Assembly (NCBI GenBank): GCA_021927905.1
Contig: BLLK01000062.1
Location: 496,001-560,000, forward strand
Direction: 5' to 3'
DNA from: Chaetoceros tenuissimus
Taxonomy: Eukaryota > Bacillariophyta > Thalassiosirophyceae > Chaetocerotales > Chaetocerotaceae
Length of the DNA: 64,000 nt
Shown one piece after another: positions 1 through 64,000 of the stretch. The notes under the pieces are model-generated. The model had not been told where the DNA came from. It saw only the letters and a list, made by a program, of their open reading frames with translations, and ran no database searches. Every line of letters begins with the position of its first letter. Position 1 is the stretch's first letter. Position numbers and translations under genes: made by a program.

Positions 1-3000
1 AATAGACATGATGGTAGCAATGTGTCTTTCAGCGTGGCCATTTTGATGGTGAGCACCAACGCCAGCATATCGTTGAATTTGATGCGTAGCATTGAGATGC
101 TGTATGTATTCGACGCTTGTAAATTGGCGACCATTGTCACTGAGATACTTTGCAGGGACAACACCTTGTTCTCGGCAGAAGTTTTCATACGCAACCTTTG
201 CTTGTAGAGTAGCATTCGCAGTGAGAACTGACTGGAACTCAATGTAGACGTAGCTGGAGGCTTGGTCTACAAAGATGCTGCCACCGACAAATCGGTCTCG
301 TTGTGATTCACGTCCTCTAGTGTGGAAGAGACGACCCTTTTGGCTGCATATAAAGTGATCTACAGAAACTTCTTGACCCAGAAAAAGGTTGTCTGCGCGA
401 AGAACTCCCTCTCTATCTTTGTTTACAACTCGAGTTGTACCTGGTTGAGAGTTACGGCGTTGTTTGGCATAGATACACGCAGCGCAAAGAGGAGTGGGAG
501 CTTTGGAAGCAGAACAATGACGACGAGCAGTGCCTTCAGTCTTAGCGAGACGGCCAGTAGCGAGAACTTGTTTGACTCGATCAAAACCGATGTGACCAAG
601 ATGGTTGTGCCATTTTACAAGTTCCTTTTGCGCATCAGTTAAATTGAGATTGTCGGCTGAAGTAGCAAAGGTGGCAACTGGTTCGGCATGAGTGACAAGA
701 ATGCTTGGTCTGGTGGGGGCAGCAGAAGAAGAGAAAGTTGTATCTTCAATGTCATCGTCGGTGGACAAGACAGTATCATCATCATCGGCTTGATCCTGTA
801 GAGCATTGATACTGGTCCTAATATCTTGAAAGAGAGCTTGCTCAGCCCTGTTATGAGCTAGTTCACGGAGAAGTTTTCTTTCTTCATGTAATGTAGACAG
901 TGCACACTTGATTTGACTGATTCGTTCAATGTGAGCAGAAGCTAGTTTCATGTTAGCAGTAATTGCTTCCATGGTTTTGTTTTGAACTAAAGGATGTTCA
1001 CTTGGATCATCAAGGTAGTCTTGTATTTTGGTTTGAGATGTTTCAAGTGCTTCTGTACTGAGTGTGATGTCTTGAAGGAACTCGAGTTCAGCGTTGTGGA
1101 TCCGATCCATTTCACTTTCAATGTCGATGCGCTCATTATCAGTCCGGCGATCCAGCTGAGGAACAGGTGGAGGAACAGGTAGAGGTACAGGTGGCCAAGG
1201 TGGAATGGCATCACTCATGATTGGAACTTCAGTACCGTCACTACGTCTATGAATGAAAGCTACTGTGGCTACATTGGTTGTTACTGTTCTAGGTATACTG
1301 GAGGAGTAAGAGTGAGTAGAATTATTATTATCAATTGGTTCGTCATCATCGACTTGATTATCATATGTGAAAGAAAGACATTCATCGTCATTATCTATGA
1401 TAGCCTGAATTAGCGCATCGGCTGCATCATGATCTCCTGCTTCTATGTCACATCGAAGTGCTAGTCGAAGTGCTCTTGAATTTGCGATACGATCAAGGAG
1501 ATCTTGTAGTGATGCAGAGGTTGCATCATCACTAGAACTGAAAGTCGGAGATGGAGGTGCACTTGATGGAAGGCTCCAGTTGTGTGGTATGGAAATATCA
1601 TTGTCCATAGAGTGCGCAAATGGAGGATTATGAGCAGTTGTAGCAGCAAGTAAAGATTCAATTTCACTGTCAGTGTCAGAAGGATCTCCATCATCGATAT
1701 CTGGATCGGCAACAGTGACTTGAACATTGAAGATACGAGGATCTGGAATTTCCATTATATCACTGTCAGCGTCACTATCATCCTCAGGATCGGCTACGGC
1801 AATACGAGGATCGGGAATAGGAACGATATCGCTATCAGTACTCATGTTGTCATCAGTGTCGGCATCTGGATCGACTGGTGGAATGATGTCTGGAGGTGGT
1901 ACAAGATTGTGACGGTCGAGGTTAGCTTGAATATTTTCAATGTAACGAAATTCTCCTAGTACATGTTCAGCATTGTTACCACAAAAGAAGTTTCCTCCAA
2001 CCCAGCTGTGACGACGGTTGTAGTAATGCTCACGAAGTTTTTGATAGAGTGATCGAAGATGTAGCTTGTCTTCAGCGGTAGAAGAAGCGGACAATGGTAA
2101 GTTAGGAGGGCAAATTGAATTTGGTAATTGTAAGTAATGTGAGCAGCTATTGTCTAGGTCTGCATCATCAAGGATGGCATGGGACCATTTTGATCAAACT
2201 TTGCACATAAAAGTGTATGGATCCAAAGGATTGTGTTCCATGTCATCGCTAGGTGCATTTTTGAATTCTTCATGTAGAACTCGAACGTGACCAGGAAGCA
2301 CTCGCTTGTTGGCAAGAGGAGGTGACTCAATGATGCAAAGATTATTGAGGTTGTAGACAGAACCATGACGGTATCGACCTTTACAAGCAGAAACAAGTCC
2401 AACGGCAGTCTGAGGACTAACGAACCCTTTCGAGTTCCATAGGTGTGATTCACTACAGCGAGATACTGCAATTGATGGACGATAAGGCAGATTTAGTCTT
2501 TGACGTTGTAGGATATCGTCAGCCATGCTTGCCTTTGCATCGTTACACCTGAAAGATTCTCCTAACTCATTGGAGCAAACATTGGTAGAAATCAAGCGAT
2601 GTTTACACTGAGGAATGAGGATACAAGGAACTATAAAGCATCGAAAGGTACCTTGGGAATCCTGAAGAAACCAACGAACTAATCCTTCGCCTTTGATAGG
2701 AATCTTATTGTTGAGGGCTTCTACAGAAGTATCCTTGACATATTGACCTACATTAGGTGAAAACTTAATGAAGTCGGATTGGTATCCAGTGACTGAAATT
2801 GTGGCTCCACTATCCCAAATTACATTGAAATGAGAACATGATGATTCCCAGTCTCCATGGAAGTTTCTGATTTTATTGCTGAGAATCTGGATTGTGTCTG
2901 GAATCCTGAGATCGGCAATCAAAGAATAGGCCGCAGCAGAAACAGAAGTTGAAGGAACAGTGAAGGCCTGAGCAGTTGGTTTGTCATGTACGACTGTAGA

Positions 3001-6000
3001 TGGAGCAGTAGTATCAGGATTAGCAGTGGAATGTGTGTGATTGATGGTAGATACTTCTTCATCTGGTAGATCATACTGCGAAGGAAAGTCTTGAGGACGC
3101 AACATTGTTTGACCATTGTGTAGGTACTCATTCATGTATTCTTGCGATGAGGTCAGACCCGTTGAAGGACCATGGCAGTAGTAGCAGCGAAAAGGAACGT
3201 CATGAGTAGCCTGACGTACCCTATCTGGAGAGAAAGCATGATTCACAGAGCGTATGACATGATGAGGCTCCTCTTCCTTAGGTCTACCGCAGCTACGCAT
3301 AGCATGATAGCTTGCAGCAGCACGGTTGACAGAGACAAATCTGTTGCTTAAGTGTCGACGATGACGTCTAGCTCTAACAGTGTTGAACCGACGGTTGATT
3401 GCACGACGACGGCCAGACCGAACATAGTAATTCCGTTTCCCTTTCAACCTAGGATTCCAACCTAAGTTAGAGAGACGCATGAGGAACTTGGCTAGTTTAG
3501 ATTTGCGATGACGGTGGACCTGCTGAATATGTCTACGAACACTACGCTTGCACTTGTATGAAGGAAGAGTAGCTGAAGGTCCAGCAAAGCGCAAGAGCAA
3601 CAACGTGACCAACCACAGGGAAGGAGCAATGAATGTTTGCAAAGGAAGTTGAGAACAAGCATGCAGGACTTGTGAAGTTGAAAGGACAATGGATGATGCA
3701 CATGCAAATGCTTGAGTTGAAAAAGTGAGCACTGAGTTGTAAACAGCATTGAAGGCTGCAACAGTTGAAACAGTGTTTACTGACAGGGTGGCTAGGGACA
3801 TAGTGCTCATGACGGAGTAAAGTGACTGAACAATGGCACCAATAGCAGAGAAGTGGAACATCTGTTGGCGGGTGAGGTCAGTACGTAGCATGAGTACTAT
3901 TGATGTGAACCATACGAGAAGCCCAAGTAACAGGCTGAAGTATGAGTTCTCTACACTGAAGAAAGGTGTAGATTGAGAAGCCTGAAGGGGGACAGAGAGA
4001 TTCCAAATGTTGACTGATGTACCAGGGGTAGCAGATGTAGCAGCTGCTGCATAAGAGACACGTGGCCTTCTCGCAGATCGAGCAGATGTGCGACTGTAGT
4101 TGGCAACGTGCTTCGCAGTTGGATGAACGTTCCCATGAGTGGTGGACCATGACCCGCATGTTGTACACCAGTAGTAGGTACGGCCATTACGTTCCTTGAA
4201 GTGTTCCTGGCCTTCGCGAGGAGCTATTTTCTTCCAAGAGGAATGTGGAATGTTCCTCATCGGCTGATGGGAAGGTGTCTGCTGTGTCTGAGTGGAAGGT
4301 GCAGAGGAAGCAATTGGAGCAGATGGAGCAGATGGGCTTCGCTGAGAAGGCTGGAATTTGGAACGATTGTTTCTGCGACTTTTGAACTTATTTTTAGGAC
4401 ATTTCGGAGAATTAGCAAAGTGATCTTTAGCACCACACTTGTGACAAGCTCGGTCATCATTCTTCATCACTGCCAGAAGAGCCTTTACAAGATCAGTCTT
4501 GGCCTGGTCAATCCCACCAGTAGTGGCAGGAGTTGAAACAGGAGTGCCTGAAAGGAAGGAAGATGGGACAGCTGCCGGATCTGGCAGTATGAGTTTGTCC
4601 AGGCTCCACATTTTGTCTTTTTTACAGAGTAGATACTGATTCTCTAACACAGTAAAGATAGACTTGAAGTCTAGAGGAGGAACATGAGCCTTGCAAGCTT
4701 TGATTATCTCGTCGAAAGTGGAAAACTGATGTTTGTTATCCATCTCTCGCAGATGCTCTACGAAGTCAGTACACTTCTTCGTAAAAGTAGGGTCAATTCC
4801 ATTGGTGTGTTGAGACAAACGAGTGAGCAAGGTACGAAGATCATGGATCTTAAACTGCTTTCCTTGATAGAGAGCAGTGATAGGAACTTTAGCACCCTTT
4901 AAAAACTCTTTGATGTTGATGCCAGGGTACTTTCTTGCGTCCATTTGTTTGAGAAGAGAGCGCTGATCGTCGAAAAATGTGGAGCTTGCAGGCATCTGCT
5001 CTCGCAGAAAGAGAATGAAGACTTCTACGAAGGTAGTGTCTACCTCAAGATCATCTTAGAGAGATCGAGCGATGTCAGTTGGAATAGAGGCAAGAAAAGC
5101 ATCACGGAGATGATTAGAGTTCAACCAATCCCCGTCATCGTAGCGTAAACTATTTAACTTTGCGATTTTTAAATATTGTGCCTCTCTACCATTTAGGAAA
5201 GTATACGAATCTAGGACCGAAAACATTTCCGCTGAAGCATCGATGGTACCTTTGACAAGGTCTACCTTGTCTTCACGAGGCAGATAAGTGATCGTGTCAA
5301 GACCTCTCTGCACAGAGCAGATGAGAGCATCCTTGACAAAAGCACTGAGGTGATCGAATTGCTCGTAGCTGGAATTGAACTTCGCTGCGAGATATTTGAT
5401 GTTTTTTGCATCTTTCTCCCTTTTAAAAGAACAAACTTGAAGCACGTTGTACTTGGAATGAGACACTAGTGCATCCCAAGAAGCGTTTTGAACGCCTCCT
5501 GAGAGCATGGAATCTCCTGAGAGACGGCTCATCTTGTAGAGAGGAGTAAGCGGATCCTGACTCGTAGACGAGGCAGCTGCAGTAGATCCTGCTTGAGGAG
5601 GGTTATTTGTATCTGTTTCAGTCATGACTTGAAGAGAAGTAATCGGAAATGGTCAGCAACCACATTAGAATTCACTTGAAGAGCGATTTCTTTTCACACA
5701 AACAGAGACTCTAGGCCTACGAGAAACTGCTTGCTGTTGATACGATAGCAAAGGGGACAGCACCAATCAAATGCTGTACGCTGTTCGCGAATGAGTTAAA
5801 TAATATTGATAAGAAGCTAACTAAGAGAACGAGTTAGATTCGGAGTGTATTTTGATTGTGAGCTTATAGTTAGTTGACTATTGTTTGAGTTCCTCCGAGC
5901 TTGATTGAACTTCAGGTGTCAAGTAATCAGACACTAGCGTCTCGAGTGGATTGGCCAATGAAAAATAAATGCTTGACACTTTCTTTGAAGTTTCAATTCG

Positions 6001-6300
6001 AGCTCTGCTATTGGACGGACTCAAACTTACGTACTCGGTATCCGAAGTATGTACTTGTGTATAATCTTTACTGATGAGCTTGTAAAGTAATGTATTGTAG
6101 TTGGATGTTCTAACTAATAGATAGTTGATATGTAAATTTGGCAAATGTAGTTTTGTGACAAATGACGTGACAGCATCGCTATGAATGCTTTCAGGCCATT
6201 TCTTGATTGGTGTGACGTCGAACATTGAACTTCAACGCCTGTCATTGAATGGAGATATAGAAATATGAATATTATGTAAGTGCGAAAAAAGAGGTTGATG
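1..6300 (-). mobile_element. Ty1/Copia LTR retrotransposon (diatom CoDi-like), cut by window edge
   Basis: Read on the minus strand, the parts come in Copia order: a gag region (about 4.0-5.6 kb) with a CCHC-type zinc knuckle near 4390-4450, an aspartic protease with a DSGAT motif near 2.8 kb, an acidic linker (about 1.3-2.1 kb), then the integrase, whose HHxxNGxAERHI motif lies at the extreme left edge. RT, RNase H and the far LTR fall outside the window. The near LTR and leader must lie between about 5.64 and 6.3 kb but cannot be bounded without the partner LTR. The coding region is long and well kept, with about two breaks visible, so this is a fairly young copy. Between zinc knuckle and protease sits an unusual stretch with several hydrophobic segments followed by an Arg-rich segment. 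The right limit is approximate. Confidence 0.88.
5878..6225 (-). other. Unrecognised 115-codon open frame beside the Copia gag
   Basis: An ATG-started frame of 115 codons lies just upstream of the Copia gag on the same strand. The product is hydrophilic, with no signal peptide, membrane segment or motif that I recognise. It falls where the near LTR and leader should be, so it may be a chance frame inside the LTR. A fragment of a host gene into which the element jumped is the alternative. There is no second copy in the window for comparison. Confidence 0.2.
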
Positions 6301-7606
6301 ATTAGAGTGCCCTTTTACAGTTAGCTTAGCGATTGTTAAGAAAGTCAAGTCCGACTCAGGATGACAATCAGTATGGCTTGTACATGAGAGAAGAGATTGG
6401 TCAACATAGGCTTCTCGGTACCATGATCATATATGTTTATATGTGAATATCTATGTTACCTCTTCGTGAAATGCTTCAATGATGATATGTAATGAGTCAG
6501 GAAGATATTTGGGGAAGCTGAATGGAATAGTGGTTCGAAAGAGTTCGCGAAAGTAGCAAATAGTGGCCAGTAGAGGAGAACAACATGATCTAGCGCAGCT
6601 ATCTGCTTCTTCCTAGATTCTTGCTTTGCTATTAGACTACGAGAGTTGTTTCTTTGTTTGGTGGATATGAAACTCGATCGGAAATTCTTTGAGCTAACTG
6701 TAGAGAAGAGCAGAAGTTGGCTGCTTGTTTGATTTTACGTCGACTACAGGAAAAATATAGCAAGCAAGCAACGATCGGTGGGTACAACTTGCTGTGTCAC
6801 CACCGGTGCTAAAATGAAACTGGGAAAAAAGATATAAGGTCTACATCATTACAGGGATATGAAAATATAGAGGAGAACGAAGTGTGGATCAAAGTATGAA
6901 TATTCAAATGAGAAAAGGGCGAAGACAACGGGTCTGATGAAAGACGAGCGCTTCTTGTTGCTTGATGAATGCAGATATTTGATATTTCTCAAAAGGAAAA
7001 GCATCATTTTCATTTCTGCTTCATACGAATGTATATATTGCGGTTTATTTCAATTGACTTCATAGTCGATTCACTTCACCGCGTGGTACAATGACTAGAA
7101 TCCAATGATTATTTTTAAACGTATGACTAATACACTATTAAAAATATTGCTCTCCCATTCCAGATATATTTATACGTTACGTAGAGACAAATGAATAATG
7201 AAATTAGATCTCAAAGTATACATAGCATGAGCGTCATATCATAACGCTGTTATTCAATGATAGATATAGAAATAACGAAAATATTTCAAAAGGACACTTT
7301 GAGCATGCCGAAAGCATTTACCATGATACTATACTACTTAGTTTTGTATTCAACATAAAATTTGCAATCGTTTGAAATCTAAATTATCATCGTTCTTTGA
7401 ATTGAAATTTCTTCTTCTTTTTTCGTCTTCTCTTTTTCCTCCTTCTTTCTCTCCTTTCCTTCCTTCCTCTCCTCTTCCTCTCAATTAAAATCGGTGAAAC
7501 GTTCACCGCTGTAGGTATTGTATTGCCATGGATGGCAACATGCCTACGTGGTGAATAGTTAAAAACAAGAAGGGCTTAAGTAACTGTTTTAGAAAGAGAA
7601 CTTTTC

Positions 7607-7730
7607 GTTTTAAAAAGCAGGATGACACTGCCCATCTGGCCAACCAAATCACAGCTTTGTTTTAAAAAGCAGGATGACACCAGTCGAGAACCTATCAGAG
7701 AGCAGCTTTGTTTTAAAAAGCAGGATGACA
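7607..7730. repeat. 51-52 bp sub-repeat at array junctions (copy 1/2)
   Basis: The motif gttttaaaaagcaggatgac occurs three times, starting at 7607, 7659 and 7710, at 51-52 bp spacing. The same triplet recurs at the next junction (about 8946-9069). A related end (aggatgaca followed by a near-identical tail) opens the first unit at about 6358. The motif therefore marks the unit boundaries and may have mediated the tandem amplification by unequal recombination or slippage. Confidence 0.85.
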
Positions 7731-8945
7731 GTCAGTACGGCTTGTACATGAGAGAAGAGATTGGTCAACATAGGCTTCTCGGTACCATGATCATATATGT
7801 TTATATGTGAATATCTATGTTACCTCTTCGTGAAATGCTTCAATGATGATATGTAATGAGTCAGGAAGATATTTGGGGAAGCTGAATGGAATAGTGGTTC
7901 GAAAGAGTTCGCGAAAGTAGCAAATAGTGGCCAGTAGAGGAGAACAACATGATCTAGCGCAGCTATCTGCTTCTTCCTAGATTCTTGCTTTGCTATTAGA
8001 CTACGAGAGTTGTTTCTTTGTTTGGTGGATATGAAACTCGATCGGAAATTCTTTGAGCTAACTGTAGAGAAGAGCAGAAGTTGGCTGCTTGTTTGATTTT
8101 ACGTCGACTACAGGAAAAATATAGCAAGCAAGCAACGATCGGTGGGTACAACTTGCTGTGTCACCACCGGTGCTAAAATGAAACTGGGAAAAAAGATATA
8201 AGGTCTACATCATTACAGGGATATGAAAATATAGAGGAGAACGAAGTGTGGATCAAAGTATGAATATTCAAATGAGAAAAGGGCGAAGACAACGGGTCTG
8301 ATGAAAGACGAGCGCTTCTTGTTGCTTGATGAATGCAGATATTTGATATTTCTCAAAAGGAAAAGCATCATTTTCATTTCTGCTTCATACGAATGTATAT
8401 ATTGCGGTTTATTTCAATTGACTTCATAGTCGATTCACTTCACCGCGTGGTACAATGACTAGAATCCAATGATTATTTTTAAACGTATGACTAATACACT
8501 ATTAAAAATATTGCTCTCCCATTCCAGATATATTTATACGTTACGTAGAGACAAATGAATAATGAAATTAGATCTCAAAGTATACATAGCATGAGCGTCA
8601 TATCATAACGCTGTTATTCAATGATAGATATAGAAATAACGAAAATATTTCAAAAGGACACTTTGAGCATGCCGAAAGCATTTACCATGATACTATACTA
8701 CTTAGTTTTGTATTCAACATAAAATTTGCAATCGTTTGAAATCTAAATTATCATCGTTCTTTGAATTGAAATTTCTTCTTCTTTTTTCGTCTTCTCTTTT
8801 TCCTCCTTCTTTCTCTCCTTTCCTTCCTTCCTCTCCTCTTCCTCTCAATTAAAATCGGTGAAACGTTCACCGCTGTAGGTATTGTATTGCCATGTAGTTA
8901 AAAACAAGAAGGGCTTAAGTAACTGTTTTAGAAAGAGAACTTTTC

Positions 8946-9069
8946 GTTTTAAAAAGCAGGATGACACTGCCCATCTGGCCAACCAAATCACAGCTTTGTT
9001 TTAAAAAGCAGGATGACACCAGTCGAGAACCTATCAGAGAGCAGCTTTGTTTTAAAAAGCAGGATGACA
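8946..9069. repeat. 51-52 bp sub-repeat at array junctions (copy 2/3)
   Basis: Second occurrence of the junction triplet described at 7607-7730, with the same order and spacing. It precedes the third long unit. The right end of the third unit has no such triplet, because the array stops in a cyclase-gene fragment. Confidence 0.85.
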
Positions 9070-10221
9070 GTCAGTACGGCTTGTACATGAGAGAAGAGAT
9101 TGGTCAACATAGGCTTCTCGGTACCATGATCATATATGTTTATATGTGAATATCTATGTTACCTCTTCGTGAAATGCTTCAATGATGATATGTAATGAGT
9201 CAGGAAGATATTTGGGGAAGCTGAATGGAATAGTGGTTCGAAAGAGTTCGCGAAAGTAGCAAATAGTGGCCAGTAGAGGAGAACAACATGATCTAGCGCA
9301 GCTATCTGCTTCTTCCTAGATTCTTGCTTTGCTATTAGACTACGAGAGTTGTTTCTTTGTTTGGTGGATATGAAACTCGATCGGAAATTCTTTGAGCTAA
9401 CTGTAGAGAAGAGCAGAAGTTGGCTGCTTGTTTGATTTTACGTCGACTACAGGAAAAATATAGCAAGCAAGCAACGATCGGTGGGTACAACTTGCTGTGT
9501 CACCACCGGTGCTAAAATGAAACTGGGAAAAAAGATATAAGGTCTACATCATTACAGGGATATGAAAATATAGAGGAGAACGAAGTGTGGATCAAAGTAT
9601 GAATATTCAAATGAGAAAAGGGCGAAGACAACGGGTCTGATGAAAGACGAGCGCTTCTTGTTGCTTGATGAATGCAGATATTTGATATTTCTCAAAAGGA
9701 AAAGCATCATTTTCATTTCTGCTTCATACGAATGTATATATTGCGGTTTATTTCAATTGACTTCATAGTCGATTCACTTCACCGCGTGGTACAATGACTA
9801 GAATCCAATGATTATTTTTAAACGTATGACTAATACACTATTAAAAATATTGCTCTCCCATTCCAGATATATTTATACGTTACGTAGAGACAAATGAATA
9901 ATGAAATTAGATCTCAAAGTATACATAGCATGAGCGTCATATCATAACGCTGTTATTCAATGATAGATATAGAAATAACGAAAATATTTCAAAAGGACAC
10001 TTTGAGCATGCCGAAAGCATTTACCATGATACTATACTACTTAGTTTTGTATTCAACATAAAATTTGCAATCGTTTGAAATCTAAATTATCATCGTTCTT
10101 TGAATTGAAATTTCTTCTTCTTTTTTCGTCTTCTCTTTTTCCTCCTTCTTTCTCTCCTTTCCTTCCTTCCTCTTCCTCTCAAAAAATCGGTGAAACGTTC
10201 ACCGCTGTAGGTATATTGCCT

Positions 10222-10377
10222 AATGGATTCTGCATACTCGTCGATAACAAAAGCAATCACAAATCACATTGGTCGAAGCTTTCCTATCTTCACTGGTGTT
10301 AAGTCCAGCATCGTATTCATCATCTGTCTCTACAAAATCTTTCAATTTGTCGTAAATTGGTTTGATCTCGCAAAATC
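10222..10377 (-). pseudogene. C-terminal fragment of the soluble adenylyl cyclase family
   Basis: About 155 bp match the last codons and stop region of the cyclase genes ending at 13374, 22523 and 27774. On the minus strand it encodes a CEIKPIYDKLKDFVET-type segment followed by CDCFCYRR. The match ends abruptly at about 10377, after which the sequence becomes the 3' flank of the coiled-coil gene at 10545. This is the remnant of a fourth cassette, cut on its left by the tandem array. It has no upstream exons and cannot be functional. Confidence 0.85.
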
Positions 10378-10544
10378 TGGCCGAATCTATATAAATCATT
10401 TGCATGACACAAGAGTTTATAAAAAGAAACCAATTTGCTATATTTCAGATTCAAAATTGTTATTACTACTACTTTACATACGATAGAACAGAGATAATAT
10501 ACTAGTAGGAAATTACCTCCTCAACCGCAATCAATATATACAAT

Positions 10545-11831
10545 TCAGTAGTACAAAGCCGTATCAACAATCATCTCACTTCTTCGAGTAGAAAGAAAGT
10601 CTTCTTTGGAGTAAGATCTACTCAAGCCAGCCACGTCTGATGGCATTCTGATGCCAAGCTTCCTGATGTACAGTAGTTTTTTTTTTCCGTATCGCGTCTT
10701 TGGTTTTGCCCAGAAATCGACTGCATAGAGATTTTCTTCGTCAAGTTCCCCATAGATTTTTCCATTCCAACATTCAACAGTATATACACCTGTTTCCTCA
10801 TCCTTGGTAACTTCGTAGACATGAACCTTTTCTTCCTCCTTGAATGGGCCTAACTTCGCAAGTTCTGCCATGGCATTGCCATGTTCACTTTCCTTCTGTG
10901 CAAGAGCTACGTTGGCTTGGTCAGCAACCTCCTCGGCTTTGGAAAGTTTTCCCTTGAGTTCCAAATTGTCTTCTAGTAACTTTGCATTTTCTGCTTCCTT
11001 CTCTACAAGATCTTTGAAGGCTTGGTCAGCAATCTCCTCGACTTCGGAAAGTTTTTCGTTGAGTTCCAATTTGCCAAATTCTAACTTTGCAATATCTGCT
11101 TCCTGAGCTACGTTGGCCTTGATTTCATTCTTCTTGGCTTGCTCAGCAACCTCCTCGGCTTTGGAAAGTTTTGCCTTGAATTCCAATGTGTCTTCTTGTA
11201 ACTTTGCAATAACTGCTTCCTTCTGTGCAAGAGCTGCGTTGGCCGTGCTTTCGAGTTTCTTGTAAGAACGTTTGTTCTCTAGATGATTCAAAGCGAATAC
11301 AAAGGACATGGCTGCTTGCATGACAATGTTTGTAGAGGTGAGCAAGGAAGTGCATACAAGGAACATGGCAAGAAGATATACACTGGGAGTAGCAGCAAGG
11401 TCAGCTGCGGCATCATCTTCTTCGGTAAGTTCTGCCTCGTCCTCTAATTCCTCCTTCTCCTTGGTGGTAAGGCCATTGATGACAGAACTGGGCTCGGCAG
11501 AGGTATCAGCAAGGTTGTCATTGACATCTTCGGTAGTAGTAAGGAGTGGTTCGTCTGCCTCGTCCTCTAATTCCTCCTTCTCCTTGGTGGTAAGGTCATT
11601 GATGACCGAAATGGGCTCGATGGATGTATCAGCAAGGTCGCCATTGACATCTCTGGTAAGTTCTGCCTCGAATTCCTCCTTGTTCTCCTCGGTGGTCTTG
11701 GAGGAGATGACGACATGATTCTTGAAGACAGAACTTGGAACGATGGGGGTCGTACCTTCAATTCCCATTTGTATAGTAAGTGGATCAAGTGGTGAAGGCG
11801 GAGTTTCAGGTGGACGAGAACGATCGCTCAT
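10545..11831 (-). CDS. Coiled-coil protein with C-terminal barrel-like domain, unit A (428 aa)
   Basis: A family seen four times here (also 20266, 26168 and 59624), with no known name that I recognise. The order is: an acidic low-complexity N-terminus with a 41-residue segment repeated twice (123-bp DNA period near 11434 and 11557); a hydrophobic segment (YLLAMFLVCTSLL) that may be a membrane anchor; a long heptad-rich coiled coil; and a C-terminal domain of about 60 residues with VHVY, a WNG motif and, in paralogs, WHETAIRRG. That domain resembles a Tudor/chromo-type small barrel, by inference only. In this copy the last ~45 residues are in a different frame from the paralogs, beginning at a run of ten T at 10677-10686. 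This suggests a homopolymer frameshift or a sequencing error. The gene is divergent from the Sel1 relic at 12395. Confidence 0.7.
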   Translation of the reverse strand: MSDRSRPPETPPSPLDPLTIQMGIEGTTPIVPSSVFKNHVVISSKTTEENKEEFEAELTRDVNGDLADTSIEPISVINDLTTKEKEELEDEADEPLLTTTEDVNDNLADTSAEPSSVINGLTTKEKEELEDEAELTEEDDAAADLAATPSVYLLAMFLVCTSLLTSTNIVMQAAMSFVFALNHLENKRSYKKLESTANAALAQKEAVIAKLQEDTLEFKAKLSKAEEVAEQAKKNEIKANVAQEADIAKLEFGKLELNEKLSEVEEIADQAFKDLVEKEAENAKLLEDNLELKGKLSKAEEVADQANVALAQKESEHGNAMAELAKLGPFKEEEKVHVYEVTKDEETGVYTVECWNGKIYGELDEENLYAVDFWAKPKTRYGKKKLLYIRKLGIRMPSDVAGLSRSYSKEDFLSTRRSEMIVDTALYY

Positions 11832-12394
11832 GGTGGATGGTAGGTACTACGCAGTAAGATGGTGTGCTTTTATGTTTTATGTTTGCTTCAGCAAGCAGCA
11901 TTTTCCACACGATGTGTCGCCTCTTTCTCTTGCTTGAACCAACACATGTGCTGTTGAAATCTTTTTACTGTTCTTGAGGTTCAGATAGTCATTGTTGGTG
12001 GGAAAGTTTACTCGATATATAAATAGGTTAGGCTAATAGGTATTGGAACCCAGTATCTTGTTTACCGTTGAACGAAAGATGAAAGAAGAAAGATGAGATT
12101 GTTATTTATTTGCGATCAGGTGAGTTCATCTATGTCTTTTTCAATACTTATAATTAGTTTTCCATCTTTTCCAGCTATAACAAGAAACAGTTAGCAACAA
12201 GCCTCCTTCATAGATGTAAGTGACGCCATTTCACCAATGACAACAGAATATATGTACAAAAACCATTCTTCGTCATCATAAACCTTCGTTCTTCACACCC
12301 TCATTCATGATCACATATACATATCCAGATATATCCTCTCCTTCCATCTCCCAAGGCTCAGTCTGAGCAATTACGCCTACATTACACATAGATA
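11832..12394. promoter_or_regulatory. Shared divergent promoter region, unit A
   Basis: A 0.56-kb spacer lies between the coiled-coil gene and the Sel1 relic. It is colinear with 21022-21594 in unit B, including a conserved block around 12035-12064 and the Sel1 5' leader (about 12350-12400). Units C and D carry the palindrome TGACGTCA in the equivalent region; here the nearest match is degenerate (TGACGCCA near 12221). No TATA box can be assigned with confidence. Confidence 0.5.
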
Positions 12395-13229
12395 TCTTGT
12401 CATTCTAATCAAGTCTATTTCTAGAGTAGCAGCAGGGCGCCAGATTACTAGATTCAGAAATGGATCATCAATTTGCATCCTAAACGTACATTCAAAAAGC
12501 TATGCTCCTTTCAATACTCCTTACGTCAACAATATTAACTTGAGTGAATCTTTCCGGCAATTCTCCATCGATAACAAGTCCAACCTTGGTCAAGAATATT
12601 ATGAAAAGGCAAAACAACATTTACGCCAACATGAAAAATCTCTTCAAGAAAAACAGCAACAACAAGAAAATCAACAATATAATTCCAAAAGTGGACTACA
12701 AGTTGTCAAAAAGATTATCAATCAAGTTCGTCAAGAGCGTAAAGAACAATTGAATGGAATTGAAATACATCACTCGCAAGTCAAGGAGAAAGCGAATGAT
12801 TTGGAGTTGGCAAAGGAGTTTATGCAAATTGCTGCATTTCGGTATGGATTTAATCATGCGATTGTATCACTTGCCAATGATTTATTGACTAAACAAGATT
12901 TTGATTTGGATTAGGAGTTGAAATATGTTTATGGTTTGGATCGTAATGATTTAGTTTTTGATTTGGGAGAGTTGCAACATTGTCCTAGTGGAGCTCATGT
13001 AGCTATGAAATTGTATGAATTCGCTGGAGCGAATGATTGTGCTGAAGCGTGGTTTAATCTAGGTCATTTGCTTTGGACGGGGCATGAAATTGAAAATAAT
13101 GTAGAGAAAAGTATCGAAGCTGATATGGATAGGGCGATGGAATGTTTTGAAAAGGCTGTGAAACTTGGTGATGACGATGTAAAACTAAAGCAAAGTAATT
13201 ATAAATACTACATTGTCACTACTTTTTGA
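12395..13229 (+). pseudogene. Sel1-repeat protein, N-terminal half, broken copy (unit A)
   Basis: Homologous to the full-length Sel1 gene at 57891-59246 over its first ~270 codons. The start codon present in the other copies is lost with a short deletion near 12400. An in-frame TAG at about 12912-12914 replaces a Lys/Glu pair. The 3' end switches at about 13180 from Sel1 sequence to an unrelated tail ending in YYIVTTF, exactly as in units B and C. Residues in the second half (YGLDRND, FNLGHLLWTG) are closer to the full-length gene than to units B and C. It lies 145 bp from the convergent cyclase stop. Confidence 0.85.
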
Positions 13230-13373
13230 TGGGTATCTACTCCGGTCCAATCAGGCTTTGAACATTTATACATCTAATTTGATGGCATCGTAGGGTTAGT
13301 GTAGGTTCAGATTAATGAAACAATTTCTATTTTAGGATTCTGCATGCTCGTCGATAACAAAAGCAATCACAAA

Positions 13374-16300
13374 TCACACTGGTCGAAGCTTTCTTATCTT
13401 TGTTAAGTCCATCTCGTATTCATCTGTCTCTACAAAATCTTTCAATTTATCGTAAATTGGTTTGATCTCGCAAAAAGCAGAGTATAGTCTGTCGCCTCCA
13501 TCCTTTCCTTCAATGACTTCCATTGATCTACAAGCAAGCTGGGAAGCATTCCTGAGCAATATCCTTCGTTTCTGGACGTTAGTCTCCAACGATGACAGCT
13601 TCAAGCAAATTTCAGCATGTGTAGTCATTGGTCCTCTACCGAAGTTCGCACAAGATGCTTCAACTTGATCGTTCAGTACAAGATTTTTCATATCCATAGC
13701 CCAGTTATAATATTCATCATTGATTTTGTCAATACTTCCTTCAAGATAAAGATCTATATCTAGCAAGACCTTCAATCCTTTGAATGTCGGTTTCATAGGA
13801 GTGAAGCCATCCTTTCCATAATACTGATCAAATGGCTCAAATGCATATTTGAAAAGTAGATCTTGGATTCTTTTGTACTGTTTGTTCGATCTTAATACCC
13901 AAATAATCGGATACAAAATGCACATTGAATTATGAACATTCTTCAAGTCCATAGAAGGAAGTAAGCTATCAATTATCTCATTGATAAGACTCATAGCTTC
14001 TTCATGGCGGTTGAGGTGAACACAGCATATCGCATGGAAACTAAAATCTTGGGCACATCTATCGCTTGCGTAGAGCTCGCTAATTATCGCAGAATGTTTT
14101 CTAGGATCATAGACTTTCTTCAATTCTAGATGAACCTCCGTAGCCTCTTGAAACTTTTCTTCCCTATGTAGAGTCTCGGATTTCATTGCCAGAGCTCTAC
14201 CGTAATGGACAGGATCTCCGTTCCTCTCTGCTTCGAGTACAAAGCTATCTGCAAGTTGAATTTCATAGGAAAGCTGTTCGGACGGAGCCACCACATTTCC
14301 GTATTTGAGTACCATGGACATTCCACTGTATATTGGAAATATAAATGACCTTTGCTCTATTTCGGACGCAACGGGAGCTCTTTTTAATATCTAAAATGTG
14401 GTGAGAAAATGCACTGATATACACAGAGAAAACATTGGTTTTCAAATAGACTTACTGAGAGAGCATCCTCAAATGCATTTTTTGCATAAGAGAATTGTAA
14501 TTTGTTTAACTCATTCGTCTTCTGACTCGGACCGGCAGAACCATGTGCTTGCCCTTTGCAAATTAGCAATTGAATCACTAGTTTTAATGTTTGCTCATCA
14601 AATGACTCTAAAACTTTAGGAGCAAAACCCGAGACTCGACTTTCATCCTCTGCACATTCATATTTCCTCCAAATATCTAAAGCATCATTGTAAACTTCTA
14701 TTCCTTGCTCATTTAATCCAAGTATTTTGAAGCTTTTCCCAACGTTCAAGGCAACTAAAGCCGCTGGGACTTTTTCTTCGGCTTCTCTCCAGTGTCTAAA
14801 AAGTTTCAACTTTATTCTATAGTTTCTCATGCTTTGATTTGGATACATTTCTTCGATGGCGAAAGCAGCATATTTATTTATATCATGTTTGAAGGAATCC
14901 AAGATTATTGACTGAATCAATCTTTTCCAACTGCTGTGCTGGAAGGAGTAGAAGACTTTTCCAACTTCCTCAGTCTCATCTCCTAATTCATCATCATGAT
15001 CATTGATATTATTGTCTATTAGTTCTTCAATTATTCCACATTTCACGGCTTGCTCTAATGCATGTATGACCTCAGCAATATGCTGTTCTCTCTCATCGTC
15101 TCCGATGGACATTAGCCTAGTGGATATTCCTACTATTTCCTCTACTTCAAAAGATGTTCCTATTACACATGCTATTTGAAGTACTTTTCTAGTCATTTCA
15201 TCTAACTTGTCAATTTGCTGAAGGAATATTTCATCAGTATCCGCAAAACGGACGTCATCATACTATGAAATAATTAAAGTTGAGTTCTTAAATCTTGAGA
15301 AGATTCGAATAACATAAACATACATGACTCACCAACGATGTATTCCAACCAATTTTATTATCATTTGTTGTGCCATAGAGCTCGTTCTGGATACAATTTT
15401 TCAGAATCATGGACGTAAAGAGCGCAATCCCCCGCGAGTTCGCATAAATATCTTCTATAAACGAATCATCAATATCTGTAGGATCAGTTTTGAACAATGA
15501 CGAAGCGAATAGTCTCACATCTGCTTTGGAAAGAGGTTCAACATTCATCTCATGAAATTGCCCAGCTTTCTTATGCTTCCCATGCAGTTTCGTCCAAAAG
15601 TCTTCATCAACTGTTAAAGGAATTTCATCTAAAGGTCTAGAGCCACATATTATGGATAAGTTCTTGCCCTGCTCGAATATCCTCTCTATTACTTTCCACG
15701 ATAGATTGTCCATGTACTGCACATCATCGAGCGCCAAAATTATAACGTCGACATGTTCAGAAGACAAAAGAAACACTTGGGCCATGAATGATATAATTTC
15801 GGAGAGTTTCGGCGCTTTTTTCACTTCTTTCATTCTTAGCTTCGAGCTGCCAAGCAAGTGATGACCAACTATTTCTACAAATCCTTCAGGAGCGTTCAGT
15901 TGTATGCAAATCTCTTGCAATCGCTCAAAAATAGACACCCTCTGGGAATCTATCGATGAAATACTACCCGACAGTTTTTGTTGAACAGAGTCAGTTCCCA
16001 GGGACCCCCTCTCAGATTCCTCTCCTTTAGATCCTTCGCTTAGCAAGTCACGAAAGATCGAACGAAAAAGACTGAAAGGTATAAGTTTATCCCCATCGCA
16101 ACTAATATTCCTAGTCACAATTGAACTTCTTTTCCTCAACATGAGCTTCTTCCTACATCGAGCTATCGCTTTTACCATAAGAGAGGTTTTCCCAGATCCC
16201 GAGTCCCCATACATGAAGGTCATTCCTGACTCACATTTTCCTTCTGCTACTTCAATCGTTTTTTGCTCTATTTTTGATAGTTCCTTCTTACGTCCGACAA

Positions 16301-18242
16301 AGTCTGGATCCTCTCTACCCCATCGGGCCTCTTTTGCTGTTAAAGGCTGAAAAACTGGTACAAGATTTGAATACCCTTTAGCTTTTACTGGTGGAAATGC
16401 GATGAAGTTGAACTGCCTAGCTTTCTGGCGAATTTCATCGTCAACAAGAAGACTGTGATTCTTTTTGTGACCCATTAATCTAGCGGCTAAATTCACAGAA
16501 GGTCCAAGTACAGCATATTCATGTCTCTCGACACTACCTACAACTCCACAATAGGCTCTGCCAGAAGTAGCCCCTAATTTGCTATCTATGCCTAAATCGT
16601 TTGCCAATGATTCGTGAATGAACTTACATGTTGGCAATACCCTTTCCGAAATCATGTCAGGAAAAGTTGAACCGCGTAGTCCAAACGTCCCGATGAGTAC
16701 GACACCTTTTCAAAGCAAGACATAAAATCTAGTGAGATGAAGGGTACAAATGACTTGGTATTTACTCTAAACACTCAACCTACCTTTGTCATCAACAATA
16801 TACTGTCGTAGATGACCCTTATAATAATCAAGAGTAGCTGTGACGGTATTCATAATGTTGTTCAAAAGTTCAATAGTTTGATTATTTCTTTTCTCATCAT
16901 GGGACAATCTTGCATCAATTTTTGGCATGATGAAAATTGTCACAACAGATCTAAGCTCTGCTTCTGATCTGAATTTTTCTTTTTCCATACCAAGCATCAT
17001 ATCTCTAGTGCTTGGTTGTTTATAGCGAGGTTCGTGATTTGATGAAGATAAAAGCTTCCGATGTCCATCAGTCAACACAACTGGATGAATATACTGACAC
17101 AGAAGAGATTGGAAACGATGTAGATATTCGATATCTTCTTTCTCTACAATCGACAGTATGTTGTCAGTGACGAGTGACCCTAAAGACAAGGACTTGCCTA
17201 ACATCATGGCAGGCTTTTCAACTTTATGGAAAAAAGCGTCTTCAGCCCTTGCAATCACTATGCTACTGGTATCCTTTGTTTCTATGGGCTGTTTTGTCGC
17301 ATCAAGGTTCAAGTAAGCCTGTGCTTCTACTGAGGCTCGAAGTTCACCCAATTCAGCCAAATCACAGGATTCAGCAACCTGATCAATTGTATCACCCAGA
17401 ACAAGATATTCTTTTCTATGCTCATTTCCAACATGAAGTCCAAACATTTCTCCTACACCAAGTCCACAATGTACGTTCAGAGTTGCCACTGCATCGGTCA
17501 CGTTTCTATTACTCCCAACCAGTTGTTCGTTGTATATTGGATAGTCGGAGCATTTTGCCACAATTTCTGCTCCACAAGTAGCTGCAATATTAACACATTG
17601 TTCTAAATCTAAATGATCTTGCATTCTCCATTCAGCAAAGATTGCATCTCCAGCAAATTTTAGAATGTCACCCTTGTGCGAGATAACCTCATTGCAAATG
17701 GCTTGAAAATAAGAATTAATAGCTTTCGATAGACTTTCCACATCCAACTCTTGTGAGATTTTTGTAAATCCCGACATATCTATAAATAATAGTGCAGCCT
17801 TGTAAGCTTTCTTATGTGGAAGCCGCCTCTGGGGATCATCTCTATTACTCTTTTTGGAACTTTGAAGTGACTTTACACTAAATGCTTTGGCAAGACTCCG
17901 TCTCAACTCTTGCTCATTATTAGGAGCCTGCCAATCAGAAATGGAATATGGATCTTTTGCTTCATGCCTAATGTGTTCTAAAACACATTGAGGTACATGT
18001 CTTCCTAACCAATAAATTGATTCTAGAACAGGGGCTCGTTCATCACTTATATTTGTCTCAATTGATAGCAGACTCGCCATTCGTTCTTTCAAACCCCTAT
18101 CATGTTCTATTATTGCAACATCTTCACTCAGAGGCTTACTTTCATAAATAACTGGTTGATCTATATTATATTCATAAGAATGGACTGATATGGACGTAGG
18201 TGGACCCCTCCTAGAAGAACTAGTGGAACTAGACCATTGCAT
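13374..18242 (-). CDS. Soluble-type adenylyl cyclase, unit A (4 exons, 1551 aa)
   Basis: Exons 16784-18242, 15333-16705, 14456-15262 and 13374-14390 join in frame through GT-AG introns of 65-80 bp. The protein would make cAMP from ATP in the cytosol, like animal ADCY10. The first class III cyclase domain has the metal-binding FIDMSGFT and KFAGDAIF aspartates. The second carries the SGRAYCGVVGS and LGPSVNLAARLMG motifs typical of sAC. An NTPase module follows, with Walker A (GDSGSGKTS) and Walker B (VIILALDD), then a helical TPR-like C-terminus. Compared with unit C, the first ~35 residues are missing: homology stops near 18231 and the ATG at 18242 is supplied by chance sequence. A 2-bp indel near 13410 also replaces the last ~20 residues. 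It may be expressed, but both ends are altered. Confidence 0.8.
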
Positions 18243-19170
18243 CTAGCCACCTAGTGCATATACTATTTACACTTCATTCTTTCCTAACTGGTAGGTTAAA
18301 AGCATACTTCTCTTAGAAGAGGAAAGCTGATAGATGAAGACACAGAATCCCCCCTTTTTTTTTATTTTCTTTCTCTTGCAATGTAAAATATTTGTTCAAA
18401 TAGAAGAAAATGTTTTTGGTGTTCATACAAACATCATATTGTTAAGAAAAAAATATCTAATGTGGTGAATTTTCTTGAGCGGCAGAGCTCTTATCATTAT
18501 TTTTTAGAAAAATATTCTTTGGTAACAAAAGAAGCCAAGAGAATTGAGAGTTAAGTTACTACAAAGGCACAGTCCGACGTAAAGTGGTTTGGAAACAATG
18601 TATCTTCTCGAATTTGCTTTCGTAGAGAGTAAAGAAGAATGCTTTGATGGTCAAAGATTTCTTTGTGAATACTGCAAGATGATTATAACGCAAATACAAT
18701 CACTCTTTGTAATCATTTGATTTTCAAAAAAAGAATATATATACTGCTGTAGACAGAGTCACGAACAAGGCTAAACAAAGCTCAGAAACTTGATGTTTGG
18801 TCCATTGTTATCTTTCACATGGGCAAGCTGGATCAGAATTTCGCAACAAGTTCGAATGTAGTTTCTTTGTTCCTCCTCATGAAGAGAAACGCTGAGAATG
18901 AGTGATTTCCAATCAAATGCTACAACAGCTCTTGTAAGAATCAGAAGAAACCCTTTTTTCTACACGATTATTGACAGCAATCCAAAGCTCAAGAATTTTT
19001 CAGCAATACTGTGCTAGCTAATACACTTGCTCTTCATTTTTCTCAAATCCTTCATGCTTCATATGGAATATGATGTGCACGATATTCATTCATTATTTGT
19101 TACTTCCTTCGTGTCGTTTGCGGGTGAAAGAATGAAGATAGCGAGACAATGGCTGAATTTTGATCGGTCA

Positions 19171-19217
19171 CTAGGGTTAGGGTTGTAACCCTAACAAACC
19201 CTAACCCTAGCCAGGGT
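19171..19217. repeat. Interstitial telomere-like motifs, inverted (1)
   Basis: CTAGGGTTAGGG is followed within four bases by AACCCTAAC and a second CCCTAACCCTAG block. TTAGGG and its complement thus meet head to head. TTAGGG is the common stramenopile/diatom telomere unit. The arrays are too short to be a chromosome end. Confidence 0.85.
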
Positions 19218-19360
19218 TGAAATGAAAGACTGTATTTGATTCTGATACCATCAGAGATGCAAGGTTCAAGATTTTAGCAAGCGTTTTAATTGTAGGTGGT
19301 TGCTATTCGTTATTTACTTCCTAGATGTAGGTGTTGCCTGTGAGAAGATAGCAAGATAAC

Positions 19361-19391
19361 TAGAGTTAGGGCTGCAACCCTAACCCTAATT
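19361..19391. repeat. Interstitial telomere-like motifs, inverted (2)
   Basis: A slightly degenerate TTAGGG block is followed by GCAACCCTAACCCTAAT. It is the counterpart of 25291-25322, where both arms are cleaner. Confidence 0.8.
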
Positions 19392-19537
19392 GCATCGTTT
19401 CAAGCATGAGATCCTTTTATCATGATGAAGAGTTTCCAGAGTGTAGGACAAAGAGGCAATGCTACTATGATGTGCTGTTTGTATTCATTATATTGTTTTG
19501 CTCCTTGTTCTCATGTTGATCGGTGATGACTACAAGT

Positions 19538-19636
19538 TAGAGGGTTAGGGTTTAGGGTTTCAAATTATGGTTTCTAGGGTTAGGGTTGCAACCCTAATCC
19601 TAGCTAGCAGCAACATTGCACAACCCTAACCCTAAT
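19538..19636. repeat. Interstitial telomere-like motifs, inverted (3)
   Basis: A cluster of AGGGTTAGGGTTTAGGG, then CTAGGGTTAGGGTTGCAACC, then AACCCTAACCCTAA after a short spacer. It is duplicated at 25469-25570. The central motif is a near-perfect palindrome around TTGCAA. Confidence 0.88.
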
Positions 19637-20265
19637 AACAAATACATTCCTCTCCCTTCACCTTGAGAGATGCTTTGACTTTGTATCAATCGAAGATGTA
19701 CGTATGTGAATTTAGTACAAAGTGGAAAGAAACGAATTGTGTCGTCTTGCTGCTTACGTGTAGGTACCTTTGCTGTGCTACTGCTGCTATGCCCCTTGCT
19801 CGACAGACGGGGAGACGAAAATGGAATGAATCTTGATTATTTTTAATGTGCTTCGATGTTTTCCAACAATATTTCTATTTCGCCATGGTATTAATTCCAA
19901 TATCAGCAAGTAGTGGAAGATACATTGTACTTGTAGGCGTCATCAAATTTATATCAAAAAGGATTTTATCCACAGAACTTGGCTTTGATGAAGTAGAAGT
20001 GGCCGTCTGTTAAACGTCCTCGTTGACAAATAAGTAAAGAGTGAGGATTGTATGAATAAGCTAATCTTCTATTAGAAAAATGACGAATAATTCAACGATG
20101 CTATTTTTCATTAGATAGAACAGAGATAAAATAGGAAAATCCATTAAATACCTCAACCACACGCAGTAGTATAAAATGTATAATGTATCAGTAATACAAC
20201 TCAGCAGTTCAAGAATACTAGATTGCTTGATATCAAGTAGAGAAAGGTCTTCTCTTGAGTTAGAT

Positions 20266-21021
20266 CTACTCATTCCAGCCACGTCTGATGGCAGTCTCAT
20301 GCCAAACTTCATCCCAATACTCAGAATCTCTTGGATTTCTCCTGAATCTAATTACATAGTTGTCATTTGGACCAACTTTCAGGATTTCTCCATTCCAAAG
20401 TTCAGCTAAACCAGTGGTGACTTTGCTGTGTTCAAGCCAGTAGACATGAACCTTCTCCCCCTCATAGAATGAGCCTAACTTGTCAAGTTCTGCGTCCTTG
20501 TTGGCAAGAGCTTGTTTGGTATTCTTCTTCACATTGACAAGTTCTGCGTCCTTGTCGGCAAGAGCTTGTTTGGTATCCTGAAGCTGTTCTCCAAGTGCTT
20601 GAATTGTTGCAATTGCTTCAAGAAGCTTTAGCTCAATGCCTTCTTTCTTGGATAGAATTTGCATACCACAATTGATGAGTTCACAAATATCATCTGTGGC
20701 TTCGGCAAGTTTTGCCTCTAATTCCTCCTTCCTCATGGTGGTGGTGTCAGTAGAAGGCATTGTCTCCTGCAAGTTGTGTACAGACGAATCATCAATGGCA
20801 GCACTGGGAACGACGGAGGTATCAGCAAGGTTGTTATTGATATCTTCAGTGAGTTCTGCCTCGAATTCCTCCCTGTTCTCCTCAGTGGCCTTGGAGGAGA
20901 CAACAGTATAATTCTTGAAGGGAGAACTTGGAACAAGGGGGGTACCAGCATCTCGTCCCATTTGCATACTACGTGAAGCAAGTGGTGAAAACAGAGATTC
21001 AGGTGGAGAATGATCGCACAT
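20266..21021 (-). CDS. Coiled-coil protein with C-terminal barrel-like domain, unit B (251 aa)
   Basis: Paralog of the protein at 10545. The ATG at 21021 aligns with the unit A start; the frame stays open upstream to 21087, but that part is 5' leader. The N-terminal third (TPLVPSS, EEFEAELTED) matches unit A, and the hydrophobic segment is missing. The coiled coil contains a short duplicated motif (TKQALADKDAEL / TKQALANKDAEL). The C-terminal domain is intact: VHVYWLEH, LWNGEI, VGPNDNYVIRFRRNP and WHETAIRRGW. This copy gives the frame that unit A has lost. It is divergent from the Sel1 gene at 21595. Function unknown. Confidence 0.7.
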   Translation of the reverse strand: MCDHSPPESLFSPLASRSMQMGRDAGTPLVPSSPFKNYTVVSSKATEENREEFEAELTEDINNNLADTSVVPSAAIDDSSVHNLQETMPSTDTTTMRKEELEAKLAEATDDICELINCGMQILSKKEGIELKLLEAIATIQALGEQLQDTKQALADKDAELVNVKKNTKQALANKDAELDKLGSFYEGEKVHVYWLEHSKVTTGLAELWNGEILKVGPNDNYVIRFRRNPRDSEYWDEVWHETAIRRGWNE

Positions 21022-21594
21022 AATGGAAGGTAGGTACTGCACAGAAAGTTGATGTGCTCTTATTTTTATGAGCAGCATTTTCCACACATGTGTCCCTGCT
21101 TTCTCTTGCTTAACACATGTGCTTTTGGATCTTTTTCCTGTTTGAGATTTGAGAGGTGTAGTCTTGTTGGTGGGAAAGTTTACTCGGTATATAAGGTTTG
21201 GCTAATAGGTATTGGGACCCAGTATCTTGTTCTACCGTTGACTGAACGAAAGAAGATGAATTTGAAAGAAGATGCATAGGAAGTTTCTATTTATTTGTTA
21301 TCAGGTGAGTTCATCTATGTCTTTTTCAATATATAATTAGTTTTCCATCTTTTCCAGCTATAACAAGAAACAGTTAGCAACAAGCCTCCTTCATAGATGT
21401 AAGTGACGCCATTTCACCAATGACAACAGAATATATGTACAAAAACCATTCTTCGTCATCATAAACCTTCGTTCTTCACACCCTCATTCATGATCACATA
21501 TACATATCCAGATATATCCTCTCCTTCCATCTCCCAAGGCTCAGTCTGAGCAATTACGCCTACATTACACATAGATATCTTGTCACGTACGAGT
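21022..21594. promoter_or_regulatory. Shared divergent promoter region, unit B
   Basis: Colinear and very similar to the unit A spacer (11832-12394), including the conserved block at about 21206-21236 and the Sel1 5' leader. It lacks the perfect TGACGTCA palindrome found in units C and D. Confidence 0.5.
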
Positions 21595-22425
21595 ATGATT
21601 CTAATCAAGTCTATTTCTAGAGTAGCAGCAGGGCGCCAGATTACTAGATTCAGAAATGGATCATCAATTTGCATCCTAAACGTACATTCAAAAAGCTATG
21701 CTCCTTTCAATACTCCTTACGTCAACAATATTAACTTGAGTGAATCTTTCCGGCAATTCTCCATCGATAACAAGTCCAACCTTGGTCAAGAATATTATGA
21801 AAAGGCAAAACAACATTTACGCCAACATGAAAAATCTCTTCAAGAAAAACAGCAACAACAAGAAAATCAACAATATAATTCCAAAAGTGGACTACAAGTT
21901 GTCAAAAAGATTATCAATCAAGTTCGTCAAGAGCGTAAAGAACAATTGAATGGAATTGAAATTCATCACTCGCAAGTCAAGGAGAAAGCGAATGATTTAG
22001 AGTTGGCAAAGGAGTATATGCAAATTGCTGCATTTTGGCATGGATTTAATCATGCGATTGTATCACTTGCCAATGATTTATTGACTCAACAAGATTTTAA
22101 TTTGGAAAAAGAGTTGAAATATGTGTATGCCTTGGATCATAATGATTTAGTTTTTGATTTGGGAGAGTTGCAACGTTGTCCTAGTGGAGCTCATGTAGCT
22201 GTGAAACTGTATGAATTCGCTGGAGCGAATGATTGTGCTGAAGCGTGGTTTAATCTCAGTCATTTGCTTTGGATGGGACATGAAATTGAAAATAATGAAG
22301 AGAAAAGTATAGAAGCTGATATGGAAAGGGCGATGGAATGTTTTGATAAGGCGGTGAAACTTGGTGATGACGATGTAAAACTAAAGCAAAGTAATTATAA
22401 ATACTACATTGTCACTACTTTTTGA
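21595..22425 (+). CDS. Truncated mitochondrial-type Sel1 protein, unit B (276 aa)
   Basis: Begins at the first ATG (21595), giving an N-terminus rich in basic and hydroxyl residues (MILIKSISRVAAGRQITRF) that looks like a mitochondrial presequence. A Gln-rich charged helix follows, then one to two Sel1-like repeats (AGANDCAEAWFNLSHLLWMG). After VKLGDDD the homology to the full-length protein at 57891 stops and 15 unrelated residues end the frame. The frame is open throughout, so the product may be made, but it lacks most Sel1 repeats. The first ~390 bp match unit A and the rest matches unit C, so the copy is a mosaic. Confidence 0.65.
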   Translation: MILIKSISRVAAGRQITRFRNGSSICILNVHSKSYAPFNTPYVNNINLSESFRQFSIDNKSNLGQEYYEKAKQHLRQHEKSLQEKQQQQENQQYNSKSGLQVVKKIINQVRQERKEQLNGIEIHHSQVKEKANDLELAKEYMQIAAFWHGFNHAIVSLANDLLTQQDFNLEKELKYVYALDHNDLVFDLGELQRCPSGAHVAVKLYEFAGANDCAEAWFNLSHLLWMGHEIENNEEKSIEADMERAMECFDKAVKLGDDDVKLKQSNYKYYIVTTF

Positions 22426-22522
22426 TGGGTATCTACTCCGGTCCAATCAGGCTTTGAACATTTATACATCTAATTTGATGGCATCGTAGGGTTAGTGTAG
22501 GTTCAGATTAATGAAACAATTT

Positions 22523-23554
22523 CTATTTTAGGATTCTACATGCTCGTCGATAACAAAAGCAATCACAAATCACACTGGCCGAAGCTTTCTTATCCTTGTT
22601 AAGTCCATCATTGTATTCATCTGTCTCTACAAAATCTTTCAATTTATCGTAAATTGGTTTGATCTCGCAAAAAGCAGAGTATAGTCTGTCGCCTCCATCC
22701 TTTCCTTCAATGACTTCCATCGATCTACAAGCAAGCTGGGAAGCATTCCTGAGCAATATCCTTCGTTTCTGGACGTTAGTCTCCAACGATGACAGCTTCA
22801 AGCAAATTTCAGCATGTGTAGTCATTGGTCCTCTACCGAAGTTAGCACAAGATGCTTCAACTTGATCATTCAGCACAAGATTTCTCATATCCATAGCCCA
22901 GTTATGATATTCTTCATTGATCTTGTCAATACTTCCTTCAAGATACAGATCTATATCTAGTAAGATCTTCAATCCTTTGAATGTTGGTTTCATAGGAGTG
23001 AAGCCATCCTTTCCATAATACTCATCAAATGGCTCGAATGTATATTTGAAAAGTAGATCTTGGATTCTTTTGTACTGTTTGTTCGATCTTAATACCCAAA
23101 TAATCGGATACAAAATGCACATTGAATTATGAACATTCTTCAAGTCCATAGAAGGAAGTAGGCTATCAATTATCTCATTGATAAGACTCATAGCTTCTTC
23201 ATGGCGGTTGAGATGAACACAGCATATCGCATGGAAACTAAAATCTTGGGCACATCTATCGCTTGCGTAGAGCTCGCTAATTATCGCAGAATGTTTTCTA
23301 GGATCATAAACTTTCTTCAATTCTAGATGAACCTCCGTAGCCTCTTGAAACTTTTCTTCCCTATGTAGAGTCTCGGATTTCATTGCCAGAGCTCTACTGT
23401 AATGGACAGGATCTCCATTCCTCTTTGCTTCGAGTACAAAGCTATCTGCAAGTTGAATTTCATAGGAAAGCTGTTCGGACGGAGGCACCACATTTCCGTA
23501 TTTGAGTACCATGGACATTCCACTGTATATTGGAAATATAAATGATCTTTGCAA
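22523..23554 (-). pseudogene. Adenylyl cyclase last exon only (unit B)
   Basis: An open frame matches the final exon of the cyclases at 13374 and 27774 (TPR-like helical region, ending in CDCFCYRRACRILK). The match stops at about 23554 inside the exon; beyond it lies a repeat that is an inverted copy of 48.0-49.35 kb. Both cyclase domains and the NTPase module are absent. This is a truncated gene copy, kept open perhaps only because it is recent. Confidence 0.88.
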
Positions 23555-25290
23555 TTTAAAGTAGAGTGTGTACTGTAGATGTAGTAACTGATATAAACAA
23601 TGCCTTCACCGAAGAAATATGAATACAAATCTCTTGTATGAGGAGACGAGCTATAAATCTGATCATATCTTACGACAACTCTTAATGTTTCTTGCAAAGT
23701 CAGAAGCATTCATAGAATTGATGCCAAGAAGTGGTGCTGTAATTTTTGTCAACTTTAAAAACTTCATAGAAATTTAAAAAAAGAGCGCGATCCTCTTTTT
23801 TATCTCCAATGACGCCGAAAACTTCATTGCTGAGTCGTACTGACTAGCTACTCTAGCCACCATAAGAATCAATTTACTATTTACATCTAGATACGACATA
23901 CTAGTGTAGGTTATAACCCTCATACTTCACCTGGTAGAAAAGGGGAGAGCTGTCAAAATTTTGGATTTTGATTTTTTTTTTTATATTCTTTGCATTAGTC
24001 TAGTAGATACTTAATAGCAATTCAAATAGAATACATTTTTCCTTGCTTCTACGGAATCGAATCATCAAACAATCAGAAAAAATATCACTAATGAGGTAGA
24101 TTTTCTGGAGGAGCAAAGGTCTTGTCATTATTTTTCTATGAAATAAAACCTACCAGTGCCATACTGTACGGAAACATGATTGCTGCGAGAAAAAAATAAA
24201 TAGTGAGGATTTCATAAGTCGCTACTTTTAATAAATCAAGTAGTTCCGATGGAGCTAAATTCATTTTACGATAGGAAAAAGTAATGTTTCTTTTTTGAAA
24301 TTTGCTATCGCTGAAGAAGAGTACTACAGTTCTCAAGCACGCACAATAGTCTGGATAGCTTTGGAAAATGTTCAAACGTGAAAAAGTATAATCACTTTTT
24401 GAATGCTTAGACGAGGCTAGGCTTTTGAAACTCCTTTCTTTGCTCTTTGCCAAGAAGTATCGTGTACTACTAGTATGGTAGCACTTCCATTGCTCCATGT
24501 AGACAAACATACGATTTAATGCTAACATCGAAACAAATATCTCGAGTAATTCCAATAATGTTTTGTTTCTTGTGAACTTTCCAATAATGCTCTGTTGCCT
24601 ATGAACCCGTTGATTTCCTTTTGGTGGCTTTCAACATCGCTTGATGGTGTGTGATTGCAAAAGCAACAAGAAGCAACAAGAAGAAAGTGTTCGAATGCAC
24701 CACCACTGACCCTATTAGCTACGATGAAAGCCGGGTTGAGTTCGTTGAGGTAGAGGATTCCTTCACTCATTACATATTGGCCGAGAATAAATTGAGACAA
24801 AAGTATACTTTTTCACGTAAGAGATCATTTGGTAGGCGATCATAACATTACTACTAGGAAATAGATGCAGCAGCACGATGATGCCTCAGATAGTAAAACA
24901 CTACTACCATTCATGTGGACCTTTCAATCTGTGTGTTATGAAGACGGAATTCCCAAATGCAATACTACTCATATGCATTCTGAAAAAATATGTTATTACT
25001 TCAAATGAAAATACATCTGCATTTCCATAGGTAGTATAGCATTAGAGGAAAAAAAGAAGAAGAGAGAAGTTGGATCATCATTGTCAGTGAAGTTATTGTG
25101 CAACAAAATAAATATCTCCAAATGTATCTCAATAATGAAGGAGAAGATGAAGGCGGGCAGAGGGCAGAGCGAAGGCAACAAACTTGGATGTTGCATACGC
25201 GGTGTTCATTCATTATTTGTTACTTCCTTCGTGTCGTTGGCGAATGAAAGAATGAAGATAGCGAGACGATGGCTGAATTTTGTTCGGTTA

Positions 25291-25322
25291 CTAGGGTTAG
25301 GGTTGCAACCCTAACCCTAATT
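25291..25322. repeat. Interstitial telomere-like palindrome
   Basis: CTAGGGTTAGGGTTGCAACC followed directly by CTAACCCTAA: two TTAGGG-type units meet two complementary units around TTGCAA. The 30-bp block is almost perfectly self-complementary. Confidence 0.88.
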
Positions 25323-25468
25323 GCATCGTTTCGAGAATGAGATCCTTTTATCATGATGAAGAGTTTCCAGAGTGTAGGACAAAGAGGCAATGCTATTATG
25401 ATGTGCTGTTTGTATTCATTATATTGTTTTGCTCCTTGTTCTCATGTTGATCGGTGATGACTACAAGT

Positions 25469-25570
25469 TAGAGGATTAGGGTTTAGGGTTTCAAATTATG
25501 GTTTCTAGGGTTAGGGTTGCAACCCTAATCTTAGCTAGCAGCAACATTGCACAACCCTAACCCTAATAAC
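25469..25570. repeat. Interstitial telomere-like motifs, duplicated copy
   Basis: Counterpart of 19538-19636 with two base differences noticed. It holds the same three blocks of TTAGGG-type and CCCTAA-type units. Confidence 0.86.
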
Positions 25571-26167
25571 AAATACATTCCTCTCCCTTCACCTTGAGAG
25601 ATGCTTTGACTTTGTATCAATCGAAGATGTACGTATGTGAATTTAGTACAAAGTGGAAAGAAACGAATTGTGTCGTCTTGCTGCTTACGTGTAGGTACCT
25701 TTGCTGTGCTACTGCTGCTATGCCCCTTGCTCGACAGACGGGGAGACGAAAATGGAATGAATCTTGATTATTTTTAATGTGCTTCGATGTTTTCCAACAA
25801 TATTTCTATTTCGCCATGGTATTAATTCCAATATCAGCAAGTAGTGGAAGATACATTGTACTTGTAGGCGTCATCAAATTTATATCAAAAAGGATTTTAT
25901 CCACAGAACTTGGCTTTGATGAAGTAGAAGTGGCCGTCTGTTAAACGTCCTCGTTGACAAATAAGTAAAGAGTGAGGATTGTATGAATAAGCTAATCTTC
26001 TATTAGAAAAATGACGAATAATTCAACGATACTATTTTACATTAGATAGAACAGAGATAAAATAGGAAAATCCATTAAATACCTCAACCACACGCAGTAG
26101 TATAAAATGTATAATGTACCCGTAATACAACTCAGCACTTGTAGAGAAACAAAGGTCTTCTCTTGAG

Positions 26168-26482
26168 TTAGATCTTCTTGAGGTGGCCACGTCTGATGGC
26201 AGTCTCATGCCAAACTTCCTTCTTATATGTTTTTCTACCTTTGAACAATGGGCTTTTCTTGAAGCGAAGTATATAGACGTCATTTGGAAGAACTTCCTGG
26301 ATAACGCCATTCCAAGCTTCGGCTTTATCAGTGTCGAGGACGCCGTGGTCGAGCCAGTAGACATGAACCTTGTCCCCCACATTGAACTTGCCAAGAAAGT
26401 TACGCAAAGTGGATACGAAGAACGACATGACATGACCTACGATGGTCTTGAGCAAGGAAGAAATGTATCCAAGGAACGACAT
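26168..26482 (-). CDS. Shortened coiled-coil/barrel family member, unit C (104 aa)
   Basis: The frame is open to 26662. However, its upstream part (26483-26662) aligns with the 5' leader of the paralog at 59624, so the ATG at 26482 is preferred. The product has the hydrophobic segment (LGYISSLLKTIVGHVMSFFV), almost no coiled coil, and the full C-terminal domain: VHVYWLDHG, AEAWNGVIQEVLPND, KEVWHETAIRRG. An internal deletion has joined the leader to the middle of the protein. Survival of the C-terminal domain in the shortest copy suggests it is the functional core. Confidence 0.55.
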   Translation of the reverse strand: MSFLGYISSLLKTIVGHVMSFFVSTLRNFLGKFNVGDKVHVYWLDHGVLDTDKAEAWNGVIQEVLPNDVYILRFKKSPLFKGRKTYKKEVWHETAIRRGHLKKI

Positions 26483-26845
26483 GGCAAGATAGTATACAGT
26501 CGATGTGTTTTTTATGTAAAGGTGAATGAAGAGTGAAGTGAATTCGGCTTCAGCAAGCATCAAGCTCAACGGCGATTCTTCATTCGTGAAAAGATGCATT
26601 GCAGCATTTTTACCATCTGTCTTATTTTTGATGTGTTCAACGTACGTCATAGTTGGAAACAAATACGTGACGTCATTACACCAGTGTCAACAACAAAACC
26701 ACTCTTCGCCATATTCATCACCTTCACATTCATTTTAGTCTTCACTCAATCTCAATTACATATTATTATCCTCTCTTCCATCTCCCAAGGCTCAGTCTGA
26801 GCAATTACGCCTACATTACACATAGATATCTTGTCGCGTACGAGT
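26483..26845. promoter_or_regulatory. Divergent promoter region with TGACGTCA, unit C
   Basis: Spacer between the short coiled-coil gene and the Sel1 copy. The palindrome TGACGTCA lies at 26668-26675, close to a GTACGTCATAGTTGG block that is also present in unit D. TGACGT(CA) is the core recognised by CREB/ATF-type and other bZIP factors; in diatoms such elements occur in CO2/cAMP-responsive promoters (established for Phaeodactylum). A function here is inference. Confidence 0.45.
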
Positions 26846-27676
26846 ATGATTCTAATCAAGTCTATTTCTAGAGTAGCAGCAGGGCGCCAGATTACTAGAT
26901 TCAGAAATGGATCATCAATTTGCATCCTAAACGTACATTCAAAAAGCTATGCTCCTTTCAATACTCCTTTCGTAAACAATACTAACTCGAGTGAATCATT
27001 CCGGCAATTCTCCATCGATAATAAGTCTAACCTCGGTCAAGAATATTATGAAAAGGCAAAACAACATTTACGCCAACATGAAAAATCTCTTCAAGAAAAA
27101 CAGCAACAACAAGAAAATCAACAATATAATTCCAAAAGCGGACTACAAGTAGTTAAAAAGATTATCAATCAAGTTCGTCAAGAGCGTAAAGAACAATTGA
27201 ATGGAATTGAAATACATCACTCGCAAGTCAAGGAGAAAGCGAATGATTTAGAGTTGGCAAAGGAGTATATGCAAATTGCTGCATTTCGGCATGGATTTAA
27301 TCATGCGATTGTATCACTTGCCAATGATTTATTGACTCAACAAGATTTTAATTTGGAAAAAGAGTTGAAATATGTGTATGCCTTGGATCATAATGATTTA
27401 GTTTTTGATTTGGGAGAGTTGCAACGTTGTCCTAGTGGAGCTCATGTAGCTGTGAAACTGTATGAATTCGCTGGAGCGAATGATTGTGCTGAAGCGTGGT
27501 TTAATCTCAGTCATTTGCTTTGGATGGGACATGAAATTGAAAATAATGAAGAGAAAAGTATAGAAGCTGATATGGAAAGGGCGATGGAATGTTTTGATAA
27601 GGCGGTGAAACTTGGTGATGACGATGTAAAACTAAAGCAAAGTAATTATAAATACTACATTGTCACTACTTTTTGA
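26846..27676 (+). CDS. Truncated mitochondrial-type Sel1 protein, unit C (276 aa)
   Basis: Same architecture as the unit B copy: basic presequence-like N-terminus, Gln-rich helix (EKQQQQENQQ), one to two Sel1-like repeats, and the foreign tail ending YYIVTTF. The start is the ATG at 26846. The frame is intact. It differs from unit B mainly in the first 130 codons and is nearly identical in the second half. The parent at 57891 has about four further Sel1 repeats that are absent here. Confidence 0.65.
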   Translation: MILIKSISRVAAGRQITRFRNGSSICILNVHSKSYAPFNTPFVNNTNSSESFRQFSIDNKSNLGQEYYEKAKQHLRQHEKSLQEKQQQQENQQYNSKSGLQVVKKIINQVRQERKEQLNGIEIHHSQVKEKANDLELAKEYMQIAAFRHGFNHAIVSLANDLLTQQDFNLEKELKYVYALDHNDLVFDLGELQRCPSGAHVAVKLYEFAGANDCAEAWFNLSHLLWMGHEIENNEEKSIEADMERAMECFDKAVKLGDDDVKLKQSNYKYYIVTTF

Positions 27677-27773
27677 TGGGTATCTACTCCGGTCCAATCA
27701 GGCTTTGAACATTTATACATCTAATTTGATGGCATCGTAGGGTTAGGGCAGATTAACATTAATGAAACAATTT

Positions 27774-30700
27774 CTATTTTAGGATTCTACATGCTCGTCG
27801 ATAACAAAAGCAATCACAAATCCCACTGGCCGAAGCTTTCTTATCCTTGTTAAGTCCATCATCGTATTCATCTGTCTCTACAAAATCTTTCAATTTGTCG
27901 TAAATTGGTTTGATCTCGCAAAAAGCAGAGTATAGTCTGTCGCCTCCATCCTTTCCTTCAATGACTTCCATCGATCTACAAGCAAGCTGGGAAGCATTCC
28001 TGAGCAATATCCTTCGTTTCTGGACGTTAGTCTCCAACGATGACAGCTTCAAGCAAATTTCAGCATGTGTAGTCATTGGTCCTCTACCGAAGTTAGCACA
28101 AGATGCTTCAACTTGATCATTCAGTACAAGATTTTTCATATCCATAGCCCAGTTAAAATATTCATCATTGATCTTGTCAATACTTCCTTCAAGATACAGA
28201 TCTATATCTAGTAAGATCTTCAATCCTTTGAATGTTGGTTTCATAGGAGTGAAGCCATCCTTTCCATAATACTCATCAAATGGCTCGAATGCATATTTGA
28301 AAAGTAGATCTTGGATTCTTTTGTACTGGTTGTTCGATCTTAATACCCAAATAATCGGATACAAAATGCACATTGAATTATGAACATTCTTCAAGTCCAT
28401 AGAAGGAAGTAGGCTATCAATTATCTCATTGATAAGACTCATAGCTTCTTCATGGCGGTTGAGATGAACACAGCATATCGCATGGAAACTAAAATCTTGG
28501 GCACATCTATCGCTTGCGTAGAGCTCGCTAATTATCGCAGAATGTTTTCTAGGATCATAAACTTTCTTCAATTCTAGATGAACCTCCGTAGCCTCTTGAA
28601 ACTTTTCTTCCCTATGTAGAGTCTCGGATTTCATTGCCAGAGCTCTACCGTAATGGACAGGATCTCCGTTCCTCTCTGCTTCGAGTACAAAGCTATCTGC
28701 AAGTTGAATTTCATAGGAAACCTGTTCAGACGGAGGCACCACATTTCCGTATTTGAGTACCATGGACATTCCACTGTATATTGGAAATATAAATGACCTT
28801 TGCTCTATTTCAGACGCAACGGGAGCTCTTTTTAATATCTAAAATGTGGTGAGAAAATGCACTCATATACAAAGACAAATCATTGATTTTCAAATAGACT
28901 TACTGAGAGAGCATCCTCAAATGCATTTTTTGCATAAGAAAATTGTAATTTGTTTAACTCATTCGTCTTCTGACTCGGACCGGCAGAACCATGTGCTTGC
29001 CCTTTGGAAATTAGCAATTGAATCACTAGTTTCAATGCTTGCTCATCAAGTGACTCTAAAACTTTCGGAGCAAAACCCGAGACTCGACTTTCATCCTCTG
29101 CACATTCATATTTCCTCCAAATATCTAAAGCATCATTGTAAACTTCTATTCCTTGCTCATTTAATCCAAGTATTTTGAAGCTTTTCCCAACATTCAAGGC
29201 AACTAAAGCCGCTGAGTTTTTTTCTTCAGCTTCTCTCCAATGTCTGAAAAGTTTCAACTTTATTCTATAGTTTCTCATGCTTTGGTTTGGATACATTTCT
29301 TCGATAGCGAAAGCAGCATATTTATTTATATCATGTTTGAAGGAATCCAAGATTATTGACTGAATCAATCTTTTCCAACTGCTGTGCTGGAAGGAGTAAA
29401 AGACTTTTCCAACTTCCTCAATCTCATCTCCTAATTCATCATCATGATCACTGATTTTATTGTCTATTAGTTCTTCAATTATTCTACATTCCACAGCTTG
29501 CTCTAATGCATACATGACCTCAGCAATATGCTGTTCTTTCTCATCGACTCCTATGGACATCAGCCTAGTGGATATTCCTACTATTTCCTCTACTTCAAAA
29601 GATGTTCCTATTACACATGCTATTTGAAGTACTTTTCTAGTCATTTCATCTAACTTGTCAATTTGCTGAAGGAATATTTCATCAGTATCCGCAAAACGGA
29701 CATTATCATACTATGAAATAATTAAAGTTGAGTTCTTAAATCTTGAGAAGATTCGAATAAGATAAACATACATGACTCACCAATGATGTATTCCAACCAA
29801 TTTTATTATCATTTGTTGTGCCATAGAGCTCGTTCTGGATACAATTTTTCAGAATCATGGACGTAAAGAGCGCAATCCCCCGCGAGTTCGCATAAATATC
29901 TTCTATAAACGAATCATCAATATCTGTAGGATCAGTTTTGAACAATGACGAAGCGAATAGTCTCACATCTGCTTTGGAAAGAGGTTCAACATTCATCTCA
30001 TGAAATTGCCCAGCTTTCTTATGCTTCCCATGCAGTCTCGTCCAAAAGTCTTCATGAACTGTTAAAGGAATTTCATCTAAAGGTCTAGAGCCACATATTA
30101 TGGATAAGTTCTTGCCCTGCTCAAATATCCTCTCTATTACTTTCCATGATAGATTATCCATGTACTGCACATCATCGAGCGCCAAAATTATAACGTCGAC
30201 ATGTTCAGAAGACAAAAGAAACACTTGGGCCATGAATGATATAATTTCGGAGAGTTTCGGCGCTTTTTTCACTTCTTTCATTCTTAGCTTCGAGCTGCCA
30301 AGCAAGTGATGACCAACTATTTCCACAAATCCTTCAGGAGCGTTCAGTTGTGTGCAAATCTCTTTTAGACGCTCAAAAATAGACACCCTCTGGGAATCCA
30401 TCGATGAAATACTACCCGACAACTTTTGTTGAACAGAGTCAGTCCCTAGGGACCCCCTCTCAGATTCCTCTCCTTTAGATCTCTCGCTTAGCAAGTCACG
30501 AAAGATTGAACGAAAAAGACTGAATGGTATAAGTTTGTCCCCATCGCAACTTATATTCCTAGTCACAATTGAGCTTCTTTTCCTCAACATGAGCTTCTTC
30601 CTACATCGAGCTATCGCTTTTACCATGAGAGAGGTTTTCCCAGATCCCGAGTCCCCATACATGAAGGTCATTCCTGACTCACATTTTCCTTCTGCTACTT

Positions 30701-32786
30701 CAATCGTTTTTTGCTCTATTTTTGATAGTTCCTTCTTCCGTCCTACAAAGTCTGGGTCCTCTCTACCCCATCTTGCCTCTTTTGCTGTTAAAGGCTGAAA
30801 AACTGGTACAAGATCTGCATACCCTTTAGCTTTTACTGGTGGAAATGCGATGAAGTTGAACTGCCTAGCTTTTTGGCGAATTTCATCGTCAACAAGAAGA
30901 CTGTGATTCTTTTTGTGACCCATTAATCTAGCGGCTAAATTCACAGAAGGTCCAAGTACAGCATATTCATGTCTCTCGATACTACCTACAACTCCACAAT
31001 AGGCTCTGCCAGAAGTAGCCCCTAGTTTGCTATCTATACCTAAATCGTTTGCCAATGATTCGTGAATGAACTTACAAGTTGGTAATACCCTTTCCGAAAT
31101 CATGTCAGGAAAAGTTGAACCGCGTAGTCCAAACGTCCCGATGAGTACGACACCTTTTCAAAGCAAGACATAAAATCTAGTGAGATGAAGGTTACAAATG
31201 ACTTGACTTTCACTCTAAATACTCAACCTACCTTTGTCATCAACAATATACTGTCGTAGATGACCCTTATAGTAATCAAGAGTTGCTGTGACGGTATTCA
31301 TAATCTTGTTCAATAGTTCAATAGTTTGATTATCTGTCTTCTCATCATGGGACAATCTTGCATCAATTTTTGGCATGATGAAAATTGTCACAACAGATCT
31401 AAGCTCTGCTTCTGATCTGAATTTTTCTTTTTCCATACCGAGCTTCATATCTCTAGTGCTTGGATGTTTATAGCGGGGTTCGTGATTTGATGAAGATAAA
31501 AGCTTCCGATGCCCATCGGTCAACACTACTGGATGAATATACTGACACAGAAGAGATTGGAAACGATGTAGATATTCGATATCTTCTTTCTCTACGATCG
31601 ATAGTATGTTGTCGGTGACGAGTGACCCTAAAGACAAGGACTTGCCAAATGTCATTATGGCAGGCTTTTCAACTTTATGGAAAAAAGCGTCTTCAGCCCT
31701 TGCAATCACTATGCTACTGGTATCCTTTGTTTCTGTGGGCTGTTTTATCGCATCAAGGTTCAAGTAAGCCTGTGCTTCTACTGAGGCTCGAAGTTCACCC
31801 AATTCAGCCAAATCACAGGATTCAGCAACCTGATCAATTGTATCACCCAGAACAAGATATTCTCTTCTATGCTCATTTCCAACATGGAGTCCATGCATTT
31901 CCCCTACACCAAGTCCACAATGTACGTTTAGAGTTGCCACTGCATCGGTCACGTTTCTATTACTCCCAACCAGTTCTTCGTTGTATATTGGATAGTCGGA
32001 ACATTTCGCCACAATTTCTGCTCCACAAGTAGCTGCTATATTAACACATTGTTCTAAATCTGAATGATCTTGCATTCTCCATTCAGCAAAGATTGCATCT
32101 CCAGCAAATTTTAGAATGTCACCCTTGTGCGAAATAACCTCATTGCAAATGGCTTGAAAATAAGAATTAATAGCTTTCGATAGACTTTCCACATCCAACT
32201 CTTGTGATATTTTTGTAAATCCTGACATATCTATAAAAAGTAGTGCAGCCTTGTAAGCTTTCTTTTGTGGAAGTCGTCTCTGTTGATCATCTCTATTACT
32301 CTTTTTGGAACTTTGAAGTGACTTTAGACTCAATGCTTTGGCAAGACTCCGTCTCAACTCTTGCTCATTATTAGGAGCCTGCCAATCAGAAATGGAATAT
32401 GGATCTTTTGCTTCATGCCTAATGTGTTCTAAAACACAGTGGGGTACATGCCTTCCTAGCCAATAAATTGATTCTAGAACAGGGGCTCGTTCATCACTCT
32501 TATTTGTCTCAATCGATAGCAGACTCGCCATTCTTTCTTTCAAACCCCGATCATTTTCTATAATTGCTACATCTTCACTAAGAGGCTTACTTTCATATAT
32601 AACTTGTTGATCTATATTATATTCATTAGAATGGACTGATATGGACGTAGGTGGACCCCTAGAAGAACTAGTGGAACTAGATATGACTTCTGTACTGGTC
32701 AATCGAGAAATCACATTGTCTTCTTCTTGATGGGGCCTCTCCTTTTCTTCTTTTACACTCTCTGTTGTGCTGTGTGAATTTCCCAT
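27774..32786 (-). CDS. Soluble-type adenylyl cyclase, unit C (4 exons, 1599 aa)
   Basis: Exons 31232-32786, 29781-31153, 28904-29710 and 27774-28838 join in frame through GT-AG introns. This is the most complete cyclase here. It starts with MGNSHSTTES, a possible N-myristoylation signal (Gly2, Ser6), so it may be membrane-tethered. Cyclase domain 1 spans about residues 178-370, with metal-binding Asp186 and Asp230 in FIDMSGF and KFAGDAIF. Cyclase domain 2 spans about 475-610, with SGRAYCGVVGS and NLAARLMG. The NTPase follows: GRKKEL near 656, Walker A about 685-693, Walker B about 838-846. The remaining ~700 residues are helical and TPR-like. The length and the order C1-C2-NTPase-TPR match ADCY10, whose animal members respond to bicarbonate. 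The bicarbonate site cannot be judged by eye. Confidence 0.92.
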
Positions 32787-33181
32787 TAGATGCTTTTGTA
32801 GATGTTTTTGTTCAAAAGATATTTACTGCTCTAAAATGAATCTAGGGCAAATGGTCTATGTGATGATGAATTCAATTGGCTGCTAATAGCTGCTTTTGTA
32901 GCAAACATGAATGGACGAGCAATTTCTTGATTTCTTGACTTCTTCCCCGAGATGTACATACTTGTGATACGAAGAGGATTGTTTTTGCGGGTTTTGCACA
33001 TGTTGAACGGACAAACTGTTTTACTATTATGATAATGTAGTCACGTCCATCTATGACTAAACAAGACTATATGTTACTGTTTTAGCATTTATTCCCTTGA
33101 ATACGAACACAAATGTTCTATCGTATTGAAAGATTGAAACATTTTGATTTATTATTTTATGAAATGTGTAGAACAAAGATT
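32787..33181. other. Intergenic region, nothing recognised
   Basis: AT-rich spacer upstream of the unit C cyclase and downstream of the oxidoreductase gene. It marks the right end of the duplicated block, since no repeat shared with the other units was noticed beyond it. Confidence 0.6.
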
Positions 33182-34895
33182 TTAATAATCACTGCCACCC
33201 TTTTCTTCTTCATTTGATACACCAACATCAACCATATTTTTAGCATGAGTTGCCAAATGTGGATGACTACGAGCTACATCAATTGCGAGGTTCAAAAGAT
33301 GCTCACAGGACTGTGATGCAAATGCAGAAATGGCAAGTGATTTCATGTCCTCTTCAGCTTTATTGGAGACGTTTCTCTGTGCGCTCATTCCAATCTCTAC
33401 CGCAGCAATACCATCTTCAAGACTTACATCAGGGATGAATGTACCATTATGTTTCCTATTTTCGAAGAATGAGATTAGTGAAGTCAATTCAGTGTCCATT
33501 ACCCAGGAATAAAAAGTGAAAAGAATCTGACTTACCAGCTTTCTACTTGATCAATCAGCAACTACCATTGTAGTAGGGTCGGAAAGCATATAGATGAGTA
33601 TGAGAACGATGATAAAAGTGGTACTTGAGATATTGATCACAATGAAGAAGACCTTAAAGTTGAGTGTTCTCTTACCTTCCATTCGACCGCGGTGGAGCAA
33701 TAATGGTGACCTGCATGTTTTGGAATTTCGTCTGCAAATTCATAGACATTACTGAGATCAGAACAATCGATTATTGTCTCTTGAATGGATTCTTTTGGTG
33801 GTGGTAAAGTTCTATCTGTCCAAGTTTCATTTGTTGGTCTAAGGTAATGGAACACTTTGTTCTCTTTTCACACGCAAAGAATTAGATATTTCTAGATAAC
33901 GTATTAGATCAACGTACTTGTTCAAAATCTTACCTGGCAAATACGCTTCTACTCTTCCTTTCAAACCTGTTACGATGATTTCTTCTTGATGTCTCGATCC
34001 ATCGGCAAACATGCAAAGCTCAAGACAACCAAGAGTATTCTGCTGACGTGAAGCAGTGGAAAAGCTTCTATGGAATTTGCTCTCATTTTGAGAATTCTTG
34101 TCTTCAAAGTCAAGAAGCACATATGCTGAGTCAATGATTGGAATTGGATTATCCAATCTCTTATCATAGCCGTAATGATCATCCAACAGCCCTCTATGTA
34201 CTTTGGAAGTGCATGACATCATCTCTTGATCACTTAACAACCGAAAGAGGTCAAAAAAGTGACAGCATTTTTCAACCAAAGTATCCCCAGTTTTATTTAT
34301 ATCTTTATTCCATTCCTGCACTTTTGACAGAAACGGAAAGCGATTCTCTCTAATTGTAATCTTTTTGACCGGCCCAATTGTAGGAAGAAGTTGGTAGAGT
34401 TTCTGAATTGCAGGAATAAATCTGTAGTTGTGGAAGAGCCAATAAGCATACGCGAATGCAGCTATGAAACTATCTAAATCTATAGCACATGGCTTACCTA
34501 TATTCCATTGCAACCCATATCTTTGCTTTAAATGAAGCACTTGATGCTTTTAATGCTTGCACTTGCTTCTCACTAATGGCAACAGGCTTTTCGACAAGAA
34601 TCACAATATCAAAGTGTGCCCAACGAAGAATATGAGGAGTATGCATATAGTTTGGAGTTGCGATAACTAGCAAGTCTATTCCGTCAACCCTTTCAAGAAG
34701 TTGTTTCTCTGCATGAAATAGCTCAGGCTTTACATCGGACGATACCATGGAAGCAGCTTTATACAACATTTCGTTATTGGAGTCACAGAGATATTGAATG
34801 CTGATTTGAGAATATTTCTCCATGTAAGAAATATGCTCTTGACCCATCATCCCACAGCCAAGGACTGCAACGCGAATTTTACTTTCATCACTCAT
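33182..34895 (-). CDS. Gfo/Idh/MocA-family oxidoreductase (4 exons, 469 aa)
   Basis: Exons 34498-34895, 33934-34421, 33676-33854 and 33182-33526 join in frame through GT-AG introns of 76-149 bp. The Rossmann fold starts at once with VAVLGCGMMGQEH (GxGxxG); ATPNYMHTPH and VEKPVA are the usual nicotinamide-side motifs, with the conserved Lys of EKP. The C-terminal half carries EKCCHFFDL, the family's substrate/catalytic His-Asp region. These enzymes oxidise or reduce sugars, inositols and related compounds with NAD(P). The length is above the usual 330-400 because of a C-terminal extension. The gene is divergent, 419 bp away, from the dioxygenase-AKR fusion, so the two may act in one pathway. 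The third intron (33527-33675) has more than one possible acceptor. Confidence 0.88.
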
Positions 34896-35314
34896 CTTGG
34901 ATCAAACAATAGTGTTCTATGACGAGTGTTTCTTTCAAAATTATGATTGCAAGTCTTCATGTTCGTGGCTGAAGGAACAAATTGATTTGGGGTATTTGCA
35001 TGAAGCTATTGATTGGAGGCTTCATAAATGTTTTTGACACTTTGATGGATAAGTCGTGCTTTTCAAAGAAGAAGTAGACACAGACATGTCAAAACTGCAA
35101 CTTTTACGCCGTCAACTTACTAAATTAGAGAAAAATGAGTGTTTCTGACACCCGCAATTTCATCCAAGATTGTGATGGAATCCATCACCTGAAGGCACCA
35201 AAAGAAAATGAATCCAAAAGATTCAACTGTGCAGATCACATATTTTTAAGCTTTGTTTTAAACATCACGTGAAGGAAGGAGAGCGCATATTCATATCGCG
35301 ACAAAAGAGAAAAC
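34896..35314. promoter_or_regulatory. Divergent promoter region, oxidoreductase / dioxygenase-AKR
   Basis: A 419-bp spacer between two divergent start codons. Both promoters must lie here. No TATA box or known element can be assigned by eye. Confidence 0.5.
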
Positions 35315-37559
35315 ATGTCGAAGCAACTCATATTTTCGCGCTTGTTTGAAAATATTCATGAGAGGGAACCTCTTGGTGCATCTCTTGATCAAAATCAATT
35401 CATTGAGCTTTTGTCAAAACATAAAGCTCTTCTGGTGCAATCAAAGGATGGTGAAGAACCTCTGTCAGTCAATGAATTTGGGAAAATAATTTATGACCTA
35501 GGTTTGCAGCACTATCCATATGTGGGAGGTGCAGCACCTAGAAGAATCATTCCAGTCGATGTTCCAGGAGGCGACAACATGATTTATACAGCAAATGAAG
35601 CACCACCAGATCAACTTATTCCATTCCACCACGAGTTGGCACAAACCTCAAATCCTCCAGAGTATATTTTCTTCTATTGTGAGCAACCATCTGAAACAGG
35701 TGGAGAAACTGCCCTCATTGACTCCACTCTTGTATATCGGTTTGTAAACGATAATTTCCCATCTTTTATGGAAAAATTGAAATTGCACGGGTGAGTTAAA
35801 TTTTCGTTTTGCTGTTCAAAGAAGTTAATTTATGTCAAGACTCATCCTATCTCTCTCGCTCCTAGTGCTCGCTATGCAAGAACTCTTCCTCCTCAAGATG
35901 ACAAAACATCTCCTATCGGAAGAAGTTTCTACAACACTTACCAAGTCAAAACTATTGAAGAAGTTGAAGCCAAATTGAATAAAATTGTTGGTTTGGACTA
36001 TACTTGGTTACCTGATGGCTGTCTACGTGTAGTATCAGAGCCTGTGTCAGCTGTGAGGTTTATCGATCAGCAAAGTTCCAGTAATTTTATTCACCAGTAC
36101 ACTTTTCATAATAGGTGAGTCTTTGTAAAAGAGTAAATGTAGATGTATACAAACAAGAAACCTAATGACTAACCTTTGTAACAGTGTGATTGCAGCTTTT
36201 ATCGGATGGGAGGATTGTAGAAATGATCGCAAAAAAGCAGTCCGCTTTGGAAATGATGAGGAAATGGATGAAAATGTTCTTGAAGCCATTGCAAAGTTTA
36301 TGGAAGAAAATAAAGTCAATTACACTTGGAAAAAAGGAGATTTCTTTGCATTGAATAATCGCCTTGTTATGCACTCGCGTAATGCATATACTGGTACACG
36401 TCGTGTCTATGCAGCAATGTTTGGAGGACCGTTGTCAGACCAATCAAACCCAAATTCCTCTCTTCAACCACGTAGCACTTCTATTGCCGATCCTACAACA
36501 TTTGGTTGTTGGAGACTTGATAATCCAGAAGAAACTGTTTACAATGCCATCAAGAATGGATATCGACGCATTGACTGTGCTTGTGATTATGGTAACGAAA
36601 AAGAAGTCGGGCGAGGTATCTCAAGAGCTATCAATGATGGTATTTGTTCTCGTGAAGACTTGTTCATTACATCAAAATTATGGAATACATACCATGCCCC
36701 AGAACATGTACCTCTTGCTTGTAATAAATCCTTGAACGATCTTGGCCTGAGTTACATCGATGAGTAAGTAACAGCTTGGTGGGTTGTATTCCGCAGTTTT
36801 TCACTTCTCTAACCTTACATTGGTATAGGTACCTCATCCATTTTCCTATTTCTATGGAATTTATTCCTTTTGGTAAGTATATGCAGTTCATCTTCTTTAG
36901 CAGTTCTCATCCACTACCTGCGACTCACACACTCAACCCCTATTTCAAATAAAGACAAAAAGTATCCACCTGAATGGCAAAACCTCGAAGGACAAATGGT
37001 ATTAGTAAAAAATGATATCAATCAAACCTGGAAAGCTATGGAGTCTCTTGTTAGATCACAAAAAGTCAGAAGCATTGGTTTGAGTAACTTCAACTGTCAA
37101 CACATTCGCCAGATATTATCTATTGCGGAGATTCTACCATCGACTCTTCAAATCGAATGCCATCCACATTTGTCTCAGTCAAAACTTATTCGCTTTGCTA
37201 GAAGCTGCAACATGAATGTTTCTGTATTCAGCCCAATGGGAGCAACTTCATATATTAGTCTTGATATGGCAACGAACGATGACGTGCTTTTTCAAAATCC
37301 AATCATTGAAAGATTAGCCAAGCATCACAGAAAGACTCCAGCTCAAATCATGTTACGTTGGGCTATTCAGCGCAACACAATTCCAATCAGTAAAAGTTCT
37401 TCATCTACTCGTATGATCGAGAATAGAAGCCTATATGACTTTTACTTGAGCAAGGAAGACGTGTCACTTATCGATGGTCTAAACAAAAATAGAAGATACA
37501 ACGATCCAGGTGTCTTCTGTGAAGAGGCTTTCGGTACATTCTGCCCAATCTATGAATAA
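35315..37559 (+). CDS. Fusion of Fe(II)/2-oxoglutarate dioxygenase (TauD-like) and aldo-keto reductase (5 exons, 650 aa)
   Basis: Exons 35315-35790, 35866-36114, 36185-36763, 36829-36872 and 36955-37559 keep one frame through four GT-AG introns. Residues 1 to about 355 form a TauD/TfdA-like dioxygenase of the SyrP-like type: [10 protein letters not shown] supplies the iron-binding HxE, and [14 protein letters not shown] supplies the distal His and the 2-oxoglutarate Arg. After a short linker (about 355-370) comes an aldo-keto reductase similar to xylose/aldose reductases. It has all four catalytic residues: Asp and Tyr in [12 protein letters not shown], Lys in FITSKLWN and His in YLIHFPI. IPISKSS and NRSLYDF are the NADPH-binding loop. 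The order suggests a product hydroxylated or cleaved by the first domain and reduced by the second. Exon 4 is only 44 bp and codes the catalytic His strand. The substrate is unknown. Confidence 0.9.
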
Positions 37560-38048
37560 CTTTGCAATCTTAAATGCAGAATAGCGGAAATTTTTAAAAA
37601 TATCTTGGTGAATACAGCTCCTTGCCCGTGTTTTGAATCGTAAAAGTAGGTAAAAGTACAAGGTTCTCTCTTGGTCGATGAATTCATGTTATTGTTTAGA
37701 ATATGGTACAAGTTCAAGATGCAGGGATAACTCAATAACGTTCATCATTTGTTTAGACTACTATTTCCAACCCAACTCGGTTTGAAACTTGAGTCGTGAA
37801 TCTTTGAGCCAAAAATGGTTGATAAACTAGCTATTTTTGGTAAAGTTCCAAGTTTTTCCGAAATGACTTTGACACTTTTTCAAACGGAAAAGATTGCTCC
37901 TCATTCTGACGTACTTTAGCTATTTCACGCCGAAATTGGACTGGATGTGCAACGTATTGAGTGATAAAAGCAAACTTGTATTGGTGCAATACTCGTACCT
38001 ATCCCTATCCCAACTTGTTCATCTATCTCACCAAACAGAAGGCGCAAA
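37560..38048. other. Intergenic region, nothing recognised
   Basis: Spacer between two genes on the plus strand. It should hold the 3' end of the fusion gene and the promoter of the surface-protein gene. No repeat or RNA gene was noticed. Confidence 0.5.
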
Positions 38049-39200
38049 ATGAAGTTCTTTCTAGCATCAGTCATACTTTTTCTAGCTTCACCACCTTGTG
38101 AATCATCTCCGAGCGGAGCATCGCATTGTTTCAGCGGTATCTCGTCCATGCAAAATACATTTCATGGTACTATTGGAAGTGGATCATTGCTAGATGGCAA
38201 TTATCAATTGCATTTTCTTGACAAAGAGAGCGAAACATATACGCCTATAGAGTCAATCACGGATTCAGATGGAAATATAGTCAAGATAGATTTGTTCAAA
38301 GATGCATCTGCATCGAGTCATAAACATGTACTATCTCTCAAAACAACAGCCTTTGATACAAAGTTTCGAGGTTTTCTTCTTCGATTAAGTGCTACAGATG
38401 ACACAGAAAAAGATGTTAGCTCTTATTTATCCATTAGTGATTCATACTCTCAACTTTCTCGGACTCTTGAAATATGTGATGAAAAAGTATCAGGTCTAAC
38501 ACATAATAGCCCAATGGATAAGGAAGAGATTCAATTTGAACTTCTTCATAATGAGGCTATCAACTTGACATTGGAAATTACTGTAGTGGAGAAAAATAAG
38601 CCTTCTGGCTCCAATCTTTGGTATTATGAAATGTATCAATTTCAATTGAGAGATACAATGGATGATTTGAAGGAGTCCTCACAACCTAGTGAAAGTAGTG
38701 GGAGTAGTACGAGCCCGAGTATATCCATTGCGAAGGAGTCATCGCAACCAAGTGAAAGTAGTGGTAGTAGTATGAGTCCGAGTATATCCATGGCTCCTTC
38801 TCCTGAATCGATAGTTGGAGATGAAAACAGTTTAACAACGAATGAAGAAACAAACGCACCAAGCACTGTAACAACTACGATTGTAGAAGACGAATCCATG
38901 AGTCCAAGCATATCCCCATCTCCGAGTGTTTCACTTTCACCAAGTATTTCCCCAAGCAAATCCACATCACCTAGTGTATCAATACATCCAAGCGCTATAC
39001 CGAGCGTTTCATTTTCTCCTTCGACATCAAACACTCCCACAGTTGGAGAAACATCTGAAGCTACAATAATAGGAAAGAGTAACTCGGAAGATGATGTGAA
39101 AGATGATCCAACAAGTAATGGTAGTTCCTACAAAATGCAAAACTACAATGGAATATATTCATTGCTCCTTTTTATATCGTTCTGTTTTGGTATATTCTAA
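38049..39200 (+). CDS. Secreted Ser/Pro-rich, GPI-type surface protein (383 aa)
   Basis: The N-terminus MKFFLASVILFLASPPCESS is a clear signal peptide. Residues ~30-205 form a globular domain, which I do not recognise, with paired cysteines possible (Cys18, Cys27 and one near 144). Residues ~210-340 are low complexity, with a duplicated SSQPSESSGSS.SPSISMA unit and many SPSxS repeats, a pattern frequent in diatom cell-wall and surface proteins. The last ~15 residues are hydrophobic (YSLLLFISFCFGIF) after a polar stretch, as in GPI-anchored proteins. It is likely displayed on the cell surface and O-glycosylated or phosphorylated in the repeat (inference). Confidence 0.75.
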   Translation: MKFFLASVILFLASPPCESSPSGASHCFSGISSMQNTFHGTIGSGSLLDGNYQLHFLDKESETYTPIESITDSDGNIVKIDLFKDASASSHKHVLSLKTTAFDTKFRGFLLRLSATDDTEKDVSSYLSISDSYSQLSRTLEICDEKVSGLTHNSPMDKEEIQFELLHNEAINLTLEITVVEKNKPSGSNLWYYEMYQFQLRDTMDDLKESSQPSESSGSSTSPSISIAKESSQPSESSGSSMSPSISMAPSPESIVGDENSLTTNEETNAPSTVTTTIVEDESMSPSISPSPSVSLSPSISPSKSTSPSVSIHPSAIPSVSFSPSTSNTPTVGETSEATIIGKSNSEDDVKDDPTSNGSSYKMQNYNGIYSLLLFISFCFGIF

Positions 39201-39360
39201 TGGGTAAATTTAAGCAGAATGAAAATGGGTATCATATCATTTGGGGATATTCGGTATTGTATTCTAATAATGTCTTTGAATATAACGAAATCACACTTGA
39301 ACATACTCTAATTTCTAGCTAGTATGTTCATATTGAATATTTTTTATCTCGATTTTTTCT

Positions 39361-41221
39361 CTATTGCTCAGAATCTAAAACTTTCTGTGCTATTGGTGCC
39401 CAAGCTTTAGCAATACTACGAGACTGTCTCAATGCATGTGCAAAACCTCGAAGCATGACGCTAGTCCTTCCAACCATGATATAATTTTCTGGAATTGTAT
39501 CTATTGGATCTTTGGCTTGCAAAGACTCCATAAATAATTGGATATGCTGACCATCTGTGAGATCTTCATTGTCTTCATCATAAGAGACCTTTGCAAATTT
39601 ATAAATAACATCTTCATTCATTGCCTTGCTTCTAAATCCAGACTCTTTCATAATATCTATGATCTCCTTTTTGTCATCATCTGCCAATGCTAGAATCAAT
39701 CTGCACATCCTTAATCTTTCTTCTTTTGAAAGCTTCTTTACTTGTCCATAGTCAATCAATCCTAGTTGCTTCTTCGAATTCATCATTAGAATGTTGCCTC
39801 TTTTTTTGACATAAATAAACGTATGTGAGTATAATTATCGAAATGATAATTGTACAAGAAAGTAAATCAGAAACTTACGGATGACAATCCCCATTGAAAT
39901 AACCATCAACAAGTACTTCGTGACCATGAATCATGATGAGATCATCGATTAGTTTGGCATAGTTGAGAGGTAATGTTTTATTGGATACGTATTCCTTCTT
40001 TTGAAAGCCAGGTATCCACCCAACAGTATAGTTATAAAGCCTAGCCGAGATATTTTGTGCTTTATTCTTTGCAGTTTCGAGTTTTATATACGCATCAAAC
40101 TCAGCAGCGGATGGTCCTATAGTATCTTTGCCTTGTTTCTTCAATTCCCGTACTTTCATCTCTTCTTGCAATTTGAATTCATCCACTGCCATCCCAGCCT
40201 TTTTCGCATATTGCTCTACATCTCGTTGTATTGCATCTGGAAGTTTTTCTCCTTTCAATTCTTCCATGACCAAAACCCTTTTCGTACAAAAATCCATGTA
40301 TGCTTTCGGAACAACAGCTAATTTGTTTTTCCCCGCTAATCCAGCTTTCTCCAAATTAATTCGAACCTGTTCCATCTGCTTTGCTTCCTGGACATAATCA
40401 AACTCAGTCATGAATTGTTTTTCCACTTCTTCCAAAGGAGGAACATGTACGGGTTGAGCAACTTGAGCAAACATTTTAATGGTACGAACATCGCCTCGGA
40501 AAAGATCTTCGACTTCAGGATACATAATTTTGACAACCACCTCTTGACCATTGTGCAATGTTGCTCTATGAACTTGTCCAATAGATGCTGCTCCTATCGG
40601 TATTTCTTCAAAAGAAGTAAATACTTGTTCCAAAGGTTTACCATATTCCGATTCAATGATTGCTCTCACAACTTCAAACGGTTTATGAGGACATCCATCT
40701 TGCAGCACCGAAAACGTTTCTTGCCAAATGGGAGGAAATCCATTACCAATATTGGTAGCTACCATTTGTCCACTCTTGATGTAAAATCCACGGAGAGAAA
40801 GAATCTTATCTAATCCCTGTTGACTAGTTTCCTTATCTAATTGATCCCACGTTTCATCTGGTGAATCTAGAAACATGTGTGTTCTGTATTGGATATATTT
40901 TGGGATGGCAAGAGAGTAAAAGCTTACTGTTCTATTTAAGGCTTCCATTCCACCTACTTCATCATGCATATATTTGACTGCGAGTGCGGTACCGCCCAAC
41001 ATTCCACCTGCTGTTAGAAGGGATAGTCTCATCATTGGACTTGTTTTGTTCTTTTCTGCTGTTGCGTTTGAGCTAAGAAGTCTCATCAGTTGACGAGAAG
41101 TGCTTCTGCCAGTTCGACATTTAAAAGAAGAGTGGAACATACTGTTGAACGAGCTGATGTATTTATTGAAAAGAGTTGAAAATATGAAACGTGAATAGAA
41201 AAATAGACAAGGATATTGCAT
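39361..41221 (-). CDS. ABC1/UbiB (ADCK) family atypical kinase (2 exons, 593 aa)
   Basis: Exons 39879-41221 and 39361-39799 are joined by a GT-AG intron that splits DCHP from GNIL. The ADCK hallmark is present: KSGQMVA (KxGQ motif), then an Ala/Gly-rich loop GAASIGQVH, the VVVKIMYP Lys strand, TEFDYVQEA, DCHPGNIL and a DYG triad (LIDYGQV) in place of DFG. Family members support coenzyme Q synthesis in mitochondria or prenylquinone metabolism in plastids. The first ATG gives a hydrophobic leader; Met28 (41140) would give an Arg/Ser-rich presequence (FHSSFKCRTGRSTSRQLMR) typical of mitochondria, and may be the real start. A single-pass hydrophobic stretch (LSLLTAGGMLGGTALAV) follows, as in ADCK3-type proteins. 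It is divergent from the thioredoxin-fold gene. Confidence 0.9.
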
Positions 41222-41303
41222 AGCACAAAACCTCCAACCTCACATTGTTTTTCATCTGGAATTGTTCTTCATTGAGTCCCACTTTTCCAAGTACGTACGA
41301 AAA

Positions 41304-41311
41304 TGACGTCA
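41304..41311. promoter_or_regulatory. TGACGTCA palindrome in divergent promoter
   Basis: A perfect CRE/bZIP-type palindrome in the 226-bp spacer between the ABC1 kinase and the plastid thioredoxin-fold gene. A regulatory role is inferred from motif and position only. Confidence 0.4.
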
Positions 41312-41447
41312 TTGTATCGCCAATCGCCGATGACGACCGATGCAGATGAATGAGGAATGAGTAAGAAAGCTTTCTCTCTTACCTACTTGGTGTTGATCCG
41401 TAAAGAAAACTCAATCTGAACTCTACATAGATAAATCAAAAGTCAAC

Positions 41448-42566
41448 ATGAAGATAGCACCAGCAAGTATATTCCTCGCCCTTCTACCAACCTACGGGAC
41501 AGCTTTTACTGTAGGGGTAAACTCAAGAGTAGATGTTTCCATGAGAATGGCAGAAGACGAAACAGCACCAACAACATCCAAGAAAGAAATTCCAAAAAGA
41601 ACAGCTGTAGCACCAACAATGGAAGCTGATGAAATCAAATTAACACCTGTGGAAACAATGGAAGAAAAACCTGTAACTGCATCAGAAGAAAAAGTCGAAT
41701 CAGTATCCATAGTGGATGAGAATAAAACTTATCTTGAACGACTTGAAGGATGCAAAGTAACTTCAGTGAAATCAAATGAAGAAGTGGAGCTATCAAGTTT
41801 TCTCAAATCGGGAAGTGATAAAACTATGCTTGTACTAGGAACGTATGCATCCGATTTTAATGCTATTGAATATGTACAACGTCTTCGTTATTATTTACCT
41901 CAATTGACGGAAAAGGGAGTTACCAAAATTGGTCTTATTGTGAATGCGGAAGCTGATGCTGCCAAGAAGTTGGTGGAAATGCTTGATTTGCCAACGGATG
42001 CGACTTCGGATGATGCAGTTGTAGAGCTTTTTGTAGATCCTAATGGAATTGCTGGGAAAAAGTTTGGAGTTGGAACTGGTTGGAGACCTGATGATGATGA
42101 AATGTCACCTTATGTTAAATTATTTGGAATGCTTTGGGGACTTGGAGCATGGGCTACTCTTCCTGCTGTGATTGGGGGATACATTGGAAATCCATTTTAT
42201 GGTCAACCATGGATTGAAGATGCTTTAGCTGTAGGTCAAAAAAAAGGAAGATGGCCAGATACTGCGCTTGAACTTGATGACAGTGGAAATGTAGTTGTGA
42301 ATAAGTTCAAAGAACTTCCATATGTTGGAAGTTGGGAGCGTCGTCCTTTAGAACTTGCAACTTTGCGTCTACAAAATATGATGGATATTTCCATCAAGAA
42401 TTGGAATGAATTGGGACCAACAGAGGAGGCATTGAAGAATGGCGTTCTCACTCAACTTGGAGCTACCCTCGTCATTGATTCAAAGACATCCGAAGAAGCA
42501 TTCTCATGGAGAGATCCAGGTATTTGCGCAGTTGCAAATTTTGAAGATGTTCTAAAGGCACTATAA
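41448..42566 (+). CDS. Plastid-targeted thioredoxin-fold (AhpC/TSA-like, PRXL2-type) protein (372 aa)
   Basis: The N-terminus is a bipartite plastid presequence of diatom type: signal peptide [20 protein letters not shown] with an AF junction, then a Ser/Arg-bearing transit-like stretch. After an acidic linker, residues ~88-372 match peroxiredoxin-like 2 / AhpC-TSA antioxidant-family proteins: [18 protein letters not shown], then an [11 protein letters not shown] strand where a redox CxxC would sit in thioredoxins. Here the expected cysteine pair is replaced (YASDF), so thiol-peroxidase activity is doubtful. A hydrophobic segment near 230-250 ([19 protein letters not shown]) may contact a membrane. 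A role in the plastid is likely, the exact function unknown. Confidence 0.75.
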
Positions 42567-42632
42567 ATTTTTTTACTTTTTACTCGAAATGGGAAACCTT
42601 CACTTTCAAGTCTGACTAAATTAAATGTACTC

Positions 42633-42640
42633 TGACGTCA
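42633..42640. promoter_or_regulatory. TGACGTCA palindrome upstream of Lon
   Basis: A perfect CRE/bZIP-type palindrome, 139 bp upstream of the Lon start codon and just after the preceding gene. Role inferred. Confidence 0.35.
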
Positions 42641-42778
42641 TTATTACGTTACCTCATCATTGACCTCACATTTTTTCTTCTCGAAGAAGGTCTGTGAACA
42701 TTCTGAACATCACACACATGTTATGTCAATACATAAGGGCTATATATCCTTGATCTCTACTTATTTTTTTTCAACTGA

Positions 42779-45750
42779 ATGCCCAATATGCTGCGTTGCT
42801 CTAAGCTAGTGACGAGTTATCACAACAGAAGGGCTATTCATAGCTTCTCTGCAACAAATGGGCTCATAAACACACCATCATCAAGAAACTTTTTCTGGTC
42901 TGGAAATGATGGCGATGATAATTCAAACAATGGAAAAGGTGGCAATCAGAAATCCAATAGCCGTAATGAAGTGAAAGCAAATTCAAGTGATGGAAATGGT
43001 GAAGAAGTTATATCATCTGGAGCAGCTATGCCCACGAAAATCGGAATAGGTGATGAAGCTCCAAGGTACCCACACCTAACTGCTTTACCACTGATCAACA
43101 AACCGCTATTTCCCGGTATCATTACATCAGTTACTGTATCAGACGAAGCAACCATTGATGCTCTTGAAAAGATTAAAGGGACGGGTGCAGGTGGTTATGT
43201 AGCTACTTTTCTTCGTAAGAAATATCCTACAGGTGTAACTGAAGGTGGGGTTTTAATAGATCATCCTGAAGTCATTACTGATGCATCTGATATATACAAA
43301 GTAGGGACTTTGGCACAAATTCATCGCATCAATAGAAATTTTGGTCATCAACACGATAATGTTTTGCAAGATACTATTATTGATGATAATGATCCTGATA
43401 TAAATGACGACAAGTCGGTTTCCGTTTTGCTTCTTGCTCATAGGAGAATTGGTTTACTTTCCGTAGACAATGTTGGTCCTCCAATTGATACACTATGCTC
43501 ACATTGGCCAAAAATGTATTACAAAATGGGAGAAGATACAGCACAAGATGATATCATTCGAGCATTATCAAATGAAGTATTGAAAACTGTAAGAGATATT
43601 GCACAAACAAATCCGCTGTTTCGAGAAAATGTGAATTTTTACCCAATGAGAGTTGATTCAAATGATCCGTATCGACTTGCAGACTTTGCAGCAAGTCTTA
43701 CTACTGGTTCACCTGAAGAATTGCAAAATGTGTTAGAAGAGAAAGATCCTGAAGCAAGGCTACAGATGGCACTTGAATTGCTATCCAAAGAAAGAGAGCT
43801 TTCCAAAATTCAACAGGAAATTTCAAAAAAGGTCGAAGAAAAGATGAGTGAAACTCAACGGAAATATATGCTAACTGAACAATTGAAGTCTATCAAAAAA
43901 GAGCTGGGTATGGAGAAAGACGATAAAGAGGCTCTTTTGACAAAGTACAGAAAGAAAATGGCATCCTATTCTACAGTACCAGAGGAAATATCAGAAGTAA
44001 TTGATTCTGAGCTAGAAAAATTATCAACGTTGGAGAAGAACTCTTCCGAATTCAATGTAACTAGAAGCTATCTAGATTGGCTAACGAGTGTTCCTTGGGG
44101 CGAGATTAGCGAGGAAAATTTTGATATCAAGAGAGCTAGAGAGGTTTTAGATCGTGATCATTATGGAATGGACGAAGTAAAAGATACCATTTTAGCTTAT
44201 ATTGCTATTGGGAAATTGAAGGGAGGAATTCAAGGAAAGATTTTGTGCTTGAGTGGTCCTCCTGTAAGTCATCTTTCTTTCAACTCGTAGAAGTCATCAT
44301 TTCTTTCAATTCATGTATTCTAACTTGTTTCGACATTTTCAAGGGTGTGGGAAAAACAAGTATTGCAAAGAGTGTTGCGGAAGCACTGGGGCGCAAGTTT
44401 TATCGTTTCTCGGTAGGAGGACTCAGTGATGTTTCAGAAATAAAGGGACATAGAAGGACATATGTAGGGGCGATGCCGGGTAAAGCAATTCAATGTTTGA
44501 AGACTTCCGGGACAATGAATCCTTTGGTATTGATTGATGAGATAGATAAACTCGGCACTGGATATCGTGGTGATCCTGCGGCAGCTTTGCTTGAACTTCT
44601 TGATCCATCTCAGAATGACTCCTTTATGGATCATTTCATGGATGTTCCAGTTGATATGTCACGTGTTCTTTTCATGTGCACGGCTAATGATTTGGGGACT
44701 ATTCCTGGACCATTGCTAGACCGTATGGAAGTTGTTCGACTTTCAGGATATGATGTACCAGAGAAGGTTCAAATCGCCGAACAGTACCTTGTCCCGAAAG
44801 CCCTCAAAGAATGCGGATTGGCCCAAGAGATTATTGATCAAGAATCTGAAAGAAGTAATGAACAAGAGGAGGGTGATTCTTCAGAGGACAAGAAATCTGT
44901 CCAAAATAGTATTCCAGAGTCTCTAACCATAGACAGGACTGCTATAGATAAACTTGTGCGATGGTATTGTCGAGAAGCTGGTGTGCGAAACCTTAACAAA
45001 TACATCGAGAAGATTTCACGTAAGCTTGCGCTACAGGTAGTAGCAGAAGAAGAAGGTGCTGAGTTGACCAAAGATAGTAAGCGCAAATCAGATACTTGGG
45101 TTGTGAGTGAAGACAACCTTGACAACTATGTAGGAAAGCCTATTTTTACATCTGATCGGCTTTATGACAAAGATCCATTGCCACATGGAATTGTGATGGG
45201 TCTTGCATGGACGTCAATGGGCGGATCAGCACTTTATATAGAAACACAGGCAATTAAAAGAGGCACAGATGATAAGGGCAAACCAAAAGGGGGCGGTGGG
45301 TTGAAAGTGACTGGGCAGCTCGGAGAAGTCATGAACGAGAGTTCTCAAATCTCCTATACTGTGGCTAGAGCAAGACTGGCCGAGATTGATCCAGATTCAA
45401 ACTATTTTGATAACACTGATGTTCATATGCATGTTCCAGAAGGGGCGACTCCAAAAGATGGTCCATCAGCTGGAATTACAATGACTACAGCAATGTTGTC
45501 ACTTGCACTTGATAAACCTATTCGAAATGATTTGGCAATGACTGGTGAAATCAGTTTGACAGGTAAGGTGCTCCCTGTTGGTGGAATCAAAGAAAAGATC
45601 ATGGCGGCTAGAAGAGCAGGTATTACGTGTGTTATCTTACCATCTCAAAATCAGCGAGATTATGATGAGATGCCTGATTACTTAAAGGAAGGCATGGAAG
45701 TTCATTTTGCTGAGGATTATCAGAAAGTGTATGATGTTGCATTTGGGTAA
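42779..45750 (+). CDS. LON1: Lon protease, mitochondrial (2 exons, 963 aa)
   Basis: Exons 42779-44263 and 44344-45750 are joined by an 80-bp GT-AG intron that falls inside Walker A (LSGPP | GVGKTS, Lys499). The ATP-dependent protease degrades damaged matrix proteins and binds mtDNA in other eukaryotes. The N-terminus is a mitochondrial presequence (basic, Ser-rich, with RNFFW), followed by a Gly/Asn/Ser-rich stretch. The substrate-binding LON domain starts near residue 98 ([13 protein letters not shown]). The AAA+ module includes [10 protein letters not shown] (Walker B) and a long acidic insert near 690. The protease domain has the Ser/Lys dyad: Ser870 in DGPSAGIT and Lys913 in GGIKEK. Length and order are standard for mitochondrial Lon. 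Confidence 0.96.
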
Positions 45751-45998
45751 AGCATATTTTAGAAATGAAGGTCTAGCTAATAAAATAGAAATAGTATGCA
45801 ACACGAATATAGATTCTATACATTTCGATGAAGCACCAATATGGATATACATTTCTTTTATACGTCATTTTTGAGATACGGAGAATTGGTTGGTGAATCT
45901 GATACGTACTTCAAAAGAAAGTAAAAGTATGATTTGAAAAGAGAAAGCATTGCATTGGATAAGAAATGTTTATAGTTATACGAGTAAACTAAGAGAAA

Positions 45999-46817
45999 CT
46001 AAGTCTGTTCGACAACCTCGCCCATCATTTCAAGAATATACTTCTTCACAATTTCTTGCTCATCTATTTCTGCATATGGGTTGGCCTCTAGGTATTGCAA
46101 TGGAGTGACGTCAATCGCATTTGGTACTCTCCATGCATCGAGACCTTGTTCTTTCAGTATCGCAACGAGATCGTTTTCCAGAGGAGGATTGACAGCGGAA
46201 CATGCTCGATGAAGAGCGAATTCATCACCTTGATTGATGTTCTTGATCCATGCATTGACTTCTTCATGTTGCCAGTATAAATGCTGATGAGTTAATTCAA
46301 ATGGAGAAGCTTCAATCAATGCCGTAGCCGCAATGACATTTTCACCAAGTTGAGTGGTTTGAGGAACACTGAAGATGATCAACTTTTCACAAATTAATGC
46401 TTCATCACCAATCTCTCCACAGGATGGTGGAATGAAGATGGAAGTCAAAGAACAAAAGCAGAATGCACTTTCTCCGATGTATTCGAGATTTCTTGAAAGT
46501 CGAACGTATTCAAGACTAAAGCAAAATAAGAAAGCATTCTCTTCAATTCTCTTGACTGTATCAGCCATAATGACAGTCTTGACATTCTTACATGAAGAGA
46601 AAGTACCTTCAGGAATCACTTCAACTTCAGGAAGAATAATAATGACTTGCCATTTCAATCTCTCTTCTTTACTGTAGACTAGATAGTCATTCTCTCCATC
46701 ATTCAGCACCTCTCCTTTGTAAAAGAAAGTCAACTGGCCTTTCCACATCCGTACTCCTGGTCCATCCCTTACGAATGCATCCCATTCCGCACGGGTGGGG
46801 TTTCTTGAGCGCTTCAT
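45999..46817 (-). CDS. BspA-type leucine-rich repeat protein (272 aa)
   Basis: Starts at the ATG at 46817 (MKRSRNPTRAEWDAF); the frame is open a few codons further without an ATG. A short N-terminal segment (VRMWKGQLTFFYKGE) is followed by LRR_5/BspA repeats of about 23 residues: IPEGTFSSCKNVKTVIM, IEENAFLFCFSLEYVRL, IGESAFCFCSLTSIFIP and IGDEALICEKLIIFSVP. The C-terminal cap ends in LHRACSA...TPLQYLEANPYAEID. This family is hugely expanded in Chaetoceros-type diatoms and its function is unknown; protein binding is likely. No signal peptide is seen, so it is probably cytosolic. Its flanks are duplicated at 49.5-50.0 kb without the coding region. A second member lies at 63048. Confidence 0.88.
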   Translation of the reverse strand: MKRSRNPTRAEWDAFVRDGPGVRMWKGQLTFFYKGEVLNDGENDYLVYSKEERLKWQVIIILPEVEVIPEGTFSSCKNVKTVIMADTVKRIEENAFLFCFSLEYVRLSRNLEYIGESAFCFCSLTSIFIPPSCGEIGDEALICEKLIIFSVPQTTQLGENVIAATALIEASPFELTHQHLYWQHEEVNAWIKNINQGDEFALHRACSAVNPPLENDLVAILKEQGLDAWRVPNAIDVTPLQYLEANPYAEIDEQEIVKKYILEMMGEVVEQT

Positions 46818-46835
46818 CACTTGCAATGGTATCAA

Positions 46836-49800
46836 ATGGCCCTCGCCTCAGTTAGATGAAAGATATATACTTGGAAAGGAATTCGTTGATGCAAGAGATA
46901 AGAGATCTCTCGGAGGGTGGCGTCGACGCGAGAGTTGCATTGAAATTTCATTGTTTTGAAGGGTACGTATACTTGATACTGAACGGTTTTTAACGGATAC
47001 ATCAGTTCTCTTTCTTTTTTTTCTTTTCTCAAATGCTTCTTCTTTTCTCGATGCAATTGTATTTTCATTTGAAGTAATAACATATTTTCTCAGAAGCATA
47101 TGAGTAGTATTGCATTTGGGAATTCTATCTTCATAATACACTTTTTTCTTTTCTCAAAATGCTTCTTCTTCACAATGCGGATGAATTTGATATTTGAAGT
47201 CATAACATATTTTCTCAGAAGGATATCATATTGCATTTGGGATTTCTATCTTCAGAATACAGATCGAAAGGTTCACATGAATGGTAGTAGTGTTTCACTA
47301 CTAGAAGGCTGAGGCATCGTCGTGCTGCATCTAGTATTTCCTAGTATAGTAGAAGTATGGTATCTATATTGCATAGCTCTACCAAATGATCTCTTGCTTG
47401 AGCAAATTTACTTTTTGCTTCAAGTAGTCACTTAGACATGTAATGAGTAAAGGAATCCTCGAACTCAACCCGGCTTTCGTCCTAGCTAATAGGGTCAGTG
47501 GCTGGTGCATTCCTCGACTAACACTTTCTTCTTCTTGCTTGTTGCTTTCGCAATCAAACACCATCGAGCGACATTGAAAGCCACCAAAAGTAAATCAAAG
47601 GGTTAATAAGCAACAACGAAGCATTATTGGAAATACTCGAGATATTTGTTTCGATGTTAGACTTAAATCCTATGTTCGTCTACATCGAGCGATGGGAGTG
47701 CTAACAAGCTAGTAAACGATGCTTCTTGACAAAGAGCAAAGAAAGGAGTGATTTAAAAGTAAGAAGTATAACGTTTCCGCTGTGTGAACATGATTCATAC
47801 AATTGTTGCAGTATTTACTAAGACCCTGGTGAAACTTTGAGTACAAAAGTAAAAGTGCACCAAATCAGCAATCAAAACTTCCTTTGTGACAAGCGAAGAT
47901 TCTATTTGAACTTGGAAGCCTCAAAAGCCTAGTCTCGTATTACATAGTGATGCTACTATATCACGTTTGAACTTTTTCCATAGCATTCCAGACTTCACTG
48001 ACAATGATGATCCAACTTCTCTTTTTTCTCTAATGCTATTATGGAAATGCGGATGTATTTTCATTTGAAGTAATAACATATTTTTTCAGAATGCATATGA
48101 GTAGTATTGCATTTGGGAATTCCGTCTTCATAACACACAGATTGAAAGGTCCACATGAATGGTAGTAGTGTTTTACTATCTGAGGCATCATCGTGCTGCT
48201 GCATCTATTTCCTAGTAAGTAGTATTAGTAGAAATTTTATGATCGCCTACCAAATGATCTCTTACGTGAAAAAGTATACTTTTGTCTCAATTTATTCTCG
48301 GCCAATATGTAATGAGTGAAGGAAACCTCTACCTCAACGAACTCAACCCGGCTTTCTTCCTAGCTAATAGGGTCAGTGCATTCGAACACTTTCTTCTTGT
48401 TGCTTCTTGTTGCTTTTGCAATCACACACCATCAAGCGATGCTGAAAGCCACCAAAAAGGAAATCAACGGGTTAATAAGCACCAACGAATTATTGGAAAG
48501 TTCACAAGCAACAAAACATTATTGGAATTACTCGAGATATTTCTTTCGATTATAGCATTAAATTGCTATTGTGCGTGCTTGAGGCAGTACTGTAGTACTC
48601 TTCTTCAACGATAGCGAGTTTCAAATTAGAAACATTACTTCTTCCTATTACAATTACTTTATCTCCATCGGAACTACTTGATTTGAAAGTAGCGACTTAT
48701 TGTTAAATCCTCACTTTTTATTTTTTTCTCGCAGCGAACATGTTTCCGTCAAGTTTGGCACTGGAAGGTTTTATTTCATAGAAAAATATTGACAAGACCT
48801 TTGCTGCTCCAGAAAATCCAGTTCATTAAGACATATTTTTTCTGATTGTCTGGTGTTTCCTTAGAGGCAAGGAAAAATGTATTCTATTTGAATTGCTTTT
48901 TTTTTCAAATGCAATGAAAAGAAATAAAAATCCAAAACCATATCCAAAATATTCGACAGCTCTCCCCTTTTCCTCCATGTGAAGAATGAAGGTTATCCTA
49001 CGTACAGTATGTCGTACCAGACGTAAATAGTAAATAGTAAAATTGATTCTTATGGTGGCTAGAGTAGCTAGTCAGTACGACTCGGCAATGAAGTTTTGGG
49101 CGTCATTGGAGATAAAAAAGAGGATCGCACTCTTTTTTAAAATTTCTATAGGAAGTTTATAAAGTTGACAAAAACTACAGCACCACTGCTTGGCATCGAT
49201 TCTATGAGTGCTTCTGACTTTGCAAGAAATATCAAGAGTTGTCGTATGATATGATCAGATTTATAGCTCGTCTCCTGATAGAAGAGATTTGTGTTCATAC
49301 ATTTCGTCTTGTTTGGTATAGGCATCGTTTTATCAGTTACAACATCTACGGTACGCACTCTGCTTGAAGCAATTTTTGGTGAACTAATGGATTTAGTATA
49401 TTCCAGGGTTAGGATTTCTATGATTGACATTTGTACAATCGAAATCTAGACAGACGAATATATATTTCAAAGGAAGGATGATTGTACGTATCTTTTTTAA
49501 TGACAATGTCGCTATTTGGTATTGGTTCAAGAATCAGAGATTTCAAAAGAAAGAAAAAGTATGATTTAAAAAGAGAAAGTGTTGCATTGGATAAGTATGT
49601 TATGGTTATAAAACTAAGTCTATTCGACAGGAAAGGTATTCGTCGATGGAAAAAGAGGGTCGCGTCGACGCTGAGAGGCGTTGCATTGAAATTTCATTGT
49701 TTTGTAGGGTACGTATACTTGATACTGAACGGTTTTTAACGTAAAGTGAAGCCGATACATCAACTACTTCTCTCATCATCTTTCTTTCTTCTTTTCTCAA

Positions 49801-51229
49801 AATGCTTCTTCTTCGATGCGAATGTATTTTCATTTGAAGTAATGACATATTTTCTCAGATTGTATATGAGTAGTATTGTATTGGGGATTTCTTGAGCGAA
49901 GCACATTATTGTAGTAGTAGTGATTTTACTAGGCTGAGGCATCGTCGTGCTAGCATGGCTGGTCTATATCCTCGCAGCAGTAGTATTGTACTATCTACAT
50001 TCTACCAAATGATCTCTTGCTTGAGCAAGTATACTTTTTGCTTCAAGTATTCTCTAGCAATATGCAATGTGTCACTCTTGCTTTAAAGGAAACCTCTACC
50101 TCAACTCACTCAACCCGGCTTTCGTCCTAGCTAATAGTGTCAGTGCCAGTGCATCATTCGAACACATTCTTCTTGTTGCTTTTACAATCACCATCGAGCG
50201 GCATTGAAAGCCATCAAAAGTAAATCAAAGGGTGAATAAGCAACAAAGTATTATTGGAAATACTCGAGATATTTTGTTCGGTGTTAGACTTAAATCCTAT
50301 GTTCGTCTACATGGAGCGATGGAAGTGCTAACAATACTAGCAGAGAGTACAAGATACTTCTTGGCAAAGAGCAAAAAAGGAGTGATTGAAAAGCAAAAAG
50401 TAGCATGACTAAGATCGTTCTTCTGTGTGAACATGATTCATACAATTGTTGCAGTATTTACTAAGACCCTGGTGAAACTTTGAGTACAAAGTGCACTATG
50501 TCAGCCATCAAAGCTTCTTTTTGTGACAAGCGAAGATTCTATTTGAACTTGGAAGCCATAAACCTTATTCTGACCGATGCATTCAAAAAGTGATTCTACT
50601 ACATCAGGTTTGAACTTTTTCCAAAGCTATCCAGACTATTGTACTGAGTACTGTAGTACTCTTCTTCGATAGCAAATTTCAAAAAAAGACACATTACTTC
50701 TTCCTATCGCAAAACAACTTTATCTCCATCGGAACTACTTGATTTGAAAGTAGCGACTTATTGTTAAATCCTCACTTTTTATTTTTTTCTCGCAGCGATC
50801 ATGTTCCCGTAAAGTTTGGCACTGGAAGGTTTTATTTCATAGAAAAATATTGACAAGACCTTTGCTGCTCCAGAAAATCCAGTTCATTAGACATATTTTT
50901 TCTGATTGCATGATATTTCCGTAGAGGCAAGGAAAAATGTATTCTAATTGAATTATTACTTTTTACAAATGCAATGAAAATAAAAAAAATGAAGAAAAAA
51001 AGTCCAAAATCCATTCGACAGGTTTCTATCTTTCTCCATCTTCCAGTGAAGAATGAGGCTATAACCTACACTATGACATCGTATCTAGATGTAAATAGTA
51101 AGTTGATTCTATGGTGGCTATTTGTTAGATCAAGTAAATAGTTTTCAAGCTCATTTGCCAATTTTCATCTAACTTGTAGACATATCATTTGAATTATTTG
51201 ATTTGGAGATCAAAATAATTTGAAAAAAG
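46836..51229. repeat. Gene-free LRR-flank repeat region
   Basis: About 4.4 kb without a supported gene. Blocks pair up: 47.1-48.0 kb with 49.86-50.64 kb; 48.60-49.03 kb with 50.64-51.11 kb (nearly identical over the AT-rich part); and 48.0-49.35 kb inverted with 23.56-25.08 kb. A recurring sentence-like block (GAACTCAACCCGGCTTTC then CCTAGCTAATAG) occurs near 47465, 48338, 50108 and, inverted, near 24725. Frames within it (for example 48282-48614) are not kept between copies. Confidence 0.8.
49500..49990 (-). pseudogene. LRR-gene relic: both flanks present, coding region absent
   Basis: 49540-49628 matches the 3' flank and stop-codon region of the LRR gene at 45999 (GCATTGGATAAG, ACTAAGTCTATTCGACA). 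It joins directly to 49630-49740, which matches that gene's 5' flank (from about 46877: GGCGTCGACGC-like block, TTGAAATTTCATTGTTTTG, CGTATACTTGATACTGAACG). Some 870 bp, almost exactly the coding region, are missing. Confidence 0.8.
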
Positions 51230-51350
51230 TGACAAAGAGGATATGCTGGTATCCATGTAGAGTAGGGGATTTAGGGTAAGCCCACAACCATACACCATAG
51301 CTAAGTACTATAATATTGAATACCTTACTATAGAGCAGACTAGTGTGTGC
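51230..51350 (+). repeat. 5' LTR, part shared with 3' LTR
   Basis: Opens with TGACAAAGAGG and is shared with 53916-54032 with small differences. The true 5' LTR may extend further, perhaps to about 51.46 kb, since the 3' copy looks short. Confidence 0.8.
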
Positions 51351-53915
51351 TCCTAAGGTTATAGAGCCCTTTTACATTCCTGTTCTTTCATCTATTTAAA
51401 GAATACACCACTGTGCGACGGTTTGCGTTGAAATAGTACGAAAACCCTCACACTAAGCAAAGAAATTGGTCTTTGAATTTTCCTGAAATTTTTCGCGTAA
51501 TTTCATGGCCAATATGACATTACCATCTGGTATTTACCAACTCATGGCACCACATGCCCATCAAACTCGTTCTATCAACATTAAGAAAGAAGAGTTTACC
51601 AATCTGGTTGACGCACTTTATGCATTCTTGGACCTTGTACTGGACCCTTCCACATACAAGTCATGTCTTTTGGCAGGAGTGATCTCAGAATATATGAAAC
51701 CATCTCGTGATACGTCAGAGAGAATCACTCATGTAGCTCGTCTTACTAAGCTATTGGGACAGATAGTTGAAGTGTCATCAATGGCTTTTAAAAGGCGAAG
51801 AACAATGGTGAAAAGACTATAAAATTTGGATTGCCACAATCGAAAGACAAGCACTGCATAGTCAGAAAGGAATACAGCAGTTATATCATGATCAACTCAA
51901 TTTAATCGGCGAACACTCATGGCATCTTAAGTATGATCCTGGATATATTCCTGATGTTGATGATTTTATTCCAATTTTAGAGGTTATGAAGAAAGATCCT
52001 CATGCTATCAGCAAGGAAGAACAAGCTGACATTTTCGACAAGCTGAAACTTTCCGATGAGGAGAAGTCCGAATTTCAATCCCTTTTTTGATTTGCAAAGT
52101 TGAAGAAACAAAGAAAGCTCACAAGAAAGGTACTCCAGGAACTAGATACCTGGGAAGAATGGGAAGCACAAGAGTTCAAGCAGTTGGATGATTATGATGC
52201 ACAAGATACCTTTGGTCCACCACAAGATCCTCCACCTGGAGCAAACTTACTGTCTCTACTCTGGGTATACCTAGTGAAAGACGATGGACGCAAAAAGGCA
52301 CGATGTGTATGCAACGGAGCCAAGAATAGACGCGGTTCAGTCACCCTAGCAGAAACATATGCTTCAGCTTTAGAACAACATGCTTCACAAGTCTTTTGGG
52401 CCTCAACAGCTGTCAATAACTGGACAGCAATTGGTGCAGATGCAACAAATGCATTCGCAGAAGCTGGCGCCCGGTTGCACCTTTATACGTATACTGTGAT
52501 CAGCAATTTTGGAACTGGTACTATCGTCGTAAAGGTATCAAACTTCCAAAAGGCAAGGTACTTCGAGTCAAACGGGCCTTACAAGGACATCCCGAGTCAC
52601 CATGATTATGGATGGAGTTGATAGATCGAATCATCAAGGAACTTGGATTAACACCTTGCACGCATGAACCAAACCTTTATTATTGCAAGGATTACAAGGG
52701 TACTGGGAAAAGTGTTTTATTTTTGAAACAGGTTGATGACTTCACTATTTCCTGTGAGACTAAAGATATCGCTGAGGATGTTATTGCATCGATTGACTCA
52801 AAGATGAGTATCAAAGTGAAAAAGCTAGGATTAATATCCAGATTCAATGGAGTTGATGTGCTACAGACACGCGACTATATAAAAATTTACAACAAGACCT
52901 ATATTGAAAAATTCTGTGCCCATCATCCTTGGCTACATGATATGAACTCAGCAGACTTCGGTATTCCAATGCGATCAGACAATACTTACATAAGGAAACT
53001 TGAAGAAGCCGATCCACTGTCCGACAATGATCGTGCTAAACTTGAAAAATCATTGGGTTTCACGTATAGACAAATCATTGGGGAGGTCATATATGCTCTA
53101 ACTACTTGTCGTCTGGATATCAATTTCGATGCCATCAAACTGAGTCAATACAGCGCAACGCCAGCAAAAATTCATTATGACGCGGCAATGCGCTTAGTGA
53201 AATATCTCTATGACACTAAAGATGACAGAATTTACTATTGGAGACAACATCAGAATCCTACGTTACCACCAATGCCAATACCTACTATTAAACATGATGG
53301 AAACTACAATGACTACGACATTCCAACGCGTCAGCAACATTGTCCAAATATATTGGTAGGTGCTACAGACTCTGATCATGCGGGAGATGTGAGTCATAGA
53401 AAATCAGTTTCGGGAGTAGTTTTAAAACTAGCAGGAGGAGCAGTCTTGTATAAAACATCATATCAGCAGACCATCGCTCAAAGTTGCACGGAAGCAGAGT
53501 TCACAGCAGCTGTTGATGCCGTGAAATATATTTTATATCTACATACATTGCTTGACGAAATAGGAATTCCCCAACATCAAGCTACTACTTTGTATGAAGA
53601 CAATCAAGGAGCCCTAATAATGGCTCAAGCGCAAAAACCTACAAGACAAACTCGTCATATGGAAACAAAATATTTTGGACTTCAAGACTGGGTAAAAAGA
53701 GATCTAGTCACTCTGGAAAGAATTAATACTTCAGACAATTACTCAGATGCACTGACGAAAGCAGTTGGAACTACATTATTCTATCCTCATATGAATTTCA
53801 TAATGGGAAAAATCGTTCCTGAGTATGCACTCCACAAAGATACCAATCTCTCTTTTAGGCGCATTTATGATATGAACCTGTCATTTTTAATCCATCGTTT
53901 CACATCACGGGAGGG

Positions 53916-54032
53916 TGACAAAGAGGATATGCTGGTATCCATGTAGAGTAGGGGATTTAGGGTAAGCCCACAACCATACACCATAGCTAAGTACTATAAT
54001 ATTGAATACCTCTATAGCAGACTAGTGTGTGC
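53916..54032 (+). repeat. 3' LTR, part shared with 5' LTR
   Basis: Directly follows a GGGAGGG purine tract. Similarity to the 5' LTR ends at GTGTGTGC near 54032. Confidence 0.8.
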
Positions 54033-54056
54033 GCGATATTTCAGGAGAGACAGAGA

Positions 54057-54191
54057 ATGAAAAGTGTCTTGGCGATCTTGTTGACGTTTCAGTTTTTCAC
54101 CATTCATGCTTTTTTGATACATACTGCTAGCAATCAACAGAGACTTCAAACTCTCTACGAGACATCGTCTCTAAAACAATTAGGCCTGTAG
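54057..54191 (+). other. 44-codon frame with signal-peptide-like start
   Basis: ATG at 54057, TAG at 54189-54191. The product starts MKSVLAILLTFQFFTIHAFL, a convincing signal peptide whose end (HAF) resembles the AF junction of diatom plastid presequences. It lies 25 bp beyond the Copia 3' LTR. It could be the stranded first exon of a plastid-targeted gene, a short secreted peptide, or chance. No intron donor or continuation was identified. Confidence 0.3.
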
Positions 54192-54380
54192 CATGCGTGA
54201 AACAGATGCTCCTATGTCAATCCCAAGCCAACATGTGTTTTATCCCACCTCCATTCATTTTGAAAGAAAAATGAACATGAAGTCTTCCCTTTCTTTAAGT
54301 ACCCATCATCTTCTAACGAAGTATCCCATACCTTATCATATAAATCTATTTCGAGTGTAGTAGAACAAAAGCAAAACAAA

Positions 54381-55427
54381 ATGAGTGCTGATCTTGATCA
54401 AATTGCAGAGCGTCTAGGCTTCTTCTTCTCCGATGCTAATCTCCGCATGGACAAATTCCTTCGTAGAATCGTGTTGGACAAATACACTGGTGGAAACGTT
54501 GAAATTGATACTCTCTTGAAATTCAACACAATCAAGAAGCTTACAACCGATCCTGCTATTATTGCAAGTGCAGTTGAAAAGGTGGAAAGTCCAAAGCTTA
54601 AATTGAACGAGGCAAAGACTACTATTTCTCGTGTGGAACCATTCACTGAGGATATGTTGAATGATAATGTCAAGGTATCCCTTCGTGTAGGAGGATTTCC
54701 AATCAAGGATGAACAGTATGTCAATAGCAGGGAAGAAGTTGCAGAACTCTTTTCTCAGTATGGAAAAGTTGCTTTGATGAGAATGATTACAGCTTACAAT
54801 AAAAAGGAGCAAAAAAGAGTTGCAGTTGGAAAAGGCTTTGTTGAGTTTGCTGATGCTGAAGGGTTTGAAAAGGCTGTTGCTGACCTTTGTGGAGAATCGC
54901 CAAAAACTGTGTTGAAACTTGCTGATGAAGATCTTAGAGTGAAGACAATGCAAGCGTGGCTTGACAAAAAGGCTGCTGGTAAAGAAGAAAAGGCTGGAAA
55001 CAAGAGAGCTAGAGAAGAAAAGCTCGAACAAGAAAAGGCTGAAATTGAAGCTATCCAATTTACTCTTGACTGGGAGAAGGGCTGCGTTATCAAAATGGAA
55101 GGTCTTCCTGATGGATGTGACAGAGAAATGATTATTGCTACAGTCAAAAAATTCTTTGGCGACGACGTAGAAGCAAGAGCTGATTATTCAAGAGGAGACA
55201 AAGATGGAAAAATCAGATTTACCAAGCATGACGAAAAGATTAGCGAATTTACATCAAAGCTCAATGATGGATCTGTTACTCTTGGTGATGCAAAGATCAC
55301 CAAGGCTTCATTGATGGAAGGTGAAGAAGAAGAGAAATACTATGCTGACTACATTTCTTTCAGGACTAAGCAAATGAGGGAAAAGGCTCAAGAAAAGTTC
55401 GATAGACAGAAGAGAAGAAAGCATTAA
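54381..55427 (+). CDS. SSB: La protein homolog (La motif + RRMs, 348 aa)
   Basis: La binds the UUU-OH end of new RNA polymerase III transcripts in the nucleus and protects them. Residues 1-80 form the La motif: IAERLGFFFSDANLRMDKFL with the conserved Tyr/Phe-rich and DxNL residues, then KFNTIKKLT. RRM1 spans about 95-185, with VSLRVGGFPI and GKGFVEFADA. A charged linker (KEEKAGNKRAREEKLEQEKAE) leads to a C-terminal RRM-like domain (about 230-315, CVIKMEGLPDGCDREMI). The basic tail KFDRQKRRKH is likely the nuclear localisation signal. There are no introns. Architecture and length are those of genuine La rather than LARP proteins. Confidence 0.93.
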   Translation: MSADLDQIAERLGFFFSDANLRMDKFLRRIVLDKYTGGNVEIDTLLKFNTIKKLTTDPAIIASAVEKVESPKLKLNEAKTTISRVEPFTEDMLNDNVKVSLRVGGFPIKDEQYVNSREEVAELFSQYGKVALMRMITAYNKKEQKRVAVGKGFVEFADAEGFEKAVADLCGESPKTVLKLADEDLRVKTMQAWLDKKAAGKEEKAGNKRAREEKLEQEKAEIEAIQFTLDWEKGCVIKMEGLPDGCDREMIIATVKKFFGDDVEARADYSRGDKDGKIRFTKHDEKISEFTSKLNDGSVTLGDAKITKASLMEGEEEEKYYADYISFRTKQMREKAQEKFDRQKRRKH

Positions 55428-55487
55428 ATACATTTATAATTATGGATGAAAGAAGGCTTCTAGTAAATATAATATGAATATATTATA

Positions 55488-56747
55488 TTAGAAACGAGAC
55501 TTCTTTTTCTTTGCAAAATCTCTCCAATTCCCAATGCGTTTTTCGATTCTATCCCCTTCTTTCCATTGTTTCTCGAAATCTCGGTCTTTCTTAATTTTAT
55601 TAATTTCTGCATCTTCTTGATCTCTTTCTCTCTGTTCTTGATTTCGTTTCCTACGTTCTACATCTCGGCGTTTACGTTCAATCTCTGCAAAAATCTTCAA
55701 GGTAGCCTTATCTTGACAGCTTTTCAGAGTTCCTGCACTTGGATCAGCATCAAAGTCACGCTGGCCCTGTTTCATCCCTTGATCCACTAAATCCCTGAAA
55801 TGCTTTGCTTTATCTTCATCCTTCAAAGAGTTCATAGACTTTCGTATGTATTCAAACGCCTCCTCAGCCTTTTGCACCATTTCTTCATTGTTGTTTGAAG
55901 TATTTCGCACTTTATCTGGATGTAATATCAAACTTAGAGCCTTGTATCGTCTCGAAAGAAGCTCTAATGGTGCCTCATGCGAAATATCCAGCACAGCAAA
56001 AGGATTCAAATTAAACCATTCATGATTTGGTCGAAGAAGCCGTTCAATCTGAGTAGATGTATCTCCAAGATCAGAAAGCTGAATTTGAATCTTATTTTCT
56101 TTTGGTGCTTCCTTTTCTTCTTGTACTTCTTGTTTCTTCACAGGTTTGACGTCCTCAACTTCGTCAAAAAAGTCATTGAGTAAATCATCCTCTTCATCAC
56201 CTTCTTCTTTGTTTTCAGTAGAAGGCTTCTCTTCTCCGTTCGTCTCTGTCTCTTTGCGCACAGCTTCTGTAGCAGCAGCCTTTTCTTTCTCTTCCTGTGC
56301 TTTTCGCAAAATCTCCATTTCTGCTTCCTTTGCTTTTAGTTCTCTTTCTCTACAGTCTTTGATTCCCTGTTGAGCTGCAGTGTTATCTTTGTCTAAATTC
56401 GATAGAATATGCTTGTAAACGCTTCTAGCCTCGTTCCATCTGCCTAAACTCATCATACTAGCTGCAAGTCTACCATGTCCCTTTACGAATTCAGGCTTCA
56501 ACTGTACACATTTCTTTGCATCCTGTAATGCTCTCGACTTTTCTCCATTGGCAAGATATGCCGCTGATCTATTACTATATAAAATATGAAAATCTGGATC
56601 AAATGTAATGGCATTTGAATATTCTTCAATTGCTTCTTTGTAGTTTTTGGATCTAAAAGCTGTGTCGGCTAGAGATTTGTGATGGTCTCTTTGAACTTCC
56701 CAGTCCTCCTTTTGAGGCTCCTCCTTTTGCCCTATTGTTTCGCTCAT
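55488..56747 (-). CDS. TPR + J-domain protein, DNAJC8-like C-terminus (419 aa)
   Basis: Residues ~20-130 form three TPRs (LADTAFRSKNYKEAIEEY; AYLANGEKSRALQDAKKC; MMSLGRWNEARSVYKHI) of the STI1/DNAJC7 type that bind HSP70/HSP90 tails. An acidic/Gln-poor linker (about 140-220) follows. A J-like domain (about 245-320) begins NPFAVLDISHEAP and has HPD at 276-278, so it can stimulate HSP70. The tail FAEIERKRRDVERRKR...WRDFAKKKKSRF closely recalls spliceosomal DNAJC8. It may link HSP70 chaperoning to pre-mRNA splicing factors (inference). It converges with the La gene, with about 60 bp between stops. Confidence 0.88.
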   Translation of the reverse strand: MSETIGQKEEPQKEDWEVQRDHHKSLADTAFRSKNYKEAIEEYSNAITFDPDFHILYSNRSAAYLANGEKSRALQDAKKCVQLKPEFVKGHGRLAASMMSLGRWNEARSVYKHILSNLDKDNTAAQQGIKDCRERELKAKEAEMEILRKAQEEKEKAAATEAVRKETETNGEEKPSTENKEEGDEEDDLLNDFFDEVEDVKPVKKQEVQEEKEAPKENKIQIQLSDLGDTSTQIERLLRPNHEWFNLNPFAVLDISHEAPLELLSRRYKALSLILHPDKVRNTSNNNEEMVQKAEEAFEYIRKSMNSLKDEDKAKHFRDLVDQGMKQGQRDFDADPSAGTLKSCQDKATLKIFAEIERKRRDVERRKRNQEQRERDQEDAEINKIKKDRDFEKQWKEGDRIEKRIGNWRDFAKKKKSRF

Positions 56748-57250
56748 GATTTTTTATATAATGATATGAACCTCGAGACTCAGTTGACTTTTTAAACTCA
56801 ACAAGCACCAAAACAATATCATATATGAAATGCAACTTATTGAAGCAGCAAAAAGGCCAATGTGCATCTGAGCTAGCTTATCAAACTATTGAATTTGGAC
56901 TTCGAGGTGGGGGTCTATTGGATTGGGAAAAAAGAATCTCACCCCTGACATTCATACAAAAATGACTTGATTGAACAGTACTATCATTGCTAAGCCGATT
57001 ACAACAAACTGCACTCACTTTGAGTCATTACTTTACAAATTTATTACAATCCTGACTTATGTTTGGTGCATAATTTTTTGATGTAAAAGTCAAGCAAAGC
57101 ATTTTTTAGCATTCTAATCAAAAAAGGCCTTTCGGTGAAGACATCACGATTGATTTGGGGCTTCTCATTCGCGATGAACGAAGAAAAGAGAAGTGCTATA
57201 TCAATCACACTCATCACTCATAATAGAACAATACTAGCAATAGAATATCA
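56748..57250. other. Intergenic region, divergent promoters
   Basis: A 0.5-kb spacer between the TPR/J-domain gene (minus) and the small two-exon gene (plus). No repeat or named element is recognised. Confidence 0.5.
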
Positions 57251-57763
57251 ATGAAACAAATCAAAACAATGATTGGAAATGCAACCAAGAGAGTCAATCT
57301 TGCTCATCTTATTGATGAGATGGAGAAGCAGCAAGAAATTGCTTTCAAATTAGAGAATATGAACAATGAGAATATGGAAGAAGTGAAACGTAAAGAATTA
57401 GTCAATAAAGCGCGGAAAGAATGTATGGAGCTTCTAAAAGAACATCTTGATGGATTCCTTCTCAATTCACCCGATGCTGTTTACGAAGATTGGATCAAAC
57501 ATTTACATCCTGATAATGTAGATGAAGAAGACGATGATAGAATACTCGTAGATCATAGATTTTACCAAGGTAAGTAAGTTATGCACGGTCACTTTGAACC
57601 TGCACGTGTGTATAAACACGACTCTTAGTTGTTCAGAACTTACCACATCTTTGCCATTTCAGAGGATTCTGATCATAGGAAAATGTGGAATGAGAAAATG
57701 GAAGAAATTGATTGCGTCGAGAGAATAGTTGATTCAAGGCATATTCTTCTGCCTCACAATTAA
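57251..57763 (+). CDS. Small charged helical protein (2 exons, 139 aa)
   Basis: Exons 57251-57569 and 57663-57763 are joined by a 93-bp GT-AG intron splitting TTYQ-type sequence (FYQ | EDSDHRKMW). The product is highly charged, mostly helical, with a coiled-coil-like first half (IDEMEKQQEIAFKLENM) and WIKHLHPDNVDEEDDD in the middle. The C-terminal EDSDHRKMWNEKMEEI ends in RHILLPHN. The HLHPDN segment looks superficially like a J-domain HPD box, but the surrounding helices are wrong. No signal peptide. Function unknown. Consistent splicing in frame supports a real gene. Confidence 0.7.
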
Positions 57764-57890
57764 CGTGAAACTTGAAGAGTAAACATGTATCATTATTTCG
57801 AATGTCCATTTGTGTATAGTTACAAGCGAATAAAAAGCACCAATTTGAACAAGTTTAGATGACTCGCATCATATTTTTACTATAGAAAAT

Positions 57891-59246
57891 CTATATTTTA
57901 TCCAACATTGTCTTTTGAATGTATTTTGCAGTGTCCTCCGACTTTGGAACTCCTTCTCCCAATGTATAGCAAGCTACAACATTTCTCCATCCCTCAATAT
58001 TTCCCATCTCCCCCGCTTGCTGATATAGTTCAAATGCCCTTCTCTGATCCCTTGGAATATTCTTGAAACTACCTTTATGGTAAATCGCTCCAGCCGAAAC
58101 AAGCGCATCGGAATTGCCAGCTTCACCAGCTTCCAGAAAATCATTCAACGCACTTTCTACGTCCACTTCATATCCATCATCACCGTGATATCTACAATGC
58201 CCTCTCAGGAACAAAGAGTCAGCTTCGCCACCATCGCATGCCTCATTGAGGTACTCTTGGAATAGATCGAGAGACGATTGAATTTCCAAATCGTCATCTC
58301 CATTTCTATACAATAAGGCGAGATAGTATAGTGCACCTATATGACCATTATCAGCAGCTTCTTGTATATATTGCAAACCTTTTCTTCTTGTATCTAGAAT
58401 AGATTCATAGGATTCAGCATCAATATGGTCTTCACCAAGATACGTCACACCCATGAAATATTTTGCATCATCATCACCAAGTTTCACAGCCTTTTCAAAA
58501 CATTCTATCGCTTTTTCAATATCCGATTTGATGCTTTTCTCTACATTATTTTCAATTTCATGTCCTGTCCAAAGCAAATGACCTAGATTAAACCACGCTT
58601 CAGCACAATCATTCGCTCCAGCAAATTCATATAGTTTCATAGCTAAATGAGCTCCACTAGGACAATGTTGCAACTCTCCCAAATCAAAAACTAAATCATT
58701 ACGATCCAAACCATATACATGTTTCAACTCCTTTTCCAAATCAAAATCTTGTTTAGTCAATAAATCATTGGCAAGTGATACAATCGCATGATTGAATCCA
58801 TACCGAAATGCAGCAATTTGCATATATTCCTTTGCCAACTCTAAATCATTCGCTTTCTCCTTGACTTGTGAGTGATGTATTTCAATTCCATTCAATTGTT
58901 CTTTCCGCTCTTGACGAACTTGATTGACAATCTTTTTAACTACTTGTAGTCCGCTTTTGGAATCATATTGATGATTTTCTTGTTGTTGTTGTTTTTCTTG
59001 TAGAGATTTTTCATGGAGATATAAATGTTGTTTAGCCTTTTCATAATATTCTTGACCGAGGTTGGACTTATTATCGGTGGAGAATTGCCGGAGAGAGTCA
59101 CTCAAGTCAGTATTATTTATGAAAGGAGTATTGAAAGGAGCATAGATTCTTGAATGTACGTTTAGGATGCAAATTGATGATCCATTTCTGAATCTAGTAA
59201 TCTGGCGCCCTGCTGCTACTCTGGAAATAGACTTGATTAGAATCAT
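57891..59246 (-). CDS. Sel1-repeat protein, mitochondrial-type, full length (unit D, 451 aa)
   Basis: The start is the ATG at 59246; the frame continues upstream without ATG. The N-terminus MILIKSISRVAAGRQITRFR is a basic amphipathic presequence. A Gln-rich charged helix (about 75-150) follows, then about five Sel1-like repeats: AGANDCAEAWFNLGHLLW; AVKLGDDDAKYFMGVTYLG; AADNGHIGALYYLALLYRNG; AGEAGNSDALVSAGAIYHKG; AGEMGNIEGWRNVVACYTLG. Sel1 proteins act as adaptor scaffolds in protein quality control and signalling. This copy is the apparent parent of the truncated genes at 12395, 21595 and 26846, which all stop at VKLGDDD. It is divergent from the coiled-coil gene at 59624. Confidence 0.88.
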   Translation of the reverse strand: MILIKSISRVAAGRQITRFRNGSSICILNVHSRIYAPFNTPFINNTDLSDSLRQFSTDNKSNLGQEYYEKAKQHLYLHEKSLQEKQQQQENHQYDSKSGLQVVKKIVNQVRQERKEQLNGIEIHHSQVKEKANDLELAKEYMQIAAFRYGFNHAIVSLANDLLTKQDFDLEKELKHVYGLDRNDLVFDLGELQHCPSGAHLAMKLYEFAGANDCAEAWFNLGHLLWTGHEIENNVEKSIKSDIEKAIECFEKAVKLGDDDAKYFMGVTYLGEDHIDAESYESILDTRRKGLQYIQEAADNGHIGALYYLALLYRNGDDDLEIQSSLDLFQEYLNEACDGGEADSLFLRGHCRYHGDDGYEVDVESALNDFLEAGEAGNSDALVSAGAIYHKGSFKNIPRDQRRAFELYQQAGEMGNIEGWRNVVACYTLGEGVPKSEDTAKYIQKTMLDKI

Positions 59247-59623
59247 ACTCGTACCGGTACGCGACAAGATATCTATGTGTAATGTAGGCGTAATTGCTTA
59301 GACTGAGCCTTAGGAGATGGTAGGAGAGGATTTAATATGTAATTGAGGGTGAAGAACTCTGATGAATGTGATGAATTATGACGAATGACGAAGAGTGGTT
59401 TTGTTCGTCATCTTCGTCATTGGTGTGTAATGACGTCACGTGACTTATATGTCTGTTTCCAACTATGACGTAGCAAGGTTTAAGTTTCAACAAATGTTGG
59501 AAAGACAGATGCTGCATTGCATCTGTTCACGAATGAAGAATTGCAGTTGATGCTTGCCGAAGCACGAATTCACTCCACTCTTCATTCACCTTCACATAAA
59601 ATAACTTTTCCGTGTAGTAAACC
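59247..59623. promoter_or_regulatory. Divergent promoter region with TGACGTCA/CACGTG, unit D
   Basis: A 377-bp spacer. TGACGTCA (59431-59438) overlaps the palindrome TCACGTGA (59436-59443), giving a composite CRE/G-box. Sequence on both sides is conserved in unit C's spacer. The Sel1 5' leader (about 59250-59310) is conserved in all four units. bZIP or bHLH binding is an inference. Confidence 0.5.
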
Positions 59624-60448
59624 ATGAGCGATCGTTCTCCTGAAACGCCAGATTCACCTTACATTCCAAGACGTCTTCGAAGTGCAATGTCAGCAGAGGT
59701 TACCCCTGCTGTCAAGCACATGACTTCCTTGTTGTTCAAGCAGGAACCAGAGGCAGAATCTCTGCAAGCATCTCCCATTGCAAAGCGCACCACCGCCTCG
59801 ACCTTATTATCTCCCATTGCATGGCTCCTTCGAACCATGGTCAAGACTTTATCACTCGTTGCATGGTTCGTTGTATGGTTCGTCGGACGCACCTTTGCCT
59901 TCATCTGTGCATCAGTGTCCATGGTGAAGACTTTATGTCTTGCCATGTTCCGTGTATCCACTTCCTTGCTCAAGACCTCTACAGACATTGTCATGAAAGC
60001 AGTCAAATCCTTCGTATCTGCTTTGAATCATCTAAAGAATAGACGTCCTCGCAAGGTATTAGAAGCACTTCTCGAGGACTTAAAAGAACTTGTCAAGAAA
60101 TTAGAAGGACGTGTCAAGGACTTAGAAGGACGTGTCAAGGAACTCAAAGAACTTGTCAAGGAACTCAGAGGAAAACTTTCCAAGGCCACAAAAACTCTTG
60201 CAAAGCTGGAAGCAGAAAATGCAAAGTTACGAGGAGGCCAATTCAAGGTGAACCAGAGGATTCATGTCTTCTGGCTTAACCACAACGATGCCAGCATTGA
60301 TAAAGCTCAAGTTTGGAATGGCTGGATCGAAGAAGTTCTTGCGAATGACCTCTATAGAATTCACTTCATTAATAAAAATGGGAAAACAGTTTCGAAAACC
60401 GAAAGATGGCATGAGAGTCAAATCAGACGTGGCTGGTTCAAGAAGTGA
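59624..60448 (+). CDS. Coiled-coil protein with C-terminal barrel-like domain, unit D (274 aa)
   Basis: Paralog of the proteins at 10545, 20266 and 26168. The N-terminus MSDRSPETPDSP matches unit A. Residues ~55-130 hold two to three hydrophobic stretches (LSLVAWFVVWFVGRTFAFICA is the strongest), so it is probably membrane-bound. The coiled coil (about 145-205) is built from repeated ELVKKLEGRVKDLEGRVKEL units. The C-terminal domain (about 205-274) has IHVFWLNH, AQVWNGWIEEV, ND.YRIHF and ERWHESQIRRGW. The 3' flank (60450-60655) is conserved, inverted, at about 10400-10540. Nothing in the cell can yet be assigned to this family. The barrel-like C-terminus might bind a peptide or nucleic acid. 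Confidence 0.75.
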   Translation: MSDRSPETPDSPYIPRRLRSAMSAEVTPAVKHMTSLLFKQEPEAESLQASPIAKRTTASTLLSPIAWLLRTMVKTLSLVAWFVVWFVGRTFAFICASVSMVKTLCLAMFRVSTSLLKTSTDIVMKAVKSFVSALNHLKNRRPRKVLEALLEDLKELVKKLEGRVKDLEGRVKELKELVKELRGKLSKATKTLAKLEAENAKLRGGQFKVNQRIHVFWLNHNDASIDKAQVWNGWIEEVLANDLYRIHFINKNGKTVSKTERWHESQIRRGWFKK

Positions 60449-60775
60449 GATTGATGACATTTCACTATATTTTTGAACTACTCAATTGTATTACTGATAC
60501 ATTATACATTTTATACTACTGCTTGTGGTTTGAGGTAATGGATTTTCCTATATTATCTCTGTTCTATTTCATGTAAACTAGTAGTAACAATTTTGAATGT
60601 AAATTATCTAGCAAATTTGTTTCTTCTTATAAACTCTTGTGTCATGCAAATGATTGATATTGGATGAGAACGGGTCGGCCTGGATAGAGTGGACCGGAAT
60701 GTATACAATTAGGATTGAATTGTATGAGAAGGATCCGAACTCACAAGCCAATGTGCACTCGGTCACAAATATACC
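60449..60775. other. Intergenic: conserved 3' flank of unit D
   Basis: The first ~205 bp match, in inverted orientation, the 3' flank of the unit A coiled-coil gene (10400-10540). The rest holds nothing recognised. Confidence 0.65.
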
Positions 60776-62011
60776 TCATTTCTTTCCCTTGTCTTTATGA
60801 TTTCTTTTCCCAGCTCCAGTAGATACATTTCGTGTAGAACCTTTCGAATTACCACTACTACCTCGTTCCTTCAACAACTTGAATAGACACTGTGCCTCAC
60901 GAATCCTAGCATTCTCAATACAAAACGACTGTATTTCAGCCGATAAAAACTTATCTACGTGCACAATGCCATTCTGGATTAAATTTTGTAAGAACACTGA
61001 AATCAAACGAACCATTTTCAAATCTTGTGAGCCTCGTTCCAATAATCCCAATATGAATACATGTAGATATTCCGCATTCAATTTACACGGACTATCGTCA
61101 AGTGTCGCCAATTTGTACACAACTTCCATGGCATGTAGTGTAATTTCCATATGGACGAGTTTGGAGTGATATACATTTGCTTGTTGTTCATTCTCCACTT
61201 TTAGTAAAAAATGTATTGCAATGTTTGGATTCTGTTCTACAAGTGATGGTAAATTATCCGGAGTCAATAACTCTAATCCATTCCCTGTGGAATCACAATA
61301 TCTCAATACCGTTTCTTCCGCCTCCACTTCCAAAGGTTCTACAAACATTTGTTTCAAAAGTAAATCAGGTGATGGCTTTTCTTCATCCTCATCATGACTT
61401 GCATCCGGTATCAAGTGATAACGTAAAGTAGGAAATGTCGTTTGAAGAAATTGTAGATTCATTTCCGGCATGACGGATATCCCATCATCCAACAACTTTT
61501 CAGCTGTAAACAAAGGCGATGGTCTATAAAATCCCTGCATAGAGTTTTGAATGATGCGATTCTTTTTCAATCTCGATAAATCATTTTCCGTCTCTTGATC
61601 ATCCTTGTGATTGTGACTGTAAGCCTTGAGCTGCTGTAAAAATGCTAGATTGCCTCTAAAATCCACATCACTCAATAATGTTTCAATACATTCCTCCTTT
61701 TGTAAAAGATACGATAAGAAAGCATTCGTAGCAATCGATACTGATTTTTTCTTTTTTGGTTTAGACACCCCACTGCCAATATCGTAAATGGTACATAAAA
61801 TACACAATTGTTGTGTAGATGTGAGTGTCTCTTTGGATGTTTCTAGTTTTTGTTGTAATTGAATTGCAAATTGAAATCTACTGCCTGGTAGTGTATTCAA
61901 TGTTTCTCGGATTATATTTTCAAAAGGAGGTTTTTCATTGTCGCAGTTTGAAAGGAGAGATGATAGTTGTTCCGACATTTTAGGTTGAAGAGAGGGAGTT
62001 GTTATACACAT
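60776..62011 (-). CDS. CNOT11: CCR4-NOT complex subunit 11 (411 aa)
   Basis: CNOT11 joins CNOT10 and the N-terminal part of CNOT1 in the cytoplasmic deadenylase complex. The C-terminal ~150 residues carry the family signature: LPSLVEQNPNIAIHFLLKV, LVHMEITLHAMEVVYKL, EYLHVFILGLLE, RLISVFLQNLIQNGIV and FCIENARIREAQCLFKLLK, a near match in order and spacing to animal CNOT11 (DUF2363). The N-terminal half includes a Lys-rich patch (KPKKKKSVS) and FRGNLAFLQQL. The tail is Gly/Ser/Lys-rich and disordered. Met12 (61978, MSEQLSS) is an alternative start. No introns. Confidence 0.9.
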   Translation of the reverse strand: MCITTPSLQPKMSEQLSSLLSNCDNEKPPFENIIRETLNTLPGSRFQFAIQLQQKLETSKETLTSTQQLCILCTIYDIGSGVSKPKKKKSVSIATNAFLSYLLQKEECIETLLSDVDFRGNLAFLQQLKAYSHNHKDDQETENDLSRLKKNRIIQNSMQGFYRPSPLFTAEKLLDDGISVMPEMNLQFLQTTFPTLRYHLIPDASHDEDEEKPSPDLLLKQMFVEPLEVEAEETVLRYCDSTGNGLELLTPDNLPSLVEQNPNIAIHFLLKVENEQQANVYHSKLVHMEITLHAMEVVYKLATLDDSPCKLNAEYLHVFILGLLERGSQDLKMVRLISVFLQNLIQNGIVHVDKFLSAEIQSFCIENARIREAQCLFKLLKERGSSGNSKGSTRNVSTGAGKRNHKDKGKK

Positions 62012-63047
62012 TCGCGGCTTTGTACTTTGATACTTCGTTTGCTTGCTATATTCAAAGTGACTGCTTTGCTTTGCCTTATTTAATTAATTGCAGTGAAAAT
62101 ATGTTTTGCTTGTCGATTTCAGAGTCGAGACTTTTTTCAAAGAAAGAATAATAATGGTGAGATAAACGAAAGAATGAAATGAATAAAAAACATTGAATGG
62201 CCATCGAGATATCATTTCATAAATGATAAAAAGAAAAGCAGCACTTGGCCTTCAGTCACTTTCTATTTTCGTATCTCACGAGTCTCTATCCTTTTTCTTC
62301 TTCTCTTTCATTCATTACGTAAGTCTCGAGAATGAAATTAAAATACGAACTAGAGCCGACAAATAGCCAAGCCAAGCCAAGCCAAGCTACACAAAAATTC
62401 AAGCATCCATATCTTATGTATCTTACATTTTTCTGGAAAGACCAATATTCCTTTTCTCCTGTTCCAAATTCAGCTATCCCTAGAAAATTCTTATATGATC
62501 CTAGTATAGTATATTCCTCGTTCTCTTTCTTGTTGCTTTGCTTGCTATAGCTTCCGCCTTTGCTCTGGTCGAACCGTGTAAAAGATTTCAACGTAGAGAC
62601 TATGTGAAGAGGCTATTGATGTGTATTTATGTTCAACTAAAGTGGAAAGTGAGTAAGAAGAAGTACTAATAAGGAAATCAGTTGAAACAGTGAAACGCAA
62701 TATGGCATGTTTCTCTCTGGAAAGAAAGGGAAATAAGAAAAGAAGAGGAAGATAAATAAATGATACCCAATGACGAGCAATGGTATTTCGTCGCATTTCT
62801 TTCGTACCCTTGCCAGTTATCCTACAGATGTAAAAAGATCTAAAGTTGTTGGAGTAGGTATTGCAATGTTTACTGAAACATTAATTACTAAATTCAATTC
62901 CTTCATTCCTAAGTTTGGCCATTACTTTCGTCGTTGGTATTAAAAATAGAAAATTAAGAAGCAAATAAAAGTTTTCCTTTCACGGAGTGAGTTGGGTATA
63001 GTGCATCACAAAATATAGCTATACAAATATAAATGTAATTACTTTAT
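62012..63047. other. Gene-free region
   Basis: About 1 kb between CNOT11's start and the stop of the LRR gene. The only structure noticed is a short GCCAA minisatellite (about 62365-62387, four to five units). A frame at 62286-62591 on the minus strand has no recognisable feature and is not called. Confidence 0.6.
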
Positions 63048-63884
63048 CTAGAGTTCACCCATCATCTTCAATGTGTAATCCCGAATAATATCCATTTCAT
63101 CAATATCCGCGTACGGATTCTCCTTCAAGTACTGAGACGGAGTAATACCAGCCCCATTCTCTACGCTGAATGCTCCAATTCCAATTTCTTCAAGGATGGT
63201 AAAAATGTCTTGTTTTGAAGGTGAAAAGGAACAGCAAGCTCTGTGTAGAGCATACTTGTCGTCATTGTTGATATTCTTGATCCATTCTTGTACTGCTTCT
63301 TCATCAGCAAAAATGTAGTCACCGTAGTCATCCTCTTCATCTGCAAAAGAAGAATCGTCAATCAATTTTGTATTCCCAAAAACACGAGGTCCGAGCTCAA
63401 CATTCTGTGGAACATGAACAATAGCCAAGTTTGTATTACAGTCAAATGCGTATCTTCCAACTTCTCTACACCGTGGAGGGAGAAAGACGCTTGAAAGATC
63501 ACAGCTTCCAAATACATCTTCACCAATATACTCCAAGTTGATTGACAATTTGATATACACCAGGTCAAAGCAAAAATGAAAAGCACGGTTCTCGATGCGA
63601 ATCACAGTATTTGCAAATATGACTTTCTTTACATTCACACAATACAGAAAAGTTTCTCTTGGAATCTCGGTGACGCCGTCCACAACTATTACCTGCTGCC
63701 ATGAAAGCCGCTCTCGCCAATACTCTTTGCATTCAATAGATAGATTCCATTCTTCCCATCTCTCGATCTCTCCATAGCGACGTTTGTATTGAGGATACCA
63801 TTCAGAATATAGCTCTTGATTCCAGAGTGGCTTCGATCCGTCGTAAAAGAGAGTCACGAGACCATCGACAGTAGCAACCCTCAT
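63048..63884 (-). CDS. BspA-type leucine-rich repeat protein (278 aa)
   Basis: Starts MRVATVDGLVTLFYDGSKPLW, the usual short N-terminal module of this diatom family. The repeats are IPRETFLYCVNVKKVIF, IENRAFHFCFDLVYIKL, IGEDVFGSCDLSSVFLP, VGRYAFDCNTNLAIVHVP and LGPRVFGNTKLI. The C-terminal cap is LHRACCSFSP...TPSQYLKENPYADIDEMDI, the same as in the gene at 45999. No signal peptide or membrane segment is present. The function is unknown; LRR_5 domains usually bind proteins. The two genes are about 45-50% alike by eye, so they are not a recent duplicate. Confidence 0.88.
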   Translation of the reverse strand: MRVATVDGLVTLFYDGSKPLWNQELYSEWYPQYKRRYGEIERWEEWNLSIECKEYWRERLSWQQVIVVDGVTEIPRETFLYCVNVKKVIFANTVIRIENRAFHFCFDLVYIKLSINLEYIGEDVFGSCDLSSVFLPPRCREVGRYAFDCNTNLAIVHVPQNVELGPRVFGNTKLIDDSSFADEEDDYGDYIFADEEAVQEWIKNINNDDKYALHRACCSFSPSKQDIFTILEEIGIGAFSVENGAGITPSQYLKENPYADIDEMDIIRDYTLKMMGEL

Positions 63885-64000
63885 TTCTTCAACAACACAC
63901 AGCAGTAGATCTAGCTAGAGGCTATTGGCACGTATATATCCAGCTAAAATGAACAATAGTTAGTTCGCTCTGCAGCATTCAGCATTGTTAGCTGCGTTGA

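Follow-up and report, generated by a model that had tools for sequence, protein, structure and literature searches.

A dioxygenase–aldo-keto reductase fusion gene paired with a GH188-like gene in the diatom Chaetoceros tenuissimus: a probable eukaryotic form of the sulfoquinovose dioxygenase pathway known from bacteria

Sulfoquinovose is produced at about 10 billion tons a year (PMC10755693), and in the bacterial sulfo-SDO (sulfo-ASDO) pathway it is degraded by enzymes encoded in two separate genes. As described in the literature, the iron- and 2-oxoglutarate-dependent dioxygenase SqoD of Marinobacterium aestuarii yields sulfite and 6-dehydroglucose, and the PF00248 protein SquF reduces 6-dehydroglucose to glucose (PMC12890257, PMC9594981). 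According to PMC13372026, sulfo-SDO occurs in Oceanospirillaceae, Alteromonadaceae and some Vibrio, and all of these are also represented among the dioxygenase loci described below. The founding member of family GH188, SqgA (PDB codes 8qc2, 8qc3, 8qc5, 8qc6 and 8qc8), is described as using NAD+ for a transient oxidation at C3, with net hydrolysis of sulfoquinovosides, and the same paper ends its representative sulfoglycolytic and sulfolytic (SMO/SDO) gene clusters with that of Marinomonas ushuaiensis (PMC10755693), an entry that in our own reading stands for sulfo-SDO. Sulfoquinovose degradation is reported from algae and plants, and breakdown of the sulfolipid SQDG from sulfate-starved green algae (PMC5638391). 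A 2022 review describes eukaryotic sulfoquinovose-degrading enzymes as still not known (PMC9594981), and a 2026 review states that no such pathway has been characterised in eukaryotes or archaea (PMC12890257). GH188 proteins of plants and a red alga already figure in PMC10755693, and a review credits those of marine algae to Ma et al. 2025, so that the GH188 half of the gene pair described here is not new. In our literature search, subscription papers apart, no eukaryotic sulfoquinovose dioxygenase or dioxygenase–aldo-keto reductase (AKR) fusion appeared among the matches listed.

The locus lies in a window of 64,000 bases, the whole stretch of C. tenuissimus DNA that was analysed and to which all coordinates refer unless a bacterial locus is named. 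Of 63 light-harvesting matches in the genome, one fits FCPI-7 of PDB 6ly5 and Lhcr11 of 6l4u, both structures from Chaetoceros gracilis, better than any other entry (346 and 338 bits, the next at 227), and a G+C content of 0.36–0.45 along the window is in keeping with the 38.9% given for C. tenuissimus NIES-3715 in PMC8613185, whose assembly has 85 scaffolds as compared with the 68 contigs used here. The fusion gene (35315–37559, plus strand) consists of five exons separated by four GT–AG introns of 65–82 bases, and encodes 650 amino acids and a stop codon in one frame. Exon 1 (35315–35790), placed by its splice sites, frame and Pfam TauD match, contributes the iron-ligand motif H105-H-E107 of the dioxygenase, which continues through exon 2 (35866–36114; splice sites and frame). 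Exon 3 (36185–36763) holds the fusion junction, with the end of the dioxygenase (H305 and R314), a linker of about 25 residues and the start of the AKR (D372, Y377 and K406); exon 4 (36829–36872) adds the catalytic H439, and exon 5 (36955–37559) completes the AKR with a C-terminal tail of 23 residues, close to that of the bacterial operon AKRs, and the stop. Both domains exceed the curated Pfam cut-offs: TauD at residues 18–316 (93.7 bits, E 2.3e-26; genomic span 35366–36407 including introns), the predicted sulfoquinovose dioxygenase, and Aldo_ket_red (PF00248) at residues 357–626 (137.6 bits, E 6e-40; 36528–37484 including introns), the predicted 6-dehydroglucose reductase. Alignment recovers the H-x-E...H and Arg set for iron and 2-oxoglutarate in the first domain and the D-Y-K-H tetrad in the second, which we take to be the catalytic positions of the two families. 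The preliminary description of this DNA had proposed a single reading frame joining a TauD-like dioxygenase, with HxE...H and the 2-oxoglutarate Arg, to an AKR with all four catalytic residues, next to a divergent gene of Gfo/Idh/MocA type, and each of these points holds.

The two domains are joined whole inside exon 3, where no stop codon separates the conserved dioxygenase Arg (near 36400) from the AKR part (from about 36492), since the linker provides about 25 residues ahead of the GFGxW motif, as compared with the 10–20 or so with which the bacterial operon AKRs start in the rows printed. An in-frame methionine is found at residue 320 and the next one only at residue 444, so that an AKR-only protein could begin from an AUG only at Met320, in the late dioxygenase part. 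If two genes had been wrongly joined here, an internal promoter giving rise to a separate AKR transcript, that transcript would have to rely on this sole methionine between the domains, and the junction would still lie inside an exon that is free of stops; we consider this barely credible, and infer from the gene structure a single transcript and a single protein. A six-frame search, in which introns were disregarded, found one such fusion in the genome of 41,027,912 bases, and no Rfam family matched between 33 and 38 kb of the window. Bacterial contamination is made unlikely by the four introns and the 2.4-Mb contig, and was discarded on these grounds. A viral or phage origin was also discarded: none of 6 and none of 99 pattern-matched viral stretches was confirmed, and no phage record matched.

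Head to head with the fusion gene, and with its start codon 419 bases away across an intergenic region (34896–35314) that may contain a shared promoter, lies a gene of four exons on the minus strand, which is the single match of its kind in a six-frame search of the genome. Exon 1 (34498–34895) encodes a Rossmann fold with K103 and Y132, exon 2 (33934–34421) the sulfonate-binding R160, L164 and K166 together with E183 and H187, and exon 3 (33676–33863) H349; the 5′ border of exon 4, which includes the stop (33182–33526), is the least certain splice site, and extra residues are present there relative to the bacterial rows. Compared with all PDB sequences, the protein is closest to 8zn9 (8.4e-49; entry title 'Oxidoreductase, putative'), 8qc2 (7e-43) and 8qc3 (9e-40), followed only at 1.1e-9 by the next entry. 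An inositol-type dehydrogenase was considered for this gene and rejected, the GH188 entries being far ahead in the search. SqgA is thus represented among the three best solved matches, and all seven sulfoquinovose contacts that could be mapped (K107, Y136, R166, L170, K172, E189 and H193 in SqgA numbering) are identical in the diatom protein, as K103, Y132, R160, L164, K166, E183 and H187, respectively. The mapping rests on a constant offset of 13 between the printed 8qc3 sequence and the numbering of PMC10755693 at all seven residues checked; by the same count Glu163 of that paper falls at position 164, which is also conserved.

Six of the seven contacts occur in all 74 bacterial GH188 partners described below, and K107 in 73 of them; the sulfonate triad R166, L170 and K172, given in PMC11465081 as present in 98.3, 96.0 and 96.7% of GH188 sequences, is found in 74/74. 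A histidine common to all 74 bacterial rows aligns with the diatom H349 and is a possible equivalent of H321, before which the 8qc3 piece compared comes to an end. The diatom protein is 31–41% identical to the bacterial partners (60 of the 74 compared), differs from them at other conserved columns, including D173, I174 and D179, and has a longer C-terminus. It is most likely an NAD+-dependent glycosidase of family GH188, a predicted sulfoquinovosidase, and not a third net redox enzyme.

For the dioxygenase domain, a PDB search at E 0.001 returned only two distinct sequences, 9yut (5.7e-60) and At3g21360 of Arabidopsis (PDB code 1y0z; 6.6e-56). The first is 94% identical, over the 276 residues compared, to the Marinobacterium protein of locus L042, one of three Marinobacterium loci (with L030 and L036) that carry the same kind of dioxygenase gene beside GH188, and the tie of the diatom domain to the characterised SqoD appears to run through this genus and cluster. 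As bacterial relatives we used the best 80 of 93 confirmed by a scan of genome contigs, which by name are mainly marine (Marinomonas, Marinobacterium, Vibrio, Saccharospirillum, Reinekea, Erythrobacter, Hyphomonas and uncultured gammaproteobacteria). Identity of the diatom domain to any of the 80 is at most 41%; it matches 52 of the 66 columns that are conserved in at least 97% of them and departs from the other 14. A quick tree without bootstrap, with 51 rows taken from 40 of the 80 loci together with two PDB pieces, eight outgroup sequences and the diatom domain, places the diatom domain with the Marinobacterium–Marinomonas half and At3g21360 at 86 SH-aLRT, on a long branch that leaves the placement unsure. 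Classical taurine dioxygenase TauD has the ligand motif HxD and was rejected as an identity for the diatom domain, where the motif is HxE.

The plant protein At3g21360 belongs to the same dioxygenase group as the diatom domain, to which it is 38% identical over the aligned part, but it is a stand-alone enzyme, named clavaminate synthase-like, whereas the diatom domain is fused to an AKR. On this comparison the plant protein, whose structure is solved, becomes a candidate for a sulfoquinovose dioxygenase of plants. It is 54% identical to the member at myxobacterial locus L029 (positions 5881–6858 of that locus) and 45% identical to the one at Marinobacterium locus L042 (5899–6879), and its fold matches that of a modelled Marinobacterium dioxygenase with a TM score of 0.93. 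At L029 an AKR lies about 4 kb away, and no GH188 is found within the flanks.

Linkage was counted at the 80 bacterial loci with flanks of up to 6 kb on each side of the dioxygenase. A GH188 homolog was found within the flanks at 74 of the 80, on the dioxygenase strand at 70 of these 74. At 41 loci the GH188 gene, an AKR of a group that we term c3 and the dioxygenase form an uninterrupted run on the same strand, and at 25 GH188 occurs with an AKR of a second group, c9; the remainder have GH188 without either AKR group (8 loci), c9 alone (3) or none of these (3). The six loci without GH188 are explained in part by flank length: ten bacterial genomes searched whole gave one GH188 match below 1e-25 each, with the next best no better than 1e-7, and the strong match fell inside the fetched locus in nine of the ten and, for L062, 2.4 kb outside it, on a contig of equal length that is taken to be the same one. 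The linkage to a Gfo/Idh/MocA-type gene for which the preliminary description had proposed a search among stramenopiles and haptophytes is conserved in bacteria; genome comparisons here covered prokaryotes, viruses, plasmids and, as the sole eukaryote, C. tenuissimus.

Eight plasmid loci with distant TauD relatives (8 of 20 listed, 78 found; 26–31% identity) served as a control, and the PLSDB gene tables, which are incomplete, list neither a Gfo/Idh/MocA nor an AKR neighbour at any of the eight. Five of the eight lie within peptide-synthetase clusters, as would be expected if the fusion acted on an unrelated substrate in the manner of the amino-acid hydroxylases of such clusters and its GH188-like neighbour were coincidental. 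This is highly improbable, since the GH188-linked dioxygenase group, including the diatom domain, is split from these distant rows at 99 SH-aLRT, and the link to GH188 recurs at nearly all of the bacterial loci.

The fusion itself has no counterpart in the bacterial material. Dioxygenase frames at the 80 loci are 302–387 residues long, so that none of them is fused, and no match spanned both domains in 659 sampled proteobacterial genomes. One sample consisted of 274 gammaproteobacterial genomes and the other of 385 from alphaproteobacteria, the centre genome being counted in both cases; at a threshold of 1e-30, 7 and 9 of them matched, respectively, and all six AKR matches below 1e-90 in the two samples lie beside the dioxygenase, with weaker AKR matches elsewhere. 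With the dioxygenase ahead of the AKR, the fusion has its domains in the opposite order to the genes at the 41 c3 loci, and mere loss of a stop codon in such an operon is therefore not how it came about.

The AKR domain is 43–51% identical to the c3 operon AKRs and 46% identical to two fungal xylose reductases (PDB codes 5zci and 1jez), which we take to be members of AKR2B. In the tree, the diatom AKR, the c3 group and the fungal enzymes are not separated, and the rows nearest to the diatom AKR by path are those of c3. The fusion also keeps the C-terminal tail of the bacterial operon AKRs: after an N-D-P motif the diatom protein and six operon AKRs read G and then PIY, whereas the two xylose reductase pieces read W and end there. 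Because the tree does not set it apart from the xylose reductases, a substrate like that of these enzymes may still apply to the fusion AKR. The AKRs of the Marinomonas-type clusters (c9) form a separate group at 97 SH-aLRT, with the diatom AKR outside it, and for this reason the diatom domain may work like SquF, yet is not taken as its ortholog.

The diatom locus shares with the sulfo-SDO pathway of Marinobacterium, Marinomonas and Vibrio the same dioxygenase group, a GH188 partner and an AKR, and differs from it in that the two separate bacterial genes correspond to one fused gene, and, from the Marinomonas-type clusters, in the AKR group and in a TRAP transporter. The M. ushuaiensis locus (L053) encodes DctM, DctQ, an AKR of c9, GntR, GH188 and TauD, after which come a lytic transglycosylase and genes for cobalamin. 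Of its 12 kept frames 10 were scanned, and none of the 10 is a flavin monooxygenase. Among the 39 loci that lack c3, 32 have TRAP-transporter clusters. The 41 c3 loci have a frame of a sodium symporter cluster at 35, of a GH42 beta-galactosidase cluster at 18 and of an OpuAC-type transporter cluster at 9, where the Pfam naming of each cluster rests on one scanned member. The GH42 neighbours suggest joint use of galactolipid head groups beside those of sulfolipid. At four Erythrobacter loci (L094, L096, L097 and L107) the GH42 frame stands directly ahead of GH188. Five Saccharospirillum and Reinekea loci (L047, L050, L051, L054 and L062) contain frames of a PF03601 cluster and a LysR cluster, one member of each having been scanned; PF03601 is presumably the family behind the annotation 'putative sulfate exporter' at one of the control plasmid loci, and its protein may export the sulfite formed.

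This variety of c3 neighbours means that the exact substrate may vary, and the same three-gene logic could serve a sugar or osmolyte, sulfonated or related, other than sulfoquinovose, from which the diatom enzymes or the whole group would have drifted. The long branch of the diatom dioxygenase and its departures at conserved columns are in keeping with such drift, but the sulfonate triad and the other mapped sulfoquinovose contacts are unchanged in the diatom GH188-like protein, and the triad is without exception in the bacterial partners, which makes a different substrate unlikely. We favour the reading that the gene pair represents a eukaryotic form of the sulfoquinovose dioxygenase pathway known from bacteria, and on sequence grounds assign it a probability of about 0.82, a figure set slightly lower on account of the AKR tree.

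From the observed gene structure, protein families, conserved residues and bacterial linkage, a substrate, an order of reactions, channelling and a role can be proposed. The GH188-like enzyme would free sulfoquinovose by NAD+-assisted hydrolysis from sulfoquinovosyl-glycerol, the head group that the plastid sulfolipid SQDG leaves on delipidation. The dioxygenase domain, with Fe(II), 2-oxoglutarate and O2, would then oxygenate C6 of sulfoquinovose to give 6-dehydroglucose, an aldehyde, with sulfite, succinate and CO2, and the AKR domain would use NAD(P)H to turn 6-dehydroglucose into glucose, the fusion of the two domains keeping the aldehyde local. Inspection by eye reveals no obvious plastid presequence in either protein, and both are therefore likely to be cytosolic. 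The probable use is recycling of the carbon and sulfur of the cell's own SQDG, the alternative being uptake of sulfoquinovosides from seawater. The preliminary description had the first domain hand a reactive aldehyde or ketone to the second, which would agree with 6-dehydroglucose and its reduction; its three-activity redox locus is borne out as a gene pairing but probably not as a third redox step, given the net hydrolysis expected of GH188, and the substrate that it left as unknown is most likely sulfoquinovose, to judge from the GH188 contacts and the bacterial linkage.

The locus offers a directly testable candidate, of two genes, for sulfoquinovose breakdown in a eukaryote, in which the fusion would bring together two steps, and the reactive aldehyde between them, in a single enzyme. 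A wider proposition, on which we are evenly divided, would make this diatom the first eukaryote seen to have a complete sulfolytic pathway for sulfoquinovose, in which a GH188 sulfoquinovosidase and a bifunctional sulfoquinovose dioxygenase/6-dehydroglucose reductase recycle the cell's own plastid sulfolipid; At3g21360 would fill the same role in plants, and photosynthetic eukaryotes may share one oxygenolytic route for degrading the sugar that they produce. On the side of sulfolipid synthesis, a table in PMC7281551 gives three presence marks, which we take as MGD, SQD1 and SQD2, for four Chaetoceros entries. A DNA pattern for UDP-sulfoquinovose synthase, built from a motif of this enzyme, had no match, and the motif was not found at the loci of 15 epimerase candidates scored of 64; both results are uninformative as to absence.

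Two further features of the window may be noted. A segment of 5.9 kb is duplicated at 12332–18233 and 26767–32681 with 96% identity, parts of it occurring again at 20805–23552 and 58461–59605; the second copy contains AAA-ATPase-like and guanylate-cyclase-like frames, and its end and the stop codon of the GH188-like gene are about 500 bases apart. Downstream of the fusion, the product of the next gene (37968–39200) has many Ser-Pro repeats and matches the Reeler domain weakly.
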